Assembly (NCBI GenBank): GCA_964017065.1
Contig: OZ024784.1
Location: 15,543,152 to 15,607,151 of the forward strand
Reading direction: 5' to 3'
DNA from: Haliclona indistincta
Lineage: Eukaryota > Porifera > Demospongiae > Haplosclerida > Chalinidae
DNA: 64,000 nucleotides
The notes under the pieces are model-generated. The model worked only from the letters and a program-made list of their open reading frames with translations. It did not search any database and was not told the origin of the DNA. A program made the position numbers and the translations under genes. Of the stretch, positions 1-64,000 are shown piece by piece (position 1 is the first letter of the stretch; each line of letters starts with the position of its first letter).

Positions 1-1203
1 TACCTTGGGACGAGGAGGAGTCAGTATTGACACTGCAGTAACCACACCCAGTGTGCCTTCTGCTCCTATGAATAGCTGCTTTAGATCATAACCTAAGAAG
101 TGACAAGGCCAAAAACAAGTAATATTATGACAGAATAATGTATAACCTGTGTTGTCTTTTCTCATAGTAGTAAGACAGTCTACTACACTACCATTCGCCA
201 GCACCTACAGTGAGTCAGGTAGCGCACCACATAGAACCTCACACACACTCACCACCTCCAGTCCCAGTACACTGCCATGCAATGATCCATACCTCATCAG
301 CCTCAATCCTCCAGCATTAGTGGACACATTACCACCTATCTGACAACTACATGCAACAATGTGAGAATGAACACAATATATTTAGTGAACGTTACCTTCC
401 TTTTGCTCCAAGGTCCAGAGGCATCATTAACCCCTCATCAGCCAGCATGTTGTCTAGTGTCTCCAGGACACAGCCTGACTGACACACTAACACACCTGAA
501 GTAGTATCAATACAAAATGATGACACTAGTCCAGACACACAGACCAGCTGTCTTATCCAGACTGATCACTTCCTTCATTAGTGATGTTGAGAGTACGATT
601 TCATCAAACACTGGAACACTGCCTCCTAAGAGTATGAGGTGAGAAGGTGTGAGAATAATAAAGAAACACAGCATACCTACTAGCCCAGTATTACCACCTT
701 GAGGGACCACAGCCAGTCTATAGGAAGAGAGATGTATGTGAATGGTCACTATAGGTTGTACTACAACTAACTTTCTCTTGTTACAGTGCGACAATATCTT
801 GCTGACCTCTTCAGTTGTGCGTGGACGAAGGACTAGCTTACTCTGACCTCTAAAAAAGTAGAAGTGCATGTAAAGTATTGGGGTGCTATAGTATGACAAA
901 AGTACCTCACAATGTGAAGCCAGTCAGTATTGTATCCAATCAGGTCATCCTCGTCTATTATCATTCTATCACCAACAATGCGACGAAATTCTTCTATATC
1001 CAACTCACCAACCTGATTATGTCAGAATAATGCAAATGTTTAAAAGCACACCTACACATGCATGTGACCTTGGAATAATCTCCTCTCTTTACAGAGTATT
1101 GATCTGCTGTTAATGGTACACTGCTAGGAGTACTACTGAATCGACGTACACTCGTACGTACCACACGAGTTGCCAATTGCAGTATAGATTGCAGCAACAT
1201 CAT
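1..1203 (-). CDS. D2HGDH: D-2-hydroxyglutarate dehydrogenase, mitochondrial (5' part, cut by window edge)
   Basis: FAD-linked mitochondrial enzyme that oxidises D-2-hydroxyglutarate to 2-oxoglutarate. Only the N-terminal exons lie in the window; the gene continues past base 1. The ATG is at 1203-1201 and the first exon encodes an Arg/Ser-rich, acid-poor leader typical of a mitochondrial presequence. The next exons give the FAD-binding PCMH-type part, with [25 protein letters not shown] and [13 protein letters not shown] (about 510-900). Exons near 430-200 read MPLDLGAKG, then [13 protein letters not shown], then [13 protein letters not shown]. The leftmost exon (about 1-87) reads [21 protein letters not shown]. 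All are diagnostic of D2HGDH rather than the related D-lactate dehydrogenase. Introns are short with GT...AG ends. The gene is divergent from EDRF1 with 96 bp between start codons. Confidence 0.93.
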
Positions 1204-1299
1204 GCAAGAAGCTCTCGAGTCTCGACCTAGCTCGCTCAGCGCTCAGCAGCTCAACCTTAACCCCGCCCACAGTAGGCGTGGTATTCTGTAGCCGAGAGC
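1204..1299. promoter_or_regulatory. bidirectional promoter, D2HGDH / EDRF1
   Basis: The 96 bp between two divergent start codons must hold both 5' ends unless the genes have remote leader exons. It contains a GC-box-like CCCCGCCCAC at about 1260-1270 and its near-inverse GGCGTGGT shortly after, both of the kind bound by SP/KLF factors. No TATA box is evident. Confidence 0.55.
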
Positions 1300-4200
1300 A
1301 TGGCCTCGTGTGCTAGCAGCTCCGGTGCTAGAGAGACTCAGAGGGACGTGAACCATGGAACAGAAGACGAGACAGCTAAAACTACATGGAGTAGTTCTGT
1401 TGTTCTAAAGAGGAGGTTCCCTCTTGTCTCGCAATTATTGCAACTGCAGAAGGTTTGCTATCAGATGGTTTGCACTCCTAACTATAGCTTTCTGGTCTTT
1501 TTACAGGACGCTGACCTCAACCATGCTCCTCCTGACTGGCTGAGCAGACAAAGTTCTGCTGGACAGTACTTTCCGCATTCCTTGTTTTCTTTGTTTCAAC
1601 CAAACTCTGTTCAGTCTAGGTATTTATAACTATATTCACTGACTACACTCTCTCTCTCATTATGCTCTGCTAGTATGGTACTAGCTTCTCACTATCCTGA
1701 CCTTGTTGGTATCATGGACGTCATTGCTGATGCTAAGAATATCAAGAAACTCCTCAAACTACCATTTAGGTGAACAAATTGTCAATTGCAAATTTCTTTC
1801 ACTACTGCACTCCAGTCAGTCTCACGTGACTATGGCGGTCCATAGAGTAGGAAAGACTCTACTGTTGGATGAATATACACCTATTAATGTGAGTTGGTTG
1901 GTATACCAACATGGATCACAGGTTACAGTACATTCTTCTCTAGGAAATCGAAATTGAGAAGCTGTTTGCAGGCATTGTTATACCACAGGTGTGAAAAATT
2001 TTCTCTGCGTAGAATCCTTTTACTTCCCTTGTTTATCAGCTAATGACAAAAAAGAAGAAGCATCCTGCTTTATCACATCATCGCAACATGTACTCAAAGC
2101 TTCTATACTACAGGTACTGTATACTCATAGTGTGTCAAATATATTGTTTTCTACAGTGTTCAGGGTGCTGAGGTACCAATGCTATTACCAGTAGATACCA
2201 ATACTCAGCAACAGCAGCAATATGAGCTACCTTCCATCAGTCCTTCTAGCTCTGATACTGACCATATAGTGCCAAATGAACCAGTAATAACTTCTCCATC
2301 ATCATCAGAAGAAGAAGAAGAAGAGGATGAAGAAGAGGATGAAGAAGAGAAGAAAGAATACAGATTACAAGATATTATACCCCTTCCACCTCCTGATCCA
2401 GTAAATACACATACTACCACATAATGGCTATGTACCTATATCCACATAGCCACCTCAACCGTTTCATCTTAATGTGGAGTGGAATATTAAGGATATCCGT
2501 ATGCTATTGGGAAGTGATCTTCCTATATTTGGTAGAGAAGGTCATCCTGCTATCAGCCTCAGATTGAGGTATAATTATATTCCTCACAATAATTATTAAT
2601 TAAAATTATTAATTATTTAGAGACATGAGTAAGCCAATCACAGTATTAACTGGTCTTGACTACTGGTTGGATAATCTAATGTGTAATGTGCCTGAGTTGG
2701 CGATGTGTTTCCATATTGATGGGATTGTACAGGTACTGTGTGCAGCATTGCCAAGTAGCATTTTCATGATTCACTCTTCAGAGGTATGAGGCTATTAAGA
2801 CAGAGGACATTCCTCAACTGGACACCAATTGTCAATTCTCCCCTCAAGTGAGTTTTATAAATTCATCTCTTATCCTATATCTTTTTCATGGCAGGAGGTA
2901 CTTGAAGTGGCTCAGAATATACTCGTATTTTTAAAGGCTAAGTGTACTCAAGAGGGCCACACATATTGGCTGTTTAGACGACAAGGCGAAGATGCTATAA
3001 AGCTTTATGACCTCACCTCTCTAGATTGCTTCAAGGTAACCAACCCCATGGTCAACATTATACTAAACACCAACACTGTAGGGGGTAGACCATGGACAAA
3101 TAAACCCATTTGCTGAGTCAGTAGCCATGCTATTTTACAGGTTAGAAATAGTAGTCCTGTACTCATTAGCAGCAATGTTGTCAATCTGTTTTATCAGAGT
3201 AGCTCAGAACATGCTGTCCGCTACTCACCTCTCATCTAAGGATATTGCTGTCATTAAACTATTATTAGAGAATTGTATTAAACTACTGCAAGACAACCAC
3301 TCTCAGTTACAGGTATGAACACCTGATACCATTTCCTCCTGGTTCATTTCCTCTTCCTTTGTCAGGTCATGGTGTCCTCGTACTTCCTGTTAGCTGACGT
3401 GATGCTCAATCACTCTCCTCATAGTTCTAAGGAATCTAGTCCTGTTCAATCTGACAGTGAAGAGGAGGAAGCTATGAAAAAAGATGTCACTGTGTCTAAA
3501 GAGGGATCTTCACTGGTCAGTGTTACAACTCGAGTAGTATAATGATCTCTTGCCTTTTAGGGAAGTGTGCCAGTGTCGGCACTAAAGAAAAGCCAACCTG
3601 TTTTACCAAGTGACCCTCAACCTTTTCTACCACTAATACTGGGTAGTCATCAAGACAGGGCAAGAACTGCATTGGAGCACATCACTCGAGGGTTGGAAAG
3701 CTGTTCTCAATGCTCACCTGTTTCGTGGTGCCAGGCTGGAAGTGTTCGTCTACTGCTGAAGGCTGCTCAAGCGTATTGGGTGCTGGCTGATGCTGGAATG
3801 AGTGTAAACAGACTAGGAAGAGCACTACGCTACTCTCGGCTCTGCATTCTCTGCTGTAGTAAGAGATTAAATAAAGTACACAGAAAGAGTGAATGTGGGT
3901 GTTATTTTCTGCAGATGCAGCCATGGTACAGCAGTGTGATGAGGAGCAGTCTACTTCTGTTCAACAAGACAAGCACACTCTAACAGATATACAAATGAAG
4001 GCCTGGCAGTTGTGTGGCGACATACACTGTCTTAGCACAAAGGTTAGTGTTCATTGTGTCATCCTCTTCCTCTTCTCTTCCTGTTTCCAGCTGTCTGAGT
4101 CATTTCTCTCTCACTTGGAGGAATTCAGAACACAGAATTTAGAAGACAAGTTCATTTTATCAGTCGTTACCTCTCTCTACCAGTTACAAGGTGCATATCT

Positions 4201-5858
4201 AGTTAGTTGCATTATTCAAATAAGCACAATCTCACACAGGAAATGAAGAGCCCTGCCTACAACTACATACTGATTTAGAAACCAGCCTACAGCAAAGGTA
4301 ATGATTTGTGGATATCAAGTGTTATGCTATGCTACCGTGCTATGCTCTTGATACAGCATAGAATGTTATAAACATGTACAGCAGCTTCACACACCAGGAA
4401 GAGGAGGATTCAAAGCTAATTTACTCAATGAGAGACTGGCTAACGCATGGAATGAGATGGGTGTGTATTACAGACATGTTGGAACGACACTGGACTTTGC
4501 ATCAGGTATGATACAAAGCTGAGTGTGTCTTACTGTACATGTTTTCCAGAGACCAACCAGGTACTATCACTGTGGCAAAGCTCTCAATTCTGCCTGGCTA
4601 AAGCAATGTCACTGTTTGAGGCAGTCAATAACATTCCTAACATAGCACTTGTGTACGCCAATCATGCTAGCTTGATGGTTGCTCGTGCTAAAGGCTTTGC
4701 CTCCCTGGTTGCAAAGCAAGAGGATGGAGAGAAAGAAGGAGTGATTTATCAGGAGAGACACTGCTACCGACAAGCTATCACGTACTGCTCTAAAGGGCAG
4801 GAAGTGTTACACCGACCCTCCACTCATCCAGTCATATGGTACACTCTAGAGTGTGATTTGTCTGCTGTGTGCTATGCTCTTGGTCGAGCTATACAGCAGC
4901 GACCTCTTCTTAGCTCTTCATCTCTGGAGGAGGTGAGTAATAAAAATTAATAATTATCATTGTTCAGTGTCGTACTTGAGTATAATGCTCTTCTAGTCTG
5001 AACGAGAAGTGGTAATGTTACTGCTAAAATCACTACAACATTCCGAGTCAGCTATGAAGAATGCTGACAAGGACTCTACTAGGCATACCACACTCTCTCA
5101 ATGTGTTGGAGACTGCCATCTTCACTTGGGTAGTCTATACCACAAGACGGCTTCCAGTGTATGCAACCACTACTACCTAGTGTGGGGTATGATGAGTTTT
5201 TGTGTTGTAGTATTCTGCTCAACGTCAGAAGCAAGCCCGTATTCAAGCCGAAAAACATTATGACAAAGCACTGTCCTCGTATATTGTAAGCATAGTCACG
5301 AGCTAGCCTCACTCCCCCAACACATAATTTTATTGTTCTGCCTACAGCCTCAGTTCCATCAGGAACAACTACTAAGAGTATGCTTAGAGAAGTCGCTGTT
5401 GTTCGAACAGCTCTCTCAAGGTACTGGTCCCCCTCTCTCCTATTCAATGTTGATGTCTCTTTTAGGCCGACAACCTGGGAAGCACTTACACATTGCTCTA
5501 GAGTGCTTGCTTGGGTCTAGAATACCACTGCTACACTGCGGTACTAGTACTGACAATAGGAAACAGAACAAAACAAGAGAAGAACAGGAAGATGGACTTA
5601 CTAAACTACTCAAAATAGTACTTCACAGATTGCAAGCCATTTTGAAACAACTTCTAGCACTTGCAGTTCGTAAAAAGTAAGTGTTCTAATAATAGTGGGC
5701 ATCCTTGATGTTCTTTATTACCTAACAGAGAAAGTCCCTCTATTGTGGCAACTCACAAGGCAATGTACACTTGTTCACTCAAGCATCAATCACCTATCAC
5801 TCCTCAATCATTGCTGGAGATCCTTACTTCTATCACTGATCTCTCTCAAAAACAATAA
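1300..5858 (+). CDS. EDRF1: EDRF1 (erythroid differentiation-related factor 1) homologue
   Basis: Large conserved animal protein with TPR-like helical repeats, implicated in erythroid gene expression in mammals; its ancestral role is unclear. The ATG is at 1300. Early exons give SQSHVTMAVHRVGKTLLLDEY (about 1812-1890), a family hallmark. A later one carries an acidic run of Glu/Asp (about 2310-2360). Exons at about 2455-2830 read NVEWNIKDIRMLLGSDLPIF, GHPAISLRLR, then ITVLTGLDYWLDNLMCNVPE, and EGHTYWLFRRQ follows near 2955; these match the EDRF1 N-terminal domain closely. The rest (3570-5858) is helical TPR-like sequence. The final exon follows an intron from about 5678 and ends in TAA at 5856-5858. 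About fifteen to twenty short introns. Tail-to-tail with the FN3 receptor, 170 bp away. Confidence 0.92.
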
Positions 5859-6028
5859 TAGCTTCAATTCATCCCACACTATAGTCGCCTGAATTATTAT
5901 AACAACTACATACTGCATTATGTTGCAATCTAATCCCAGTCCCCAATTAACAACTTCAGGAAATAATTTTTATAATTAATAGTGCATGTGTCATAGTGCA
6001 ATGACCAGTTCATAGAAGCAATGTAGTA

Positions 6029-8587
6029 CTAGTTCAGTATTATATCTTCATGTACTCTCATGTATGGCTTAGGGGACAAGGGACTAGGGGGACTCTGGCT
6101 GCGAGGGACGGGCACTTTGGGTGTGACAGTTGTTGGCATGGGTGTGCCTGGTTTATGAGTCTTGTAGTAGTGTTGGCCATTGGAGGATGCAGGAGGGTCA
6201 TAATGATGATGTGGTAGAGTATAGCTACCACGTAGATATTCATCATGTACTACTGCTGCTGCCACAGAACTAGTTGAGTATCTACCAGCAAATGATTTTC
6301 TTTGACCTGTAGGAGAAGGTATGTTACCGTGTATACACCATCGCACACTCACTTGACGGTTCAATGTTTGAAGCAGCATTCTGTGACAATTTAGATTGGA
6401 GAAGAGGAGAGGTTGGATGAGGAGTAGTGGAGGCCAACAATGGCATGCTCTCCTCTTCCATGTTGTTGTTAGTCATCTTGACCTCCTCCAATCTGGCTGG
6501 GCTGGGTGGCCTAGGTGATTCATCTGACGGGATTGTGTTTTGCTGTAATAGTTCCTCCATCTCCTTAATGTTTTCAGGGCTTCTGTAAACCATGGCGTCA
6601 AATTCAGGATTCCTTTGGAATTTCTTTATAGCCCACTCAGCGAGATTCTTTTTGGGACGTGGGTTGTCATCAACAGTCTACAACAACAGTGATCAGTATG
6701 AGAGTATGGTGCTGCACACATCACCTTCTCTTTGACTTTTTTCTTTCGCTTACTCTTCCTCATACCGAACCTCATGAAACGATTGGATGCCTCTGCATCA
6801 CTATTGTCACTGGCGGAGTCCACCATGCTCCTACACACAATACACTGCTTATGAACAGGACCTGTCCACATTATAGTACCATTTCATTCTTCTCTTTCTC
6901 CTCCAGTATATCACAATCAACAGAGTAGCCAGTGCCAGCAAACCACCTATAGCAAATGCTATAACAGTGCCTACTACAATGTGCACAAATCGTGCCAAAA
7001 CATTGTTATTCTGCCACTCATATTCCATGCTATCACCTGTATTTACAATAAAAGTGGTCAAAAATAATTATTATTACTAACTGATAAATATTGGGTCGCT
7101 GGGTTCACTAAGTGAATACTTGATTTCAGCTCCATCCTGTAGGATAGTATCACAGCATAATAATCCACTTAAGCTACTTGCCTTTGTATTGCTGTATGCC
7201 ACCACAACAAACACATAGTGTGATGAATGCTTGAATGCTTTTCCCCATTTTGACTCGATGAAATATAGTTTATAAGGAAGATTTGAACCACCGTATTTCC
7301 CAACAATGAAGGGTACTTCACGTGGACTGTCCATGGCTTTGCGTAAGGATATACTCTCGGTAAGCAGCTGAGGGTAGGGGAAGTGAGGAGCATATGGTAT
7401 ACTCCTTGGTGAGGATGGATCAACGTAGACTGGCACAGCATGCACTGTATAATGACTGGAGGAGACCATGCTTAATGAGTGAGCTGTATTGCTAATACTG
7501 CTCTCACCTAATTGGTCCATACTGATCATCAGTCTCAAACACATCTACTTGTAAATTCCTATCTTTGAGATTTTCTGCATTTGGCATTAATATCATCACC
7601 CGAGGAGTAGGAGGCCTATTGGGATCTGCAGTGTAGATGGGGTCAGTACTATGCATTACATAACATATTCACTTACTCCCTGATTCAGTCATGAAGTGGA
7701 GTTTATCATGTGGTTCACTGGCCTGCTTATCTGCTACAGTCTGTATGGAGCAGTCATACTGAGTATTGGGCACCAGGTCAGTGACTAAGAATGTCTCCTT
7801 TTCACGAGAAGTAGCTTGAACATAACGAACAAACTCCACTTCGTCTACTATCTTTTTGCGATCCCTTGTATATTCCTGAACACCTTTACATTTTAGCTAC
7901 GAAAAATTAATATTATTTTTTTTGCAAACACTGACAAATCCAGTACCTCGAATTGTACGTCATGTACATTGTTTTGAGATGAGTGGTGCCAAGAGAACAC
8001 TGCACTCGTATCAGTGATTGAAGACACATCAAAATTGCTAGCTTCCAAAAATCCTGAAACAAAGTAATAAACTTGATGCAACAATAAATGTTACCAGTCT
8101 CACCAAGGCCCGTTGTATTGACATGAATGCGGTGACTAGGTTTATGCTCATCCTCAGTAAATGCAACCACCTGCAAAAGTTAGTAGAAACGGTACATTAT
8201 TCTTGTACACTCTCAGTTTTATACCTTTAGAGCATATTGCGCATTGGGTTTTAATCCATACACTTTTACACCGTGGGAATTCTTTACTTGAACATAATCA
8301 GGAGGTCCGTGTTCACCCTTCTTTACCAATTCCTGCAGCTGAATGTAAAATCCTTTAGGAGGACCTTTGGAGCCGCTCTTATGCTCCCAGCTGACGATCA
8401 GCGCACTCTTCTCTATGTACCATCGAACGCGATAGGGACGCTGCAGACCGTAAGTAACATGTGTCTTCTCTTTGCATTCAGCTACAAGAGAAAAATACTG
8501 ATTGATAGATTGCAACACTGCTGTTAGCTCACCTTTATGAAGAGAACCGGTCAATACGAGCACTAAAAGCAGAGCAAAGCAATTCAT
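6029..8587 (-). CDS. single-pass receptor-like protein with fibronectin type III domains
   Basis: I do not recognise a named orthologue. The start at 8587 encodes a signal peptide (MNCFALLLVLVLTGSLHKG). The ectodomain starts with two FN3-like modules: one reading VRWYIEKSALIVSWEH...VYGLKPNAQYALKV, the second SITDTSAVFSWHHSSQNN...LVPNTQYDCSIQ. A membrane-proximal region follows, with PFIVGKYGG, YVFVVVAYSN and YSLSEPSDPIFI, which resembles the juxtamembrane domain of receptor tyrosine phosphatases. One transmembrane helix (IVVGTVIAFAIGGLLALATL, about 6915-6980) is followed by the stop-transfer cluster WRRKRRMKW. The cytoplasmic tail is basic (MRKSKRKKKVKEK), then acidic, then Pro/Ser-rich with PPSPLSP near the C-terminus. 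There is no kinase, phosphatase or death domain, so it is probably an adhesion or co-receptor molecule. Stop at 6029. Confidence 0.75.
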
Positions 8588-8723
8588 TGTGAAGCAACTC
8601 TGATCTTGCTGCCAAAAAGCTAACTCGAGAACTCGGTGTCGTCAAGCACGCGCGCGCGCGCTCGCATAGTCGCAGTAATTTTGTAGGCGTGACGTTTTCA
8701 CGAATAGCGCGAAATTTAAATAA
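8588..8723. promoter_or_regulatory. upstream region of the FN3 receptor, with a (CG)n tract
   Basis: 136 bp between the FN3 receptor start and the BCCIP stop, both on the minus strand. It contains an uninterrupted CG dinucleotide tract at 8649-8661, unusual in this AT-leaning sequence, and an E2F-like GCGCGAAA at about 8707-8714. It should hold both the BCCIP 3' end and the receptor promoter. Confidence 0.4.
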
Positions 8724-10128
8724 TCATTCAGTGCTAATAGATTGTACAGCGCGATAAAAACTGTCCGTGGAAACCATAAATATAGATCGGCAAGGAATCA
8801 TCGCAACATCGTCAAAACTCCAGTTTCCAGCCATTACAGAGTCACTCTGTTCAGTCACAGAATAACTGAAGTTGATGTTGGATTCCTAGGAAAGGCTACA
8901 TAGCAGGAAGCATTATGACAGCATCAACACTGTACCTGAGACAATTTGTTCATCTCCATATAGTCATACACCACGCATTCGCTAGTGACAGCAGGAGTCT
9001 GAGAGACAGCTGCCTTTTTACTTTTTCTCTTGCGTGCTGACTGTGCCTGCTTCAAAGGTTCAGTCATGTGACATCGAGTGATAAAGAGTAGATGAGAGAA
9101 CTAAGTAGCACCAAAAGTCCAATAAAAAGACAAGATGAGTTGCATGCTCTTACCTTCAATGACTTAGTTTGCTGTAATTCGTGCCTGCAGTGCAAACAAT
9201 ATAAAATCCAACAAATGTCAGTGTACTCACATCAGTGTGTTGAGCAATGGAGGACCAATTTGTGCAGGTATGTTAAGGAATCTTTCGTGCACTACCAACC
9301 CAACTGAGGCCTTACTGCCTACAGACAGCATTTCACTGAGCTGCTTGTGGACAGATGATGGAGCATGTTGGCTGCTCTGAAGCAATACATACTCTCTTAG
9401 CAGTTGCATACCGGGTAACTGCAAAACAATAATAAAATTTAACAGTTCACGGAAGTTAATACCACCTTTGACAACAGGTCAATCACAGTAGTGATACCAA
9501 GTGTCTCCTCTTCTTCTTCTTCCTCCTTGTCTTCCCCATTAGTGTCAGTAACATCCATTTGTTCTTCATCACAAGCAGTCTGAAGTTAGACACTATGATA
9601 GTCATCACAGTACTCCTCCCTCCCAGACTTACTACAGCACGTACCTTGATAACAGAACCAATATTGGACTGGCTAAGTATGAGTGTAGTCAGTGCAGATA
9701 GATCGACATGAGCTTTTAGAAACAGCTGATAAATAAATACATAAGAGAAAACAAGTCACTGATTTGTGAAAACTAAAGGAACTAAGCATAATAAGGTAGA
9801 AATTTCTGAAATAGTGCAAGTTGTCAGGAATGCTCGGCTAGATGCACCTGCTGTAACAGCCGTCGGATTCCATGAAAGTCATTCTCTGAAACTGCTCTAG
9901 CCTCAAAGTCAACCTGCACTTCCTATACATGTACACAACAGGCACCCACTCAGTCACATCATCACGTGATGAACATACCTCATCAGACAACATCTCTGTA
10001 CTACTAGCCTCACTGGATTCTTCACAGCTCTCCTCACTTTCCCTCGTTTCCTCTTCTTGGTCATAGTACGGTCTTTCAGTTAAACTCCCTCTTTCTGTCT
10101 CAGACGCCTTCTTTTTCTGAACGGACAT
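8724..10128 (-). CDS. BCCIP: BCCIP homologue (BRCA2- and CDKN1A-interacting protein)
   Basis: Nuclear protein linked to BRCA2/RAD51 repair, p21 regulation and ribosome biogenesis in yeast and animals. The start at 10128 opens a basic then very acidic, Ser/Glu-rich N-terminus (10126 down to about 9980). Next come VQVDFEARAVSENDFHGIRRLL (about 9920-9845), LFLKAHVDLSALTTLILSQS and a further acidic stretch. The core then reads LGITTVIDLLSKLPG...SSVHKQLSEMLS and VGLVVHERFLNIPAQIGPPL (about 9500-9230), the typical BCCIP core. The last exon reads FSYSVTEQSDSVMAGNWSFD and ends with TGA at 8726-8724, matching the conserved BCCIP C-terminus. The last intron runs from about 8935 to 8890. Confidence 0.9.
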
Positions 10129-11889
10129 GATTACGCACGTTGTTACTCAGCACGTGGAATAATTCTGTGATCCTGTGGGCGTGTCTCTGCTACAGTGGTG
10201 TATGGCGACGCTGAACGGTGTGGCTTTATTTGCTCTTTGGTGTTTCAGTCCTATAGTTTATGGTTACTAGATCGTTCTCGTTTCTGTAAGTTCTGTTGCC
10301 ATAACCATACCATACAAAAGTATAGGTCAGCATACCGCTGCGCACGTGGAAATGTGGGCGGGTCTTGAGCATTATTGCATGGCGTGTACCTGGGGCATCG
10401 TGTTAGTCACCGTATCACTCGTATCGGCGTGTGGATGTGTATGGTCGCTGTCTTCCTGTTTCAAAAGTAGTGAGGTAGATAAATAAGTGGTCAAATACCA
10501 TAATTATTATTCATAATGTTGCTCAATGCTGTAAATAGCATCACCACGTGATGACATAATGAACATTGTATCATGTAAAGGGCTAGCTACAACTTGTATT
10601 TTATGTGCAGAGGCACAGAAATTCCTTCAAAGTCCTGCTGGTGTTAACTATCAGTAAACTGTCCTGCAACAAACACATACTTAATCAACGTACTGAAAGT
10701 GCTAAAGTATGCTGTTCTTGGCACTGAAATTTTTGTGTATAAATTTTCCCTGTGACCACTTTAGCACATCTAATCTTCTGTAGCCGCGAGTCTTTAGTAC
10801 CGAATTTGTCACCCTAAAATTTAACATTTTCCCGCATTTTCCTATAAATCTTGATAGTAAACACGTTAGTAATTCAATTGATTAATTAGATCAATGTGTT
10901 TGCTAGTGGTTGCTTGCATTTAAACAACAACTCATCTGTATGTTGGTGTTGCAAGAAGTTGTAGATGATTGAAATCCTACATGTTTGTTAGACCATAGTA
11001 GGCACAGGCTTCATCTTGTTGAGCAACCTTACTGAGAGAAACAACATCGATATTGAAAGCAAAGATTTTACATCCAGTCTAGCAGTCCTTCTATATTGGG
11101 ATGGATAGATTATTGAGTGTATTAGAGACTAGGGGCTACTATAATATGGGATGGCATGCAGTATAGTCAGTTTCAAAACTGGTTCATCTTTTTGTTGTCC
11201 AAATGTAGGTATTTAGCCCAAGTGTATGCTATTATGGACTGTTGACACCTGTGATGATACCAATCTTTACTGTTTTCGTGATCTTGAACTGGATCGGGCT
11301 GACTCTTTTTGTACACAATTAAAGGCAAACCATTGTAGGTGCCAGATATCTGAAGATTTGATTTTAATTCACTTTTCTTGCAGGCTGCAATGGAGGCAGA
11401 AAGAGGCCATGCATGTAGACTTTCAGTTTACGGAGAGTGGTGTTGTTAATGTTTTCTTACAGGAAAAATCAACAATATCAAGGCTTCTAGTTGTGTACAT
11501 TTGGTCTTCTGTAAACAATTATAATAATAATTATTGTTCACAAGTGTAGCTATAAAGCATGTCTATCGATGCTGCCTATGCGCAGAGCTTCCTTTCGCCT
11601 GTAGAGATTCGCATGCGGTGCTGCACTGGCTTCGCAGGGAGCGAATTCCACTAGATTGCAAGTTGGGGCTTGAGTCTACAGCAGTCATTTGATGGTGAGA
11701 GGAACCCCTACCTCGCGCCTCCTTTGAGACCTGGTTTCAAAAGCTAACACTCTGCATTTTGCAGAAATTCTTTAAAGCTATGGTCTCTCGTGGACTTGAG
11801 AATCACATAAAACTGTGACACGTCACTGTGCACATAGAAACCATTTTTTTCAGGTGCTGCAGCAAACTTACCTAGTGGTGAAAACTCCA
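10129..11889. other. intergenic region upstream of Glass-like gene A
   Basis: 1.76 kb without a gene I can support. The first 350 bp is GC-richer, with CACGTG at about 10151 and GTGGGCG/GGGCGGG boxes, and is probably the BCCIP promoter and possibly an opposing start. A 35-codon open frame lies at 10379-10486. About 10500-11560 is AT-rich and featureless apart from short open frames. About 11570-11880 becomes GC-richer again and ends in a polypyrimidine tract plus CAG at 11842-11854, so a non-coding leader exon of the zinc-finger gene is likely here. Confidence 0.5.
10379..10486 (+). CDS. possible small membrane peptide or signal-bearing first exon
   Basis: 35 codons from ATG at 10379 to TAA at 10484-10486: a short N-terminus, a hydrophobic segment (GIVLVTVSLVSACGCVW) and a polar tail. 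A splice donor-like GAG|GTAGAT lies near its end, so it could be exon 1 of something larger, but I found no convincing next exon. No family recognised; it may be chance. Confidence 0.15.
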   Translation: MACTWGIVLVTVSLVSACGCVWSLSSCFKSSEVDK

Positions 11890-13152
11890 ATGGCTTTAAC
11901 CACTCCAGTACATGGAACCGTGTACTCTCCTCCTCCTCGCAGCGTACAGCAACCCGCGCTTCCATCTGCTGCAGGACACGCAGCTGCCGCAGCTACTCTC
12001 CGTTGCTTATCAGCAACTCCCCATCTGCAACATCCTCAGTCCAACAATGGCGGATACAGAGCCTATTCCGCAATGATTCACTACTGCTCAGCGGGTTATT
12101 CTCCATGCGATTCGATGACTTTGCCTCCACCAACTCCACTCCCTTTGCTAACTCCTTCTTCGGGTCCATTGAGGTGAGAGAAGTCAAGTGTGTTCTAGAC
12201 TTCCCAACTTCACTTTTCTTTTTTCCCCACTTCCAGGCCTCCGACATATTTTCCACCAACCTATAGTCAACCTGGTCCCTCTTACAAGCTGCAAACAACT
12301 ACTGAAAAATGTTTTGCTAACAAAAGTCAAGAAGCCGCTAATGCCTTGCTGTCTCTACAACGAGAACCCGTTGTTATGCCTGCATGCTCGCAGCCCCACC
12401 CTTCAGAGCCGGATCTATCTCAAGATCTCTTGCAGGAAAACGCACGGGGTATCTCCGATAGTTCTCTAAACGTATCCGAAGCACCTTGCTCTCATCCCGA
12501 TCTTCATATGGGGTCTCTGTCACCTCCCGTTCTGTCGCACTGCAACAGCGAGGGAGTCAGCCCGCCCACGCTTACATCCTTGCCGCACGGTGCCCACGCG
12601 TACGGTCCAACCACACCTTTTCCTACTCCGGCCATTGGATCTCTGCTAACTCACTTCCAGCCAACAAATTACTCTTACCTTCCATTCACTCCTCATGAGC
12701 TCTTTGGTGGGAGTTACATCTGCCATATTTGTGGCAAGTCATATGTGCGTCCTGCTACTCTTCGCTCGCACGTAAAGTCTCATAGCGGCGAGAAGCCTTA
12801 CCAATGTTCAATATGTCACAAGTCCTTCACCCAGGCAACCAACTTAACAGCTCACTTGAGGACACACAGTGGTGAAAAGCCGTTCACATGTCGCGTGTGT
12901 CACCGTGGATTCTCTCAATCATCTTCAGTAACAACCCACATGCGCACACACTCTGGCGACCGCCCGTACAAGTGTAATGTGTGCAACAAAGGGTTTGCCG
13001 ATAGCTCCACCCTCACCAAGCACTACCGCACTCACACTGGTGAAAAACCATACCAGTGCAAAATATGCGAGGCAAGGTTCTCTCAATCTGGCAACCTCAA
13101 CCGGCACATGCGAACTCATCGCCATTTCCCAATGGAGAGCAGCAGCAAGTGA
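11890..13152 (+). CDS. Glass-type five-finger C2H2 transcription factor, copy A
   Basis: Two exons, 11890-12173 and 12237-13152 (399 aa). The first is Pro/Ala-rich ([14 protein letters not shown]). The second starts [13 protein letters not shown], then [12 protein letters not shown], then a Ser/Pro-rich linker, and ends with five tandem C2H2 fingers (about 12709-13122) joined by H(S/T)GEKP linkers. The recognition helices read [32 protein letters not shown] and QSGNLNRH, the pattern of Drosophila Glass and its relatives. It should act as a sequence-specific nuclear factor. The upstream frame is open to 11815, but the polypyrimidine-CAG at about 11842-11854 suggests a splice acceptor, so I chose the ATG at 11890, whose sequence parallels the N-terminus of copy B. 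Tail-to-tail with copy B. Confidence 0.85.
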
Positions 13153-13670
13153 TGCCGATGGGCCGCCAACTGGGATAGCTAGTGCTGGTAGTTCACACCA
13201 GGTAGCTAGGGCACATATATTAGCAGCTATTATCACTATAGTATTAGCAGGACAGTCATATTCCATATAGAATGTAGCAGGCTATCAACTGTATTAATTT
13301 ATTGTTGTACAACTTGAAAAAAAAAAGATTATACATTTATCACAGACTGGTTGTATACAGATAATAGGATGGCATCTGGTTAGTAATAATGCAGCAAATG
13401 GACATGATTGGAGTGAATGCATGTATCAGAAGATGGGTAATGAATGATGACTGAATGATGATTGATTGAGGTTATGATACTATGTGCCAATGTCTAATCA
13501 TCACACAATGGAATAAATAAAAATTCAAAGCTACAATGAAAATTTTGTTAAAAAGTCTAACAAGTACCTGTTTTTGCAGAACAGGAAGTGTGGTATGATA
13601 TAGTATTGGAGTATGGTGTCAATTGCTAGATGTGAATGATGGTGTTGGTAAAGAAGGTAGACTGTTATGG
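13153..13670. other. shared 3' region of the two Glass-like genes
   Basis: 518 bp between two convergent stops. AT-rich; no open frame of note. An A-run follows TTGTACAACTTG at about 13312, and AATAAA occurs near 13512, suitable as polyadenylation signals. Confidence 0.5.
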
Positions 13671-15087
13671 CTACACAGAACTGTTCATTGTCTGCTGATT
13701 GGTGTGTGTCTTCATGTGACGGTGCAAATTCCCTGACTGCGAAAACCCCAGATTACATATTTTACATCGGTACGGTTTTTCTCCGCTGTGTATTCTTTTG
13801 TGCTTGGTTAGAGTTGAAGTGTCAGCAAAACATTTGCCACAGAAGTCGCATCGGTACGGTCGTTCACCAGAGTGAGTGCGTAGATGTGTCGTTACAGAAG
13901 AGCTCTGGGAGAATCGTTTCTGACAGATTGGGCAGCTAAAAGGCTTTTCACCACTGTGAGTACGCAGGTGAGCGGTCAAATTGGCTGCTTGTGTGAAAGC
14001 CTTTCCGCAGACATCACAGCGATATGGTTTCTCACCACTGTGTGTGCGCATGTGTGTCTTGAGAGTTGACGGTCGTGCATAGCTTTTGCCACAGATTTGA
14101 CAAACATTATTGCCCGATTTCCCAGGCCTTCTTGTTTTTCCACTACCAGGAGAATTGAAAAGCTTGCCAGCTACGTCGCCTACAGAACCATTCATTTCAG
14201 ATGTGATACTGTGTGGTCCATCTGCACCACGGTCACCAATATGGCTAATGTTTGGTAACGACATCGAGATTATTGGCTTGATGTCTGAGCCAAACCGACC
14301 TTCCAACTGCCGGCAGGATCCAAATCCAGGGGGAAAGTGTATAGCGGTAGCATCATGTGGGAATCCGCCGCGGAAAATAGACGCATGTAGGAGATCTGGA
14401 GGTTGGTCATCGCCGTTGGGGAAGCCGTTCAGTTTCGTGGTTGTGGCGGAAGTACTGCTGGTCGGTGTGGAGGACTGTGGTGTGCTTGAACCAGAGCTAG
14501 AGTTGAGAGAAAGAAGAGCATTGGCAATGTCGCGCTGGTCTTGAGGAACCGTGGGCCTGAAGAGGAGAGAGAAAAAACATGTTAACATGGTGACAAAGCG
14601 TACGATAAAGTATTGTTAGGCTAGCTAGGGCCCAGGGTAAGGCTTCTTGTCGATCGATATACACACGGGATAGGCAAGAATCGCGTACACAAGGAGAAGG
14701 CTCGAAAGCCCCATGATGTTTGTCAGTGTGTCTTTCCACTGAGCTGCCATTCTACACAACGGTCTCTGTCACAGTATGCACAGACCCCCGCACTGACTCA
14801 TCGTGACGGCCACGAGCACGCTGACCCGACAACATGGCGTCACGGGCCGGCGGAAATACTCACTTTTCATATGGTGAGGCAGTGGTAGCGTATGGAGAAT
14901 AAGTAGTGATGTCGATTGGGCCTTGTGCTTGAGGGATGACAAAGGGAGAGAGTGCGTTGCCTCTCCGATCAATGTAGCTCGTTGGAGTGAAGTAATGAGC
15001 TGCTGCAGGTGGAAATCCCATGAAGTTAGACCCGTCTGTATAGGGAATGGGTCGCGGAGTGTGGATGGAAGTTGCTACTGCAGACAT
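13671..15087 (-). CDS. Glass-type five-finger C2H2 transcription factor, copy B
   Basis: Two exons, 15087-14864 and 14556-13671 (369 aa). Exon 1 encodes a Pro/Tyr-rich N-terminus ([15 protein letters not shown]). Exon 2 starts [18 protein letters not shown], then a Ser/Thr/Pro linker, a basic stretch (KTRRPGKSG), and five C2H2 fingers with helices [32 protein letters not shown] and QSGNLHRH. These are closer to Drosophila Glass than those of copy A. The single intron is phase 2 and precedes a PPT/PTV sequence, exactly as in copy A, and the ANALLSL motif is shared, so the two genes are paralogues. A second DNA-binding family (for example ZNF/Snail-like) is excluded by the GEKP linkers and these helices. 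Confidence 0.88.
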
Positions 15088-17645
15088 GGTTGGCTTGTCA
15101 CGCGTTGTAACACGGCTCGTTGATTTCTTGTTGTGTTATGTGGCTTCAAACTCAACGCGAACAGCAAAGTTTATTCACAGCTGTTTGCTTGCGTGCACTT
15201 GCGCGGTCTCCGCTACAGCGTGTTCACACTTCGATCCAGCAGTTGCTTGCGTACGAGCGCTTCTACACGTACTGGAGGTTGCGCACTAGTAGAAGTGAAT
15301 TCTGCAGCTAAGAATCGGCTGCTTCTTACTTGAGGGCCTGCAGACTAGGGCTTCCTCGGCTGGTGTCAGAAGAACGACAAGTGGGCCTCGTCAGCTACGA
15401 GGTGGTATTCATAGCAGTATATACGGAGTTTGCTGGCTTCACTAACCACAAATTGACTGCATATCCTAGTATACAAGAATGATAACTATACACATCCCTA
15501 ATAAACGGACAATGGGTTTGCATACACGGAAATGTGCGGACAATTAACATCTTTCCACTAACCAAGTACTTACAACACCAGTGTTGTGTTTGTTTGAAAC
15601 CTGCAACTGGCAAAACAATTCAACTGAAACCCTGAGTATAAATAGGCATAGCAGTACTCAAACTTTGACAGTGGCTTCATGGACACGTGTATGGTGATAG
15701 GTTACATTATCAGTGGTATAGCTAAACTTGAATCTCAACATATCACAGATAAACCGAGGCAAGTTAGTGCACTGCAATTTTTGCAAAGCCAGAAATAATA
15801 ATTTATACAAGTCATCATTATTGTATTATTCCACAAGTACACAGCAGTTGCTCATGCATAGTTGTTCATGTATGCAGGTGATGTCCTTTCCTGCTCCTGC
15901 AGCTAGCAAGTAAATAATGCAACTACTGCCAGACTCAATAGGCACTTGTTGTCAGAGGGACAAAGGATTAGTGCAAGAGCGGGTCTTGAGTGTTGTGGTC
16001 AACGCAATCTCATTATATGCTCTCAGCAACTTAACAACTCACAAGTAGACAACAGAGCCCTCTCAACGTCCTCTTCCTCTGACCCAAAGAAGGGAAGCCA
16101 GAGGATACCATTTTGCCTTCTTACCTCACAGTGCAGTTATTATTGATCTAATTAATGTGCACAGTTTGTCACCACACCTAAGGGGACTGTATCACCATCT
16201 TAGCAAACACAGAACATCACTAAGCTTACACAAACCCATATAAAGCTGAACGGAATTTAACTTCTCCAAGAAAACTCAATAAGACTTGATAAGTGGTCTA
16301 TCAAACACTTTGAAAGCAGCTAGCAATGCTTGAGCTGTTTGCTGGATTATTTCAATTTCCATCAGTAATTTACATCTTGAAGTGTTGCACAGCAAAAATG
16401 TACATTAGCATGCTCAGAATAAATTATCACTTATCAACAGCATTGGAATAATGAAAATAGAAACACTGGAACAGCACACATTCAGGGTTATACCTGATAC
16501 CTTTTTCCTGTAGTGGATGCTTGTAATAATAATAACAATCGTTAATTATTCTTGAAACTGCACCCAACACCTGGTATAGCCACATCAATGAGCAGCACAC
16601 TCTTTCAGCTAATGCATTATCAATGTTGCCATAGAGTTACTACAATGCTGACACATTTGTTAGTGGACTGAATTTTTTAGTACACATTATATCTTGGAAG
16701 ACTACACAATCTTGAATTATGCATAAAATGCACACACTCAAGTGCGCACTGTACATGAACAACCCATGTAGGACTTCTTCAAGTGGCTGGAACAATGAAG
16801 TTCAAGTGATTTATAAGAGGCCAGGTGTAGACGCAGCCGTGCAATGACCATTTCAAGTGTTTTGTATTTATGCTAGTAAGTACAAAGTTGCATAATATCC
16901 TGAAGGATAATATGGCCAACACTAATGATGCCATGCATGCACTAAGTGTTTGGAGATAAGAATTGTGCCAGATATGCTAGCAACGCTCAATGATTTAGTG
17001 CTGTAATAATAAAATACTTTCATTGACATGTAAACACTGACCCACACATTGCTGTACATTAATGTATTTACTTGATTTGCTTGCTGAAAGGGTAACCTCT
17101 ATAGGACCACAGCATGTTTACCAGAGTAGCAATTTAATAGTGTTTTTATAGTACTAAATGGTCCAAAGCAAACAGCTGAGCCCAAGAGCAGGGGGGAGCT
17201 GGCAGTAAAAACAGAGGAGGTGGAAGGAGGGATCTCTTCCTTCCCACACTGCTAGCCACACCTGCTGTGGCCACAGTGAAGGTTTGCTAAGAGTAGGTCA
17301 AGAGACAACAGATCAGCTCACTAACCACACCAACCTAGCCTAAGTGTATCCATCCCTTGACTCAAGTGGTCTGAGACAATTAGAGTACTCCCAGAGGCAT
17401 AAATTTATATTTCTATAATAATGATCAGGTCAACCCCAAGACAAAAACAACCAGCATCTTCAATCAAACCTCTGCACAGATTTGATTAATCCTCTAGACA
17501 GCACAAAGAAGCTAAACAAGCTCTCTTGGAGAGTCCCTCTCAGAAATCAGCACTAGGCAATACAGCTGGTATGCAGCCATACTTTAACTGATGTGCTATT
17601 AGTACATAATTATGAAGCTGGAAAATACACACACAAATGAATAAA
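15088..17645. other. long non-coding stretch upstream of Glass-like copy B
   Basis: 2.56 kb with no supportable gene. 15088-15340 is GC-richer and is probably the promoter and leader of copy B. The rest is AT-rich, with scattered palindromic ATTATTAAT-type runs and no long open frame on either strand. It probably holds regulatory DNA of copy B and the 3' region of the UBOX5 gene. Confidence 0.5.
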
Positions 17646-19169
17646 TTACTGGACAGAGAATAGATTGACAAGAGCATCATCAAGACTGGAAGACAAGGCC
17701 AGTTCATGGCCATGATCAAGCTTCCTGTTTGGAGGATGTGGTTCACTATTACCAACTAGTTCTGAGTGTCTCGAACTCTTTACCAAAGAACTACAATCTA
17801 TTAACAACAATGTTCAAACCATAAAAATAATACATTCAATTTGACTTACTGTCTTTGCTAGAGCTAGCACCTTGAGAGTCATCACCTGTGTACGAGTCAT
17901 ATGGTCTCTTGTCAATTCTTTTGCGTTTTCTACCTGCAGTGAAAATAGATCAAATTGAACTAACATACAGCAAACAAAATAATCACCTGGTCGGTCCAAA
18001 TGTCGTTCTATATCTTCAGCAGAGCCAACACTCCTACCACCAGGGGCACAGTGACTACTTGCAGCTAGGTTGCCTCTACTTGAACAAAACTCATCAATTT
18101 CTAGCTTTAGTTTAGAACAAAACTTAGCCTTGTGATGTTCGCTAAATGGGATGCCAGTAAATGGGTCACTGGCTGGTCTACCATACAACCAATCAGATTG
18201 TTGAGTGCGATGTAGAGTACTTTGATCCACCACATGTCCTGATGGAAGCATCATCGGTACTTGCATCAATTCGCAAGTAATCTCATCCAAAAACCTCTCA
18301 GGTGTGTGGTTGGCAGAGACACTGCAGGCATGATCTGAGGGTTCTCTTAATTGGTTTGTGTCACTCCGGACTCTGGCTTGAACTCCCCTATGACATGTAC
18401 TACTGACCACAACACTACCACCGACATGTTGCCTGTTTACCATTTCTGTGGACAGCACAACACACTCAGAGCTGGTTACTGGTATGTTTTGTTGTCTACA
18501 AGATGATGCTGACCCATACATATCATGCACTGCAAGCGATGGTTCGGGAGTAGATGATAACGTTTCTCTAAACTGCTCGAAGATTCTTCTCTGATGCTTG
18601 TTGCAAGCAGAACTGGGTAGACCCCACAATTCAAGCCATTTGATTGCAAGAGGTCTTGAACTGGAGAGTCTGGATACAGATATTATGATTGAAGAGATTC
18701 GGTTTGCAAGGGCATCATTTAATTTGAGAGGTTGAAGAGTAACTCTTGCCAACCTGGGCAAAACATGGCTTCCTAGCACTATATTTGGAAGTGGTAAGCT
18801 AAGCAGCTGTCTGATGGTGAGCAGTAGGCAGGGCTGAGCTCCACTGACAACAAACTGACCACAAGATTTCTGGCAGGGCCAACCAGTACCAGTCACTGGT
18901 GTACCACTACCAATAGACACATCCAGTCTACATTGATCATCAGCATCTCTCAGATCAAACCATATCACCAAATAGCGCAGCCTCACAGGTAGGGAAAGAT
19001 TCATATTTAGGTGTATTGGTGGACGAACAAACCTCTCCACTTGGAGCCCTTTTTCTCTTATTTTAAAATCATTGCTAACTAGGTTCAATGCTTCACGACC
19101 ATCAGCTTCCACTGAGCTAATCTCAAGAGTGGACACTATCGGTTGCAAGCAGCAGTTGACTAGTTCCAT
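17646..19169 (-). CDS. UBOX5: U-box E3 ubiquitin ligase, UBOX5/RNF37 family
   Basis: Nuclear ubiquitin ligase. Exons 19169-17987, 17933-17850 and 17797-17646 splice in frame to 472 aa. The N-terminal domain reads NLVSNDFKIREKGLQVERFV then RPPIHLNMNLSLP, matching the RNF37 N-terminal region. IKWLELWGLPSSACNK follows near residue 190. The U-box lies at about residues 315-385: FLDEITCELMQVPMMLPSGH, then STLHRTQQSDWLYGRPASDPF, then TGIPF. After it come a nuclear-localisation-like GRKRKRIDKRP and a helical C-terminus ELALSSSLDDALVNLFS. Human UBOX5 also has a C-terminal RING; none is seen here. An in-frame extension to 19346 exists, but a CAG acceptor at about 19282 and homology favour the MELVNCC start at 19169. 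Confidence 0.9.
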
Positions 19170-20349
19170 AGCAGGCTGATGATAAGTGTTGATGATGTTA
19201 TGATGACTGTCCCATGAACTAGTATGACAGGATGTAACAGAGTGAGTAGGTGTCAGAGTATAGTGGTCTGGGCCTACACCTGCAAACAAATCAAAACAGC
19301 GTAGTAACCAAACTGAAGTGGTTTTAGAGTGGTCAACACAATTCATCAGTAACCTAGATGGGGTTTCATGACAACATCAGTATATTAAAGGAATGCTCCA
19401 ATATCTCCATCTAGCACAAACATGCTAGTCACAAAGAGCGCATAATTTGTTGCACTAGACTTTTTGGCTGGAGTCCATATAGTCGTAACCATCAGCTAAC
19501 CTTGTAAAACTGCTATGGGCTCTTAAATGCCACTAGTCAGTAACGAATCAGATATGCGTTTGAAGTCAGTCAAAGTAGAGAACAACAAGGAAGGAAGTAA
19601 AACTGACTAATACACAGTTTAATGTTTGCGAGAATTCCCCTTGCATTAATCAAAGTCTGATGAAAATTGTTTTCAGAAAACCGTACTTATCGTACCCTTC
19701 AATCGTCAAAAAACCGTACTTATAAGCAACAACATGCACAAAACATGCCTATAGAAATTAAAGTATAATATTATTATTTTTGCACTCACAAAGTGACCAA
19801 GGTACTCAACACTGTTACTGTAAGTACATGATCAATTATTATTCAAGTTAACTGAATTAGTTATGGCACAGTAAAACAAACTAGTAACTATAGCAATCAC
19901 CAGGTGTGGTGGTAGTAAGCTACAGTGACCTGTCACCCACAAACCAGACAGGGCTGTATCATCATCAAAACAACATGGAAAGAGAGTAATACTACTACAG
20001 TACACAACTAGTGTAATCATTAATTTTTGACTCACAGCTGCTCTTTAAGTTTTATTCACTGTGTCTTAGCCTGTTGTGTCTGAAGCAAAGGTCTCAAGAA
20101 TATAGCAAAGATGTGCAAGTCACGAAACATGAACCCATTCTTGACATAAATATAATAATCTTTTCAATAGAGATTCCTACCCCACTCATAACAGTATTCA
20201 TGTACATCATTAGACTCAGTTAAGGAGATGCAGTTCAAGCCCAGCAAGAACAGACAATAGCGTAATGAGATTCATGAGCTTTTACGCAATTTGAGCAGCC
20301 TATCAAGTAGGATAAGGATGAACTGACCAGTGCCTACTCACCAAACAGA

Positions 20350-20550
20350 AACCATGCAGCAGATATGGGGAGGCCAGACAGTATCAAGCTACTGGCTAGT
20401 ATAAACCATGCAGGAGGCCAGACAGTATTTTGCTGCTGGCTAGTATAAACCATGCAGCATGCATAGGAGGCCAGACAGCATCATACTACCAGCTAACATA
20501 AACCATACAGAACGTAATGATGCTATGCAGCAGATATAAAGGAGGCCAGG
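20350..20550. repeat. degenerate tandem repeat, about four units of 44-54 bp
   Basis: Successive units begin with AACCATGCAG/AACCATACAG, contain GGAGGCCAGACAG and end with CTGGCTAGTATA or CAGCTAACATA. The starts are near 20350, 20405, 20448 and 20502. Units differ by substitutions and by a variable insert after CATGCAG, so the array is old. Confidence 0.75.
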
Positions 20551-22453
20551 ATTAGATGCCCAACATCAATTTTATTGAGTATGCATTAGACCTTCTCTCA
20601 GGCAGACAGCAGTATCATAACTGGTTTTGCAACCTTAACAAATTCACATGTCCACTTAGTCTTATCTGCAGAACAAGAACAACTATGAGCCCCTCCTCTT
20701 CCCTCCTCCCACCAGCTGTGCACATACTCACTCCAGTAGCCATACCCATTCAGCCCACGGTCACTACCCATCATGGCCACTTAAAAATATTCACAGACAA
20801 GCTAATGGGACCATAAAGGAACTGGCATTTGAGAGGCTGTCCAGCTGGAGGCAGGTTTCCTCAAGCACTGTTGAGAGTTATGGGTCATTGTCTTCAAGTG
20901 TTGAACCCATATTGGGTATAAACAAAGGACTACCCTCAGGCCCAATGAAGATAGATGACTGCTGCACATATTGTGCTATTGCAAACGCAAAATGATAATA
21001 AAGACTAAAGTTGTGCTGAATATGAAGTGAAATTTTGCAAATATAGCAAATTTTATCACAAAGAGTAGTTTACCAACATCAAGATATTGCAGTGGGTCAT
21101 ATTACAACAAACTCAATATCCAAAGAACTTGTTGGGTCTCCAAATGATCCTAAGGACCAGTTAACGTTCTAGATATGGTAGTGGCATGATCAGAATGTAA
21201 AGTGTTTGAGTGTACACAGGAAAGTGTAAATAAGTCCAGCATGCACAACTGGTTTAGTTGTGGTTAGTAAGTCACAACTTTGTAAACAGGTACTGAAAGT
21301 GACTTATTACCCACTACTAAAATAGAAACAGGAAGTACTAACAGGCCTGGATTTAGTCACATAAATTGCTATAGTAGCCATGCACTACTGATGATGAAAC
21401 CAAGTATTATTTATGTCTAATGGTTAAGACACTTATATCAGATAATAAAGTCATAACAAAATTGCTATAGTGGTTTGTGGCCATGACAACATGTACACTA
21501 CATGTCATACATTATGTATCCATTACTCACAACTCTATATATGGGATATTGTAGAAGCTTGGGTTGAATAATGAACAACTTACCTGTGTTTTTAAATGCT
21601 CTCAACAAAATTATCACTATCATATATTCTATTCACTATTACTACTACAATAATAACATTGTTTGTAATAAATACATGCGCTATTGCTGTTTACTATAGA
21701 TTCTGCATCATTGATAATTGTAAGTTGTGCTTTATACAGCTAATATTGTAATTTTTGTAGTAGCAATTGTACCCAGAAAGACTACCCACACAGCTCAAAT
21801 TACACCACCAAGAAGCCATCTATGTGCTTAATGCAACCAACAGTCTGCAGTGTAACATGGATACCAGTAGCTACTATAAAACAATGCTCTGGCTAGAGTT
21901 GCATTATCATCAGTTATAAGACTTCTAGAGCATTTCTCAGAGTTATGTGTCATACCTCTTCCCTCTCTTTCAAAGAGTTAATGATGTTGTCTTCATCCTG
22001 CTTTTTACTTTAGTGTGGAAATGGTATAATTAGATTTTCTCAGAATTTCAAATCTGTGCAACTATGTGCAACAGAGTCCATTTACTCGCAAACCATCACA
22101 AGCTGCCAGTTCTTGGGTTACAAAAGATAATACAACAAAATAGAATAATCGTAAATGATTTGTAATTCCTCTGGTTCACACCATGATAGTTTCAATATTA
22201 ATAATATTTTTATTATGACAGGACAAAGGTGGGTGACACGTGTGCAGCCCTGATAACATACTGACCCAAGGTCACCAGCAGTGACTACATCACAGCAACC
22301 TATCACAACAGTTGTGGTTTAACACAGGAAGCCTTTGTGAGATGGTAGCACAACACTGACATTTAATACACCACCAACAACCAATGAATGCTGACACTAA
22401 CCAACATCATCAGAACTAGAGACCACCATCCCCATCACACATGCAGATCACTA

Positions 22454-22606
22454 CAGCGGTTTCACTACTTCTTGCAATCTAAAAGCGTCAACCGAAGAGC
22501 GTAAACCGTGTTCAATCTGAATCACGCAATGTAATAATCCTTCCAAATAAGGCACGGATCACGCTTTACGCTTTTGTGGCTGTTGCAAGGAGTAATAAAA
22601 CCGCTG
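22454..22606. mobile_element. MITE-like element with terminal inverted repeats and TA flanks
   Basis: 153 bp. The left end reads CAGCGGTTTCACTACTTCTT; the right end, reverse-complemented, reads CAGCGGTTTTATTACTCCTT. Over the first 24 positions 21 match, then both arms share AAAAGCGT after a small gap. Both ends abut TA (22452-22453 and 22607-22608), the target duplication of Tc1/mariner-type transposons. There is no open frame inside, so it is non-autonomous. Confidence 0.65.
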
Positions 22607-23305
22607 TACATCTCAATGAGGAGTATAGGATGTAACAGAATATCACATGTTTATTTACTAAAATGGTCAACACTAACGAAGATCAACACTAACCCACACC
22701 TCTTCTGTTGCCACACCACCCATGCAAGTACTGGTCACCACCCTCTCCATATAATTAGTTGGTAGTACATGCACACAATATTGGTAACAGGCTAATTAAA
22801 GGCATTATAATCATCACCACAAAAAATAGATCTGGAAACATAAAGCTACTGCTACTAAATTTAATCATTTTTTTGTACTGTACATGTACTGATTATCATA
22901 CACAGACCCTCCAAGAGACCAAGTCTCACGCCTCCAGTTCCAGTCTCTGAATCTCTGTATACTAGTCAGTTTTCCGTATACTACCGTAAACTAAACTAAT
23001 CCCGTGAAGCTTGGCGCTGACAAGTCTGCAGTAAACTCATTTACTATCAATTGTAACTGGTACACTCGAGCTATATAAGCTAGCATAGTATACAAGGCTT
23101 AGCTAGGCCTTAGGACCTACCTGATGAGCACTATGTATTAGTTCACAGCACGTGCACTCGCAGGATAGCACTTGGGCTGGCAGCGCAGCTCCAGGCATCA
23201 AATCGTTCTCTACGTAACGTACTTAACCGCAACGTAACGCAAAAGTGCTTGCTCTTTGTACATGTACATGCACTACAATACTACAGTTCTCAGTTTATTT
23301 GTAGT

Positions 23306-26300
23306 TTAATGGGTATCACGTCGTCCACGTCTCATAGGAGGAAGAAAATGTAGTTTATATTCACCAGTTTCAGTAACCCTGCAGCAGGCAATAATTTATT
23401 ATTTTTGTGACAAAAATGCAAAATGCAGGCTTACTCTGGAAAATGTTCATTACCAGATCGGTTCTGCAGAGGATTCATTCTGACCTGTTTCCTGCAGTAA
23501 TAATGATACTGATGATTTTTCAGTCGCACTGCACTAACCAGCTGTTGGCATTCTTCAGCACTCCAGCCAATTCATTCTCAGACAAGTTTCCTAGCTCAAC
23601 CAAGTTCTTCGCAAACTTCCGCTCCTGCATAATACATACAAAACATTGACTATTATTTAAAATGTTCTTATGTCACCAGTTTTTCGAATTCTTTGGCTTT
23701 CTTTGCGGTGAATTCTTTCTCAAGCATGTCTAACTCTCTTTGTAGCTGTTGTTCTTGCTTGGCTCTGCACGTCATTAACAATGCTTCACACAACAGAGAT
23801 ATTATTATAATATTTTACTTGAACTTGTCTTCTCTTATCTGATGAATAATCTTCATCACAGAGCGCCTGAATCTAGATGAGTTTACTGAAGATCGAGAGA
23901 ATTGTCCAAATGGTGAAGGTCCCTGCAAAGTTGCAATAATAATAGTAAAACAATGCAACCAAACAGCTACCTCTTCTCTGGTGAGGTGCATGGTAGATTC
24001 TTTGAAGAATTTCTTTCTTCTGATCTTGAGCTCCAATTCCTGAGAGAGGATAGCACTCACTGACCTACGCCATTATAATTACTTACTCTACTTGCTCGGG
24101 TTTTGTCCTCTTCTAGTCGTGAACTAATATCTTCAAGACCCTATAATGAGCACACACAAACTCCAGAATAGAAGATTGTATATTTCAAACAGTACCTCCA
24201 TGTGTTTTTGAATGAGACTTTCATGGTCACTTGGTAGTGATTGAGATATTCCAGTTTCAATCTGTATATCCAGTACAATGAACAGCACAATTGATATTAT
24301 CTGTTATTACCATTGCAAGTGGTGGCAGACGACTACTCAATGGTTGATAGTGTATCTGTTTTATAAAAATACCACAAAAATATACATACATTGTTTTGTG
24401 TTTGCTGACATTATCCAGTGTTTTTGAAGAATCCTGCATAAAAATAATCAATTATTGTGTAAAATATTTGCTATGTGTTCAAGAACCTTGATCATTTCTT
24501 GCTCCGTCTCCTTTTGCTTGCTCTCTTCTGCATATGTGGTGGTCTCACTTTGCCAACCAGTACATTCACACTTTATTAAGTAACAAGACGCGCTCCATAG
24601 CTCACATAAATTTACATCGTCAGATGGTCTTTCCCTTAGTTTCTACCAAATAATTCAATAGGATAAGTTCTTTGGATAAAAAGTCAATTACTTTGTGTTG
24701 GAGCTGCCATTTCTTCCAAAACACTTTGATTTTAGTGAAGCGCCTCTTAGCTGAGCTCCTGACTGCCGCTTGGTGAATATCCAGCCGGTACAAGCCACAG
24801 CTATAAAATGTTCCAATAATAAGTATTTGGCTGTTGTACACACACCTTAATAGATTCAAACGAGCTGCTTTATAATGATCATCCACTATTTGTAGTTTCT
24901 CCTGTTCAGAAGAGGCACTCAGCACCTTACTAACCAATTATGAGCAAATAATCTATTGCACATTGACTATAGCTTGCCTCAAAAATGCTCTCTCTCTTTC
25001 TCTTCTGTCTGAATAAAAATAAGTCAAAAGCTGCTTCATTTTTTCCATATTCTCTCTCCTGCTGTCAAACTGTGCCTGTACATCATTCTTGACAATAATT
25101 ATAACTTATAGACAATTGTAACATCACCTGTAGCCGAGCTTTTTGAAGCAGTTGACCCTTTTCTAATGAGTCTTGCACTTTTTCTCTTTCGCCCACAAAA
25201 TCCATAGAATCTGCACATTAGTTGCAAGTGCTAAGCTAGTCATCAATCACTAAAGATACCTATTGTGACAAGTTGGTCAGTGAGCAGAGATAACAGTGAC
25301 TTGATAGTCTCCTCTCTGTCAGTTTGGTGCTGTCTCCAGATACTCAGTAGCCTCTGGATAGCCTATAACAGAGTACTTGACTGATTATACAATGTGCCCT
25401 TCTCACCTTCTCTTCTACTGTTTTGAGTGCATTCTCAGATTTATCAACAATAGCCACCCAGTCTTTAAAGTCGTTACCATACAAGGTCAAACCTGCCTTT
25501 CTCACTAGCTCATCGAGTTGAAATTTACTGTCAGTTGTAACTTCTTGTTCCTTCTTTATCAAACTTTTCCGAAATTGTTCCATTGCTTCAGTTAACTGGC
25601 TCTTTAAACGCAGCATTGAAGCAAAGGGGCTCTCAAAGGTAGGCCTGTAATGATCAGCATCAATCTATACATTTTCACTGATACTGTGTTACAAACCTGA
25701 TCAATCCAGCAGCTACAGCAGTGTCAAGCTGCTTTACCAACCACTGACATTGCATAACATCCTCCTCTTCCAACATTTGCTGCAAGTTTGCACAAAGATA
25801 GGGCAGGCATGATAGTTTTAAAACTAACTTTTCGCATCAATGTCCGCTTCTCTCTTTCAAAGCGTTGCACTATCAATTCCTCAATTTGAAAGTGAGCCTG
25901 GGCCATTTCTTCTTCAATTTTGTCGTTTTCTTCCTCAAACAGTTTTATCAATCGATCTTCGTCAGTGAACGATGGAAGTTGCAATACACTAACAATTGAT
26001 GCCTATGGTATTTCACATTATACTGCCTCATCGATGTACACATAACCTACCTTCACCCACAGATGATAATGAGACATGAATTTTACTCTCCATTCTAATA
26101 TAGATAATTCTTTCTCCAGCACATGGTCTGATTCTTTATTCATTTCTTCACACAGACGAAACAAGTTACAGTCTTTCAGTACAAAACCTTTGATCTAAAA
26201 AATTGCACAATACTAACGTGCTATAAAGCCAATGCATTACCTCTTCTTCAGGTGAATCTGTTACCAGTTGTGTTAGCAAGGATATGGACTCAGTCTATAA

Positions 26301-29300
26301 TGTTTGTAAATGTGAATATATACACTAGTACCACCTACCTTATAAGCTTCTTGACTTTCACTGTTCATAATTCGTTCCAATTCTTTTTTCCAACTCTCTG
26401 AAAGTGATAGTTTCACCTCTCGCACATTGTGTTGCAAATCTCTCAATAGCTAAAACACACGAATTTAGCACAGTAGGAACTGGATAATTTACCTGAGCTC
26501 TTCCCTTGTCACTGAGCAGTTTAGTAGTCATGATAATTTTGAAAGCCACCTTCATCATTGCTTTAATTTGTATCATGTACAGCTCCTCTTCCATTAACCA
26601 AGTGTACTGCTCAACCTTCCTCTCATATGAGTCTGTTCTCTTCCTCCATTGGTACTCAGGCACAGCATAGAGTAGAGATGAGAAGGGAACCCTTTGGAAA
26701 TGGACACCATTAGCAATGTATAATTGCATTACACACTTACCAGCGATCATCAAATATATAGTAGTCTTCTTCTGTCGACTGTATAATACAGAGTATCATG
26801 AATATGACTATTACAAATCATGGCACTAACTTGAGTCACGGCAGCTGCAACTACAGCTGGTACTGTCTTATGACAGCAACAGCACCATCCCAGCTTACAG
26901 CAAGCAAAACATGTAACCACTATGGCTCCTCCAATCATAACTCCAATCAAAAATGAAACAATAGACAACACAATATCCAGGTTTGATCGGAAAGGCTTAT
27001 CTATCTTCTGAATACACCAGGATCGTTCGTGATTGTACTTCTTACCAGAGTACAGAGGAAACTACAGCGAAAAAATAATAATCATACACACAGTTGTTGT
27101 TATTATAACCGACTGACCAGTGTTCCCAATCCATCCTCAGGCAAGATACTGGAATAATTGACAATGAGAGAATTGTTGAGTTTCTCTAGAGAGGGGGCTT
27201 TCGTGTCAGCTTGGACAAGAAACCCAATAGTGATGGAAGAAGAAGGAGCAAGCATTGGTTTATAAGCTCGCAGGATGGTAGATGAATCGGTGGAGACCAT
27301 GGTAATATCAACATTACTAGTGAGTGAAGACTGTTCCAATAAGAGCAATGATGGTAGACGCTTTTCCAAAGTGAAGGAAAGGGCTGGGAAGTTGCTCACA
27401 GCTGAGTGAGATATAGTAATGTTGACCATTACCAACTGTGGATTCCCCATCTCCAAAACCTACAAAAATCATGAAAGGGTGTTGATGTACTCGAACCCAC
27501 ACTTGTTCACCTGTTTATTCTCCACTACATCCAGTTGTGGCTCCATTACAGTTAGATTATAGCTTGCTGTCCTAACGGTCGAATCCTGAAGTGTGCGAGA
27601 TTTCACTGTGGCACTAATTTGGGTACCGTTTGCAGCATCATCAGTGACTACAGCCACCACGGTCAATCTCATAGTCTTCTCAGTATTGCTAGTGGTACCA
27701 GGAACAACAATAGATGTGTTCAGTGCATGAGCTATAGTAGATCTATAGATATTCGTGTTTTGATTTGTCACCATAGAAACACTTTGAGCAGGAAAGGTCA
27801 ACTTGCTGTCAAGAAATTTCACTGGGAGTCGTTCAAGGTCCGACGTTATCTCTGCAAGAACAAATAATTATAGTATGCTGGATTGATAAATCATTTCATA
27901 CCCAATGTGAGAGACACATTCATACTTGCTTCAGGCAATGACAGGTCTGTTGCTAGCACAAAGATTTCCTCGATAGACACCAGTTTATCATTAGTGGCAG
28001 ACAATGAAGAGTTGATCAATTGCAATGAAGGAGAAGGAAGTGTTGGAGTAGTGATTGGTGAAAGCATAGGAGTGCTGGTGGACAGATTGCCTGAAGACAA
28101 TAGCACAAAATATTGAGGCAGTGTTCAATCGACTTACTAACCATTTTCTCCATAGTTAAGTGAAATATTGAGCAGTATGTCTGAGTTCAGGTGCACACCA
28201 TCTTGCAATTGCACTTGAAACTTGAGCACCATACCACCATCTGCTTGAGAAATATCAGGGGTCACTAACCCATTTGCTAAATCCGATGCTGAAAAAGTAT
28301 GAGTTGTTCTACCTACTGCAACGGAAGCATTTCCAACAAGACGCAACAAGGAGTGAAGATTGCTCAGGACAAAAGTAGGACGGATTGCAGGTACAACCGA
28401 TCCATTGGAGTGATTCACAGTGACTTCCATAGTGATGATATCTCCACTGTCTGCAGCTTTGTTCAAGTCATGGGCGAAGCTAGTTATACTCATCACTGGT
28501 TCTCGTACTAGCAAGTTCACAGAGTTCAATGGTTGTGTATCAGTACCAGTAGCATTGGTGTACTTGATTGAAGCTTCAATTGTACCAACTGCTCCTGCCT
28601 CTAGATTTTCCAGCTGAAGGAAAAAGGAGAAGTCCACAAAACCTTCTCCCTCACTTCTCCCTAAATTTTCAACCGCTCCAAAGTCAATGACACATGTCTT
28701 TGCAGATGAATTACAGTCAATGTGATCCACAAGGTGGTCACGATCTGTCAGCACCACATTTTTACCCGTCGTAATATTGAAAAATTGACCGGCTGCTGGA
28801 ATCGTGGATGTATTTCTGAATGCAAGAATCAACTGAAGATTAGTGTTGACTTCCTGTAAAGCTAGACTGTACTTTATTGGCACTTTTAATCCACTGGCAA
28901 CATAATAGCCTTTGTTTGATGCTTGCATGTTATCCGGTAAAAGGAATGGCTTGATCAAGCGAGGAGACTCTACCGTCAAATCAAGTACAACATGTTCTTC
29001 ACTTGATAACTGTCCAGAGTATGCAGCATTGGCTTGAGAGGCATTAGCAGATAGACTTGTGTAAAGCAGCATTCCGGTAAAGTTAAATTTTTGTCCCAGA
29101 AGTATAGGAAATGTAGAATCAATCACAAAACTGCCGTTGACAGTGAAATTCTCGGGAATATAGGCAAACTCGATTATCATTATTGTGTTGTTGAAAGTGA
29201 TAGAGTCAATAGGATGATTACAGGCTATCGTAGAAACTGGAGGGACTCGGCATCTACACGGCATTTCTATGTGGGCTTTCACTAGATGTGCTCCATTGTA

Positions 29301-32300
29301 TTGCGTGGTAATCTGAAAAGATAACTTAATGAAGTCTCCTCTGTCAAAAGTAGATGTGTTGGCTGCCATTGTCAGCTCAAGCAGAGGAGTATTTAGATCT
29401 ATCTCAAATGATGACTGTAAAAAAGTACACAGCATCACTGGATTGTAGATATGCATATTAATCACTTACATTGTATCTAGTTACTCCATGCTGGGCTGCA
29501 ACTGTCAAACGAACATTATCCTGAAATGAATTCTTGTCAATGGCAACGGCAGAAATAGTCAATGTAAGAGAGCAGTTGCTGCTGGTATTGTTATCTCTGG
29601 TGACTGTTGAGCACGCCGAAACTGGACTGTCAGTAGATGTTCGAGTAAAGGTGATCTTGTGCTGCGTGGAATTAACTTTAGTGATGACTGGTGTTCCTAT
29701 GTATTCTGGAGTGTATCTGTAGAGACCACATGGAGTCACATTCTAATAGCAATTCTTTAGACTTACCCTTCATAACTCATTTTAAGACCAAGTATGTTGA
29801 TAAGATCTGCTCCATCATGTGATACAATAATGGTTAGCTCTTTCATTGGTCCAACTAAACGGGAAAAAACAGCATCAAATTGACCAACTTCATTAAACGT
29901 GAGAGAGTTGTCAATCGTGAGTTTTTCTGAAGTAGACAGCAAAGTGAGATTGGTGCTTAGACTGCTGATGACAATGGACGGCAAAGGAATAAAATCATGA
30001 TATTTTTCTCCTCCTTCCAGTCCTTCACCAGGCAAAGAGCTATAATCCATATCGGCTAAGGGTTTTATAGATACTCCTCGTTCTGCATCAGGACTAATGT
30101 ATCCATGGACTACAACTCGCACAGTTTCGTTTCCCAGTAGTTGGTTAACATAAAGTGATAGAGTTGTTCCTCCAGCATATGGCTGTGAGCTGCTGTTCGT
30201 AACATTGGTGCCTGTCGCATTAATGGTAGTGCGGACCACCAACAGAGGATCAGGTATAGTGATGTTAATGCTTATATGAAACGCTGGAGTGGGTGAAGTG
30301 ATGTTCACGAGTATAGTCACTGTCAAGTTAGTCCCCAAATCAACAACACTGCATGGAAACAAACATGTATCTGCTCGTATGTGCTATCTTACACTACTCA
30401 CTGTGCTGATGTTATCTCGACGGCATTTAGTTGAGGCCTAACTATGAGAAAGCTATCATTTTCCATCTGTTGTTTGGGACCATTTATACTCGTGTAGCTT
30501 TTCTTGAACGTTATGGTAAAATTTGCATCAGTTGTATTAGTGGGAACTCTTAGTTCTGAGAATATCAGTATGTTGTCACTGCTGTTTTTTACGTTGTCTG
30601 GTAAATTATGTGTATCACCGAAAAAATGAAACAGACTGAAAAAGAGAATGGGAAGTGGATAAAAACTGAGTAATAGGCTTACTTTAAATCCATAGGCTGT
30701 GTAACATTAATGTTACTACCTAACTCAACTCTTGTTAGATTTACTTCTAATGGGCTACAGTATTCACAGGCAATCGTAGCATTGATCAGAGTAGACAAGT
30801 TCTGAGTGATGCCCTCAGGTAGAGTCAGCTTGTACTCTAGTATCAAGAGTTCTGCTGGTGACACATGCGGCAGAGGAACGAACGAAAGAGCTTTTGTGAT
30901 CGTCAGTGATAATTTCGGGATTAATGAAGTGATGTCCATGGTTTTACTCTAGAACATAAAAAAACAATGAATTGTCTTTGTATACAGTTAAAAAACTGAC
31001 CAGTTTTCCGTACACCTTTCCATCTCGTGGAGGAGGATCAGGACTGCTGTCATAAGAGGTCACCTCTACTCCGACAGTGAAATAATAGTCAGCAATCAAA
31101 TCATTTGGCAACTGGAACAAATAAAACCAGTTCATGCAGTAATCAGACATACACACTCACAGTCATCGTTGCTGATGTGTACCAAACACACTCAGGCATT
31201 ATCCGTCCTATTGAAAAGTAAAAACGTCCCTTAGAAACCGATGAATTTGTTTGAGTGTCGCAGTTGGTAGAATAGAAAGTTGAATTTTTGTAGGGAAGCT
31301 CAAGAATATTTTCGTAAGGATCCAGTAGAAAGACATCTAGTATCACGTCATAGGAACTGGTCAATGGCCGCTAAAAGTAATCAGGTACGGTAGCAAGTAA
31401 AGAACATAAGATGAAAACTATACTTACATCATTATGTAAGCCTATGTGATACGAAAATTCATCACCTGCATCAACAGGTGATGGGTTTTCACTGTCGAAA
31501 TACAACTGATGGAAAAATAAAATATGTAATGTTGTGAAAGGATTTATAGAGACCTTCAAAAGAGGATGGTGCAACTGCAGGTCTATCTTCGCCATCAGGT
31601 CAGGTTCTGTTGTGACAACTGCTGTGACGTAGATCCACTAAAGAAAAATAGTTTCAAGTTCTCGTGCATACAGCATAACAGTTCCTTACCATTGCGTTAT
31701 CTGATGAATTGACAAGATCAGATATGTATCCATTCACTTGCACTATCAAATAATCAAAGTCATTTTCTTCATTGTCGTAAGAATTGTTTACTCTGCCGAT
31801 ATTAAACCGAGCAGAGTTCTACAGTGAAAAAAATGGTTAGCGATTGGTTTTATGATACGTAAAGCATACTCTATCCAGTAAAGCTATCAAAGGAGTAGAA
31901 TGAGTGCTGTTAGTGACATCTCCTACAGCTAAACTAGTGTTCAAAGCTGCTCCAACATACACCACCGACGCCGAAGTAAAATTAATCGGACAGCTGCCTG
32001 TTTCCACCGTGCTGTTCAATTCCATCACAATATTTGTCTCACCCTACATTCACGAAGGAGAGATTGGTTGTGAATTTCAAAAATCAGCGTTACCTCAGGA
32101 GGTACGATAGTGACATTGAACGATACGCTCTCGCCGACTTGTACCACAATACCAGGAGTATCAGGATTTGACGTGACAAAGTCAAGATAGAGCTTAGGAG
32201 ACTTAACCTTCAGCTGAAACAGAGGTTCATAATAATATTTAACAAAATTTATATCAGTACTAACCATGTGTGTACCACTGGTACTATAATTCCTTCCACC

Positions 32301-35097
32301 AGTTTTTTCATATGGCAAAGAATCCCAGGTCAGCTTCAAGTCCAGTGGAATAACTTGACCAGATTCCACATCATTTTGTAGCAGGTAATCCATCGACGCC
32401 ATGATGCTTTCTGTCTTGTCTAGCTCTGACACATTAAATGTCAAAGTTCCAGCTACCGTGTCGTACGTAATAGATTCACTAGGAAGCTTGACACCACCAA
32501 CACTAACTGTTGGAGACGAAGTATTCAGCTGAAGAAACTCTATTGGATAGGAAACAGTGAAAATCACCCTGAATGCATTAGTGAACAAAGAGTCTGGAGA
32601 GCCTGCGTGAGTGATGGAAATAACGACATTAGCTGTGTCACCAGCATCATAGTTGTTTTGGTCATTCATTGGTCCAAACTGCAGTTTGGGTTCAGTAATC
32701 TGTGCAAGTGTACCCGTAGATACTGGTGTTAACAGAAGGTAATGAGCATACCGTAATATAGTCACTTCTTGTGGAAGTTTTCTTGCCAAAGTCAGTCAGC
32801 ACAAAGGCAGTGTATTTAAGTTTGGTACCTTCTACCAGCTCCGGCACATTCATGACAGTAGTCTGGAGTCCTATTGTAAAATCTTGTTCATCTGACAGAA
32901 TAGAATTGTTGCCTGGCACTGTCACATTGTAACCAAAATTAAAATCGACAGCCAGGCTGGAATGCTGTATGAACTCAGAACTAGCAAGACCTGAAAAAAG
33001 GAGAAGAACACTTATATACACAGAACACATAGGCTTACTGTCTCCAATTTCAAGTGTGCGATTCCATAGCTCACTGCCAACATGCACTACAGTTGCATTT
33101 TTTAGAGTCACTGAATTTGGAATAGTGGACTTAAGAGTAATGGAAGTGTAGCATTCAGGCATTCGAGCACGAATAGACATGTCTACGGTTTCTCCAATAG
33201 CAACGTAATGACTGGAGTGAGTCTCGGTTGGAGTGGCAATAAGACTGCTGTTATTGTACTCCCATGGATGCAAGATCACTAGTATAATGTTCACACCACC
33301 TTTAGATGTGTTGGTATATTTGAGACCAGGGACCAGGTGATCAAGTGGTGCTGATATGTATGTTGCTGTGCCATTTGCAGGAAGCTTGATTCCTGGAGCA
33401 ACATCTTGAGGCACTGTGACATTAAGAGAGTACTTGACCTTGTCAACGTTCAGTCTAAATCTGTTGTAAGAATACAAACAGTGAATAATCAATGGCACAA
33501 AATTGACTCACTTATCAAAAAATCCATGAATCGTATGGTTGATGAAAGGAAGGTCGGTGCAATTTTCAATGCTTCCAGCCGTGTGACAATAAGTGATATG
33601 ATCGGCGACTTCTAGTCTTCTGTCAACTTGAAATGTATAAGATAGATTCCATGCTGAAACTCCTGATGTTCCATTGTGTGAAACACCAAATGTCATGACT
33701 AGTCTATCCTTGGCGTCGTGAGTATGAGTGGATACTGAAAGAGATAGATCTGGACGTGTGACATTGACATATAAAATATCGTGCACAGTAACAGTCCTTG
33801 GTGTATCCATTTCTGAACTGCTATTATCTGCTGCTGTGTAGGTCAATGATACTGTGAATTTTTCATGCAGAGCGACATATCGTGATGGCAATCGAGTTAG
33901 ACTCACTCCTTCTAAGAGTAATATCAGTGCTGTCCAATTCTGACAAGGTCTAGTTTGCTGCAGTGCACCAAACTCAGCAATCACCTGCTCGGTGCTGTTA
34001 TAACCATTTATAATCTGTACTTGAGGGAAGTCTGTTGAGTCCAAAGGAGAAGTGGTACCAGATGAATAGGAAAGAAGAGACGATATGTTCCCTATTTGTT
34101 CAACTTTTGTGACATTGAGAAAGAAGGCTTCGTTTGTTTCTACTGCAAAAAACTTTGGTATTTGAACAGCAATGGTTATTCGAGATGTAACGCAAGGGAA
34201 CAATACCGAGACTTTGAAGTGGTATGGTTCGTCAATTTGTGGAGGAAATGAGAATGGAGAGATGTCTGCTGAGAGGTACTGTGGGTTAGAGAGGAACGAT
34301 GGTTGAAGGACGAGTCCACGTGTTGATGCTATTACGAAAGATTTCATGGTGATAGTAGGGTACGGAGATTCACTGGTAGTGTGCATTGTGATGAAGTTGA
34401 TGAACAACATGGTGTGTGGGAGTAAGACTGTCGAGATCCTCATTCGCATTGTAAGTATTGAAATTTTGTTAGAAAGAACATCCACACATACTAAAGAGGA
34501 GCAAGATTTTCTGTTGCCTCCAGTGACGCTTAGTAATTCCACTGACAACGATCGGTGATGTTGAATGCTCAACGATACGTTTCTGATCACGTCATAGTTG
34601 GATTGCGAAAAATTTACTCCGTACGAGAAGACGTCGCCCGGATCGACAAAAACAGGAAAGTCGCTGTAGTGCACGTGTAACGGATACGTGCAGTCAGTGA
34701 CTACAGGATTCTCTGTACTCACTGCAAAAGAGCAATTCTCTTGGGCCGAGGAAGCATGAACCTTGAGGGTTCTCGTCTCGTTGAATCCAGTCGGACGATA
34801 GTCGATATGCACTCCAAGAAGATGAGACTCTTCTCTCACCAGATCAAAAGCTTGCGCGTTCACCTCACCATTCAACTCCACTCTTATGGATAAATTTGCT
34901 GCAGTAAGATTATTCTCGCCACACGGCGAACTAGGGTCCACTCGTATGAGACAGTACAGGGGGACATCGAGGCACAACGAGTCAGGCCTTGCTAGTGGAC
35001 CCAAATCTTTGCAGATGAAGCTCACTATTGGATAAGCCTGCACTGTTTCGCTGTGCAAAATTAGCACAAGCAGAGCAATCGTCTGCAGTAGCATCAT
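23306..35097 (-). CDS. EVC2: EVC2 (limbin)-like giant type I membrane protein
   Basis: Vertebrate EVC2 forms a ciliary-base complex with EVC that transmits Smoothened signals. I start at ATG 35097, which opens a signal peptide (MMLLQTIALLVLILHSETVQA). An ectodomain of roughly 2,000+ residues (about 35040-27060) follows, built of repeated, N-glycosylation-rich beta-sandwich-like modules with DAGD, ...VSELDKTES and Y-S-LPGEG motifs. One transmembrane helix (SIVSFLIGVMIGGAIVVTCF, about 26960-26900) leads into CCKLGWCCCCHK. The cytoplasmic part (26900-23306) is long, charged coiled coil, as in EVC2. The last exons give KQVRMNPLQNRSG...FPE, then TGEYKLHFLPPMRRGRR and TAA at 23308-23306, resembling the basic C-terminus of vertebrate EVC2. 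About forty short introns. An alternative 3' end is a stop at 23520 if the last two introns are not used. EVC2 identity is inferred from topology, tail and neighbour. Confidence 0.7.
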
Positions 35098-35260
35098 AGC
35101 GGCTGAGACCGAAAGCAGTGAAAATTCTGAATTTGCATTTTTATAGCTGCAAGGTGCGAAAATAGCTTTTAGCACCAAATTACTATTAGCGCAACAATTA
35201 TCAGGTTATTTCAGTTATAGTTGCACGTATCACGGCCTCGTGTGCATTCTGTTGCACATT
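35098..35260. promoter_or_regulatory. bidirectional promoter, EVC2-like / EVC-like
   Basis: 163 bp between divergent start codons; AT-rich, no TATA box placed convincingly. I looked for an RFX X-box (GTTGCC-type inverted half-sites) expected for ciliary genes. Only isolated GTTGC/GCAAC half-sites are present (about 35190, 35220 and 35250), not a convincing pair. Confidence 0.6.
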
Positions 35261-38200
35261 ATGAGCAGCTACAACTTCACCGTAGTGGCAGCCAACGAGA
35301 GCTGCTTGGAAACAGCGTACGCGTTTGCTACTGCACCAGAAGTCTCTATAACAACCGTATTGGTCATCGTGTTTCTCGTGATTGGTATTGGTTGCGGTGC
35401 TATCCCTCTGCCATGTTCACTCCTCTGCTGCTTTTGCTGCAAAAAGAATATTTGCTGCTTCAGAGACAATGTAAAGTACCACAAGGTCTGTGCTGCTAAG
35501 ATAAAACGGAGCCATCATGTTTGCATGCTACTGTAGGTTGCTCCTGTCTCATCTTTGTATGAAGAATCAAGATCAGCATCAAGTGTCTCTCTGATAAGAG
35601 CATCTTCCATTGGTTGGGAGGTCAGTTGTTGGATGACGATAACATCAATGTTGTGTCCCTTTTTAACAGTTAGCAAGTAGTAATCCTTCCCGTTCTGCGT
35701 CAAGAACGAGTATATTTATGGCAGAGGAGTCCTTCACCAACAACCAAGCAACTGAGCTGGTATTACACTATAATAGTTTATACTTGCATTGTGTAACATG
35801 CTTTTAAAGGAAATATTGGCCGAGAGTGAACCTGAAGAAGAGATATTTGGAAAGTTTTATTCGGATGTGTTGATACAGAAGGGATGGTGAGTAGTGGTAC
35901 AACGCCATGTTGTCATCATTATACCACACAGGCTGAGGATGAACAGAGTGTTGTACAGACAAGAGGAGGACATGCTAGCTGTACTCAACACTCAATTCAA
36001 ATACATACACAAGTTTTTGTCCGAATTGATGCTAGAAATTCATGTTGGATTGCTGAGAGAAAAAGTGTATGAGAATGACCTTGCAGAGGCAATGAGGCAA
36101 ATGCAAACAGAACAAGCAATGGATGCCCATGTGTTGAAACAAATGCTGGCATTGATCGAGATTCTGATAAGCAATGACAATATTAATCTAGCCGAGGTAT
36201 GAGATACAAATCTTTATGTTTTTTAGTGTACTTGTTAATTTTTTAGGTTGACGAAATATTTACTAGCTTTTGGTGCCAGTGGGCTATTTGTGAAGAATTC
36301 TTGCTGTTAGGAACAAGAGACATTGTCAACGTAAGTGCAGTAGTATACTTGTGACAAATTGTAACAATGCTGCAGGGATTGGAAATATTTTTTGAGAGAA
36401 AAAGGGGAGTGACGGAAGTCTATGCATCGCAAAATATGGAGGTACATTGTTAACCAATGCATAACACTTAAACTTCTGCTGGTGCAGTTACTCTCATGCA
36501 TGAGAGAGCACTTTGACAAGCAGATGGAAATCTTGCAAAGTCTTCAAGACTCTGAAGATGATCCAATAGCAACAGATTCGTAAGTGTTCAACCGTTACAA
36601 AACAGCACAACATTACTATAGTCTGTTAGGCTTATTGAGGAGATCAAAACTCTATGGGACAATAGCATTGATCAGTATCAGTCAGGTGGGATGCTGACTG
36701 CACTAGTAACTAATTTCTTTAATGTAAAATGCAGCAATGGCAGTAAGGAAAGAGAAGCTAGGAAATTACTTGAGAGACACAGTGGAGTCTGAACTAGAAG
36801 CACTGTCAACCAGCACAACTCAAGAACTTGACCATATTCTAGTGAATGTATGAGTTCATTTCGCACTGCCTTCTTGTTTAGAAGTTAGTCTTATTATTAG
36901 AAATATGCTCAAAACCATTCAGACTGTGAAGACTATGTGAAGGAGTGTGTTAGTGCTATGAAGTCAGGCTGGAACAGAGTAATGAAAAGATCTCAAACTG
37001 TCTGCGGAATAGTATTAAAAGAATTCAGCACTCTAGCTGAGGTAACATGCAGTAATCCATTTGCGATTAGTTGATTTATACTGCAGGAACTTGGAGAAAA
37101 ATATCTTGTTAAGCTGTTTTCGAACGAGTGCGCTCTATATGACACATTCTTTGCCAAGCAGAAGCGCTACAATCTTGAGAAAAGAAACCAAGTGATAGAC
37201 GAACACAACCAAAATTTGGAAAACCTAAAAGGTTTAATTATTTACTTGATTTGTTTTGTCACCTTACACTTCCTAAAAAGATGAACTTCACAAACTAAGG
37301 AAAACCCAGTCTAGTCAAGTTCGACAAAACTTCCGCGAGGTAAAAATCATAAATACCATTAGCACATTTTGCACTTGTTTACTGGAACTAAGATGTCTTA
37401 TTTTGTCAATTTACACATTTAACACACTGTCTGTATTCACTGCTGAATGATTTTCACAAATACGTGAAAATTTGAAAGAATAACTAAAAGGTTGACAAAA
37501 AATTTTGGCAAATTAATTTCATTTAGTTCAACTTTTACAGTCATTTTCAATTCTGTTTAATGGAAATTTTTCAGAAGGCCGTGACACTGCACTGTAAAAC
37601 TAACAATAGTCTGTAGAAGCATTTTAAACATGTATAAATTATATGATAAATGATTCAAAGATATTATTATGTTACTCGCCTTAATGAAAATTAGCACAAT
37701 TTACACTGGTTCATGTGTTCTCTTTGATTGATAAACGATAGGAGTTCAAGCCAGCGCTGAGTCCTTTACCACCAGAGGAACTCAAGGAGACACCACTATA
37801 CATTCTGATACAGGCTGACCTCAGTATTGCTGAGCGGTACAATGACCATTGCAACTATTACAACAATCATTCTCTGGTACTGCAGGCAACAGAGTGCATT
37901 GCTGCATCTCTACTCAGTAGAATACTCTTCAACAATACTGCACCACAAAATGCAACAGTGCTTAGAAAAGAAAAAGTTGGAGACATTTAGAAGCCAAATT
38001 CAGTTAGATCTAATCCACTCACTTTTTATTCTGTAGACTGGCTTTTGAACAAGCAAATGACAAATGGTCGCTCGCAGCAGGATTGCTGCACAAACAATCT
38101 TTGCTGCTCAATATAGCAAAATTCCTTTCTTCTGAAGACAGTGTCATTAAGGTAGCAATATTTTAAAAAAGTAATACTACATGTACTTGTTATCAATGCA

Positions 38201-39347
38201 CATGTAGTCACCAGCATTTACCAGGGGAGCTGCCAAGATTGATGAAAAATTTGAGCAGAAGGCAATAGAGACGAGAAGGTAAAAGGATGCAGATGCATGA
38301 TTAAGATTTCATCTGACGATATTATAATAGGGACAACAGAGAAAAATTAACAGAAGATTTGGGCACAATGAGTGATAGTTTGAAACAGCAGATTGAACAC
38401 ATACATGTGAGCTTCACTGCTTAAAATACTATGCGTGACTATGCAATGGTACAGGAGAGGCAAGAGAAGATTGTCACAATGTACAGCAAGCAAGAAAAGG
38501 CTCTTGATGTTCTGAAGGTCTATCTCTGTTATCGACCATCAATTATTGTGCATCATTATTCTGACATAGGACAAGTTGGTGGACCGACTCACCAAGTCAG
38601 GCAACAGTACAGGGCAGGTAGTGGTGAAGGAACACCTCCATTACAACAAGGGGTTGATGGAGTCTATGGAGAGGTACTTGCTGCATTATGCTGACATGTC
38701 TTTCATCCTAACTGACAGGTACAAGCAGCGACAAGAGCAACTGCTCAAACAGAAGCTGCAAGCTCGACAGATGAGCAAGTTGGTTGGTGGTCGTCCAAGC
38801 ACCACATGCTCACAGCAAACTTGTCATCAGCTTGGTCCATGGACATCAGGAAACAGTGAAAAGTTAGGAGGAGGTTTGATAACAGCAGCTTGCATTGAAA
38901 GAATTGCTCTAGGTTTGCTATTGAAGTTTTCATTCAACTGATGCAAGACATTCGTCATAAAAATAAAATGAAGGTGAGTCAGCCGACAGGCTGATTTATG
39001 ATGACTTTGAAACTATAGAACCTGGAGAAGGAATTAACTACGAATCTAGAGCAAATGCAAAGTAGAATGAACATGCAATTCAAGCTACAGCTTCAGGTAC
39101 TAACAAATCTCATCTTACATTTTGAGTTTAAGTTCTGTAGATGAGAGAGAAAGAGCTGGTGGAGAAGATGGCTAACGTAAGTGGACTGGGCAAAGAAGAG
39201 CTGGAGGCTGAATTGAAAGATGCAGTCGCAGGTATTTGTACAAAATCTCAGTTACAGTAAAATTTATTTTTTCACACAGCAACTGGAGGAGATGAAACAG
39301 TGAATGAGTCACTTACACGAAGTCTGAGCCAGTTCGTACTCCATTAA
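35261..39347 (+). CDS. EVC: EVC-like membrane-anchored coiled-coil protein
   Basis: Probable partner of the neighbouring EVC2-like protein. The ATG at 35261 gives a short luminal N-terminus with two N-glycosylation sites (NFT, NES), one transmembrane helix (ITTVLVIVFLVIGIGCGAI) and a Cys-rich juxtamembrane stretch (CCFCCKKNICCF). The rest is cytoplasmic, helical and charged. Exons that join in frame give FGKFYSDVLIQKGWLRMNRV, EEDMLAVLNTQFKYIHKFLS, VDEIFTSFWCQWAICEEFLL and, near the end, DKLVDRLTKSGNSTGQ and KQRQEQLLKQKLQARQMSK. The layout (short N-terminus, helix, then all coiled coil) is that of vertebrate EVC. The last exon ends SLTRSLSQFVLH with TAA at 39345-39347. About twenty introns, one of about 400 bp (37340-37740). 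Sequence identity to vertebrate EVC is weak by eye; position beside EVC2 strengthens the call. Confidence 0.65.
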
Positions 39348-39440
39348 TTAGCACACTAGTAGCACACTTGAACATTAACCAATACAGCAACAATAACTAT
39401 ATAGGCTGATCTTTACTATGTACACACGTAATATGACTAG

Positions 39441-40516
39441 TTACAGCTTTCTGCGTTTGTTAGTAACTGATAATTGCCGCTCCAAGTCTCCAACTCTTTT
39501 CCGAAGCGACCCAATTTCACGTTCAGCTTCTGCTTTAGCATGTTGCAGTTTCTAGACAACGGTACCTAACGTACACTGCACATGGTACAAAACTCACTCA
39601 CTCTGCGGAAAATATCGTTGTTGACAGCTGAGGACTGGGCAGTCTGATGTTTAGTGGTCTGTTTCTGCAACTTCAGTAGCTTTGCATCATACTAGAGTTG
39701 ATGTGCATGTATTATCATTAGAATGTGTTCATGACTAACCTCTAGTCTTAGCTTAACAATCTCAGTGTGCTTGTCTCGGTCAGCATCAGAGAGTTGTGTG
39801 CGTAGTTGTCTTATCTCAGCTGCCTTGTCTTGGACTGTCCTTTGCAATGTCTCCAGTTCCCTTTTCACTGGAATTGTAATGATTACAACCAAAAAGCTGA
39901 GCTCTTGCTTACATTGTTGGTTTGAGGAATCACGAAGCCGACTAATCTCAACTTTATTGGCTTCCTGCATGGCTTTCATATTTTCCATCATCTCGGCCAT
40001 CTGTTGAGAGTGCAACTGCTCTAGTTTTTCAGCTTCTTCCTTCATCAACTGCAACTGCGCTTTCAAACTACTGTTTTCCTCTGTTAAAAGGTATAGTTTG
40101 GTGGAGAGTTTTTACAGCATCGTGCAGTGTATGTCACCTTCAAAATCAGATCTTCGTGACAATATTTCCTGAAGCTGTTCAATGGTTGAGTGCAGTTGAT
40201 TTGCATCTGCATAATTTTGACAAAATATAAAATTAGGAAATGTTATGAATTACCTTCAGAAGCAACCTTCTGTGCATGTTCGTGTGCAACAGAACGTTTC
40301 TGCAGAATTCCCAATTCAGTGGTCACTCTTACATTTTCTTGATGAATATCCTTAGTTGCCTTCAGCAAACAAAGTAAAAAAATCCCATTGCAGCAAATTA
40401 TAAGTCACCTTTTGGCAGCATTGAAACTCTTCCACTAGCTGTTTCAGCTCTATTACTGCTAACGGCACCACCAGGTCCACCTGTGTGTTGCTGCCGTCGT
40501 CGCTCTCCGGTTCCAT
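39441..40516 (-). CDS. CCDC152: CCDC152-like coiled-coil protein
   Basis: Small coiled-coil protein of unknown function. The start MEPESDDGSN is at 40516; an in-frame ATG at 40543 would add nine residues. Nearly the whole chain is heptad-rich helix: ELKQLVEEFQCCQK, QENVRVTTELGILQKR, KAQLQLMKEEAEKLEQLHSQ and VKRELETLQRTVQDKAAEIR. The C-terminus reads EIVKLRLEYDAKLLKLQKQT, then FRRKLQHAKAEAEREIGSLR and KRVGDLERQL...NKRRKL, matching the conserved CCDC152 C-terminal signature (RRKLQH...EI..LR..I.DLEQRL...KRRR). TAA at 39443-39441. Tail-to-tail with EVC and head-to-head with TAF1B. Confidence 0.8.
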
Positions 40517-40563
40517 TATTGCGCGCCCTCGAGCTCCACCCAAACCACGCCCAACACGTGGTC
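40517..40563. promoter_or_regulatory. 47-bp bidirectional promoter, CCDC152 / TAF1B
   Basis: Only 47 bp separate the two start codons (20 bp if CCDC152 starts at 40543). It contains GCGCGCCC, CCACGCCC and CACGTG at about 40555-40560, likely activator sites. The core promoters must overlap the first coding exons or each other. Confidence 0.5.
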
Positions 40564-42610
40564 ATGGAGTCTTGTCCGATATGTGGCAGCGAGTGTTTTG
40601 ACGCTAGCGACGGTCTCTACTTCTGCACTGATTGCGGTACACAGTCACAGGTAACCTATAAACATCATTGGATATACTGATCTCCTGTTTCGTGTACAGG
40701 ACGTGCGTGAGGAAATTGCCGAAGACGACTTTGTAGATATCACCATCCACAGGCAGCTGAGGAGAGGAAAACAAACTGATCTCTCTACTCCCGTCAAGCA
40801 GCAGAATGGAGTAAGAAAAGTGACGGTTGAGAACTTTCAGCGTATGCTACAGCAGCAAGCTGACGCTCTTGTTGAGCTTGGCTACAATTCCTCGCTGAAG
40901 GTCAGTTACAGCTCTTGAAGCATGTTTTTATTGTGTGAATTTGTTTTAGGAACCACTCAAGTACTTGTGGTTTGTTTATTTGGATTGGTTCATGGAGAAA
41001 ATGGCAGATGTATTTCGTGAAGCACCTAAAAAGGTTAAGCTAAGAGGAGGAGGAACAAAAAGGAAAGCAGATGGTAGTCTGAAGAATTCTGCCAAAAGAA
41101 TAAAATTGGAGCAACAGCAGGGAAGTGTTGAGGAGGGTTTGGAAGTTGAGCGAGTCACAATGGAGGAGGAGAACCTTATGCTTGATGGTGACGGTGTTGT
41201 GAATCTGTGTGCAGTGAGGAGAGGTAATCATAAGTATGTTGGTCGATACGAACTCATGCCGTCAAAGAAGCTAGCCCTAGCCTTGCTATACCTGGCGCTG
41301 CTATACTCTGGTCAGGCTGTGCTTATTGTTGAATTGATCAGGTAAGTACTGATTTGTGACCGTGCATGATGTACTGTTGTGCAGGCTCTTGGAAAGACAT
41401 AAGTTACCACAAATAGGGTTTGAGCACACTGGATTGAACAGTGAGGTAGGCAATTCATGCTAACAGATTTGAGTCGCCAATTTTTTGCTGACAGGTGGAC
41501 CTCAAACCTGATTATGTGATGCAGTACATGAGGCCGTTCTTCCAGCAGGTGCTTTCCATTTCATTTCCAGCTATGGACTACCATCAACTAGGCTGCATCA
41601 TACTGGACAAACTGTTACTACCAAGTGAGCCTATTAGCAATGATTTTTGCCTGTGAGTGTGAGTTATCTAGCTTACAGAGAGCTTGCAAATCTGTTTGAA
41701 GAGGTTGCTGCAAGTGTACTGTCCCACAATGCAGACTGTGGCTCCTAAGAATCGTAGTTCAGACCAAGATGGAACCAAACCAGATATATTAATGGCAGCT
41801 ATGATAGTAGTGTTACTGAAACTCATCTACCGGCTTGACGACGTGTTTGAAATGTAAGTTGCATGCACACTAACAAGTTATCAGCTTTTTTTATTCAGAC
41901 AACAGTCTTCAGTAGCAGCGACCACAGATCAATCGACTATAGATGAGTCTACAGCAGTGTATGTGTGGAGTGACTGGGTACAACTAATCAACCGCCATCA
42001 AATAGCTGAAGCAAGGAGTGGAGCGGTGGAGACTATACAGTACATATCCTCACTTTACAATTACTACTATTATCAAACTGTTTATAGGGACATTGCTGCT
42101 ATTGAAGATGGCTACCAGACAGACTATGTACTGTACTGTGAGCAGTTGATGGAGAGGGAAGCCTTGGTACTCTCTCCTATACATACGAATATCATCAGAA
42201 CCATACAGACAACATTCAAAGACTACCTTAGCAAACAGAAGACAACAAAAGCTGAGGTTGAACCAATGACAGAAGATATTCCTACACGTACACCAAGACT
42301 ATTACCAATAGACCTCATTCTGCCTGATATTGGACGATCTTCAAGCAGCTATCACTTCGTCTCATACCCATACCATCGAAAGACAAAGCTACCGCTACAT
42401 CTGATACCAAACTTGTCCTCCTCTGTGAACTTTCTTCTGCGAATATTGTCTAGAGTCGTGGGACACAAGCTTGAAATGCTCTTATCGGCTGTGAGTATGG
42501 TTGAGAATGAGGTGAGAAGAAGGACAGAGATAGCAACATTAACAATAGCAACACTCTCGGCAACAACAGAGTTACAGCAAGGAGACAAAAATGACTTACT
42601 ACAAAGATGA
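40564..42610 (+). CDS. TAF1B: TAF1B/RRN7, RNA polymerase I initiation factor subunit
   Basis: TFIIB-like subunit of the SL1/core factor complex that recruits RNA polymerase I to rDNA in the nucleolus. The ATG is at 40564. An N-terminal zinc ribbon, CPICGSECFDASDGLYFCTDC, is split between ligand pairs C-x2-C. A reader-linker stretch follows (VTVENFQRMLQQQADALVELG, then KEPLKYLWFVYLDWFMEKM), matching TAF1B. A basic linker of low complexity (about 41030-41110) precedes the first cyclin-like fold (MPSKKLALALLYLALLYSGQ). The second fold contains MAAMIVVLLKLIYRLDD-type sequence (about 41790-41850), though the exact residues there were read across an exon boundary. The long last exon (about 41900-42610) contains YVLYCEQLMEREALVLSPIH and FLLRILSRVVGHKLEMLLS, like the family C-terminus. 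Stop at 42610. Confidence 0.88.
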
Positions 42611-42748
42611 TAACTTATAAACTGCAATCAATTTTAAAGTTTTTTTTAAAGTTATTTTTCACCATAATTATTTTGATCACCAAGAAATGAATGTCAAAGA
42701 TAGATCGGTATAAATGTTGATGGAAATTGCTTGTCGAGATGTCATAGT

Positions 42749-43608
42749 TCACTCTTCCAGATGTAAGTCAAGGGAGTCACACAGACTAGTAATGATATGT
42801 GGAGACAGCTCACTCACTGGTACTGTATATTTGTACGGAGATGAATTGGTCACTTACAGTATTATAGTCACCTTCTCTGCCAAGTAACTGTGTGAGTGAT
42901 GTTATTCCTTTGTCACCCAGCCCACAAGGTACGATATGGTTATACCAGGAGAGATCTGTACTGCAATTGATAGCGAGCCCATGATAAGCCACACCCATAC
43001 TGACCTGAACACCTGGAGATGCGTCAAATAGTCTGTAACATCTTCATGCAATCTCTTCTTACCAATAGCTCCCAGCTTCTCATCTTTGACCCACACCCCT
43101 GTGTGTTGGCTGCGATGAGCTACTACACTTAGCTTCTGCACTGCTGCTATCATGGATCCCTCTAAAGCATTGATGTAGTCTCTCACACCAACTTTCAGAG
43201 TATGCAGGTTCAATATAGGATAGCACACTAGCTGTCCTGGTCCATGGTATGTTGTTAGTCCCCCACGATGGGTCTATAAGGGTCAGGTACGTGTCGTGTG
43301 CAGTGAGACAGTAGTGTCTACCTTGCATACATCAGCACCGATTGACTGCAGCCATTGCAGCATATCTGGATTAGTCTGCTCTCTTAGACCAAATGTGTAC
43401 ACTGGATTGTGTTCCAGTATCAGTAGTTCTCCAACCTAGCTAACAGCAAGAATAATAGACTCATAATCTGAGTGCCAATGCAGACTATAACTGAGCAAAC
43501 ACACACCTTACTAGTGTTTCTAGCTTTATATAACTGCACCAACTCTTTTTGCAAAGCGAGGCAAGACCTATAACTGATTACACCAAGCTGTCGAACAGAA
43601 ACAGACAT
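42749..43608 (-). CDS. LIPT2: octanoyl-ACP:protein transferase, mitochondrial (LIPT2)
   Basis: Transfers octanoate from acyl carrier protein to the glycine cleavage H protein, the first step of lipoic acid synthesis in mitochondria. The ATG at 43608 starts MSVSVRQLGVISYRSCLALQ. Next come VGELLILEHNPVYTFGLREQ, then RGGLTTYHGPGQLVCYPILN, HTGVWVKDEKLGAIG and GLAINCSTDLSWYNHIVPCG, the whole LipB signature. The catalytic Cys in VPCG and the conserved Lys in KLGAIG are present. The last exon, spliced after LLGRE, reads VPVSELSPHIITSLCDS and ends at 42749. Four or more exons. Head-to-head with WDR11. Confidence 0.93.
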
Positions 43609-43740
43609 TATTGTGGGTGGTGGAAGTGAACTTATTCTATTTATACGTCAATGAGCCTACTTAGAATAAAAATATTTAAAAAAAACTCTGATCTCTTGCT
43701 GATATTCTATAAACTACTGCAGCAAGGCGCGCTTGCAACA
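43609..43740. promoter_or_regulatory. bidirectional promoter, LIPT2 / WDR11
   Basis: 132 bp between divergent starts. The LIPT2 side is GC-richer (GGGTGGTGGAAG); the WDR11 side is A/T-rich and includes an A-run at about 43676-43685. No clear core element. Confidence 0.5.
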
Positions 43741-46379
43741 ATGTCGGGCAGTTCCGGAGGCAACAATGCTGTTCCCAAAGTGACTCCGCAAACTATAGGC
43801 GGATCACTCAGCACTCACAATCGCTCAGCATTTGACTGGTGAGCAGCTAATTACTGTTGAACTTGTCTTTGTTCTGGTCGAGGTTCTGCTTCTCACAATG
43901 ATGCACCCATGCAGGAGCTGGCAAGGTCCGGTTGCTTTTGGCTGCCAGAACTTCGTAGTAGTAGTGGATCCCAACACATCTCAGAGGCTGCGGACTCTGG
44001 TGCAGCACAAGAGTCATGTGACCAAGGTGGAGTAATAAAATAATGATTATATCAATGGTGTTGTTATACATTATATTCTATGACCAGGTTCGCTGGGGGC
44101 GTCAGGTGTATCATTGCACATTAGCCACACCCTACTCATTACGTCTGGCGTCTGTGGATACAACTGGACATTGTATCATATGGGATGTTGGTATGACCAC
44201 ACCCATATCAGAGTTCTCTCTGGGTACAAGACCTTTTGTTGACCTTCAATGGCTCACAACTAATGTATGTGCGTGCATAATGCATAATAATGATGATCAA
44301 GCTGTCTATAGGACTCATGTCGAGACCTCCTGGCGGTACTGCTGTCACCTGGTACCATGACGATATGGAATGCTGACACGGGAACCAGGATTAGCCGATT
44401 CACCTTCACTGAAACAATCACTGCATTTACATTTAACCCTTTCCAAACTGAGCAGCTTGTCTGTAAGCAATACTAAGATACTCCATTTCCACTTTCACTT
44501 TCTCTCTCTAGTATTGTCTCAGGAGTGTTTCATCTTTGTCAATGACTTCAGTCCATTGCGTACACCCACTGGAGGTGGAAAGAAGCTCTACATGTCCATG
44601 CCTCAGGGCAACAGTGAAGTGTGGGGAGGAAACAAAGTGAAGGACACGCGACAACTAGTGTCAGGAGACACTCAGAAGTAAGCATGTGCTAATCATGATG
44701 GAAAACTGTGACTTTGTTTTGTCAGATCTGAGGACAGCCTGTCCCTGGTTGATTGTCTGCAGATTGTGTTCTCGCCATCCAATCGTCACAATCTCTTGCT
44801 CCTCTATGCTAGAGAGATACTCATCATAGACACTGAAATAATGCAGGCTGTTGGTTCAGTTTATCTTGAGCGAAACTCTTCTCCTTTTCTTCAGTTGGTT
44901 CCTTGCTGGCAGAGAGATGCTATATACTGTCTACATGAAAACGGCTGTGTCAGTTTTCGTGTTCATCAGCACGTTGATTTTCCCTCCACTCGACTAACGT
45001 CAGCAGATTTTTCTCAACGTCGTGACGAGGTGTATGTGCTACAGTGTCACTCTGATCCTCTGCGTATCAGCAAGTTGTGTCATGTGTACGCCATGGCCGT
45101 GTGTCCTACCACAGAGCTACAGGTTGCTTTACTCACGACTGATGGAAAGCTGATGTTTCTGAGAACTCAGTTTGATAACGTGAGTGGAGACGGCAAGAAA
45201 AGAGATCAGGTGTCTCTCTTAGGAGCATTACCCGTGGGCGCTCAATCATCTGGGGAAGGAGGCGGAGAGAGGAAGCTCACAATGCATCATTCCATTGCTC
45301 CTTATTGGTTTATTCCTCCTGAAGGTGACCACTAAACCATGCTATTTCATAGCTATTGTACCATCACCACAGGAGTCCACTATCCACTAGTGTCTGCTAG
45401 ACTAATGATGACAGGTATCTACTATGGACTCCTCCCCTCTCCTACCTCACTCCGCATGTGTCCGCCTCTCACTACCAAGAATATCGGGTTCTACCGACCA
45501 CTAGTAGCTGTGGGCGGAGCTAATGGTGTCATGCAAGTGTACGATCTATCAACCCAGCAGTTGTACAAGGAGATCACTATACATACCTGCCCTGTGAAGT
45601 GAGAATGAGTAGATAGTGAAGAGTGAGTGGGGTGTCATTATCTCATTGCAGAGGGGTGGAATGGTTATCTCATAATCTTCTGTTGACCTACGCTCACCCA
45701 GCCGCTAACAGTACTGGTCAAGTGAGGAATGAGCTTGCAGCAACACATCTTGACACAGGTGAGTAAAGGGAGGCATGTAGTATTGTGTGTCTATTGTAAC
45801 TGCAGGTAACGTATTGCAGCTGAAACGTTCAGAAACTAACTATCAAACACCAATCACTAGTATCAGAGTATCTCAACACAGGTATGATGTACTAGTCCAT
45901 TTTCTTTCATCTCCCTTTCTCTCAAAGGAACTATTTCTTTGTTAACTTCAAGGACTCTCCACCTCATTTCTATGATGCTCGAACTTTCACTTTCATCAGA
46001 GAGCTCGATGCTAAGCCGGCTACTTTTGTTGCTATGGTAAGTTACAAAACACAATGTGATCTGATCTATATAATATCTTAGGAATGGGCTAGTGCTAATG
46101 CATTTCCATCGTTTGTTGGTAAACTTCGTTCACAAGTTTCTTCTATTGCTTCTGATCCTACGGAAGGAGATGGTGAATCGATGTTACGTATACAAGAGAA
46201 CCGGACCACTAGCACACAGGTCAGTATGGTGTCTATCCTGGGTAGATAAATTTTATTGTATGCAATTAGCCGCTAGAAAAAGAGGTGGTGACATTGGTTG
46301 ACTCCACTGCTAACATCCATCATCTTGTGATGAATAAGACAGGGTTTGAGCTTGGGCCTCACAAGAGCGTACAGGTGAC

Positions 46380-46458
<79 letters not shown>

Positions 46459-48998
46459 CAGCAGCAGCAGCAATGCCCTTCTCTCATGCACAGAGTCAGC
46501 TTAATTCACCGACAGCTATCACCTGGAAGAGTGAGGTACTAGTGATTGGTGACAGCGATGGGTCATTGATGATGTGGGATGTTGCAAAAGGATCTGTAAA
46601 GTAAGTTCATCGTTCTTAGTTTTAGCAGATTCTCATCTCTTCTCCAGGTATGTAGACACCCCACGAGCTGTTGTGAGGAAGCTCAAATTTGGTCCTGGTA
46701 AGGGAAACCGTCGTATCATCATGCTGTACAGCAACAGAATGGAGATCAGAGATGTGTCTGAGGTATTACTTTATCAATATACTTTGACAGCTAAAATACA
46801 CGCTCTCATCATAGGATGCACTGGTAGGTCAGCTGAGATGGGGTAAAGATTCAGATCTAGCAGTGGAAGAAGTGGACTGGTGTGCTTCGGATAAACCAGT
46901 GTGTCTAATGAGTGATGGCTCACTGAGAGTGTTTGACATGAAACTGACTACTTGTGTCTCTTCTCATGGCTGCTCTGACTACAGTGGTATGCCCAATATT
47001 GCACTCATCTTTGCCTTATTCTTTCTCCACACCAGAACCAGTGTTCTGTCCTCACATTGTGCTACCACAAGCAGCGTTTAGATTGAAAAGTGTTCTTCAG
47101 CACCAAGTGTGGAACATAGAGTATTCTTTAGACCACACTGAGTGAGTTGTTTACTGTTTTATATATTTCACCTATTCACTCTCTTTTTTAGAGTTGATAG
47201 TAGTATGGACCCAATTGAGAAAGCAATGTCAACACTGCTACTATCATTACCAATGTGAGCTTTGTCTTTTCAATTCCTCACTTGGTTATTTTTCTTCTCT
47301 TGTCAGAGAATACAAGCAGGAGCTTTTAGGGACTAAACTTGGGACCCCATATCGCTCACTAGTCACTGCACTGTGAGTTGTGCATATTAATGAAATCAGA
47401 ACTATATGTCGTACATTGTTGTAGGCTGTTTGGTGACGAAAGAGAAGTATGTTTCTGGTTTGTAGCACTTTACCACATACTGAGAGAGAACCAACGGAGA
47501 CGAGATCGCAGATATCTTGTGAGTGATGAGCTGTGAAGTGGTTGATTGCTATCTGCTGTTTTCCATAGAGCTATCAGTATTACGGTTCAGTACAAGACCG
47601 CACTCCTGGCAGTGACATCATACGACCCAACACTAACGCCTCTACTAATATTGACTCTAGTGTTAGACACAGTTTAGAGGATCTACTGAATGGTATTGCA
47701 CACCCATCACATACATAATATACCTTCCCTCATACTGACTGATCTAGTTGAAGGAGATGATGGGAAACCAGCAAATGACATGTCAGTGCAAGACCTAGCA
47801 GCCATCCTGGAGGAGAGCAATAAGAGAACGTGGCAACTAACCCCACCCATTGACCTCTCATTTGACTTCCTCTGTGATCAAGATGTGTACAAGGTATGGT
47901 GCCTGTTTGTGTTGTATACAGGTATGTATGTTTTTACACATGTGTAGAGATTCCAGTTATTCCGTGCACTGTGTCACGATAGTAGAAGACACAAACCCAG
48001 TCAGACTAGGAAGTGCGGAGAGACTATGTTACTTTTGGGGCAGGTGTGTCATTATGTTCATCTGTTCATCTTCACATATACTCTCTCATGTGTCTACAGA
48101 CGGACAGAGCAGTCCAGTTATTGCTAGAAACTGATGCTGGAAGCACTGAGTATTATGCTGATGCTCTCAAGTTTGTAGCCTTCATTTTCTCTTATTCTAC
48201 ATTGTCGTGTTGTTCATCAGGGCATGTCTTGCTGCTACCATACGCTCATCTGGCGCTTCACAAAGCACCATCAAGCTAGTGGCTACTAATCTCATAGCTG
48301 GCTCACACTTGATAGGTGAGAGAGAACTGACTCCCACCTTACTAATGGCTCTATCACACACTCAGAGGGTGCTCAGTTGCTGTGTCTCATTGACAAGGGA
48401 ATGGATGCATGTCGCTACATGCAATCATATGGAGAGTGGGCACAGTCAGTATGGCTAGCTCGCTCTATCCTCAATGAGAGTGAGGCAGTTGAAGTGTTGT
48501 CAAGATGGGCAGACCATCTTGCTTCTCCAACTATCAACAAGAAGGTAGAGTGGGCAAGAAGGAAAAAGAATGAAATAATTATTTAGTGTTGCTTTGCAGA
48601 ATTTATCTCTTCTTGTTTTGCTGTCAGTGGGTCAGTTCATGAAGGTTATTGAGACCCTCTACAGGTATGAGTGTGAAGCATAGTATTGTAGTGTAGTGGT
48701 GCTGTTCTCTCCCAGCATGCGATACTTCGATCAGGCAGCTGTGTTTCTGGAGTCATGTTTAGAGTATGGACTAGTCAAGCGCAATGAAGAAACAAGTAAT
48801 ACCATTTCACTTCCACTGGCTTACCATCCTTCATTCCTTTCCACAGCTCCTCTAATAGAAGCAGTGTTCCTGGAGTATGCACGTTACCTTGATAATCTTG
48901 GTCTAAAACGTGGCATGCGTTACTATTGCAATTTGGCTGGTGAGAAGGGCCAACAGCTGATGGAGGAATATCTTTCTCCTCACAGGAAACACAAATAG
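43741..48998 (+). CDS. WDR11: WDR11 homologue (double beta-propeller trafficking protein)
   Basis: WD-repeat protein of the TGN/endosomal tethering complex (WDR11-FAM91A1), also linked to Hedgehog signalling and ciliogenesis in vertebrates. The ATG is at 43741. Exons give STHNRSAFDWSWQGPVAFGC, LASVDTTGHCIIWDV, LLLLYAREILIIDTEIMQAV, LHENGCVSFRVH and RMCPPLTTKNIGFYRPLVAV. The second half gives EVLVIGDSDGSLMMWDV (46.5 kb), a C-terminal alpha-solenoid with TDRAVQLLLETDAGS, TIKLVATNLIAGSHL, CLIDKGMDACRYMQSYGEW and MRYFDQAAVFLESCLEYGL. Order and motifs match human WDR11 from end to end. Stop at 48998. Around twenty-five short introns; one carries a long AC microsatellite. Confidence 0.96.
46383..46473. 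repeat. (AC)n microsatellite followed by (CAG)n inside a WDR11 intron
   Basis: About 37 AC units at 46383-46457, directly followed by five CAG/GCA units. It lies within the intron 46375-46493; the 3' splice site at 46493 is only 20 bp past the repeat. Confidence 0.95.
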
Positions 48999-49129
48999 TC
49001 TGCTACACCTTATCGACTGATTAGCTCTTTTAGTTATATTTATCCGCACAGGTTGTATTGAGCCACATTTCTATTTCTTAGGTCTGTATAATTTTGATGT
49101 TTGAAAAAATATTTGTTTACTTGCAGTAA

Positions 49130-51053
49130 CTATTTGCTAGTGCTAGTATCTGTCTTTAGAGACAGGTGCATCTTTCCCATAACATTGCTCTTGTCCACAT
49201 CAGCCATATTTCTCAACAACTGTCCGAGCTCGGTCACCACTTGTTGTTTGTCCATTCCTGTCTTCAGCTTCACAAATTTCTTCACCAGTTGTTTTGGCAT
49301 CATTGGTCGGCGTTGTAGGTATTTTCTGACTTCATGAGCTGTGATGGTACTGGTGTCAGCTTTGCTGCGTTTGGCTGCTGGAGATGAACTAGATTCTGGT
49401 TGGGTCTCTGCTTCACGTTTTATACCCGTGTGTTTGAGAGGGGTGGAAGATTTTTGCTGACCTGTGGGATGAAGGGAGGTACTACTATAATGTCTGCTGC
49501 TCAGTGGAAGAGTAGTTATTGTTACCTGAAGCACTGGCTGTGCTTTTGCCTGCTGTATTAACAGCAGACCATGATGGCTTCTTTTCAGGCGACTTCTCTT
49601 CGTCTTCCTCTTCTGCCTCAGCAGTTGACTCTGTCTGCTTTTTGATTAATGCTCTTAACTCTTTTCCTAAAAAACATTATACCGACAAAGTATAAGAGAT
49701 CGTGGCAATAATGATCGTACCACTCTCGGTAAGATCTTCATTTTCATCCTCATCATCAGACGAACTCTCATCAAACACCTGATCGATTGGATCTTCTTCC
49801 TTTCTCTCCACTTCAGCATCATCTCGTGGTTCGTCCTTGATTGCCCGCTTCACCTGAAAGAAGGCAGAGCTCAATATCGCTGCTTATTGGTGCTACCTTC
49901 TCTTCCTCGCTGTCAGAACTAGTGTCATATAAGTAGTCCATCTCTCGTGACTCCATTTCTCCTTCGTCAGTGTCCTCACCAGCCTCGCTGTCGCTGTGCT
50001 CTGCTCTCTTCTGCTTTGGGCCTTTTCTCTTAGCTGTGGTTGACAGAGTTCGCTTCTTCTTTTTCTTGCTAGTCGATGGTTCTAATTTATAGAGAAGAGT
50101 AAGTGATATAAAGAGCAGTTGGTTTACCATCATCATCTCTGTCACTACCAATTGAGGAGAATTCATCTGAGTCACTCTCGACCAGTTGCTATATGAAATA
50201 TTGTTATGTAGTGTGTTAAATGTCTGTTACCACTCCTCACCAAGTTCCCTTTCTTTTTTCCTGATTTATTCTTCTCTTCAGCTTCCTCCGTCTCCTTCCC
50301 CTCCTTTTCTCTGATCCGCTTGGAGACCATGATTGAGAAATAGTTAAGGGTTTTATTTCTTTTCTCAAATCGTTCTTCTGCCTCTTCGTCATTGAGATAA
50401 TTATACTGAACCGGAGGAACAAAGTCATACCTGTGAATAAACCAAGTGAGGAGATACGAATGGTGGTTCAGTGCAACAGTTACCAATTGGCGACTGGAAA
50501 TGCTTCACAAGTGCCGTCTGATTTTGGAATGAACAAGTAGTATGACGTGCTACGATTTACACCTCCCTCCTTACGACCAACAAAACTATTATGAAAGTTG
50601 AGAAACAGTTTATTAGAATACAATACACATTTGACTAACTGTTTTCCTCCCTTTTTCTGTTCTTTTAAAACCCAAGGTTGGTCATCAGGGTGTGCTTTTC
50701 TGATACGAAAACCTTTTCTTTTTTTCCTGGATTCTTCTTTCATCTTGCGCCCAAACTCACTACCTTCTCCATATTCTGGCATCACTTCTTCTCCCATAAC
50801 CTGTTGCCGCTCTAGTGTAGGCTGTAGAACAATTGACAATGACTAGGAATTATTGCTGTGTGTAGTACATTGATGATCTTGCTCATGTCACATGTGTGTG
50901 GAGGTTTGAATCTCATGATGCTGAGTTTCTTGCTACCAACACTATACGAGAAGGAACTATGATTATCAAAATAATATATACCACTTACTCAGCCATCTTT
51001 ACACAATACTCTTTGCACCCATCACTAGTACTACTGCCTCCTGCCTTAGCCAT
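49130..51053 (-). CDS. GTF2F1: TFIIF alpha subunit (RAP74)
   Basis: Large subunit of general factor TFIIF, which binds RNA polymerase II and supports initiation and elongation. I chose ATG 51053 (MAKAGGSSTSD), since the next exons then read KEYCVKMA, SKKLSIMRF and PTLERQQVMGEEVMPEYGEG, as in the RAP74 dimerisation domain. Further exons: GRKEGGVNRSTSYYLFIPKS, CEAFPVANWYDF and RFEKRNKTLNYFSIM (about 50500-50330). A long, charged Ser/Glu/Lys linker follows (50300-49400). The C-terminal winged helix reads ITAHEVRKYLQRRPMMPKQL then VKKFVKLKTGMDKQQVVTEL and MGKMHLSLK; it binds the FCP1 phosphatase in other animals. TAA/TAG-type stop at 49130. Confidence 0.93.
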
Positions 51054-51117
51054 GCTTGAGGTTGAGGATCGAATTAATATTCCGTGGAAAAAGAGTTAAA
51101 ATTTAATCATTGTGCAA
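51054..51117. promoter_or_regulatory. 64-bp bidirectional promoter, GTF2F1 / LMAN2
   Basis: 64 bp between divergent ATGs. AT-rich, with AATTAATATT in the middle. No GC box. Confidence 0.45.
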
Positions 51118-52559
51118 ATGGCGACTTTGACCATTCTTCTTTCTTTCAGTGGCGCTCTCCTTCTCTTACTTCTTCCTCTCGGGTGCTGGGCAGATCCCGA
51201 CCCACAGCTAGCGTATGAAGAAGGCTACTTTAAGCGAGAGCATTCATTAGTACAGCCGTACCAAGGACAAGGAATGGAACTGCCATTTTGGGACTTCACC
51301 GGGTCTACTGTTGTAACAAACCAATACGTGAGATTGACTCCAGACCGCCAGAGCAAGCAAGGAGCGATCTGGAACAGAGCGGTTAGCTTCTTGTACATAT
51401 TGTATCAGCACACTAATGCATATCTTCCTCTAGCCCGTTATGGTACACAACTGGGAAATTTTGATACATTTTGCGGTTCATGGTTCTGGAAAACATTTGT
51501 TTGGTGATGGATTTGCATTGTGGTACACCAAAGAGAGAAATGAGATAGGTACATGAAGCCTGCTGCGAAGCTTGCTAATTAGATATTGTTACTTGGTGCT
51601 TCAGGGCCGGTGTTTGGTAGCAGAGACTATTTCACTGGACTAGGGGTATTCTTTGATACTTATAGCAATGAAAATGGAGATCATGCTGTGAGTGCAGATG
51701 TGTTAGAATGATCAGCTCATTCTTCTCTGTACTGTAGCACGAACATCCGTTCATATCTGCAATGGTCAACAATGGCAGTCTACACTATGATCATGACAGA
51801 GATGGGACACACAGCCAAGTGGCAGGATGTCATGTAAGAGAGAAAAGAATATAATAAGGAAGTGACTGCACCGCTTTCTTTACAAATAGACTAAGTTTCG
51901 CAACTCTCCTCATGACACATTTGTAGCATTATCCTACTTGAACAGGCAGCTTATAGTGAGTCATACACCAGACATGTGTGTGCTTCAGTATCTCTCCAGG
52001 TTATGTATAACATCAATGATTCACCGGATTGGACGCCGTGTTTTTCTGTGGATGACATTGATCTACCAACAGGATACTACCTGGGCTTCTCTGCCACTAC
52101 TGGAGATCTTGCTGGTAGAATTACTTGCTTGGTTGCATCAGTATTAAATTTTACTTCTCTTCTGCTTTCAGACAATCATGACCTGATTTCTGTGAAAGTT
52201 TTTGATATCGATGTGGAGTACAATGCTGAACAAGAGAACTCAACTGCAGATCAGGTACTAACTCTCTATGCAAATCACTAATGAACTCTTATTATAGGAG
52301 CTAGATTGGTCCACTCTCCAACCACGAGCAGGCAGTCAGGAGGCACCACGGCGTGAGTCCATTGTCACTATTATTCTTGTGCTGCAAATCTCTCTCTCCC
52401 ACAGCCCATGCTGAGGACGTAGCTCCTATTCTGCGGCCTTTCTGGTATCGATTATTTTCAGTGACAATGGTAATAGTTCTGGTACTAGTGGTGTTGGGTC
52501 TAGTTGGAGGTGTGGCTTACAAGCATCACCTTGACCGCAAACAAAAGAGATTCTTCTAA
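51118..52559 (+). CDS. LMAN2: VIP36-family L-type lectin, ER-Golgi cargo receptor
   Basis: Type I membrane lectin that binds high-mannose glycoproteins and cycles between ER and Golgi. The ATG at 51118 opens a signal peptide (LLSFSGALLLLLLPLGCWA). The L-type lectin domain reads REHSLVQPYQGQGMELPFWD, VRLTPDRQSKQGAIWNRAP, GDGFALWYTKERNEIGPVFG, FTGLGVFFDTYSNENGDHAH (calcium and sugar site) and DLPTGYYLGFSATTGDLADN. A stalk follows, then a C-terminal membrane helix (VTMVIVLVLVVLGLVGGVAY) and a short basic tail ending KRFF. Mammalian VIP36 ends KRFY, so the ER-export type tail is kept. Six or seven exons; stop at 52559. It could equally be called LMAN2L; the two are not separated here. Confidence 0.93.
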
Positions 52560-52697
52560 TAACATGCTTTCAATTGCTGTCTGTGTTTTCAATTGCATAT
52601 TATTTTAATAACCCAAAGTATAGCAGGAGAATATATAATGCATCATTGGCACACATTTGAATAGCAATAGGAATGCAAAAAGGGCTATAATGGTTGG

Positions 52698-55239
52698 TTA
52701 CACAAGATTAATACTTTCGTCGGCCGGATTGTAATTGACGGTGTAACTATCGGTTGAACTACTGCTGCTAGTTCTGTTTGATCTGGGAGAGCTACTCCTG
52801 ATGGGAGTTCGAGGTTGCGCTAGACTGGTATCTTGGACTTCACTAGCATGCAGTTTTTTTCGAGCTCTTACTCGCTGGAGTGGTTTAGTTTGCAGCAGTC
52901 GTGTAATGGACGCCAGCCCTCCTCCTCCACCAACCAGACATACCTGTAAGTCATTGTTCTCAGCTGCTTGCCATTTCTCAGTGAAAACGTCTCCATTTGG
53001 TTCCTGAGAGGGTCGTAAGCTAACAGCAGGTTGTGCTTCTTTCTCTAGCAGTGAGGTGTGGTAGGCTGCCAGGTAACAGCGACGAGTGATAATCAATACC
53101 AGTGAGTCTGTGACTGGATGGACGGTAAAGTCCGGTATATATGGTGGAACATCTGAGACAGTTGTATCAAAACCCTCTATTGTATCCAACAAACATTTCT
53201 CTCCAAAGTGATAAAAAGCTCTTGCTTCGAATTTCATACCCTCACTACCAATAGAAACATTGAGACAGCCTTCTAGCACCAAAGCGAAGTAGTTAGCAGG
53301 AGTTCCCTCTCGATAAAGAGCAAAGTCTCTTTCTCGACACTCTTCCACAGAAAGCTGAAAAACAATATCTTGCTGTAACAAACGGTGAAGTACAGTTTTT
53401 GTGATTCGATCATTACCAAATGCCTTTGTGCCTGGGAAGAGATAGAGATGAAAGTATCTGTATTTCCCACAAAAGAAATATTGCACTTACCTGACAAGAA
53501 CTGCTTGACGGCAAGTATTTGTGGAGCAGACAGTGTAATCAAAGGAGTGGTGTACATGTCTTCACCCACATCTACCTCAACCTGTTTCCGCTTGAGAGGT
53601 TTCAGCGTAACATTGTCTCCTAAGGAAAGCAAGCACAAGGCATAACAAAACTGCAAAAGTAAACACACTCACTGTATCGATCATACTCGTCAACAATCTC
53701 ACGTCCCAGTATCTCTTCGATGACATCTTCTAATGAGATCACACCTGATGAGAGAGCATCAACACACATTACTCACACACATACTGAACTCATCATACCT
53801 AGCACACTATAGTAGTTATCGCCTCCACTCTCACTCTCAATCACAGTTTGCACCACAGCAAGATGATGTGTGCCTTCAACAAACTCCAAAAGCACGTCAT
53901 TTAGACTAGTGTCATCCCAAACAAACCACACCTTCCTGTCATAGTAATCCCTGACCTGTTTGACAGGAGTACAATCGTCAGGATCAATGAAAGTGAGGTC
54001 TCTAAGATACAAGACTCCTACTACATTTGTCTTCTCTCCCTCATAGACAGGTATTCTGCTAAACCCACTGTCATAGATCCTCTTCATTGTCTTGAAGTCA
54101 AGCACATTAGCAACATCAACACAGAACACATTTTCCATCTTGGTCATCACATCTTTTACCTGCTTGTCCTTGAACTTGAGTGCTCCAGATATTATGTTCA
54201 ATTCGTTGTCGTCAATTTCAGCATCTTTCTGCGTCACGTGGAGCAGTTCAAGAATTTGTTCACGTTTATACACAGCTCCAATTTCTTTGCCAAGGATGAA
54301 GTTGAGAACAAGACTGATCGGAAGAGAGAGCGGGAAAGTAAGTACCATAAAGATGTATGTCAATGGTATTGTGTATGCTCCAATGTACAGTCCATATCGT
54401 GAGCAGATGGCTTGTGGAACTATTTCTCCAAAGAGGACGATTGCAAGTGTGGACCCTGCTATAGCAATAGGGCCGCTCAGCACATCACCAAGCAGTATAG
54501 TGAAGGCACTGTTCACCAGTACATTGCCTAGCAGCAGAGTGCACAAAAGGTAGTTACCATGCTTGCGAACACGATATATAGTGCGTGCAGCCCATTTCTG
54601 CCTGTTTGATCCACTCTTCATGACTATTTGCAGTGTCACTGGATCTAGTGCCATGAGTCCAAGATTCAGTCCGGAAAACAAACCAGAGAAACACAACAGA
54701 ATCAATGCAAACACTATTTTCAGCCAGAGAGGTAGTGGATCATATACTGGGGCAATCAAGGTCAGGCGAACCCAGGGCCAAGTGCCTTGGTGCACAAAAG
54801 ATACCTGGTTTTGGTCTTTGATGCAGAAATACAGCTGGAGCATTTGTTGGGCGGGGCCCAGGAAAGATATGTTAAGCTGATAGGTGGACACATCTCCACC
54901 ATCAATGTCTCCCTCAAGGAAGGCAATAGAAGAGCTGCCAAGAAGGTGATCTTGACTATCACAGGTGGTGTTGGATGCAGTGAACTTTATAATTGACGAA
55001 GATGAGAGGTTGAATGCAAACAGAAGGAAAGAGGTTGGTTGGTCGCCTGGAATAAGTTGGTAGACGCCATCATCAGCTAGATTTATACCAGTGGAGACTG
55101 CTTGGGGCCTGAATCCAACTAGCTGTAGCTCAGCAGAAGCAATGGGGAGAAGAACAAGGAGGAGCAAGCTCAGGAGCAAGCCATGGTATTTTCTACCGTG
55201 ATCAAATTCTAAGTGTTTATTAGACGAAGAAACGGCCAT
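52698..55239 (-). CDS. CNNM2: CNNM-family metal (Mg2+) transport mediator
   Basis: Cyclin M/ACDP membrane protein of the plasma membrane. The start at 55239 leads into a signal-anchor (LLLSLLLLVLLPIASA) and an extracellular domain. The DUF21 transmembrane domain reads IVFALILLCFSGLFSGLNLG, LLCTLLLGNVLVNSAFTILL and LAIVLFGEIVPQAICSRYGL. The CBS pair follows with GALKFKDKQVKDVMT and SGFSRIPVYEGEKTNVVGVL, ending in SLEDVIEEILGREIVDEYD. A cyclic-nucleotide-binding-homology domain comes next (FALVLEGCLNVSIGSEGMKF, then YHFGEKCLLDT), then a Ser-rich tail to the stop at 52698. The domain order is complete. The family has four human members; I cannot assign one-to-one, so the symbol stands for the family. 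Confidence 0.94.
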
Positions 55240-55408
55240 TCAATGGTAGAGCGTTTGTCAGCTGCACAGTAAAGGCATAAGCCTCCACAGAAGATCAAGA
55301 GGTATATGGTACAGAATCTTCGCGAGAAGAAGCTCGAGTACGCACGTGATGTGTTATTTTAAAGCGACTGTATGACGTCATTTGATTGTCACTATTCATA
55401 GCAACACA
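55240..55408. promoter_or_regulatory. bidirectional promoter, CNNM / UVSSA, with CRE and E-box
   Basis: 169 bp between divergent ATGs. It contains a perfect palindromic cAMP-response element TGACGTCA at 55373-55380 and an E-box CACGTG at 55343-55348, with GCGAGAAG at about 55321. These are standard sites for CREB/ATF and bHLH-ZIP factors. Confidence 0.6.
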
Positions 55409-58212
55409 ATGGACATGTCAGTAAAGCAGGAGCTTTGCGCGACGCTGGAGGATCTCACGCACTCCGGCAGACCTAGTCTTGACCAACAGCTCTTAAAACA
55501 AGTCAAGGGTATATGCAAGTGTGTGGATTCACTTATATTCACACTCGTTATAAATTATGGTTTTTTCAACTTCTTGTAACAACCACAGGCAATCAGACAG
55601 TTATGTCAGAGTAGCCTATGAGACATTAATGAAGTATTTGGCAAAAGATCATGCTGAAATTCGTCTCTCCAGTTTTCAGGCCATGAATGAGATTTTTCGC
55701 CGCTCCCACTTGTTTCGAGAACTCCTGACGTCAGATTTTCAGCGATTTGTGTTACTATCTTGTGGCTCACACGATGATCAACTCCCTCCTCCCTCTACCG
55801 CTGCAAGTCGACTCAAAGAGGAGAGTGTGCTTGCCATACGCCAATGGGTAGAGAAATTTGGAGAGGGTTATCCTAAACTAAAGATTGGATACAACTTCTT
55901 GAAGCACACCAAGAAGGTGTGGTGTGCCTGTGCATGTTCATGCCTGCACATGCACCTGTGGTCTGTTACATTGACACATCATTTTGAGGTTTCTAGTGTC
56001 AATTCATTATCACATATCAATGTCTCAGGTTGATTTTGAGGACTTACAAATACAGTCAGAGGCACAGCGGCGTCAAATTCAACAGCGAGAGGAAAAACAT
56101 CGAGCCCTGGTTGAGCAGAGAGTAACTGAAGTCCACCGTGAGATGGCAGGTAAATTTGACAGAGAGAAAGTAGCGCCATCACATATCACTTCCACAGAAC
56201 AGGGGGATGACATTCAGACATGCTTGACAGAGATGGAATCATGCTTTCAGTTGCTTCTACCACGTTTTGAATTACTGCCTCTCAGTGACTCGGTAACAGG
56301 TGATTTGAGACCTATGGAGTTTGAATCTTCAAGTGGTGATGGAGAGGAAGAAGAGGATGCAGATGAACAGCAGCTGGAAGACGATGATGAGGTTGAGGTA
56401 GAAGAACAACAGCTGGAAGCTGATGAGGATGAATGTAATCATGAAGGCAAAGTTAAGGAAGGTGATATGCCAGTTACAAAAACAGCAGAAACCAGCAGTA
56501 AACCAATTCTTGAAGATGACAGTGACGATGAATCAGAAGAGGAAGAATGGGAGGAAGTGGAGGGCGGTGATGTGCTTCAAGCACATGGTATTGCTGGTCA
56601 CAACTATAGCTTGACTATTGAGTTACCAAAGACAGTGAAGGTGATTGAGAATGAAGAGAACAGTAGCATTATATCCACATTGAAGGAGAGGCACCGTTTG
56701 GTAGCCAGCAAATTCTTGCCTGCTGTAAACAAGTGGATTCAGGTAGGAGAATCAAAAAGTAGGCAGTTGGCTTAAATATTTATTTCACAGTGGTTCACTA
56801 AAGCTGGTCAAGAGGAATCACTGAAGCAAGCTATTGATTTGAAGGGACAGCTTACTGCAGTTGTTATGAAATACTCAGATCTCAGCATTGTCTGCTCTGA
56901 ATCTGGAAATGTGAAGTCAAGAGATGATGTGAGGGGTTAGCAACTTGGGTATTTAGCTCATCGATCATTTGTCCATCTCTCTTCTCTTGTAGGATCAACT
57001 GATCAATCTAGTACAGCTAACTCTTCCAAGCCTTCTTCCTCTTCTCATTCGATTCCTGATGTGGAGTCCCGTTCTTTGCTTCAGTCTTATTGTCAATCTG
57101 ATATGAAAGAATTAGAGGTTGATCCTACTACTCCTCAAGCACAAATTGCTATTCTCAGAAGAAAACGAAATTTAGAGTATGTTACTTACCTTAAGATGCT
57201 GAATGATGTTTCTCTTCCAGGACAACTGCAATCAGCAGTAGACCAAAGCTGGCAGCAACAACAGCAGATGAGAGGAAGAGCAGTGATTCCATCCCTACTC
57301 TTCCGTATGATGTTGATCTGTACAGTTGGGGTAATAGTGACAGCAGTGTGGAACCTGTCCCAGTGCAGTGAGTGTAGTATAGTGAGCAAGAATTCATTCT
57401 ATTGGTGCATAGATTGGGCTCTTTTCATCGTTTCCTGAGCGGCAATGAACCTGATATGATTGTCAATGAGGTAACGATGACTGTGTTTCTTGGTATCATT
57501 GTTTATTCTGTGATTTAGGAGCAGAAGGCTCGCATGAACCATCGGACAATTGCATTCACTGGCAAGTTTGAACCTGTCAAAAGAGCGTGCCGTGCTCCTT
57601 TGCCCAATGGTCGACTATGTCCTCGCATGGATAGACACAAGGTGAATCACTCCCTAGTCGCCTTCATTTTGTTACCATTGTTGATGTCGCAGTGTCCGTT
57701 TCATGGACCAATTGTGCCTCGTGATGATAATGGGAGGTGTCTTGAGTCTGCTAGCTCATCCATGACTGACCCTTGTGAAGGCAGCAGCAATGATGCACCA
57801 CTATCCTGGAGAGATCTAGTGGATGATGTGTGTGAAGCACAAGGTAGGCTCTAGCTATTAGCTAGATAGAGTATACTATTTGATGCTTTGTAGGGTTAAA
57901 AGTGAAGGAAAAGAAGACTAAAGGTAAGCGCTTCTTGTAATGAGTTGTTGTAAAGTGCCTTTTTATAGGTAGAAAGAAAATTAAGCATCCTGGACTGACT
58001 GATATTGCTGCAAGAAAAGAAACACCACGGAGAAGGGTTGAGAAGAAGATTATGAAACCGTATGTGTGGATGACGAGTCATAATCAGCGGTGATGGTGCT
58101 TTCTCTTTGTAGGAGTTCTCTGAAACGTGTCGCTACATCACTGAATGAACTAACATCCAAGATTGGTCAGGAAAAATTCGCAGACAATTTTAACTACGCT
58201 CTCAAACACTAA
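55409..58212 (+). CDS. UVSSA: UV-stimulated scaffold protein A homologue
   Basis: Scaffold of transcription-coupled nucleotide excision repair: it binds stalled RNA polymerase II with CSA/CSB and recruits TFIIH through its acidic part. The ATG is at 55409. The N-terminal VHS-like domain reads [20 protein letters not shown], then [20 protein letters not shown], and [21 protein letters not shown] coiled coil (56030-56150) is followed by an acidic segment rich in Glu/Asp (56340-56560), the TFIIH-p62-type binding part. The C-terminal DUF2043 zinc-binding region reads [20 protein letters not shown], then [17 protein letters not shown] at 58210-58212. Eight or more exons. Tail-to-tail with CDC16, 111 bp away. 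Confidence 0.92.
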
Positions 58213-58323
58213 TTTTCAGCATAAATAATTATAACCGCCATAACCTCAATTATTATTTTAAACATGTCAGTAAAACTTATCAACATGAAACAACAGTTAC
58301 TGTACATACAGCGCTATCATGTG

Positions 58324-60029
58324 CTAGTCTGTTTGCATCAACAGTGCATCAAGGCCATGTGCAGGCCAATTGCAACTGGTGGGCTCTAATGCATTGGCGG
58401 CTAAAGAATCTACTGCAAGCTGCATAATTTCCACTGTGAATTGATCTTCTCTCTTCAACAACAAACTACGCTGACAGAATTCCAGAGCACTTTGGTACTC
58501 CTCTTGCAGCAGATACACAAACGCAATAGCAGTGAAGGTGAGTGATTGCGTCGGATCAACTTGAAGAGCTCGCATATGAGCATCCATTGCTGGACCATAC
58601 TTTCCTTGCTTTCTGAGCACATGACCAAGATTGTTGTAGAGTGGCTCCCAGAATGGTGATGTACAGTGTGGATCACAAGAGCGAAGCAGACCGATTGCTT
58701 GATGAAAGTACTTTTCAGCTTTAGCAAGATAGCCAGTGGAAGCCAGCACAACTCCAACCTCATGCAAAACTAGTGGATCACCAGAAGCTATCTTCAGAGC
58801 ATTCTTTAAAAAAGAGCAAGCAATAGTAGTACTCCCTGAGATAAAATACTCTTTTCCAAGGTACAGCAAGGGCAAGTGTGATCCTTGCAGGCAGCGAGCA
58901 GCATTACTGAATGCTGCAATTGCTTGATCATGCTCTCCTTCTCGAGCGAATGTTGTACCAAATGCAATGTGAGCTGGATAAAAGTGTGGAGAAAAGGTAA
59001 GGGCCTTGACAAGATAACGTCTGGCTTCAACATGCTTGTTAGTTGCTAGGTAATAGCAGCCAACAGTGTACCATGCTAGAGCAGTACCAGGGAATGTCTG
59101 AACAAGATCATGGCTGAGAGAGTAAAGCTCCTTGGAGCAGCCCTTGCTCACACAGCAAGCAACATGAAGTAGAACAGCATGTGGGTGGAGGGGTTCACGT
59201 ATCAAGAGACTGTCTGTAACAGAGTAGCATTGATCTACCATTCTAGTGTGCAGCATGCGTTCAGCCTTGCCACACAGCATGTCAACACTGGCTGTCAATG
59301 GATAGAGAGGATCAGATGGTTTAGGCTCAGGTTTCATCTGACTATGACGAAGTTTTGATTGGTATAAATACTTCACCAGTAGCTCTTCCTCTACAGAGCA
59401 CTGGCTCTTGGATACAGCACTCAGTACACTCCCTTCATCTTCTGTTGACAAAGCCTGGAGCTCATAGAGTTGCTCAAGAGCTTCCACACAGAATACGTCG
59501 ATCGTTAAAGCTTGTCGATAGCATTGCACAGCCTCAGAAATGCTACCTAGTGCTTCATACGCTCGTCCCAACAGCACCTGTGCTGCACTAGTAACATCTC
59601 CAAGCATTTGGCACTCATTGCTCTCTTCTGCATCAGCACCTCCTGCCTGCTGCAGGACCTCTATCACCTCTTCCCAAGCCTTTTTCTCAGCATGACAAGA
59701 AGCCAGTAAGTAACGTACTGTTGAACTAACATTCAAATGGGAGCTCTCTTGTAGGTGTCGGGCAGCTCTTTGGTGCTGGCCGCTCCTCACAAGATACGAA
59801 CAATATCTCACAGTATCCTGTAGCTCGCCCGAGGACAACAAGAACGCCTTCTCCGCCCAAAACACTGCTGTAGTCAGTAGGTTATTGGAAGAGTATTTAG
59901 TAGCCAATCGCCTCGCGACTAGGAGCATAGAAGCCTGTTTATAATAACAGCAGTAATTATCAGATACAATAAGTGAGTTCAGTTTGGCACCTGATTACTC
60001 TCGCTTGCAGTTGCACTATGTTCTGCCAT
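58324..60029 (-). CDS. CDC16: anaphase-promoting complex subunit 6 (CDC16)
   Basis: TPR subunit of the APC/C ubiquitin ligase; it packs against CDC27 and CDC23 and supports the arc lamp. Exon 1 is 60029-59991 (MAEHSATASESNQ) and exon 2 is 59934-58324, giving 549 aa in frame. It matches CDC16 throughout: FWAEKAFLLSSGELQDTVRY, QVLLGRAYEALGSISEAVQC, FPGTALAWYTVGCYYLATNK, HVEARRYLVKALTFSPHFYP, HDQAIAAFSNAARCLQG, LHEVGVVLASTGYLAKAEKY and EPLYNNLGHVLRKQGKYGPA. These are TPR units 3-12 or so. The C-terminal disordered tail of vertebrate CDC16 is short here. Only one intron, unlike nearly all neighbours. 58 bp from the 3' end of DDX28. Confidence 0.94.
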
Positions 60030-60087
60030 GCATGCTGGATCTTGACCACGCCCGTTTTAATGATAGATCAAAGTTTTTGTCAAGTCA

Positions 60088-62063
60088 TTAGTTTTTTTCA
60101 ATTTTTGGGGTCAAGTCATTGTTAATTTTTTCTATAGCCTGAAATTTCTTGGAAGCTTTTCGATTCATGATGATCTCTCTCTTATCAGCTGCACCCTATA
60201 ACAACATAGTACATGATAACACAAGAGCTAGCTAGCACTTACCTTTATTGTCCATGCCAACTGAACATCTCTTCTTCTGGTCATAAAGCAGTAGACACGG
60301 CCGTTTGAGCTAGCACCCATTCTTCCTGTTCTACCACTACGATGCAGGTAATCCACTATACTATTAGGGAAATCAAACAACACTACTCGAGCAACCTGTA
60401 GTGCATCAATGAGCTAGGCTGGCTGGCTGGGAACAGTGAGAGTACCTTAGTAGTATCAATTCCTCTTGATGCAATATCAGTACAAATCAACACATTACTC
60501 TTTCCTTCTAGGAAATTTTTCAGTAGCTCCTTTCTTGCCTAGAAAACAGATAGCTGGCTGTAGTGACTAACCATGCACTCACTGATGATGGCAGTCCACC
60601 ATGGAGCTTGATCACATCGATGCCTTTACTCTCTAGATAGCGGCCTGTCCAGTCACAACTCGGTACAGTGTTACAGAAGACCATTGTGGGCAATGAGGGA
60701 TCGCGTTGGAGTAAGTTTAACAAATCATCTGCAGGGCAAAAAAGAACAAAATGAAATAGATCATGTTTAGAGTTCTTACCGGCCTTTGTGTTGGCGTCTA
60801 CTTTTACAAACCTCTGCTCAACGTGAGGTAGAATACGGTGCACGTGTTTAGTGGAGACACGCTTGATTAGCTACAGAGTAACAGTGCTCACGGAAAAGTA
60901 TGCATTCACTTGTAAGCTCACCGGCACGATTTTCTCAATTTTGCTTAGCATACTGGTTGATACAGTGGCTGCTATTACTGTCAGTTGAGCGCCATCTGTT
61001 GATGAGGTCTTCATCTAATCATTGCGAGAAATTGTATCAAAGATGGTACATGGGTTGCATCACCTTCACTTTGCTGATTAATTTAGTGATTTCATCAGCA
61101 AATGATGAATCTAGCATTGTATCAGCCTCGTCTATCACAATATGACCCACATCAGATAGCATGATTCTTTCTAAAGTAAGCAAAATGATTAGGAAAACTG
61201 GTTTAAATCCTCACCTTTGTCAATAAATTTCAGCAGTGAGCCAGGAGTTGCAACAACTACATCGGCAGGCTCCTCTAATGCATTCTTGATGATTTTCTGT
61301 TTATGAACTACAGATCTCAATTATCGTTATTTCATTCTCTACGATCCTCTTACCTCTACTGACACTCATTGCTCTCAACTTGGCGACATGACACAATGAT
61401 TTTAACACTGACTGATTCGAACAATTCACAATTTTAAAATTTTTATCCAATACCCACCAGTACTTGAACAACAAGGTCTCGAGATGGTAGCAGGACAACA
61501 GCTCGTGGTCTATTCACCCTAGCCATTACTCCATGAATCCTCTCTTCTTCACGCAACTGGCTCACTAAAGGTACGAGGTAGGCCAATGTCTTGCCAGATC
61601 CTAAGTAATGACTAAAAATGTGATTATAGCCTACAAAACAGTCAGCACCTGTTTCTGCTGCACACAAGCAGTGCTTTCTAGCAAGTATCTTTGGAATAGA
61701 CAGCATCTAGTATAATTTTAGGTCTCAGATAGCGATCCGTTATTCAAAGAGATGCAGAACCTGAATGATAGTAGGCTGCTCAATCCCTAAATTATTCAGT
61801 GCTTGTATGACGTCACTGCGAACACGCAGCTCAGAGAAGCTGGTGGCTGGTTCGTCATGCGTCAGTTGGGCTGCAGGGTGCTGATACAACAGTCACAAGT
61901 ACTGTTATGATCACTCGTATGGACTGACTTTACTTGACGGACGGATCACTATTTCCTTGACATTCGTGATTGGTTTCGGCTGCTCGATCATTGAGCGTCC
62001 CAAAACGGCTTCAGCTGCTGACCGTCGTATTACCATCGCCAAAAGTGACGTATAGAGTCGCAT
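60088..62063 (-). CDS. DDX28: mitochondrial DEAD-box RNA helicase (DDX28)
   Basis: RNA helicase of mitochondrial ribosome assembly. The ATG at 62063 gives a basic, hydrophobic presequence-like start (MRLYTSLLAMVIRRSAAEAV). Motifs in order: Q-motif region SELRVRSDVIQALNN...QPTIIQ, motif I AAETGSGKT (split by an intron), Ia PSRDLVVQV, Ib VATPG, II VIDEADTML, III AAT in place of SAT, IV MVFCNT, V CTDIASRGID and VI HRSGRTGRMG. ILPHVEQRFVKVD before domain 2 and the overall order resemble DDX28. Human DDX28 also has a non-standard motif III (GAT). TAA at 60090-60088. About ten exons. Head-to-head with BABAM2. Confidence 0.88.
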
Positions 62064-62237
62064 GCTGCCACTGTTTAGCTGGTCTATGTCTCTAGAAGAA
62101 ACGAACGTGGAGCTTAAAAGCTACACGTGTGCTGATAGGAGGCGTTAACCAGGTGCGCTTCAAAAAGAATAAGTCGCTGATTTATGGAGGAGAGGGCAAG
62201 CACCAGTACGCGGTGAAAAGGCAAACCAAGCAGTAAC
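62064..62237. promoter_or_regulatory. bidirectional promoter, DDX28 / BABAM2
   Basis: 174 bp between divergent ATGs. It contains CACGTG at about 62127 and GGAGGCGTTAACC at about 62139. No TATA box apparent. Confidence 0.5.
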
Positions 62238-63862
62238 ATGAACCTTGCTAGTGATACCAGGAGTGCATCTTCTATTAGCCGTAGCTTAGTTCCTTGTCTG
62301 GTTCCATTTGTAGAAGAGTGTCTGAGGAACGACACACTAAATTGCCATGGTGGTATACTCGCCGTGACTGGACTGAAGACTAGGTTTGAGCAACACTGTT
62401 AGTTGAAGTAAAATTCCCTCTTTACTTAGCAAGATAAACGGCTTCGTAGAAGGAAACTGTGATAGGTTTACTATGGCAATACCATACTGTGGTACTCACA
62501 TAAAGTGTAAGCAGCGACTACAAGCTCACAATGATGAGTGTGTTATTAATTTGCATTTTGTTACTTTCCGCATCTGCAGGGGAGGTAGTGTTTGACCACA
62601 CCCATCCATCTTACCCTCCTGACATAATCTTCAGTGATGAGCACGATCGTTTGTTTGATCCAAAGATTGACAACCTCAAGGTAGGTGGTATCTGTTTTTA
62701 CCTAGCTTGCCTACACTCTCCCCTACTGGCAGTCTCTGTTAGAGTGGAGTCCAACAGACATCACATGCTTGTCTCAGCTAATAGAAGAACTGCTGTTAGA
62801 ATACCGCGAGCATCATCGTTCTCTAGTTTCCTCTCACCAACGACTACACTTTGAACTCAACACTGTACTACAGAAATATCGATGTGATGTGCTGAGCACT
62901 GCTAATGTATGTATGAACACTACCATGCAGACAGAAATAATGTTTCTGCACTACTACCATAGGGCGAAGAGCCTGTTAAGTTTTACATACCTCTCGAACT
63001 TGACTTTACTACCTTGCCAGCTTACCTATCCAAGGTTGTTGTCAATTCACACCGAAACCACTCTTTTTTATTTGATTCGATTCAGGACAACCCTGGTCCA
63101 GACTGTGCTGCATTGATGGTAACCTTTCATAAACCAAATGCAGCCAAAGTGGAGCCGTTTTTGTATCTTTCTCCCAGATTAGAAAGGTACACACTATTCG
63201 TGATGTCTGGTATTGATTGTTCCTCTTCAGAATGTTAGGAGGTAGTGATACTCTCAGACTACCTCAATGGACCAGTGACAGTTACCTCATGGACTATGTG
63301 CCTAATGTATATCAATTACTACAAGAGAAGGTGAAACCCAATCATATTCAAATCTATACTTTATCTGTTTGTACAGGTGAACTCACTTGTTCAAAGTTAT
63401 GTGTGCAGGAAGGAATACTTTGCTGCTCTACTAAACGTAATGGGACAAGCAGTGACTGAATATGACACAGAGGGATTTAAAAGGATAGCCTTCTTGATCG
63501 AACACCACGGTTTCTGCTTCATTGCTACATGTAAGAGTGTGTGATCTGTACAGAAATGAGATGATCCTGTTCTTGATCATTTACCAGTGGAACTATCAGA
63601 TAGTTATCCTCAAGAGATACCAATACTCTGCCTCTCATCGGTATATTATAAGTTCGGTGGTCATCCACTCAAGTGCAGCTCTAAAGACTACCCATACAGT
63701 CCACGATGGGACTCTGATGAGAGAGCAAGACGACTCAGGTGATGCCTTCCTCGTCTAGTATACTGTGCTTTATTTTGTCTTTTTCACACCCTAAGGCAAC
63801 ATTTTGTTGATGTAGCTCAGGAGTTTAAAGACATGTGCAAAGCTAAAGGAGAATTTTTATAA
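62238..63862 (+). CDS. BABAM2: BRE/BRCC45 subunit of BRCA1-A and BRISC complexes
   Basis: Double UEV-domain scaffold of the K63-deubiquitinating complexes that contain BRCC36. Exon 1 starts at 62238 (SISRSLVPCLVPFVEECLRN). Exon 2 gives INGFVEGNCDRFTMAIPYCG, then an intron inside KW: ...HIKW|EVVFDHTHPSYPPDIIF, matching the BRE stretch [20 protein letters not shown]. Later exons: LIEELLLEYREHHRSLVSSH, LYLSPRLE...LGGSDTLRLP, YLMDYVPNVYQLLQEKV, a segment with TEYDTEGFKRIAF, YPYSPRWDSDERARR and QHFVDVAQEFKDMCKAKGEF. TAA at 63860-63862. The ATG at 62531, which gives a signal-like leader, is inside an intron and is not the real start. Confidence 0.93.
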
Positions 63863-63991
63863 ATTTGAATTATCAATAGTGTTTGTGTCGTTGTTACGTT
63901 TATTGTCAAAATTAATGTGAGTACCTGTAATATCAGAAGCGACAAGGTGTGAATAGTCACACAATAGCTGGTTGTAGGTAGTGTTGTTGAC
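63857..63991 (-). CDS. possible last exon of a further minus-strand gene (cut by window edge)
   Basis: On the minus strand a CAG acceptor (TTTGTGCAG) precedes an open stretch reading VNNTTYNQLLCDYSHLVASD, then ITGTHINFDNKRNNDTN, to TAA at 63859-63857. If real it overlaps the BABAM2 stop by six bases. Alternatively the exon ends at a GTACTC donor near 63921. No family recognised. Confidence 0.3.
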   Translation of the reverse strand, partial: VNNTTYNQLLCDYSHLVASDITGTHINFDNKRNNDTNTIDNSNL

Positions 63992-64000
63992 CTGCACAAA

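Follow-up and report, generated by a model that had tools for sequence, protein, structure and literature searches.

In what is probably a sponge genome, two adjacent, divergently transcribed genes are predicted to encode single-pass membrane proteins with long coiled-coil tails, and we propose, at a probability of roughly 60%, that they correspond to EVC2 and EVC. The proposal is based mainly on membrane topology, gene order, and the resemblance between the two proteins, and orthology seems to be the most economical reading of the locus, with an independent, sponge-specific gene pair as its main rival. EVC and EVC2 form a ciliary complex that relays the signal from Smoothened, and loss of this complex causes Ellis-van Creveld syndrome. 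The two proteins are described as paralogues that bind each other and reside in the ciliary membrane, with cytoplasmic C-termini (PMC3052239).

The genome comprises 144 Mb in 46 contigs, and the window, that is, the whole 64-kb stretch of DNA analyzed here, corresponds to positions 15543152-15607151 of one contig. The locus consists of two genes and the gap between them:

23306..35097, minus strand: EVC2-like gene (hereinafter, the minus gene), predicted 44 exons and 3218 amino acids, spliced open frame
35098..35260, no strand: gap of 163 bp between the start codons, candidate shared promoter
35261..39347, plus strand: EVC-like gene (hereinafter, the plus gene), predicted 24 exons and 865 amino acids, spliced open frame

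The exons were delineated with a small splice-aware script that was trained on the long frames of the window and corrected by hand, with the exon ends of both models predicted from DNA alone. Each gene splices into one open frame that is kept throughout, the two are 5' to 5' head-to-head neighbors, and the coordinates and the 163-bp spacing given in an earlier, sequence-only reading of this DNA proved correct. The gap, which might serve both genes as a promoter, contains three GTTGC half-sites; the best score for a full X-box in it, 8 of 12, is ordinary, being the value that tiles yield most often. Scanning for Rfam families and tRNAs gave no result. Exon-by-exon searches of the genome, in which only the best candidates were scored, placed all 17 matches of the plus gene and all 18 matches of the minus tail at their own loci and found no further paralogue of either gene. 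In the sponge Amphimedon, 18,054 genes (45%) are reported to lie head to head, with start sites less than 1 kb apart in 11,379 (PMC4773876). Orientation alone, therefore, counts for little, and a head-to-head spacing of 163 bp is unexceptional where a sponge genome is compact; orientation, mutual resemblance, and two matching topologies taken together count for more.

The minus protein has the topology of EVC2, namely, a signal peptide, an ectodomain, a single membrane helix, and a long cytoplasmic tail, as assessed from hydropathy and sequence, with the coiled coil judged by eye:

35035..35097, minus strand: signal peptide of approximately 21 residues (seen in the hydropathy window at residue 1; cleavage site placed by eye)
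27118..34713, minus strand: ectodomain of about fifteen repeats of ~150 residues, residues ~129-2374, putative beta-sandwiches
26831..27061, minus strand: exon encoding the last part of the ectodomain together with the membrane helix and the cysteine cluster CCKLGWCCCC (hydropathy and sequence)
23306..26902, minus strand: cytoplasmic coiled tail of 791 amino acids (spliced frame; tail found at one locus)
23306..23378, minus strand: last exon, with the C-terminal TGEYKLHFLPPMRRGRRDTH, which by a pattern test resembles the EVC2 Weyers peptide

The only membrane helix beyond the hydrophobic start is covered by 19-residue hydropathy windows starting at residues 2398-2420. Because the exon ends are predictions, the minus model could in principle be a false fusion of a repeat-ectodomain gene with a coiled-coil gene; we consider this highly improbable, given that the single exon 27061-26831 reads, without a change of frame, from the last ectodomain residues through the helix into the cysteine cluster, with in-frame joins on both sides.

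The minus ectodomain is far larger than that of EVC2: its about fifteen repeats span ~2380 residues, compared with roughly 200-300 residues in mammalian EVC2. The repeat anchors, picked by eye, are spaced 136-174 residues apart, the repeats share 6-21% identity with the sequence that heads their respective alignments, and 83 N-X-S/T sequons were counted in a version of the model whose last ~130 residues were out of frame. Profiles built from ten and from twelve repeats matched cohesin domains in the PDB (4uyp, E = 0.031, and 10ut, E = 0.0009), and in searches of Pfam and NCBIfam with ten repeats, each family matched a single repeat, with the best E-value of 0.014. A structure model computed for a ten-row repeat alignment consists nearly entirely of strands, and most of its 50 listed structural neighbors are beta-sandwiches from pilins, adhesins, integrins, cohesins, and antibodies, with all TM-scores below 0.5; given the low confidence of this model (pLDDT 55.5) and of an EVC2 structure model (pLDDT 47), neither alone supports a fold claim. 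Profile matches and model neighbors are consistent with the ectodomain being a string of beta-sandwich domains, the likeness to cohesin and to bacterial pilin and adhesin domains being at the level of the fold at most.

The plus protein, in turn, resembles EVC in having a short N-terminus, one membrane helix, and a coiled tail, and in being encoded head to head with an EVC2-type gene:

35261..35485, plus strand: first exon, encoding the short N-terminus, the membrane helix, and the cysteine cluster CCFCCKKNICC (hydropathy and sequence)
38845..39231, plus strand: C-terminal module resembling that of the minus protein (Smith-Waterman score 67)

About 25 residues precede the helix, which is the only one (hydropathy windows starting at residues 20-43), and the tail that follows comprises ~810 residues. 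This is the topology of EVC, a signal anchor with no ectodomain and a long, presumably cytoplasmic tail. Thus, the topologies assigned in the sequence-only reading, a hydrophobic start and one membrane helix in the minus protein and one helix in the plus protein, are borne out by hydropathy. There are differences as well: both proteins carry a cysteine cluster after the membrane that sets them apart from EVC2 and EVC, respectively, and the register of the plus tail is shifted by about 80 residues with respect to EVC.

The two tails resemble each other to an extent that lends moderate support to their being paralogues, as EVC and EVC2 are. When alignment was confined to a band along the membrane-anchored diagonal, the minus-plus comparison scored 88, and of 600 shuffles per scheme, 2 window shuffles and 6 heptad shuffles did as well. 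The control comparison of EVC2 with EVC scored 134, reached by 3 and 0 of 600, respectively. By window shuffles, the minus-plus value beats each of 40 decoy runs. The last 150 residues alone, corresponding to the C-terminal modules, gave a match equalled in 4 of 1000 window and 1 of 1000 heptad shuffles, and end to end, the tails show 145 identities in 718 aligned pairs. The membrane-proximal parts do not match (P = 0.41), HH-align of the minus protein against the plus protein yielded P = 0.053 on 16 columns, and shared intron positions are in no excess over chance (0-2 observed vs 0.3-2.2 expected).

Searches for families and homologues named neither protein. Pfam yielded no family match for the minus or the plus protein; among ~8000 word-sharing candidates from a database that includes mammalian limbins, there was no homologue at E<=1; and searches of PDB sequences returned only weak, unrelated matches. 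In particular, the EVC2_like family PF12297 does not match the minus protein, and its three weak matches in the genome (E = 0.8-8) all lie outside the window. The same family model scores 720 bits against human EVC2 and fails to match the paralogue EVC; hence, its reach is short, and we call the minus protein EVC2-like. HH-align recovered neither EVC2 for the minus protein nor EVC for the plus protein, and the mammalian EVC2 profile, by HMMER as well as by HH-align, missed both proteins along with the control, human EVC, so that this failure says little. Among the 120 EVC2 homologues listed out of 627 matches, there was no invertebrate sequence. The identification of the pair as EVC2 and EVC is supported in part: topology, orientation, and tail resemblance fit, and no rival family was matched, but none of the searches assigns the minus or the plus protein to EVC or EVC2.

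Compared directly with mammalian EVC2 and human EVC, the two proteins show similarity that is no more than suggestive. Single-sequence comparisons against human EVC and EVC2 gave Z-scores of 0.9-2.1. Among 13 registers compared, the anchored one is the best for minus-plus and for minus-EVC2, the register +80 is the best for the control EVC2-EVC and the joint best for plus-EVC, and the best registers for plus-EVC2 and minus-EVC lie elsewhere. In the diagonal test, the expected ortholog pairs fared better (plus-EVC, 36 of 600 window and 8 of 600 heptad shuffles; minus-EVC2, 70 of 600 in both schemes) than the cross pairs (plus-EVC2, 349 and 332 of 600; minus-EVC, 143 and 140 of 600). These values need cautious reading because coiled-coil composition inflates the test: among the 40 decoy runs, with IQCE and reversed coils, P<=0.12 was obtained in 11, <=0.06 in 5, and <=0.01 in 1. 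Against these decoys, minus-EVC2 is unremarkable and plus-EVC marginal, and the plus protein has no significant sequence match to EVC outside the decoy range. For the membrane-proximal segments, which were chosen after inspection, minus-EVC2 reached P = 0.021, and the other five of the six pairs failed, including the control EVC2-EVC (P = 0.21) and plus-EVC (P = 0.69). A 45-residue stretch of EVC2 (926-970) matched the minus protein with a score that, under each shuffling scheme, 1 of 200 shuffles attained, this being one of 12 tests (four lengths by three proteins). Separately, one visible motif in the plus protein, 'FFAKQKRYNLEKR', resembles 'DFFQASKRYHLSKRF' in EVC2 rather than EVC, short of significance, and was dropped because shuffles reach this likeness.

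The remaining hints come from the ectodomain and the C-terminal end of the minus protein. A repeat profile compared with the EVC2 ectodomain found its best match at the hairpin that immediately precedes the membrane, with P = 0.015 as opposed to 0.28 when the alignment was reversed. With an alignment of fifteen repeats and 40 of the 91 sequences, this match was reached by none of 150 column shuffles; with a twelve-repeat alignment, it was reached by 21 of 150. Single repeats gave P = 0.025-0.79, and the last repeat, 0.32-0.42. At the other end of the protein, human EVC2 terminates in TGEKLFIFR…EISLHVPPRKKKN, followed by a few more residues. Weyers dysostosis removes this end of EVC2, in which the FV and RRKKN motifs (in the mouse) are reported to bind EFCAB7 (PMC10413113). 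Of the four C-terminal patterns, all written after the match was noticed, the strictest (TGE, four residues, F…PP-basic) occurs in 95 of the 120 mammalian EVC2 records listed; when the last 50 minus residues are shuffled, it turns up in 2 of 200,000 cases, and the loosest pattern in 0.36%. By alignment, the minus end is not significant in most settings (P = 0.05-0.34), and a tail HMM misses the minus protein, ranking it among its own shuffles. The similarity to the EFCAB7-binding peptide is, at this stage, a lead. Altogether, the resemblances of the minus protein to EVC2, in the hairpin, the tail segments, and the TGE…F…PP-basic end, are weak and local, and several controls and alternative settings fail to confirm them.

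What, then, are the alternatives to orthology with EVC2 and EVC? The two genes could encode a sponge-specific paralogous pair of membrane coiled-coil proteins that share the EVC2 and EVC topologies by coincidence; the large protein would then act in adhesion as a receptor, with the small one as a partner on the cytoplasmic side. This scenario is favored by the lack of a detected family or homologue for either protein, the abundance of divergent gene pairs in a compact sponge genome, the weakness of the direct links to EVC and EVC2, which lie partly within the decoy range, and an ectodomain that exceeds the mammalian EVC2 one many times over. However, a number of weak similarities point to EVC2 and follow the order expected, cross pairs do worse, and the genome searches found no further paralogue, so that we regard this scenario as unlikely, if the strongest of the competitors. 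Less plausible still is that only the minus gene is a genuine EVC2 relative, and the plus gene is a later duplicate or a coiled-coil membrane gene adjacent by chance. The hints of EVC2, indeed, concern the minus protein, the membrane-proximal part of the plus protein does not match EVC, and the motif mentioned above is nearer, not significantly, to EVC2 than to EVC; yet, at the expected register, plus-EVC scores 71 compared with 51 for minus-EVC, only 8 of 600 heptad shuffles reach the plus-EVC value, and the plus protein resembles the minus protein as EVC resembles EVC2.

Orthology with EVC2 and EVC, our preferred reading, bears on the antiquity of the gene order. The sequence-only reading took the head-to-head arrangement to be ancestral. 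An earlier study reports that vertebrates, amphioxus, sea urchin, and snail (Lottia), none of these a sponge, have EVC and EVC2 in the same head-to-head order as here, whereas the sea-anemone assembly does not (PMC3052239). The same text describes an EVC-like gene in Trichoplax, likewise a non-vertebrate occurrence, and does not contain the word sponge (PMC3052239), and another study reports that in two annelid transcriptomes, EVC2 was found and EVC was not (PMC9695228). In the open-access literature searched, we found no report of EVC2 from a sponge. The head-to-head order being already published for other animals, the possible addition here is its occurrence in a sponge.

The genome apparently lacks Smoothened. 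It encodes a hedgehog N-terminal domain with a VWA frame just downstream, which we take to be the hedgling arrangement known from work on Amphimedon; one SUFU match (68 bits); and six Frizzled-family loci. For three of these six, a comparison with the PDB gave Frizzled a far better match than Smoothened in every case, so that there is no Smoothened among them; the other three look like near-copies. The sequence-only reading had considered a sponge host with an incomplete Hedgehog pathway, which agrees with these findings, and the combination of a hedgling-type gene, SUFU, and the Frizzled-family result fits a demosponge without Smoothened. Smoothened has been reported from Calcarea, Hexactinellida, and Homoscleromorpha (PMC9695228). 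A search for collagen IV gave no match here and none in the control genomes either, so that it does not fix the sponge class.

If the proteins are what they appear to be, a plausible scenario can be outlined. As in other animals, duplication of one membrane coiled-coil gene was probably the origin of the pair. The two products would bind each other via their cytoplasmic coils, by analogy with mouse Evc and Evc2, and the complex might sit in the membrane at the base of the cilium or flagellum, for example, in choanocytes, where the basic C-terminal tail of the EVC2-like partner could dock it. The large repeat ectodomain suggests that this partner might be a receptor or adhesion molecule that binds something outside the cell. 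With Smoothened apparently missing, the original role of the complex would lie outside canonical Hedgehog signaling. We therefore put forward, tentatively and at somewhat less than even odds, the view that a sponge with hedgling and SUFU but without Smoothened keeps a complete divergent EVC2-EVC pair in which EVC2 has a giant, fifteen-repeat adhesive ectodomain, and that the complex originally served as an adhesion receptor of the cilium and was recruited to Smoothened signaling only later.

Should this view prove correct, the EVC/EVC2 duplication and the head-to-head order would date to the base of the animals, and the EVC complex would be separable from Smoothened and older than its best-known role in the Hedgehog pathway. 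The size of the extracellular part would point to a binding partner that EVC2 once had outside the cell, and a pre-Hedgehog role of the complex would become directly testable in choanocytes.

The 163-bp gap that separates the start codons of the EVC2-like and EVC-like genes (35098-35260), a candidate shared promoter, contains three GTTGC/GCAAC half-sites, counted only after the sites had been seen; in the same post hoc count, which covered 392 tiles of 163 bp, 3 tiles contained at least three such half-sites. A scan of this gap for full RFX sites found none that was strong.

The neighbouring frames in the window were assigned by Pfam:

17817-19376, minus strand, U-box and DUF5918
40378-40677, plus strand, Rrn7-type zinc ribbon
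42905-43273, minus strand, lipoyl ligase
50483-50842, minus strand, TFIIF alpha
53776-55239, minus strand, CNNM
58327-59994, minus strand, TPR with an ANAPC3 match

To our knowledge, none of these six resembles the neighbourhood of human EVC. The window also holds two C2H2 zinc-finger genes, arranged tail to tail, with closely similar fingers that, presumably, resemble those of Glass, the fly eye factor:

12199-13149, plus strand, five fingers (Pfam)
13674-14615, minus strand, five fingers (Pfam)

Elsewhere in the genome, three divergent Frizzled-family genes adjoin one another (L007, L008 and L009; G000:C10, about 1.546-1.559 Mb) and, judged by eye and with the L009 sequence masked in part, are near-identical. 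In comparison with PDB, L007 is nearer to Frizzled-3/6 than to Smoothened. At another locus (L011; G000:C6, 10381216-10384515), a frame with a hedgehog N-terminal domain is followed by a VWA frame, and this predicted domain order is the hedgling arrangement.
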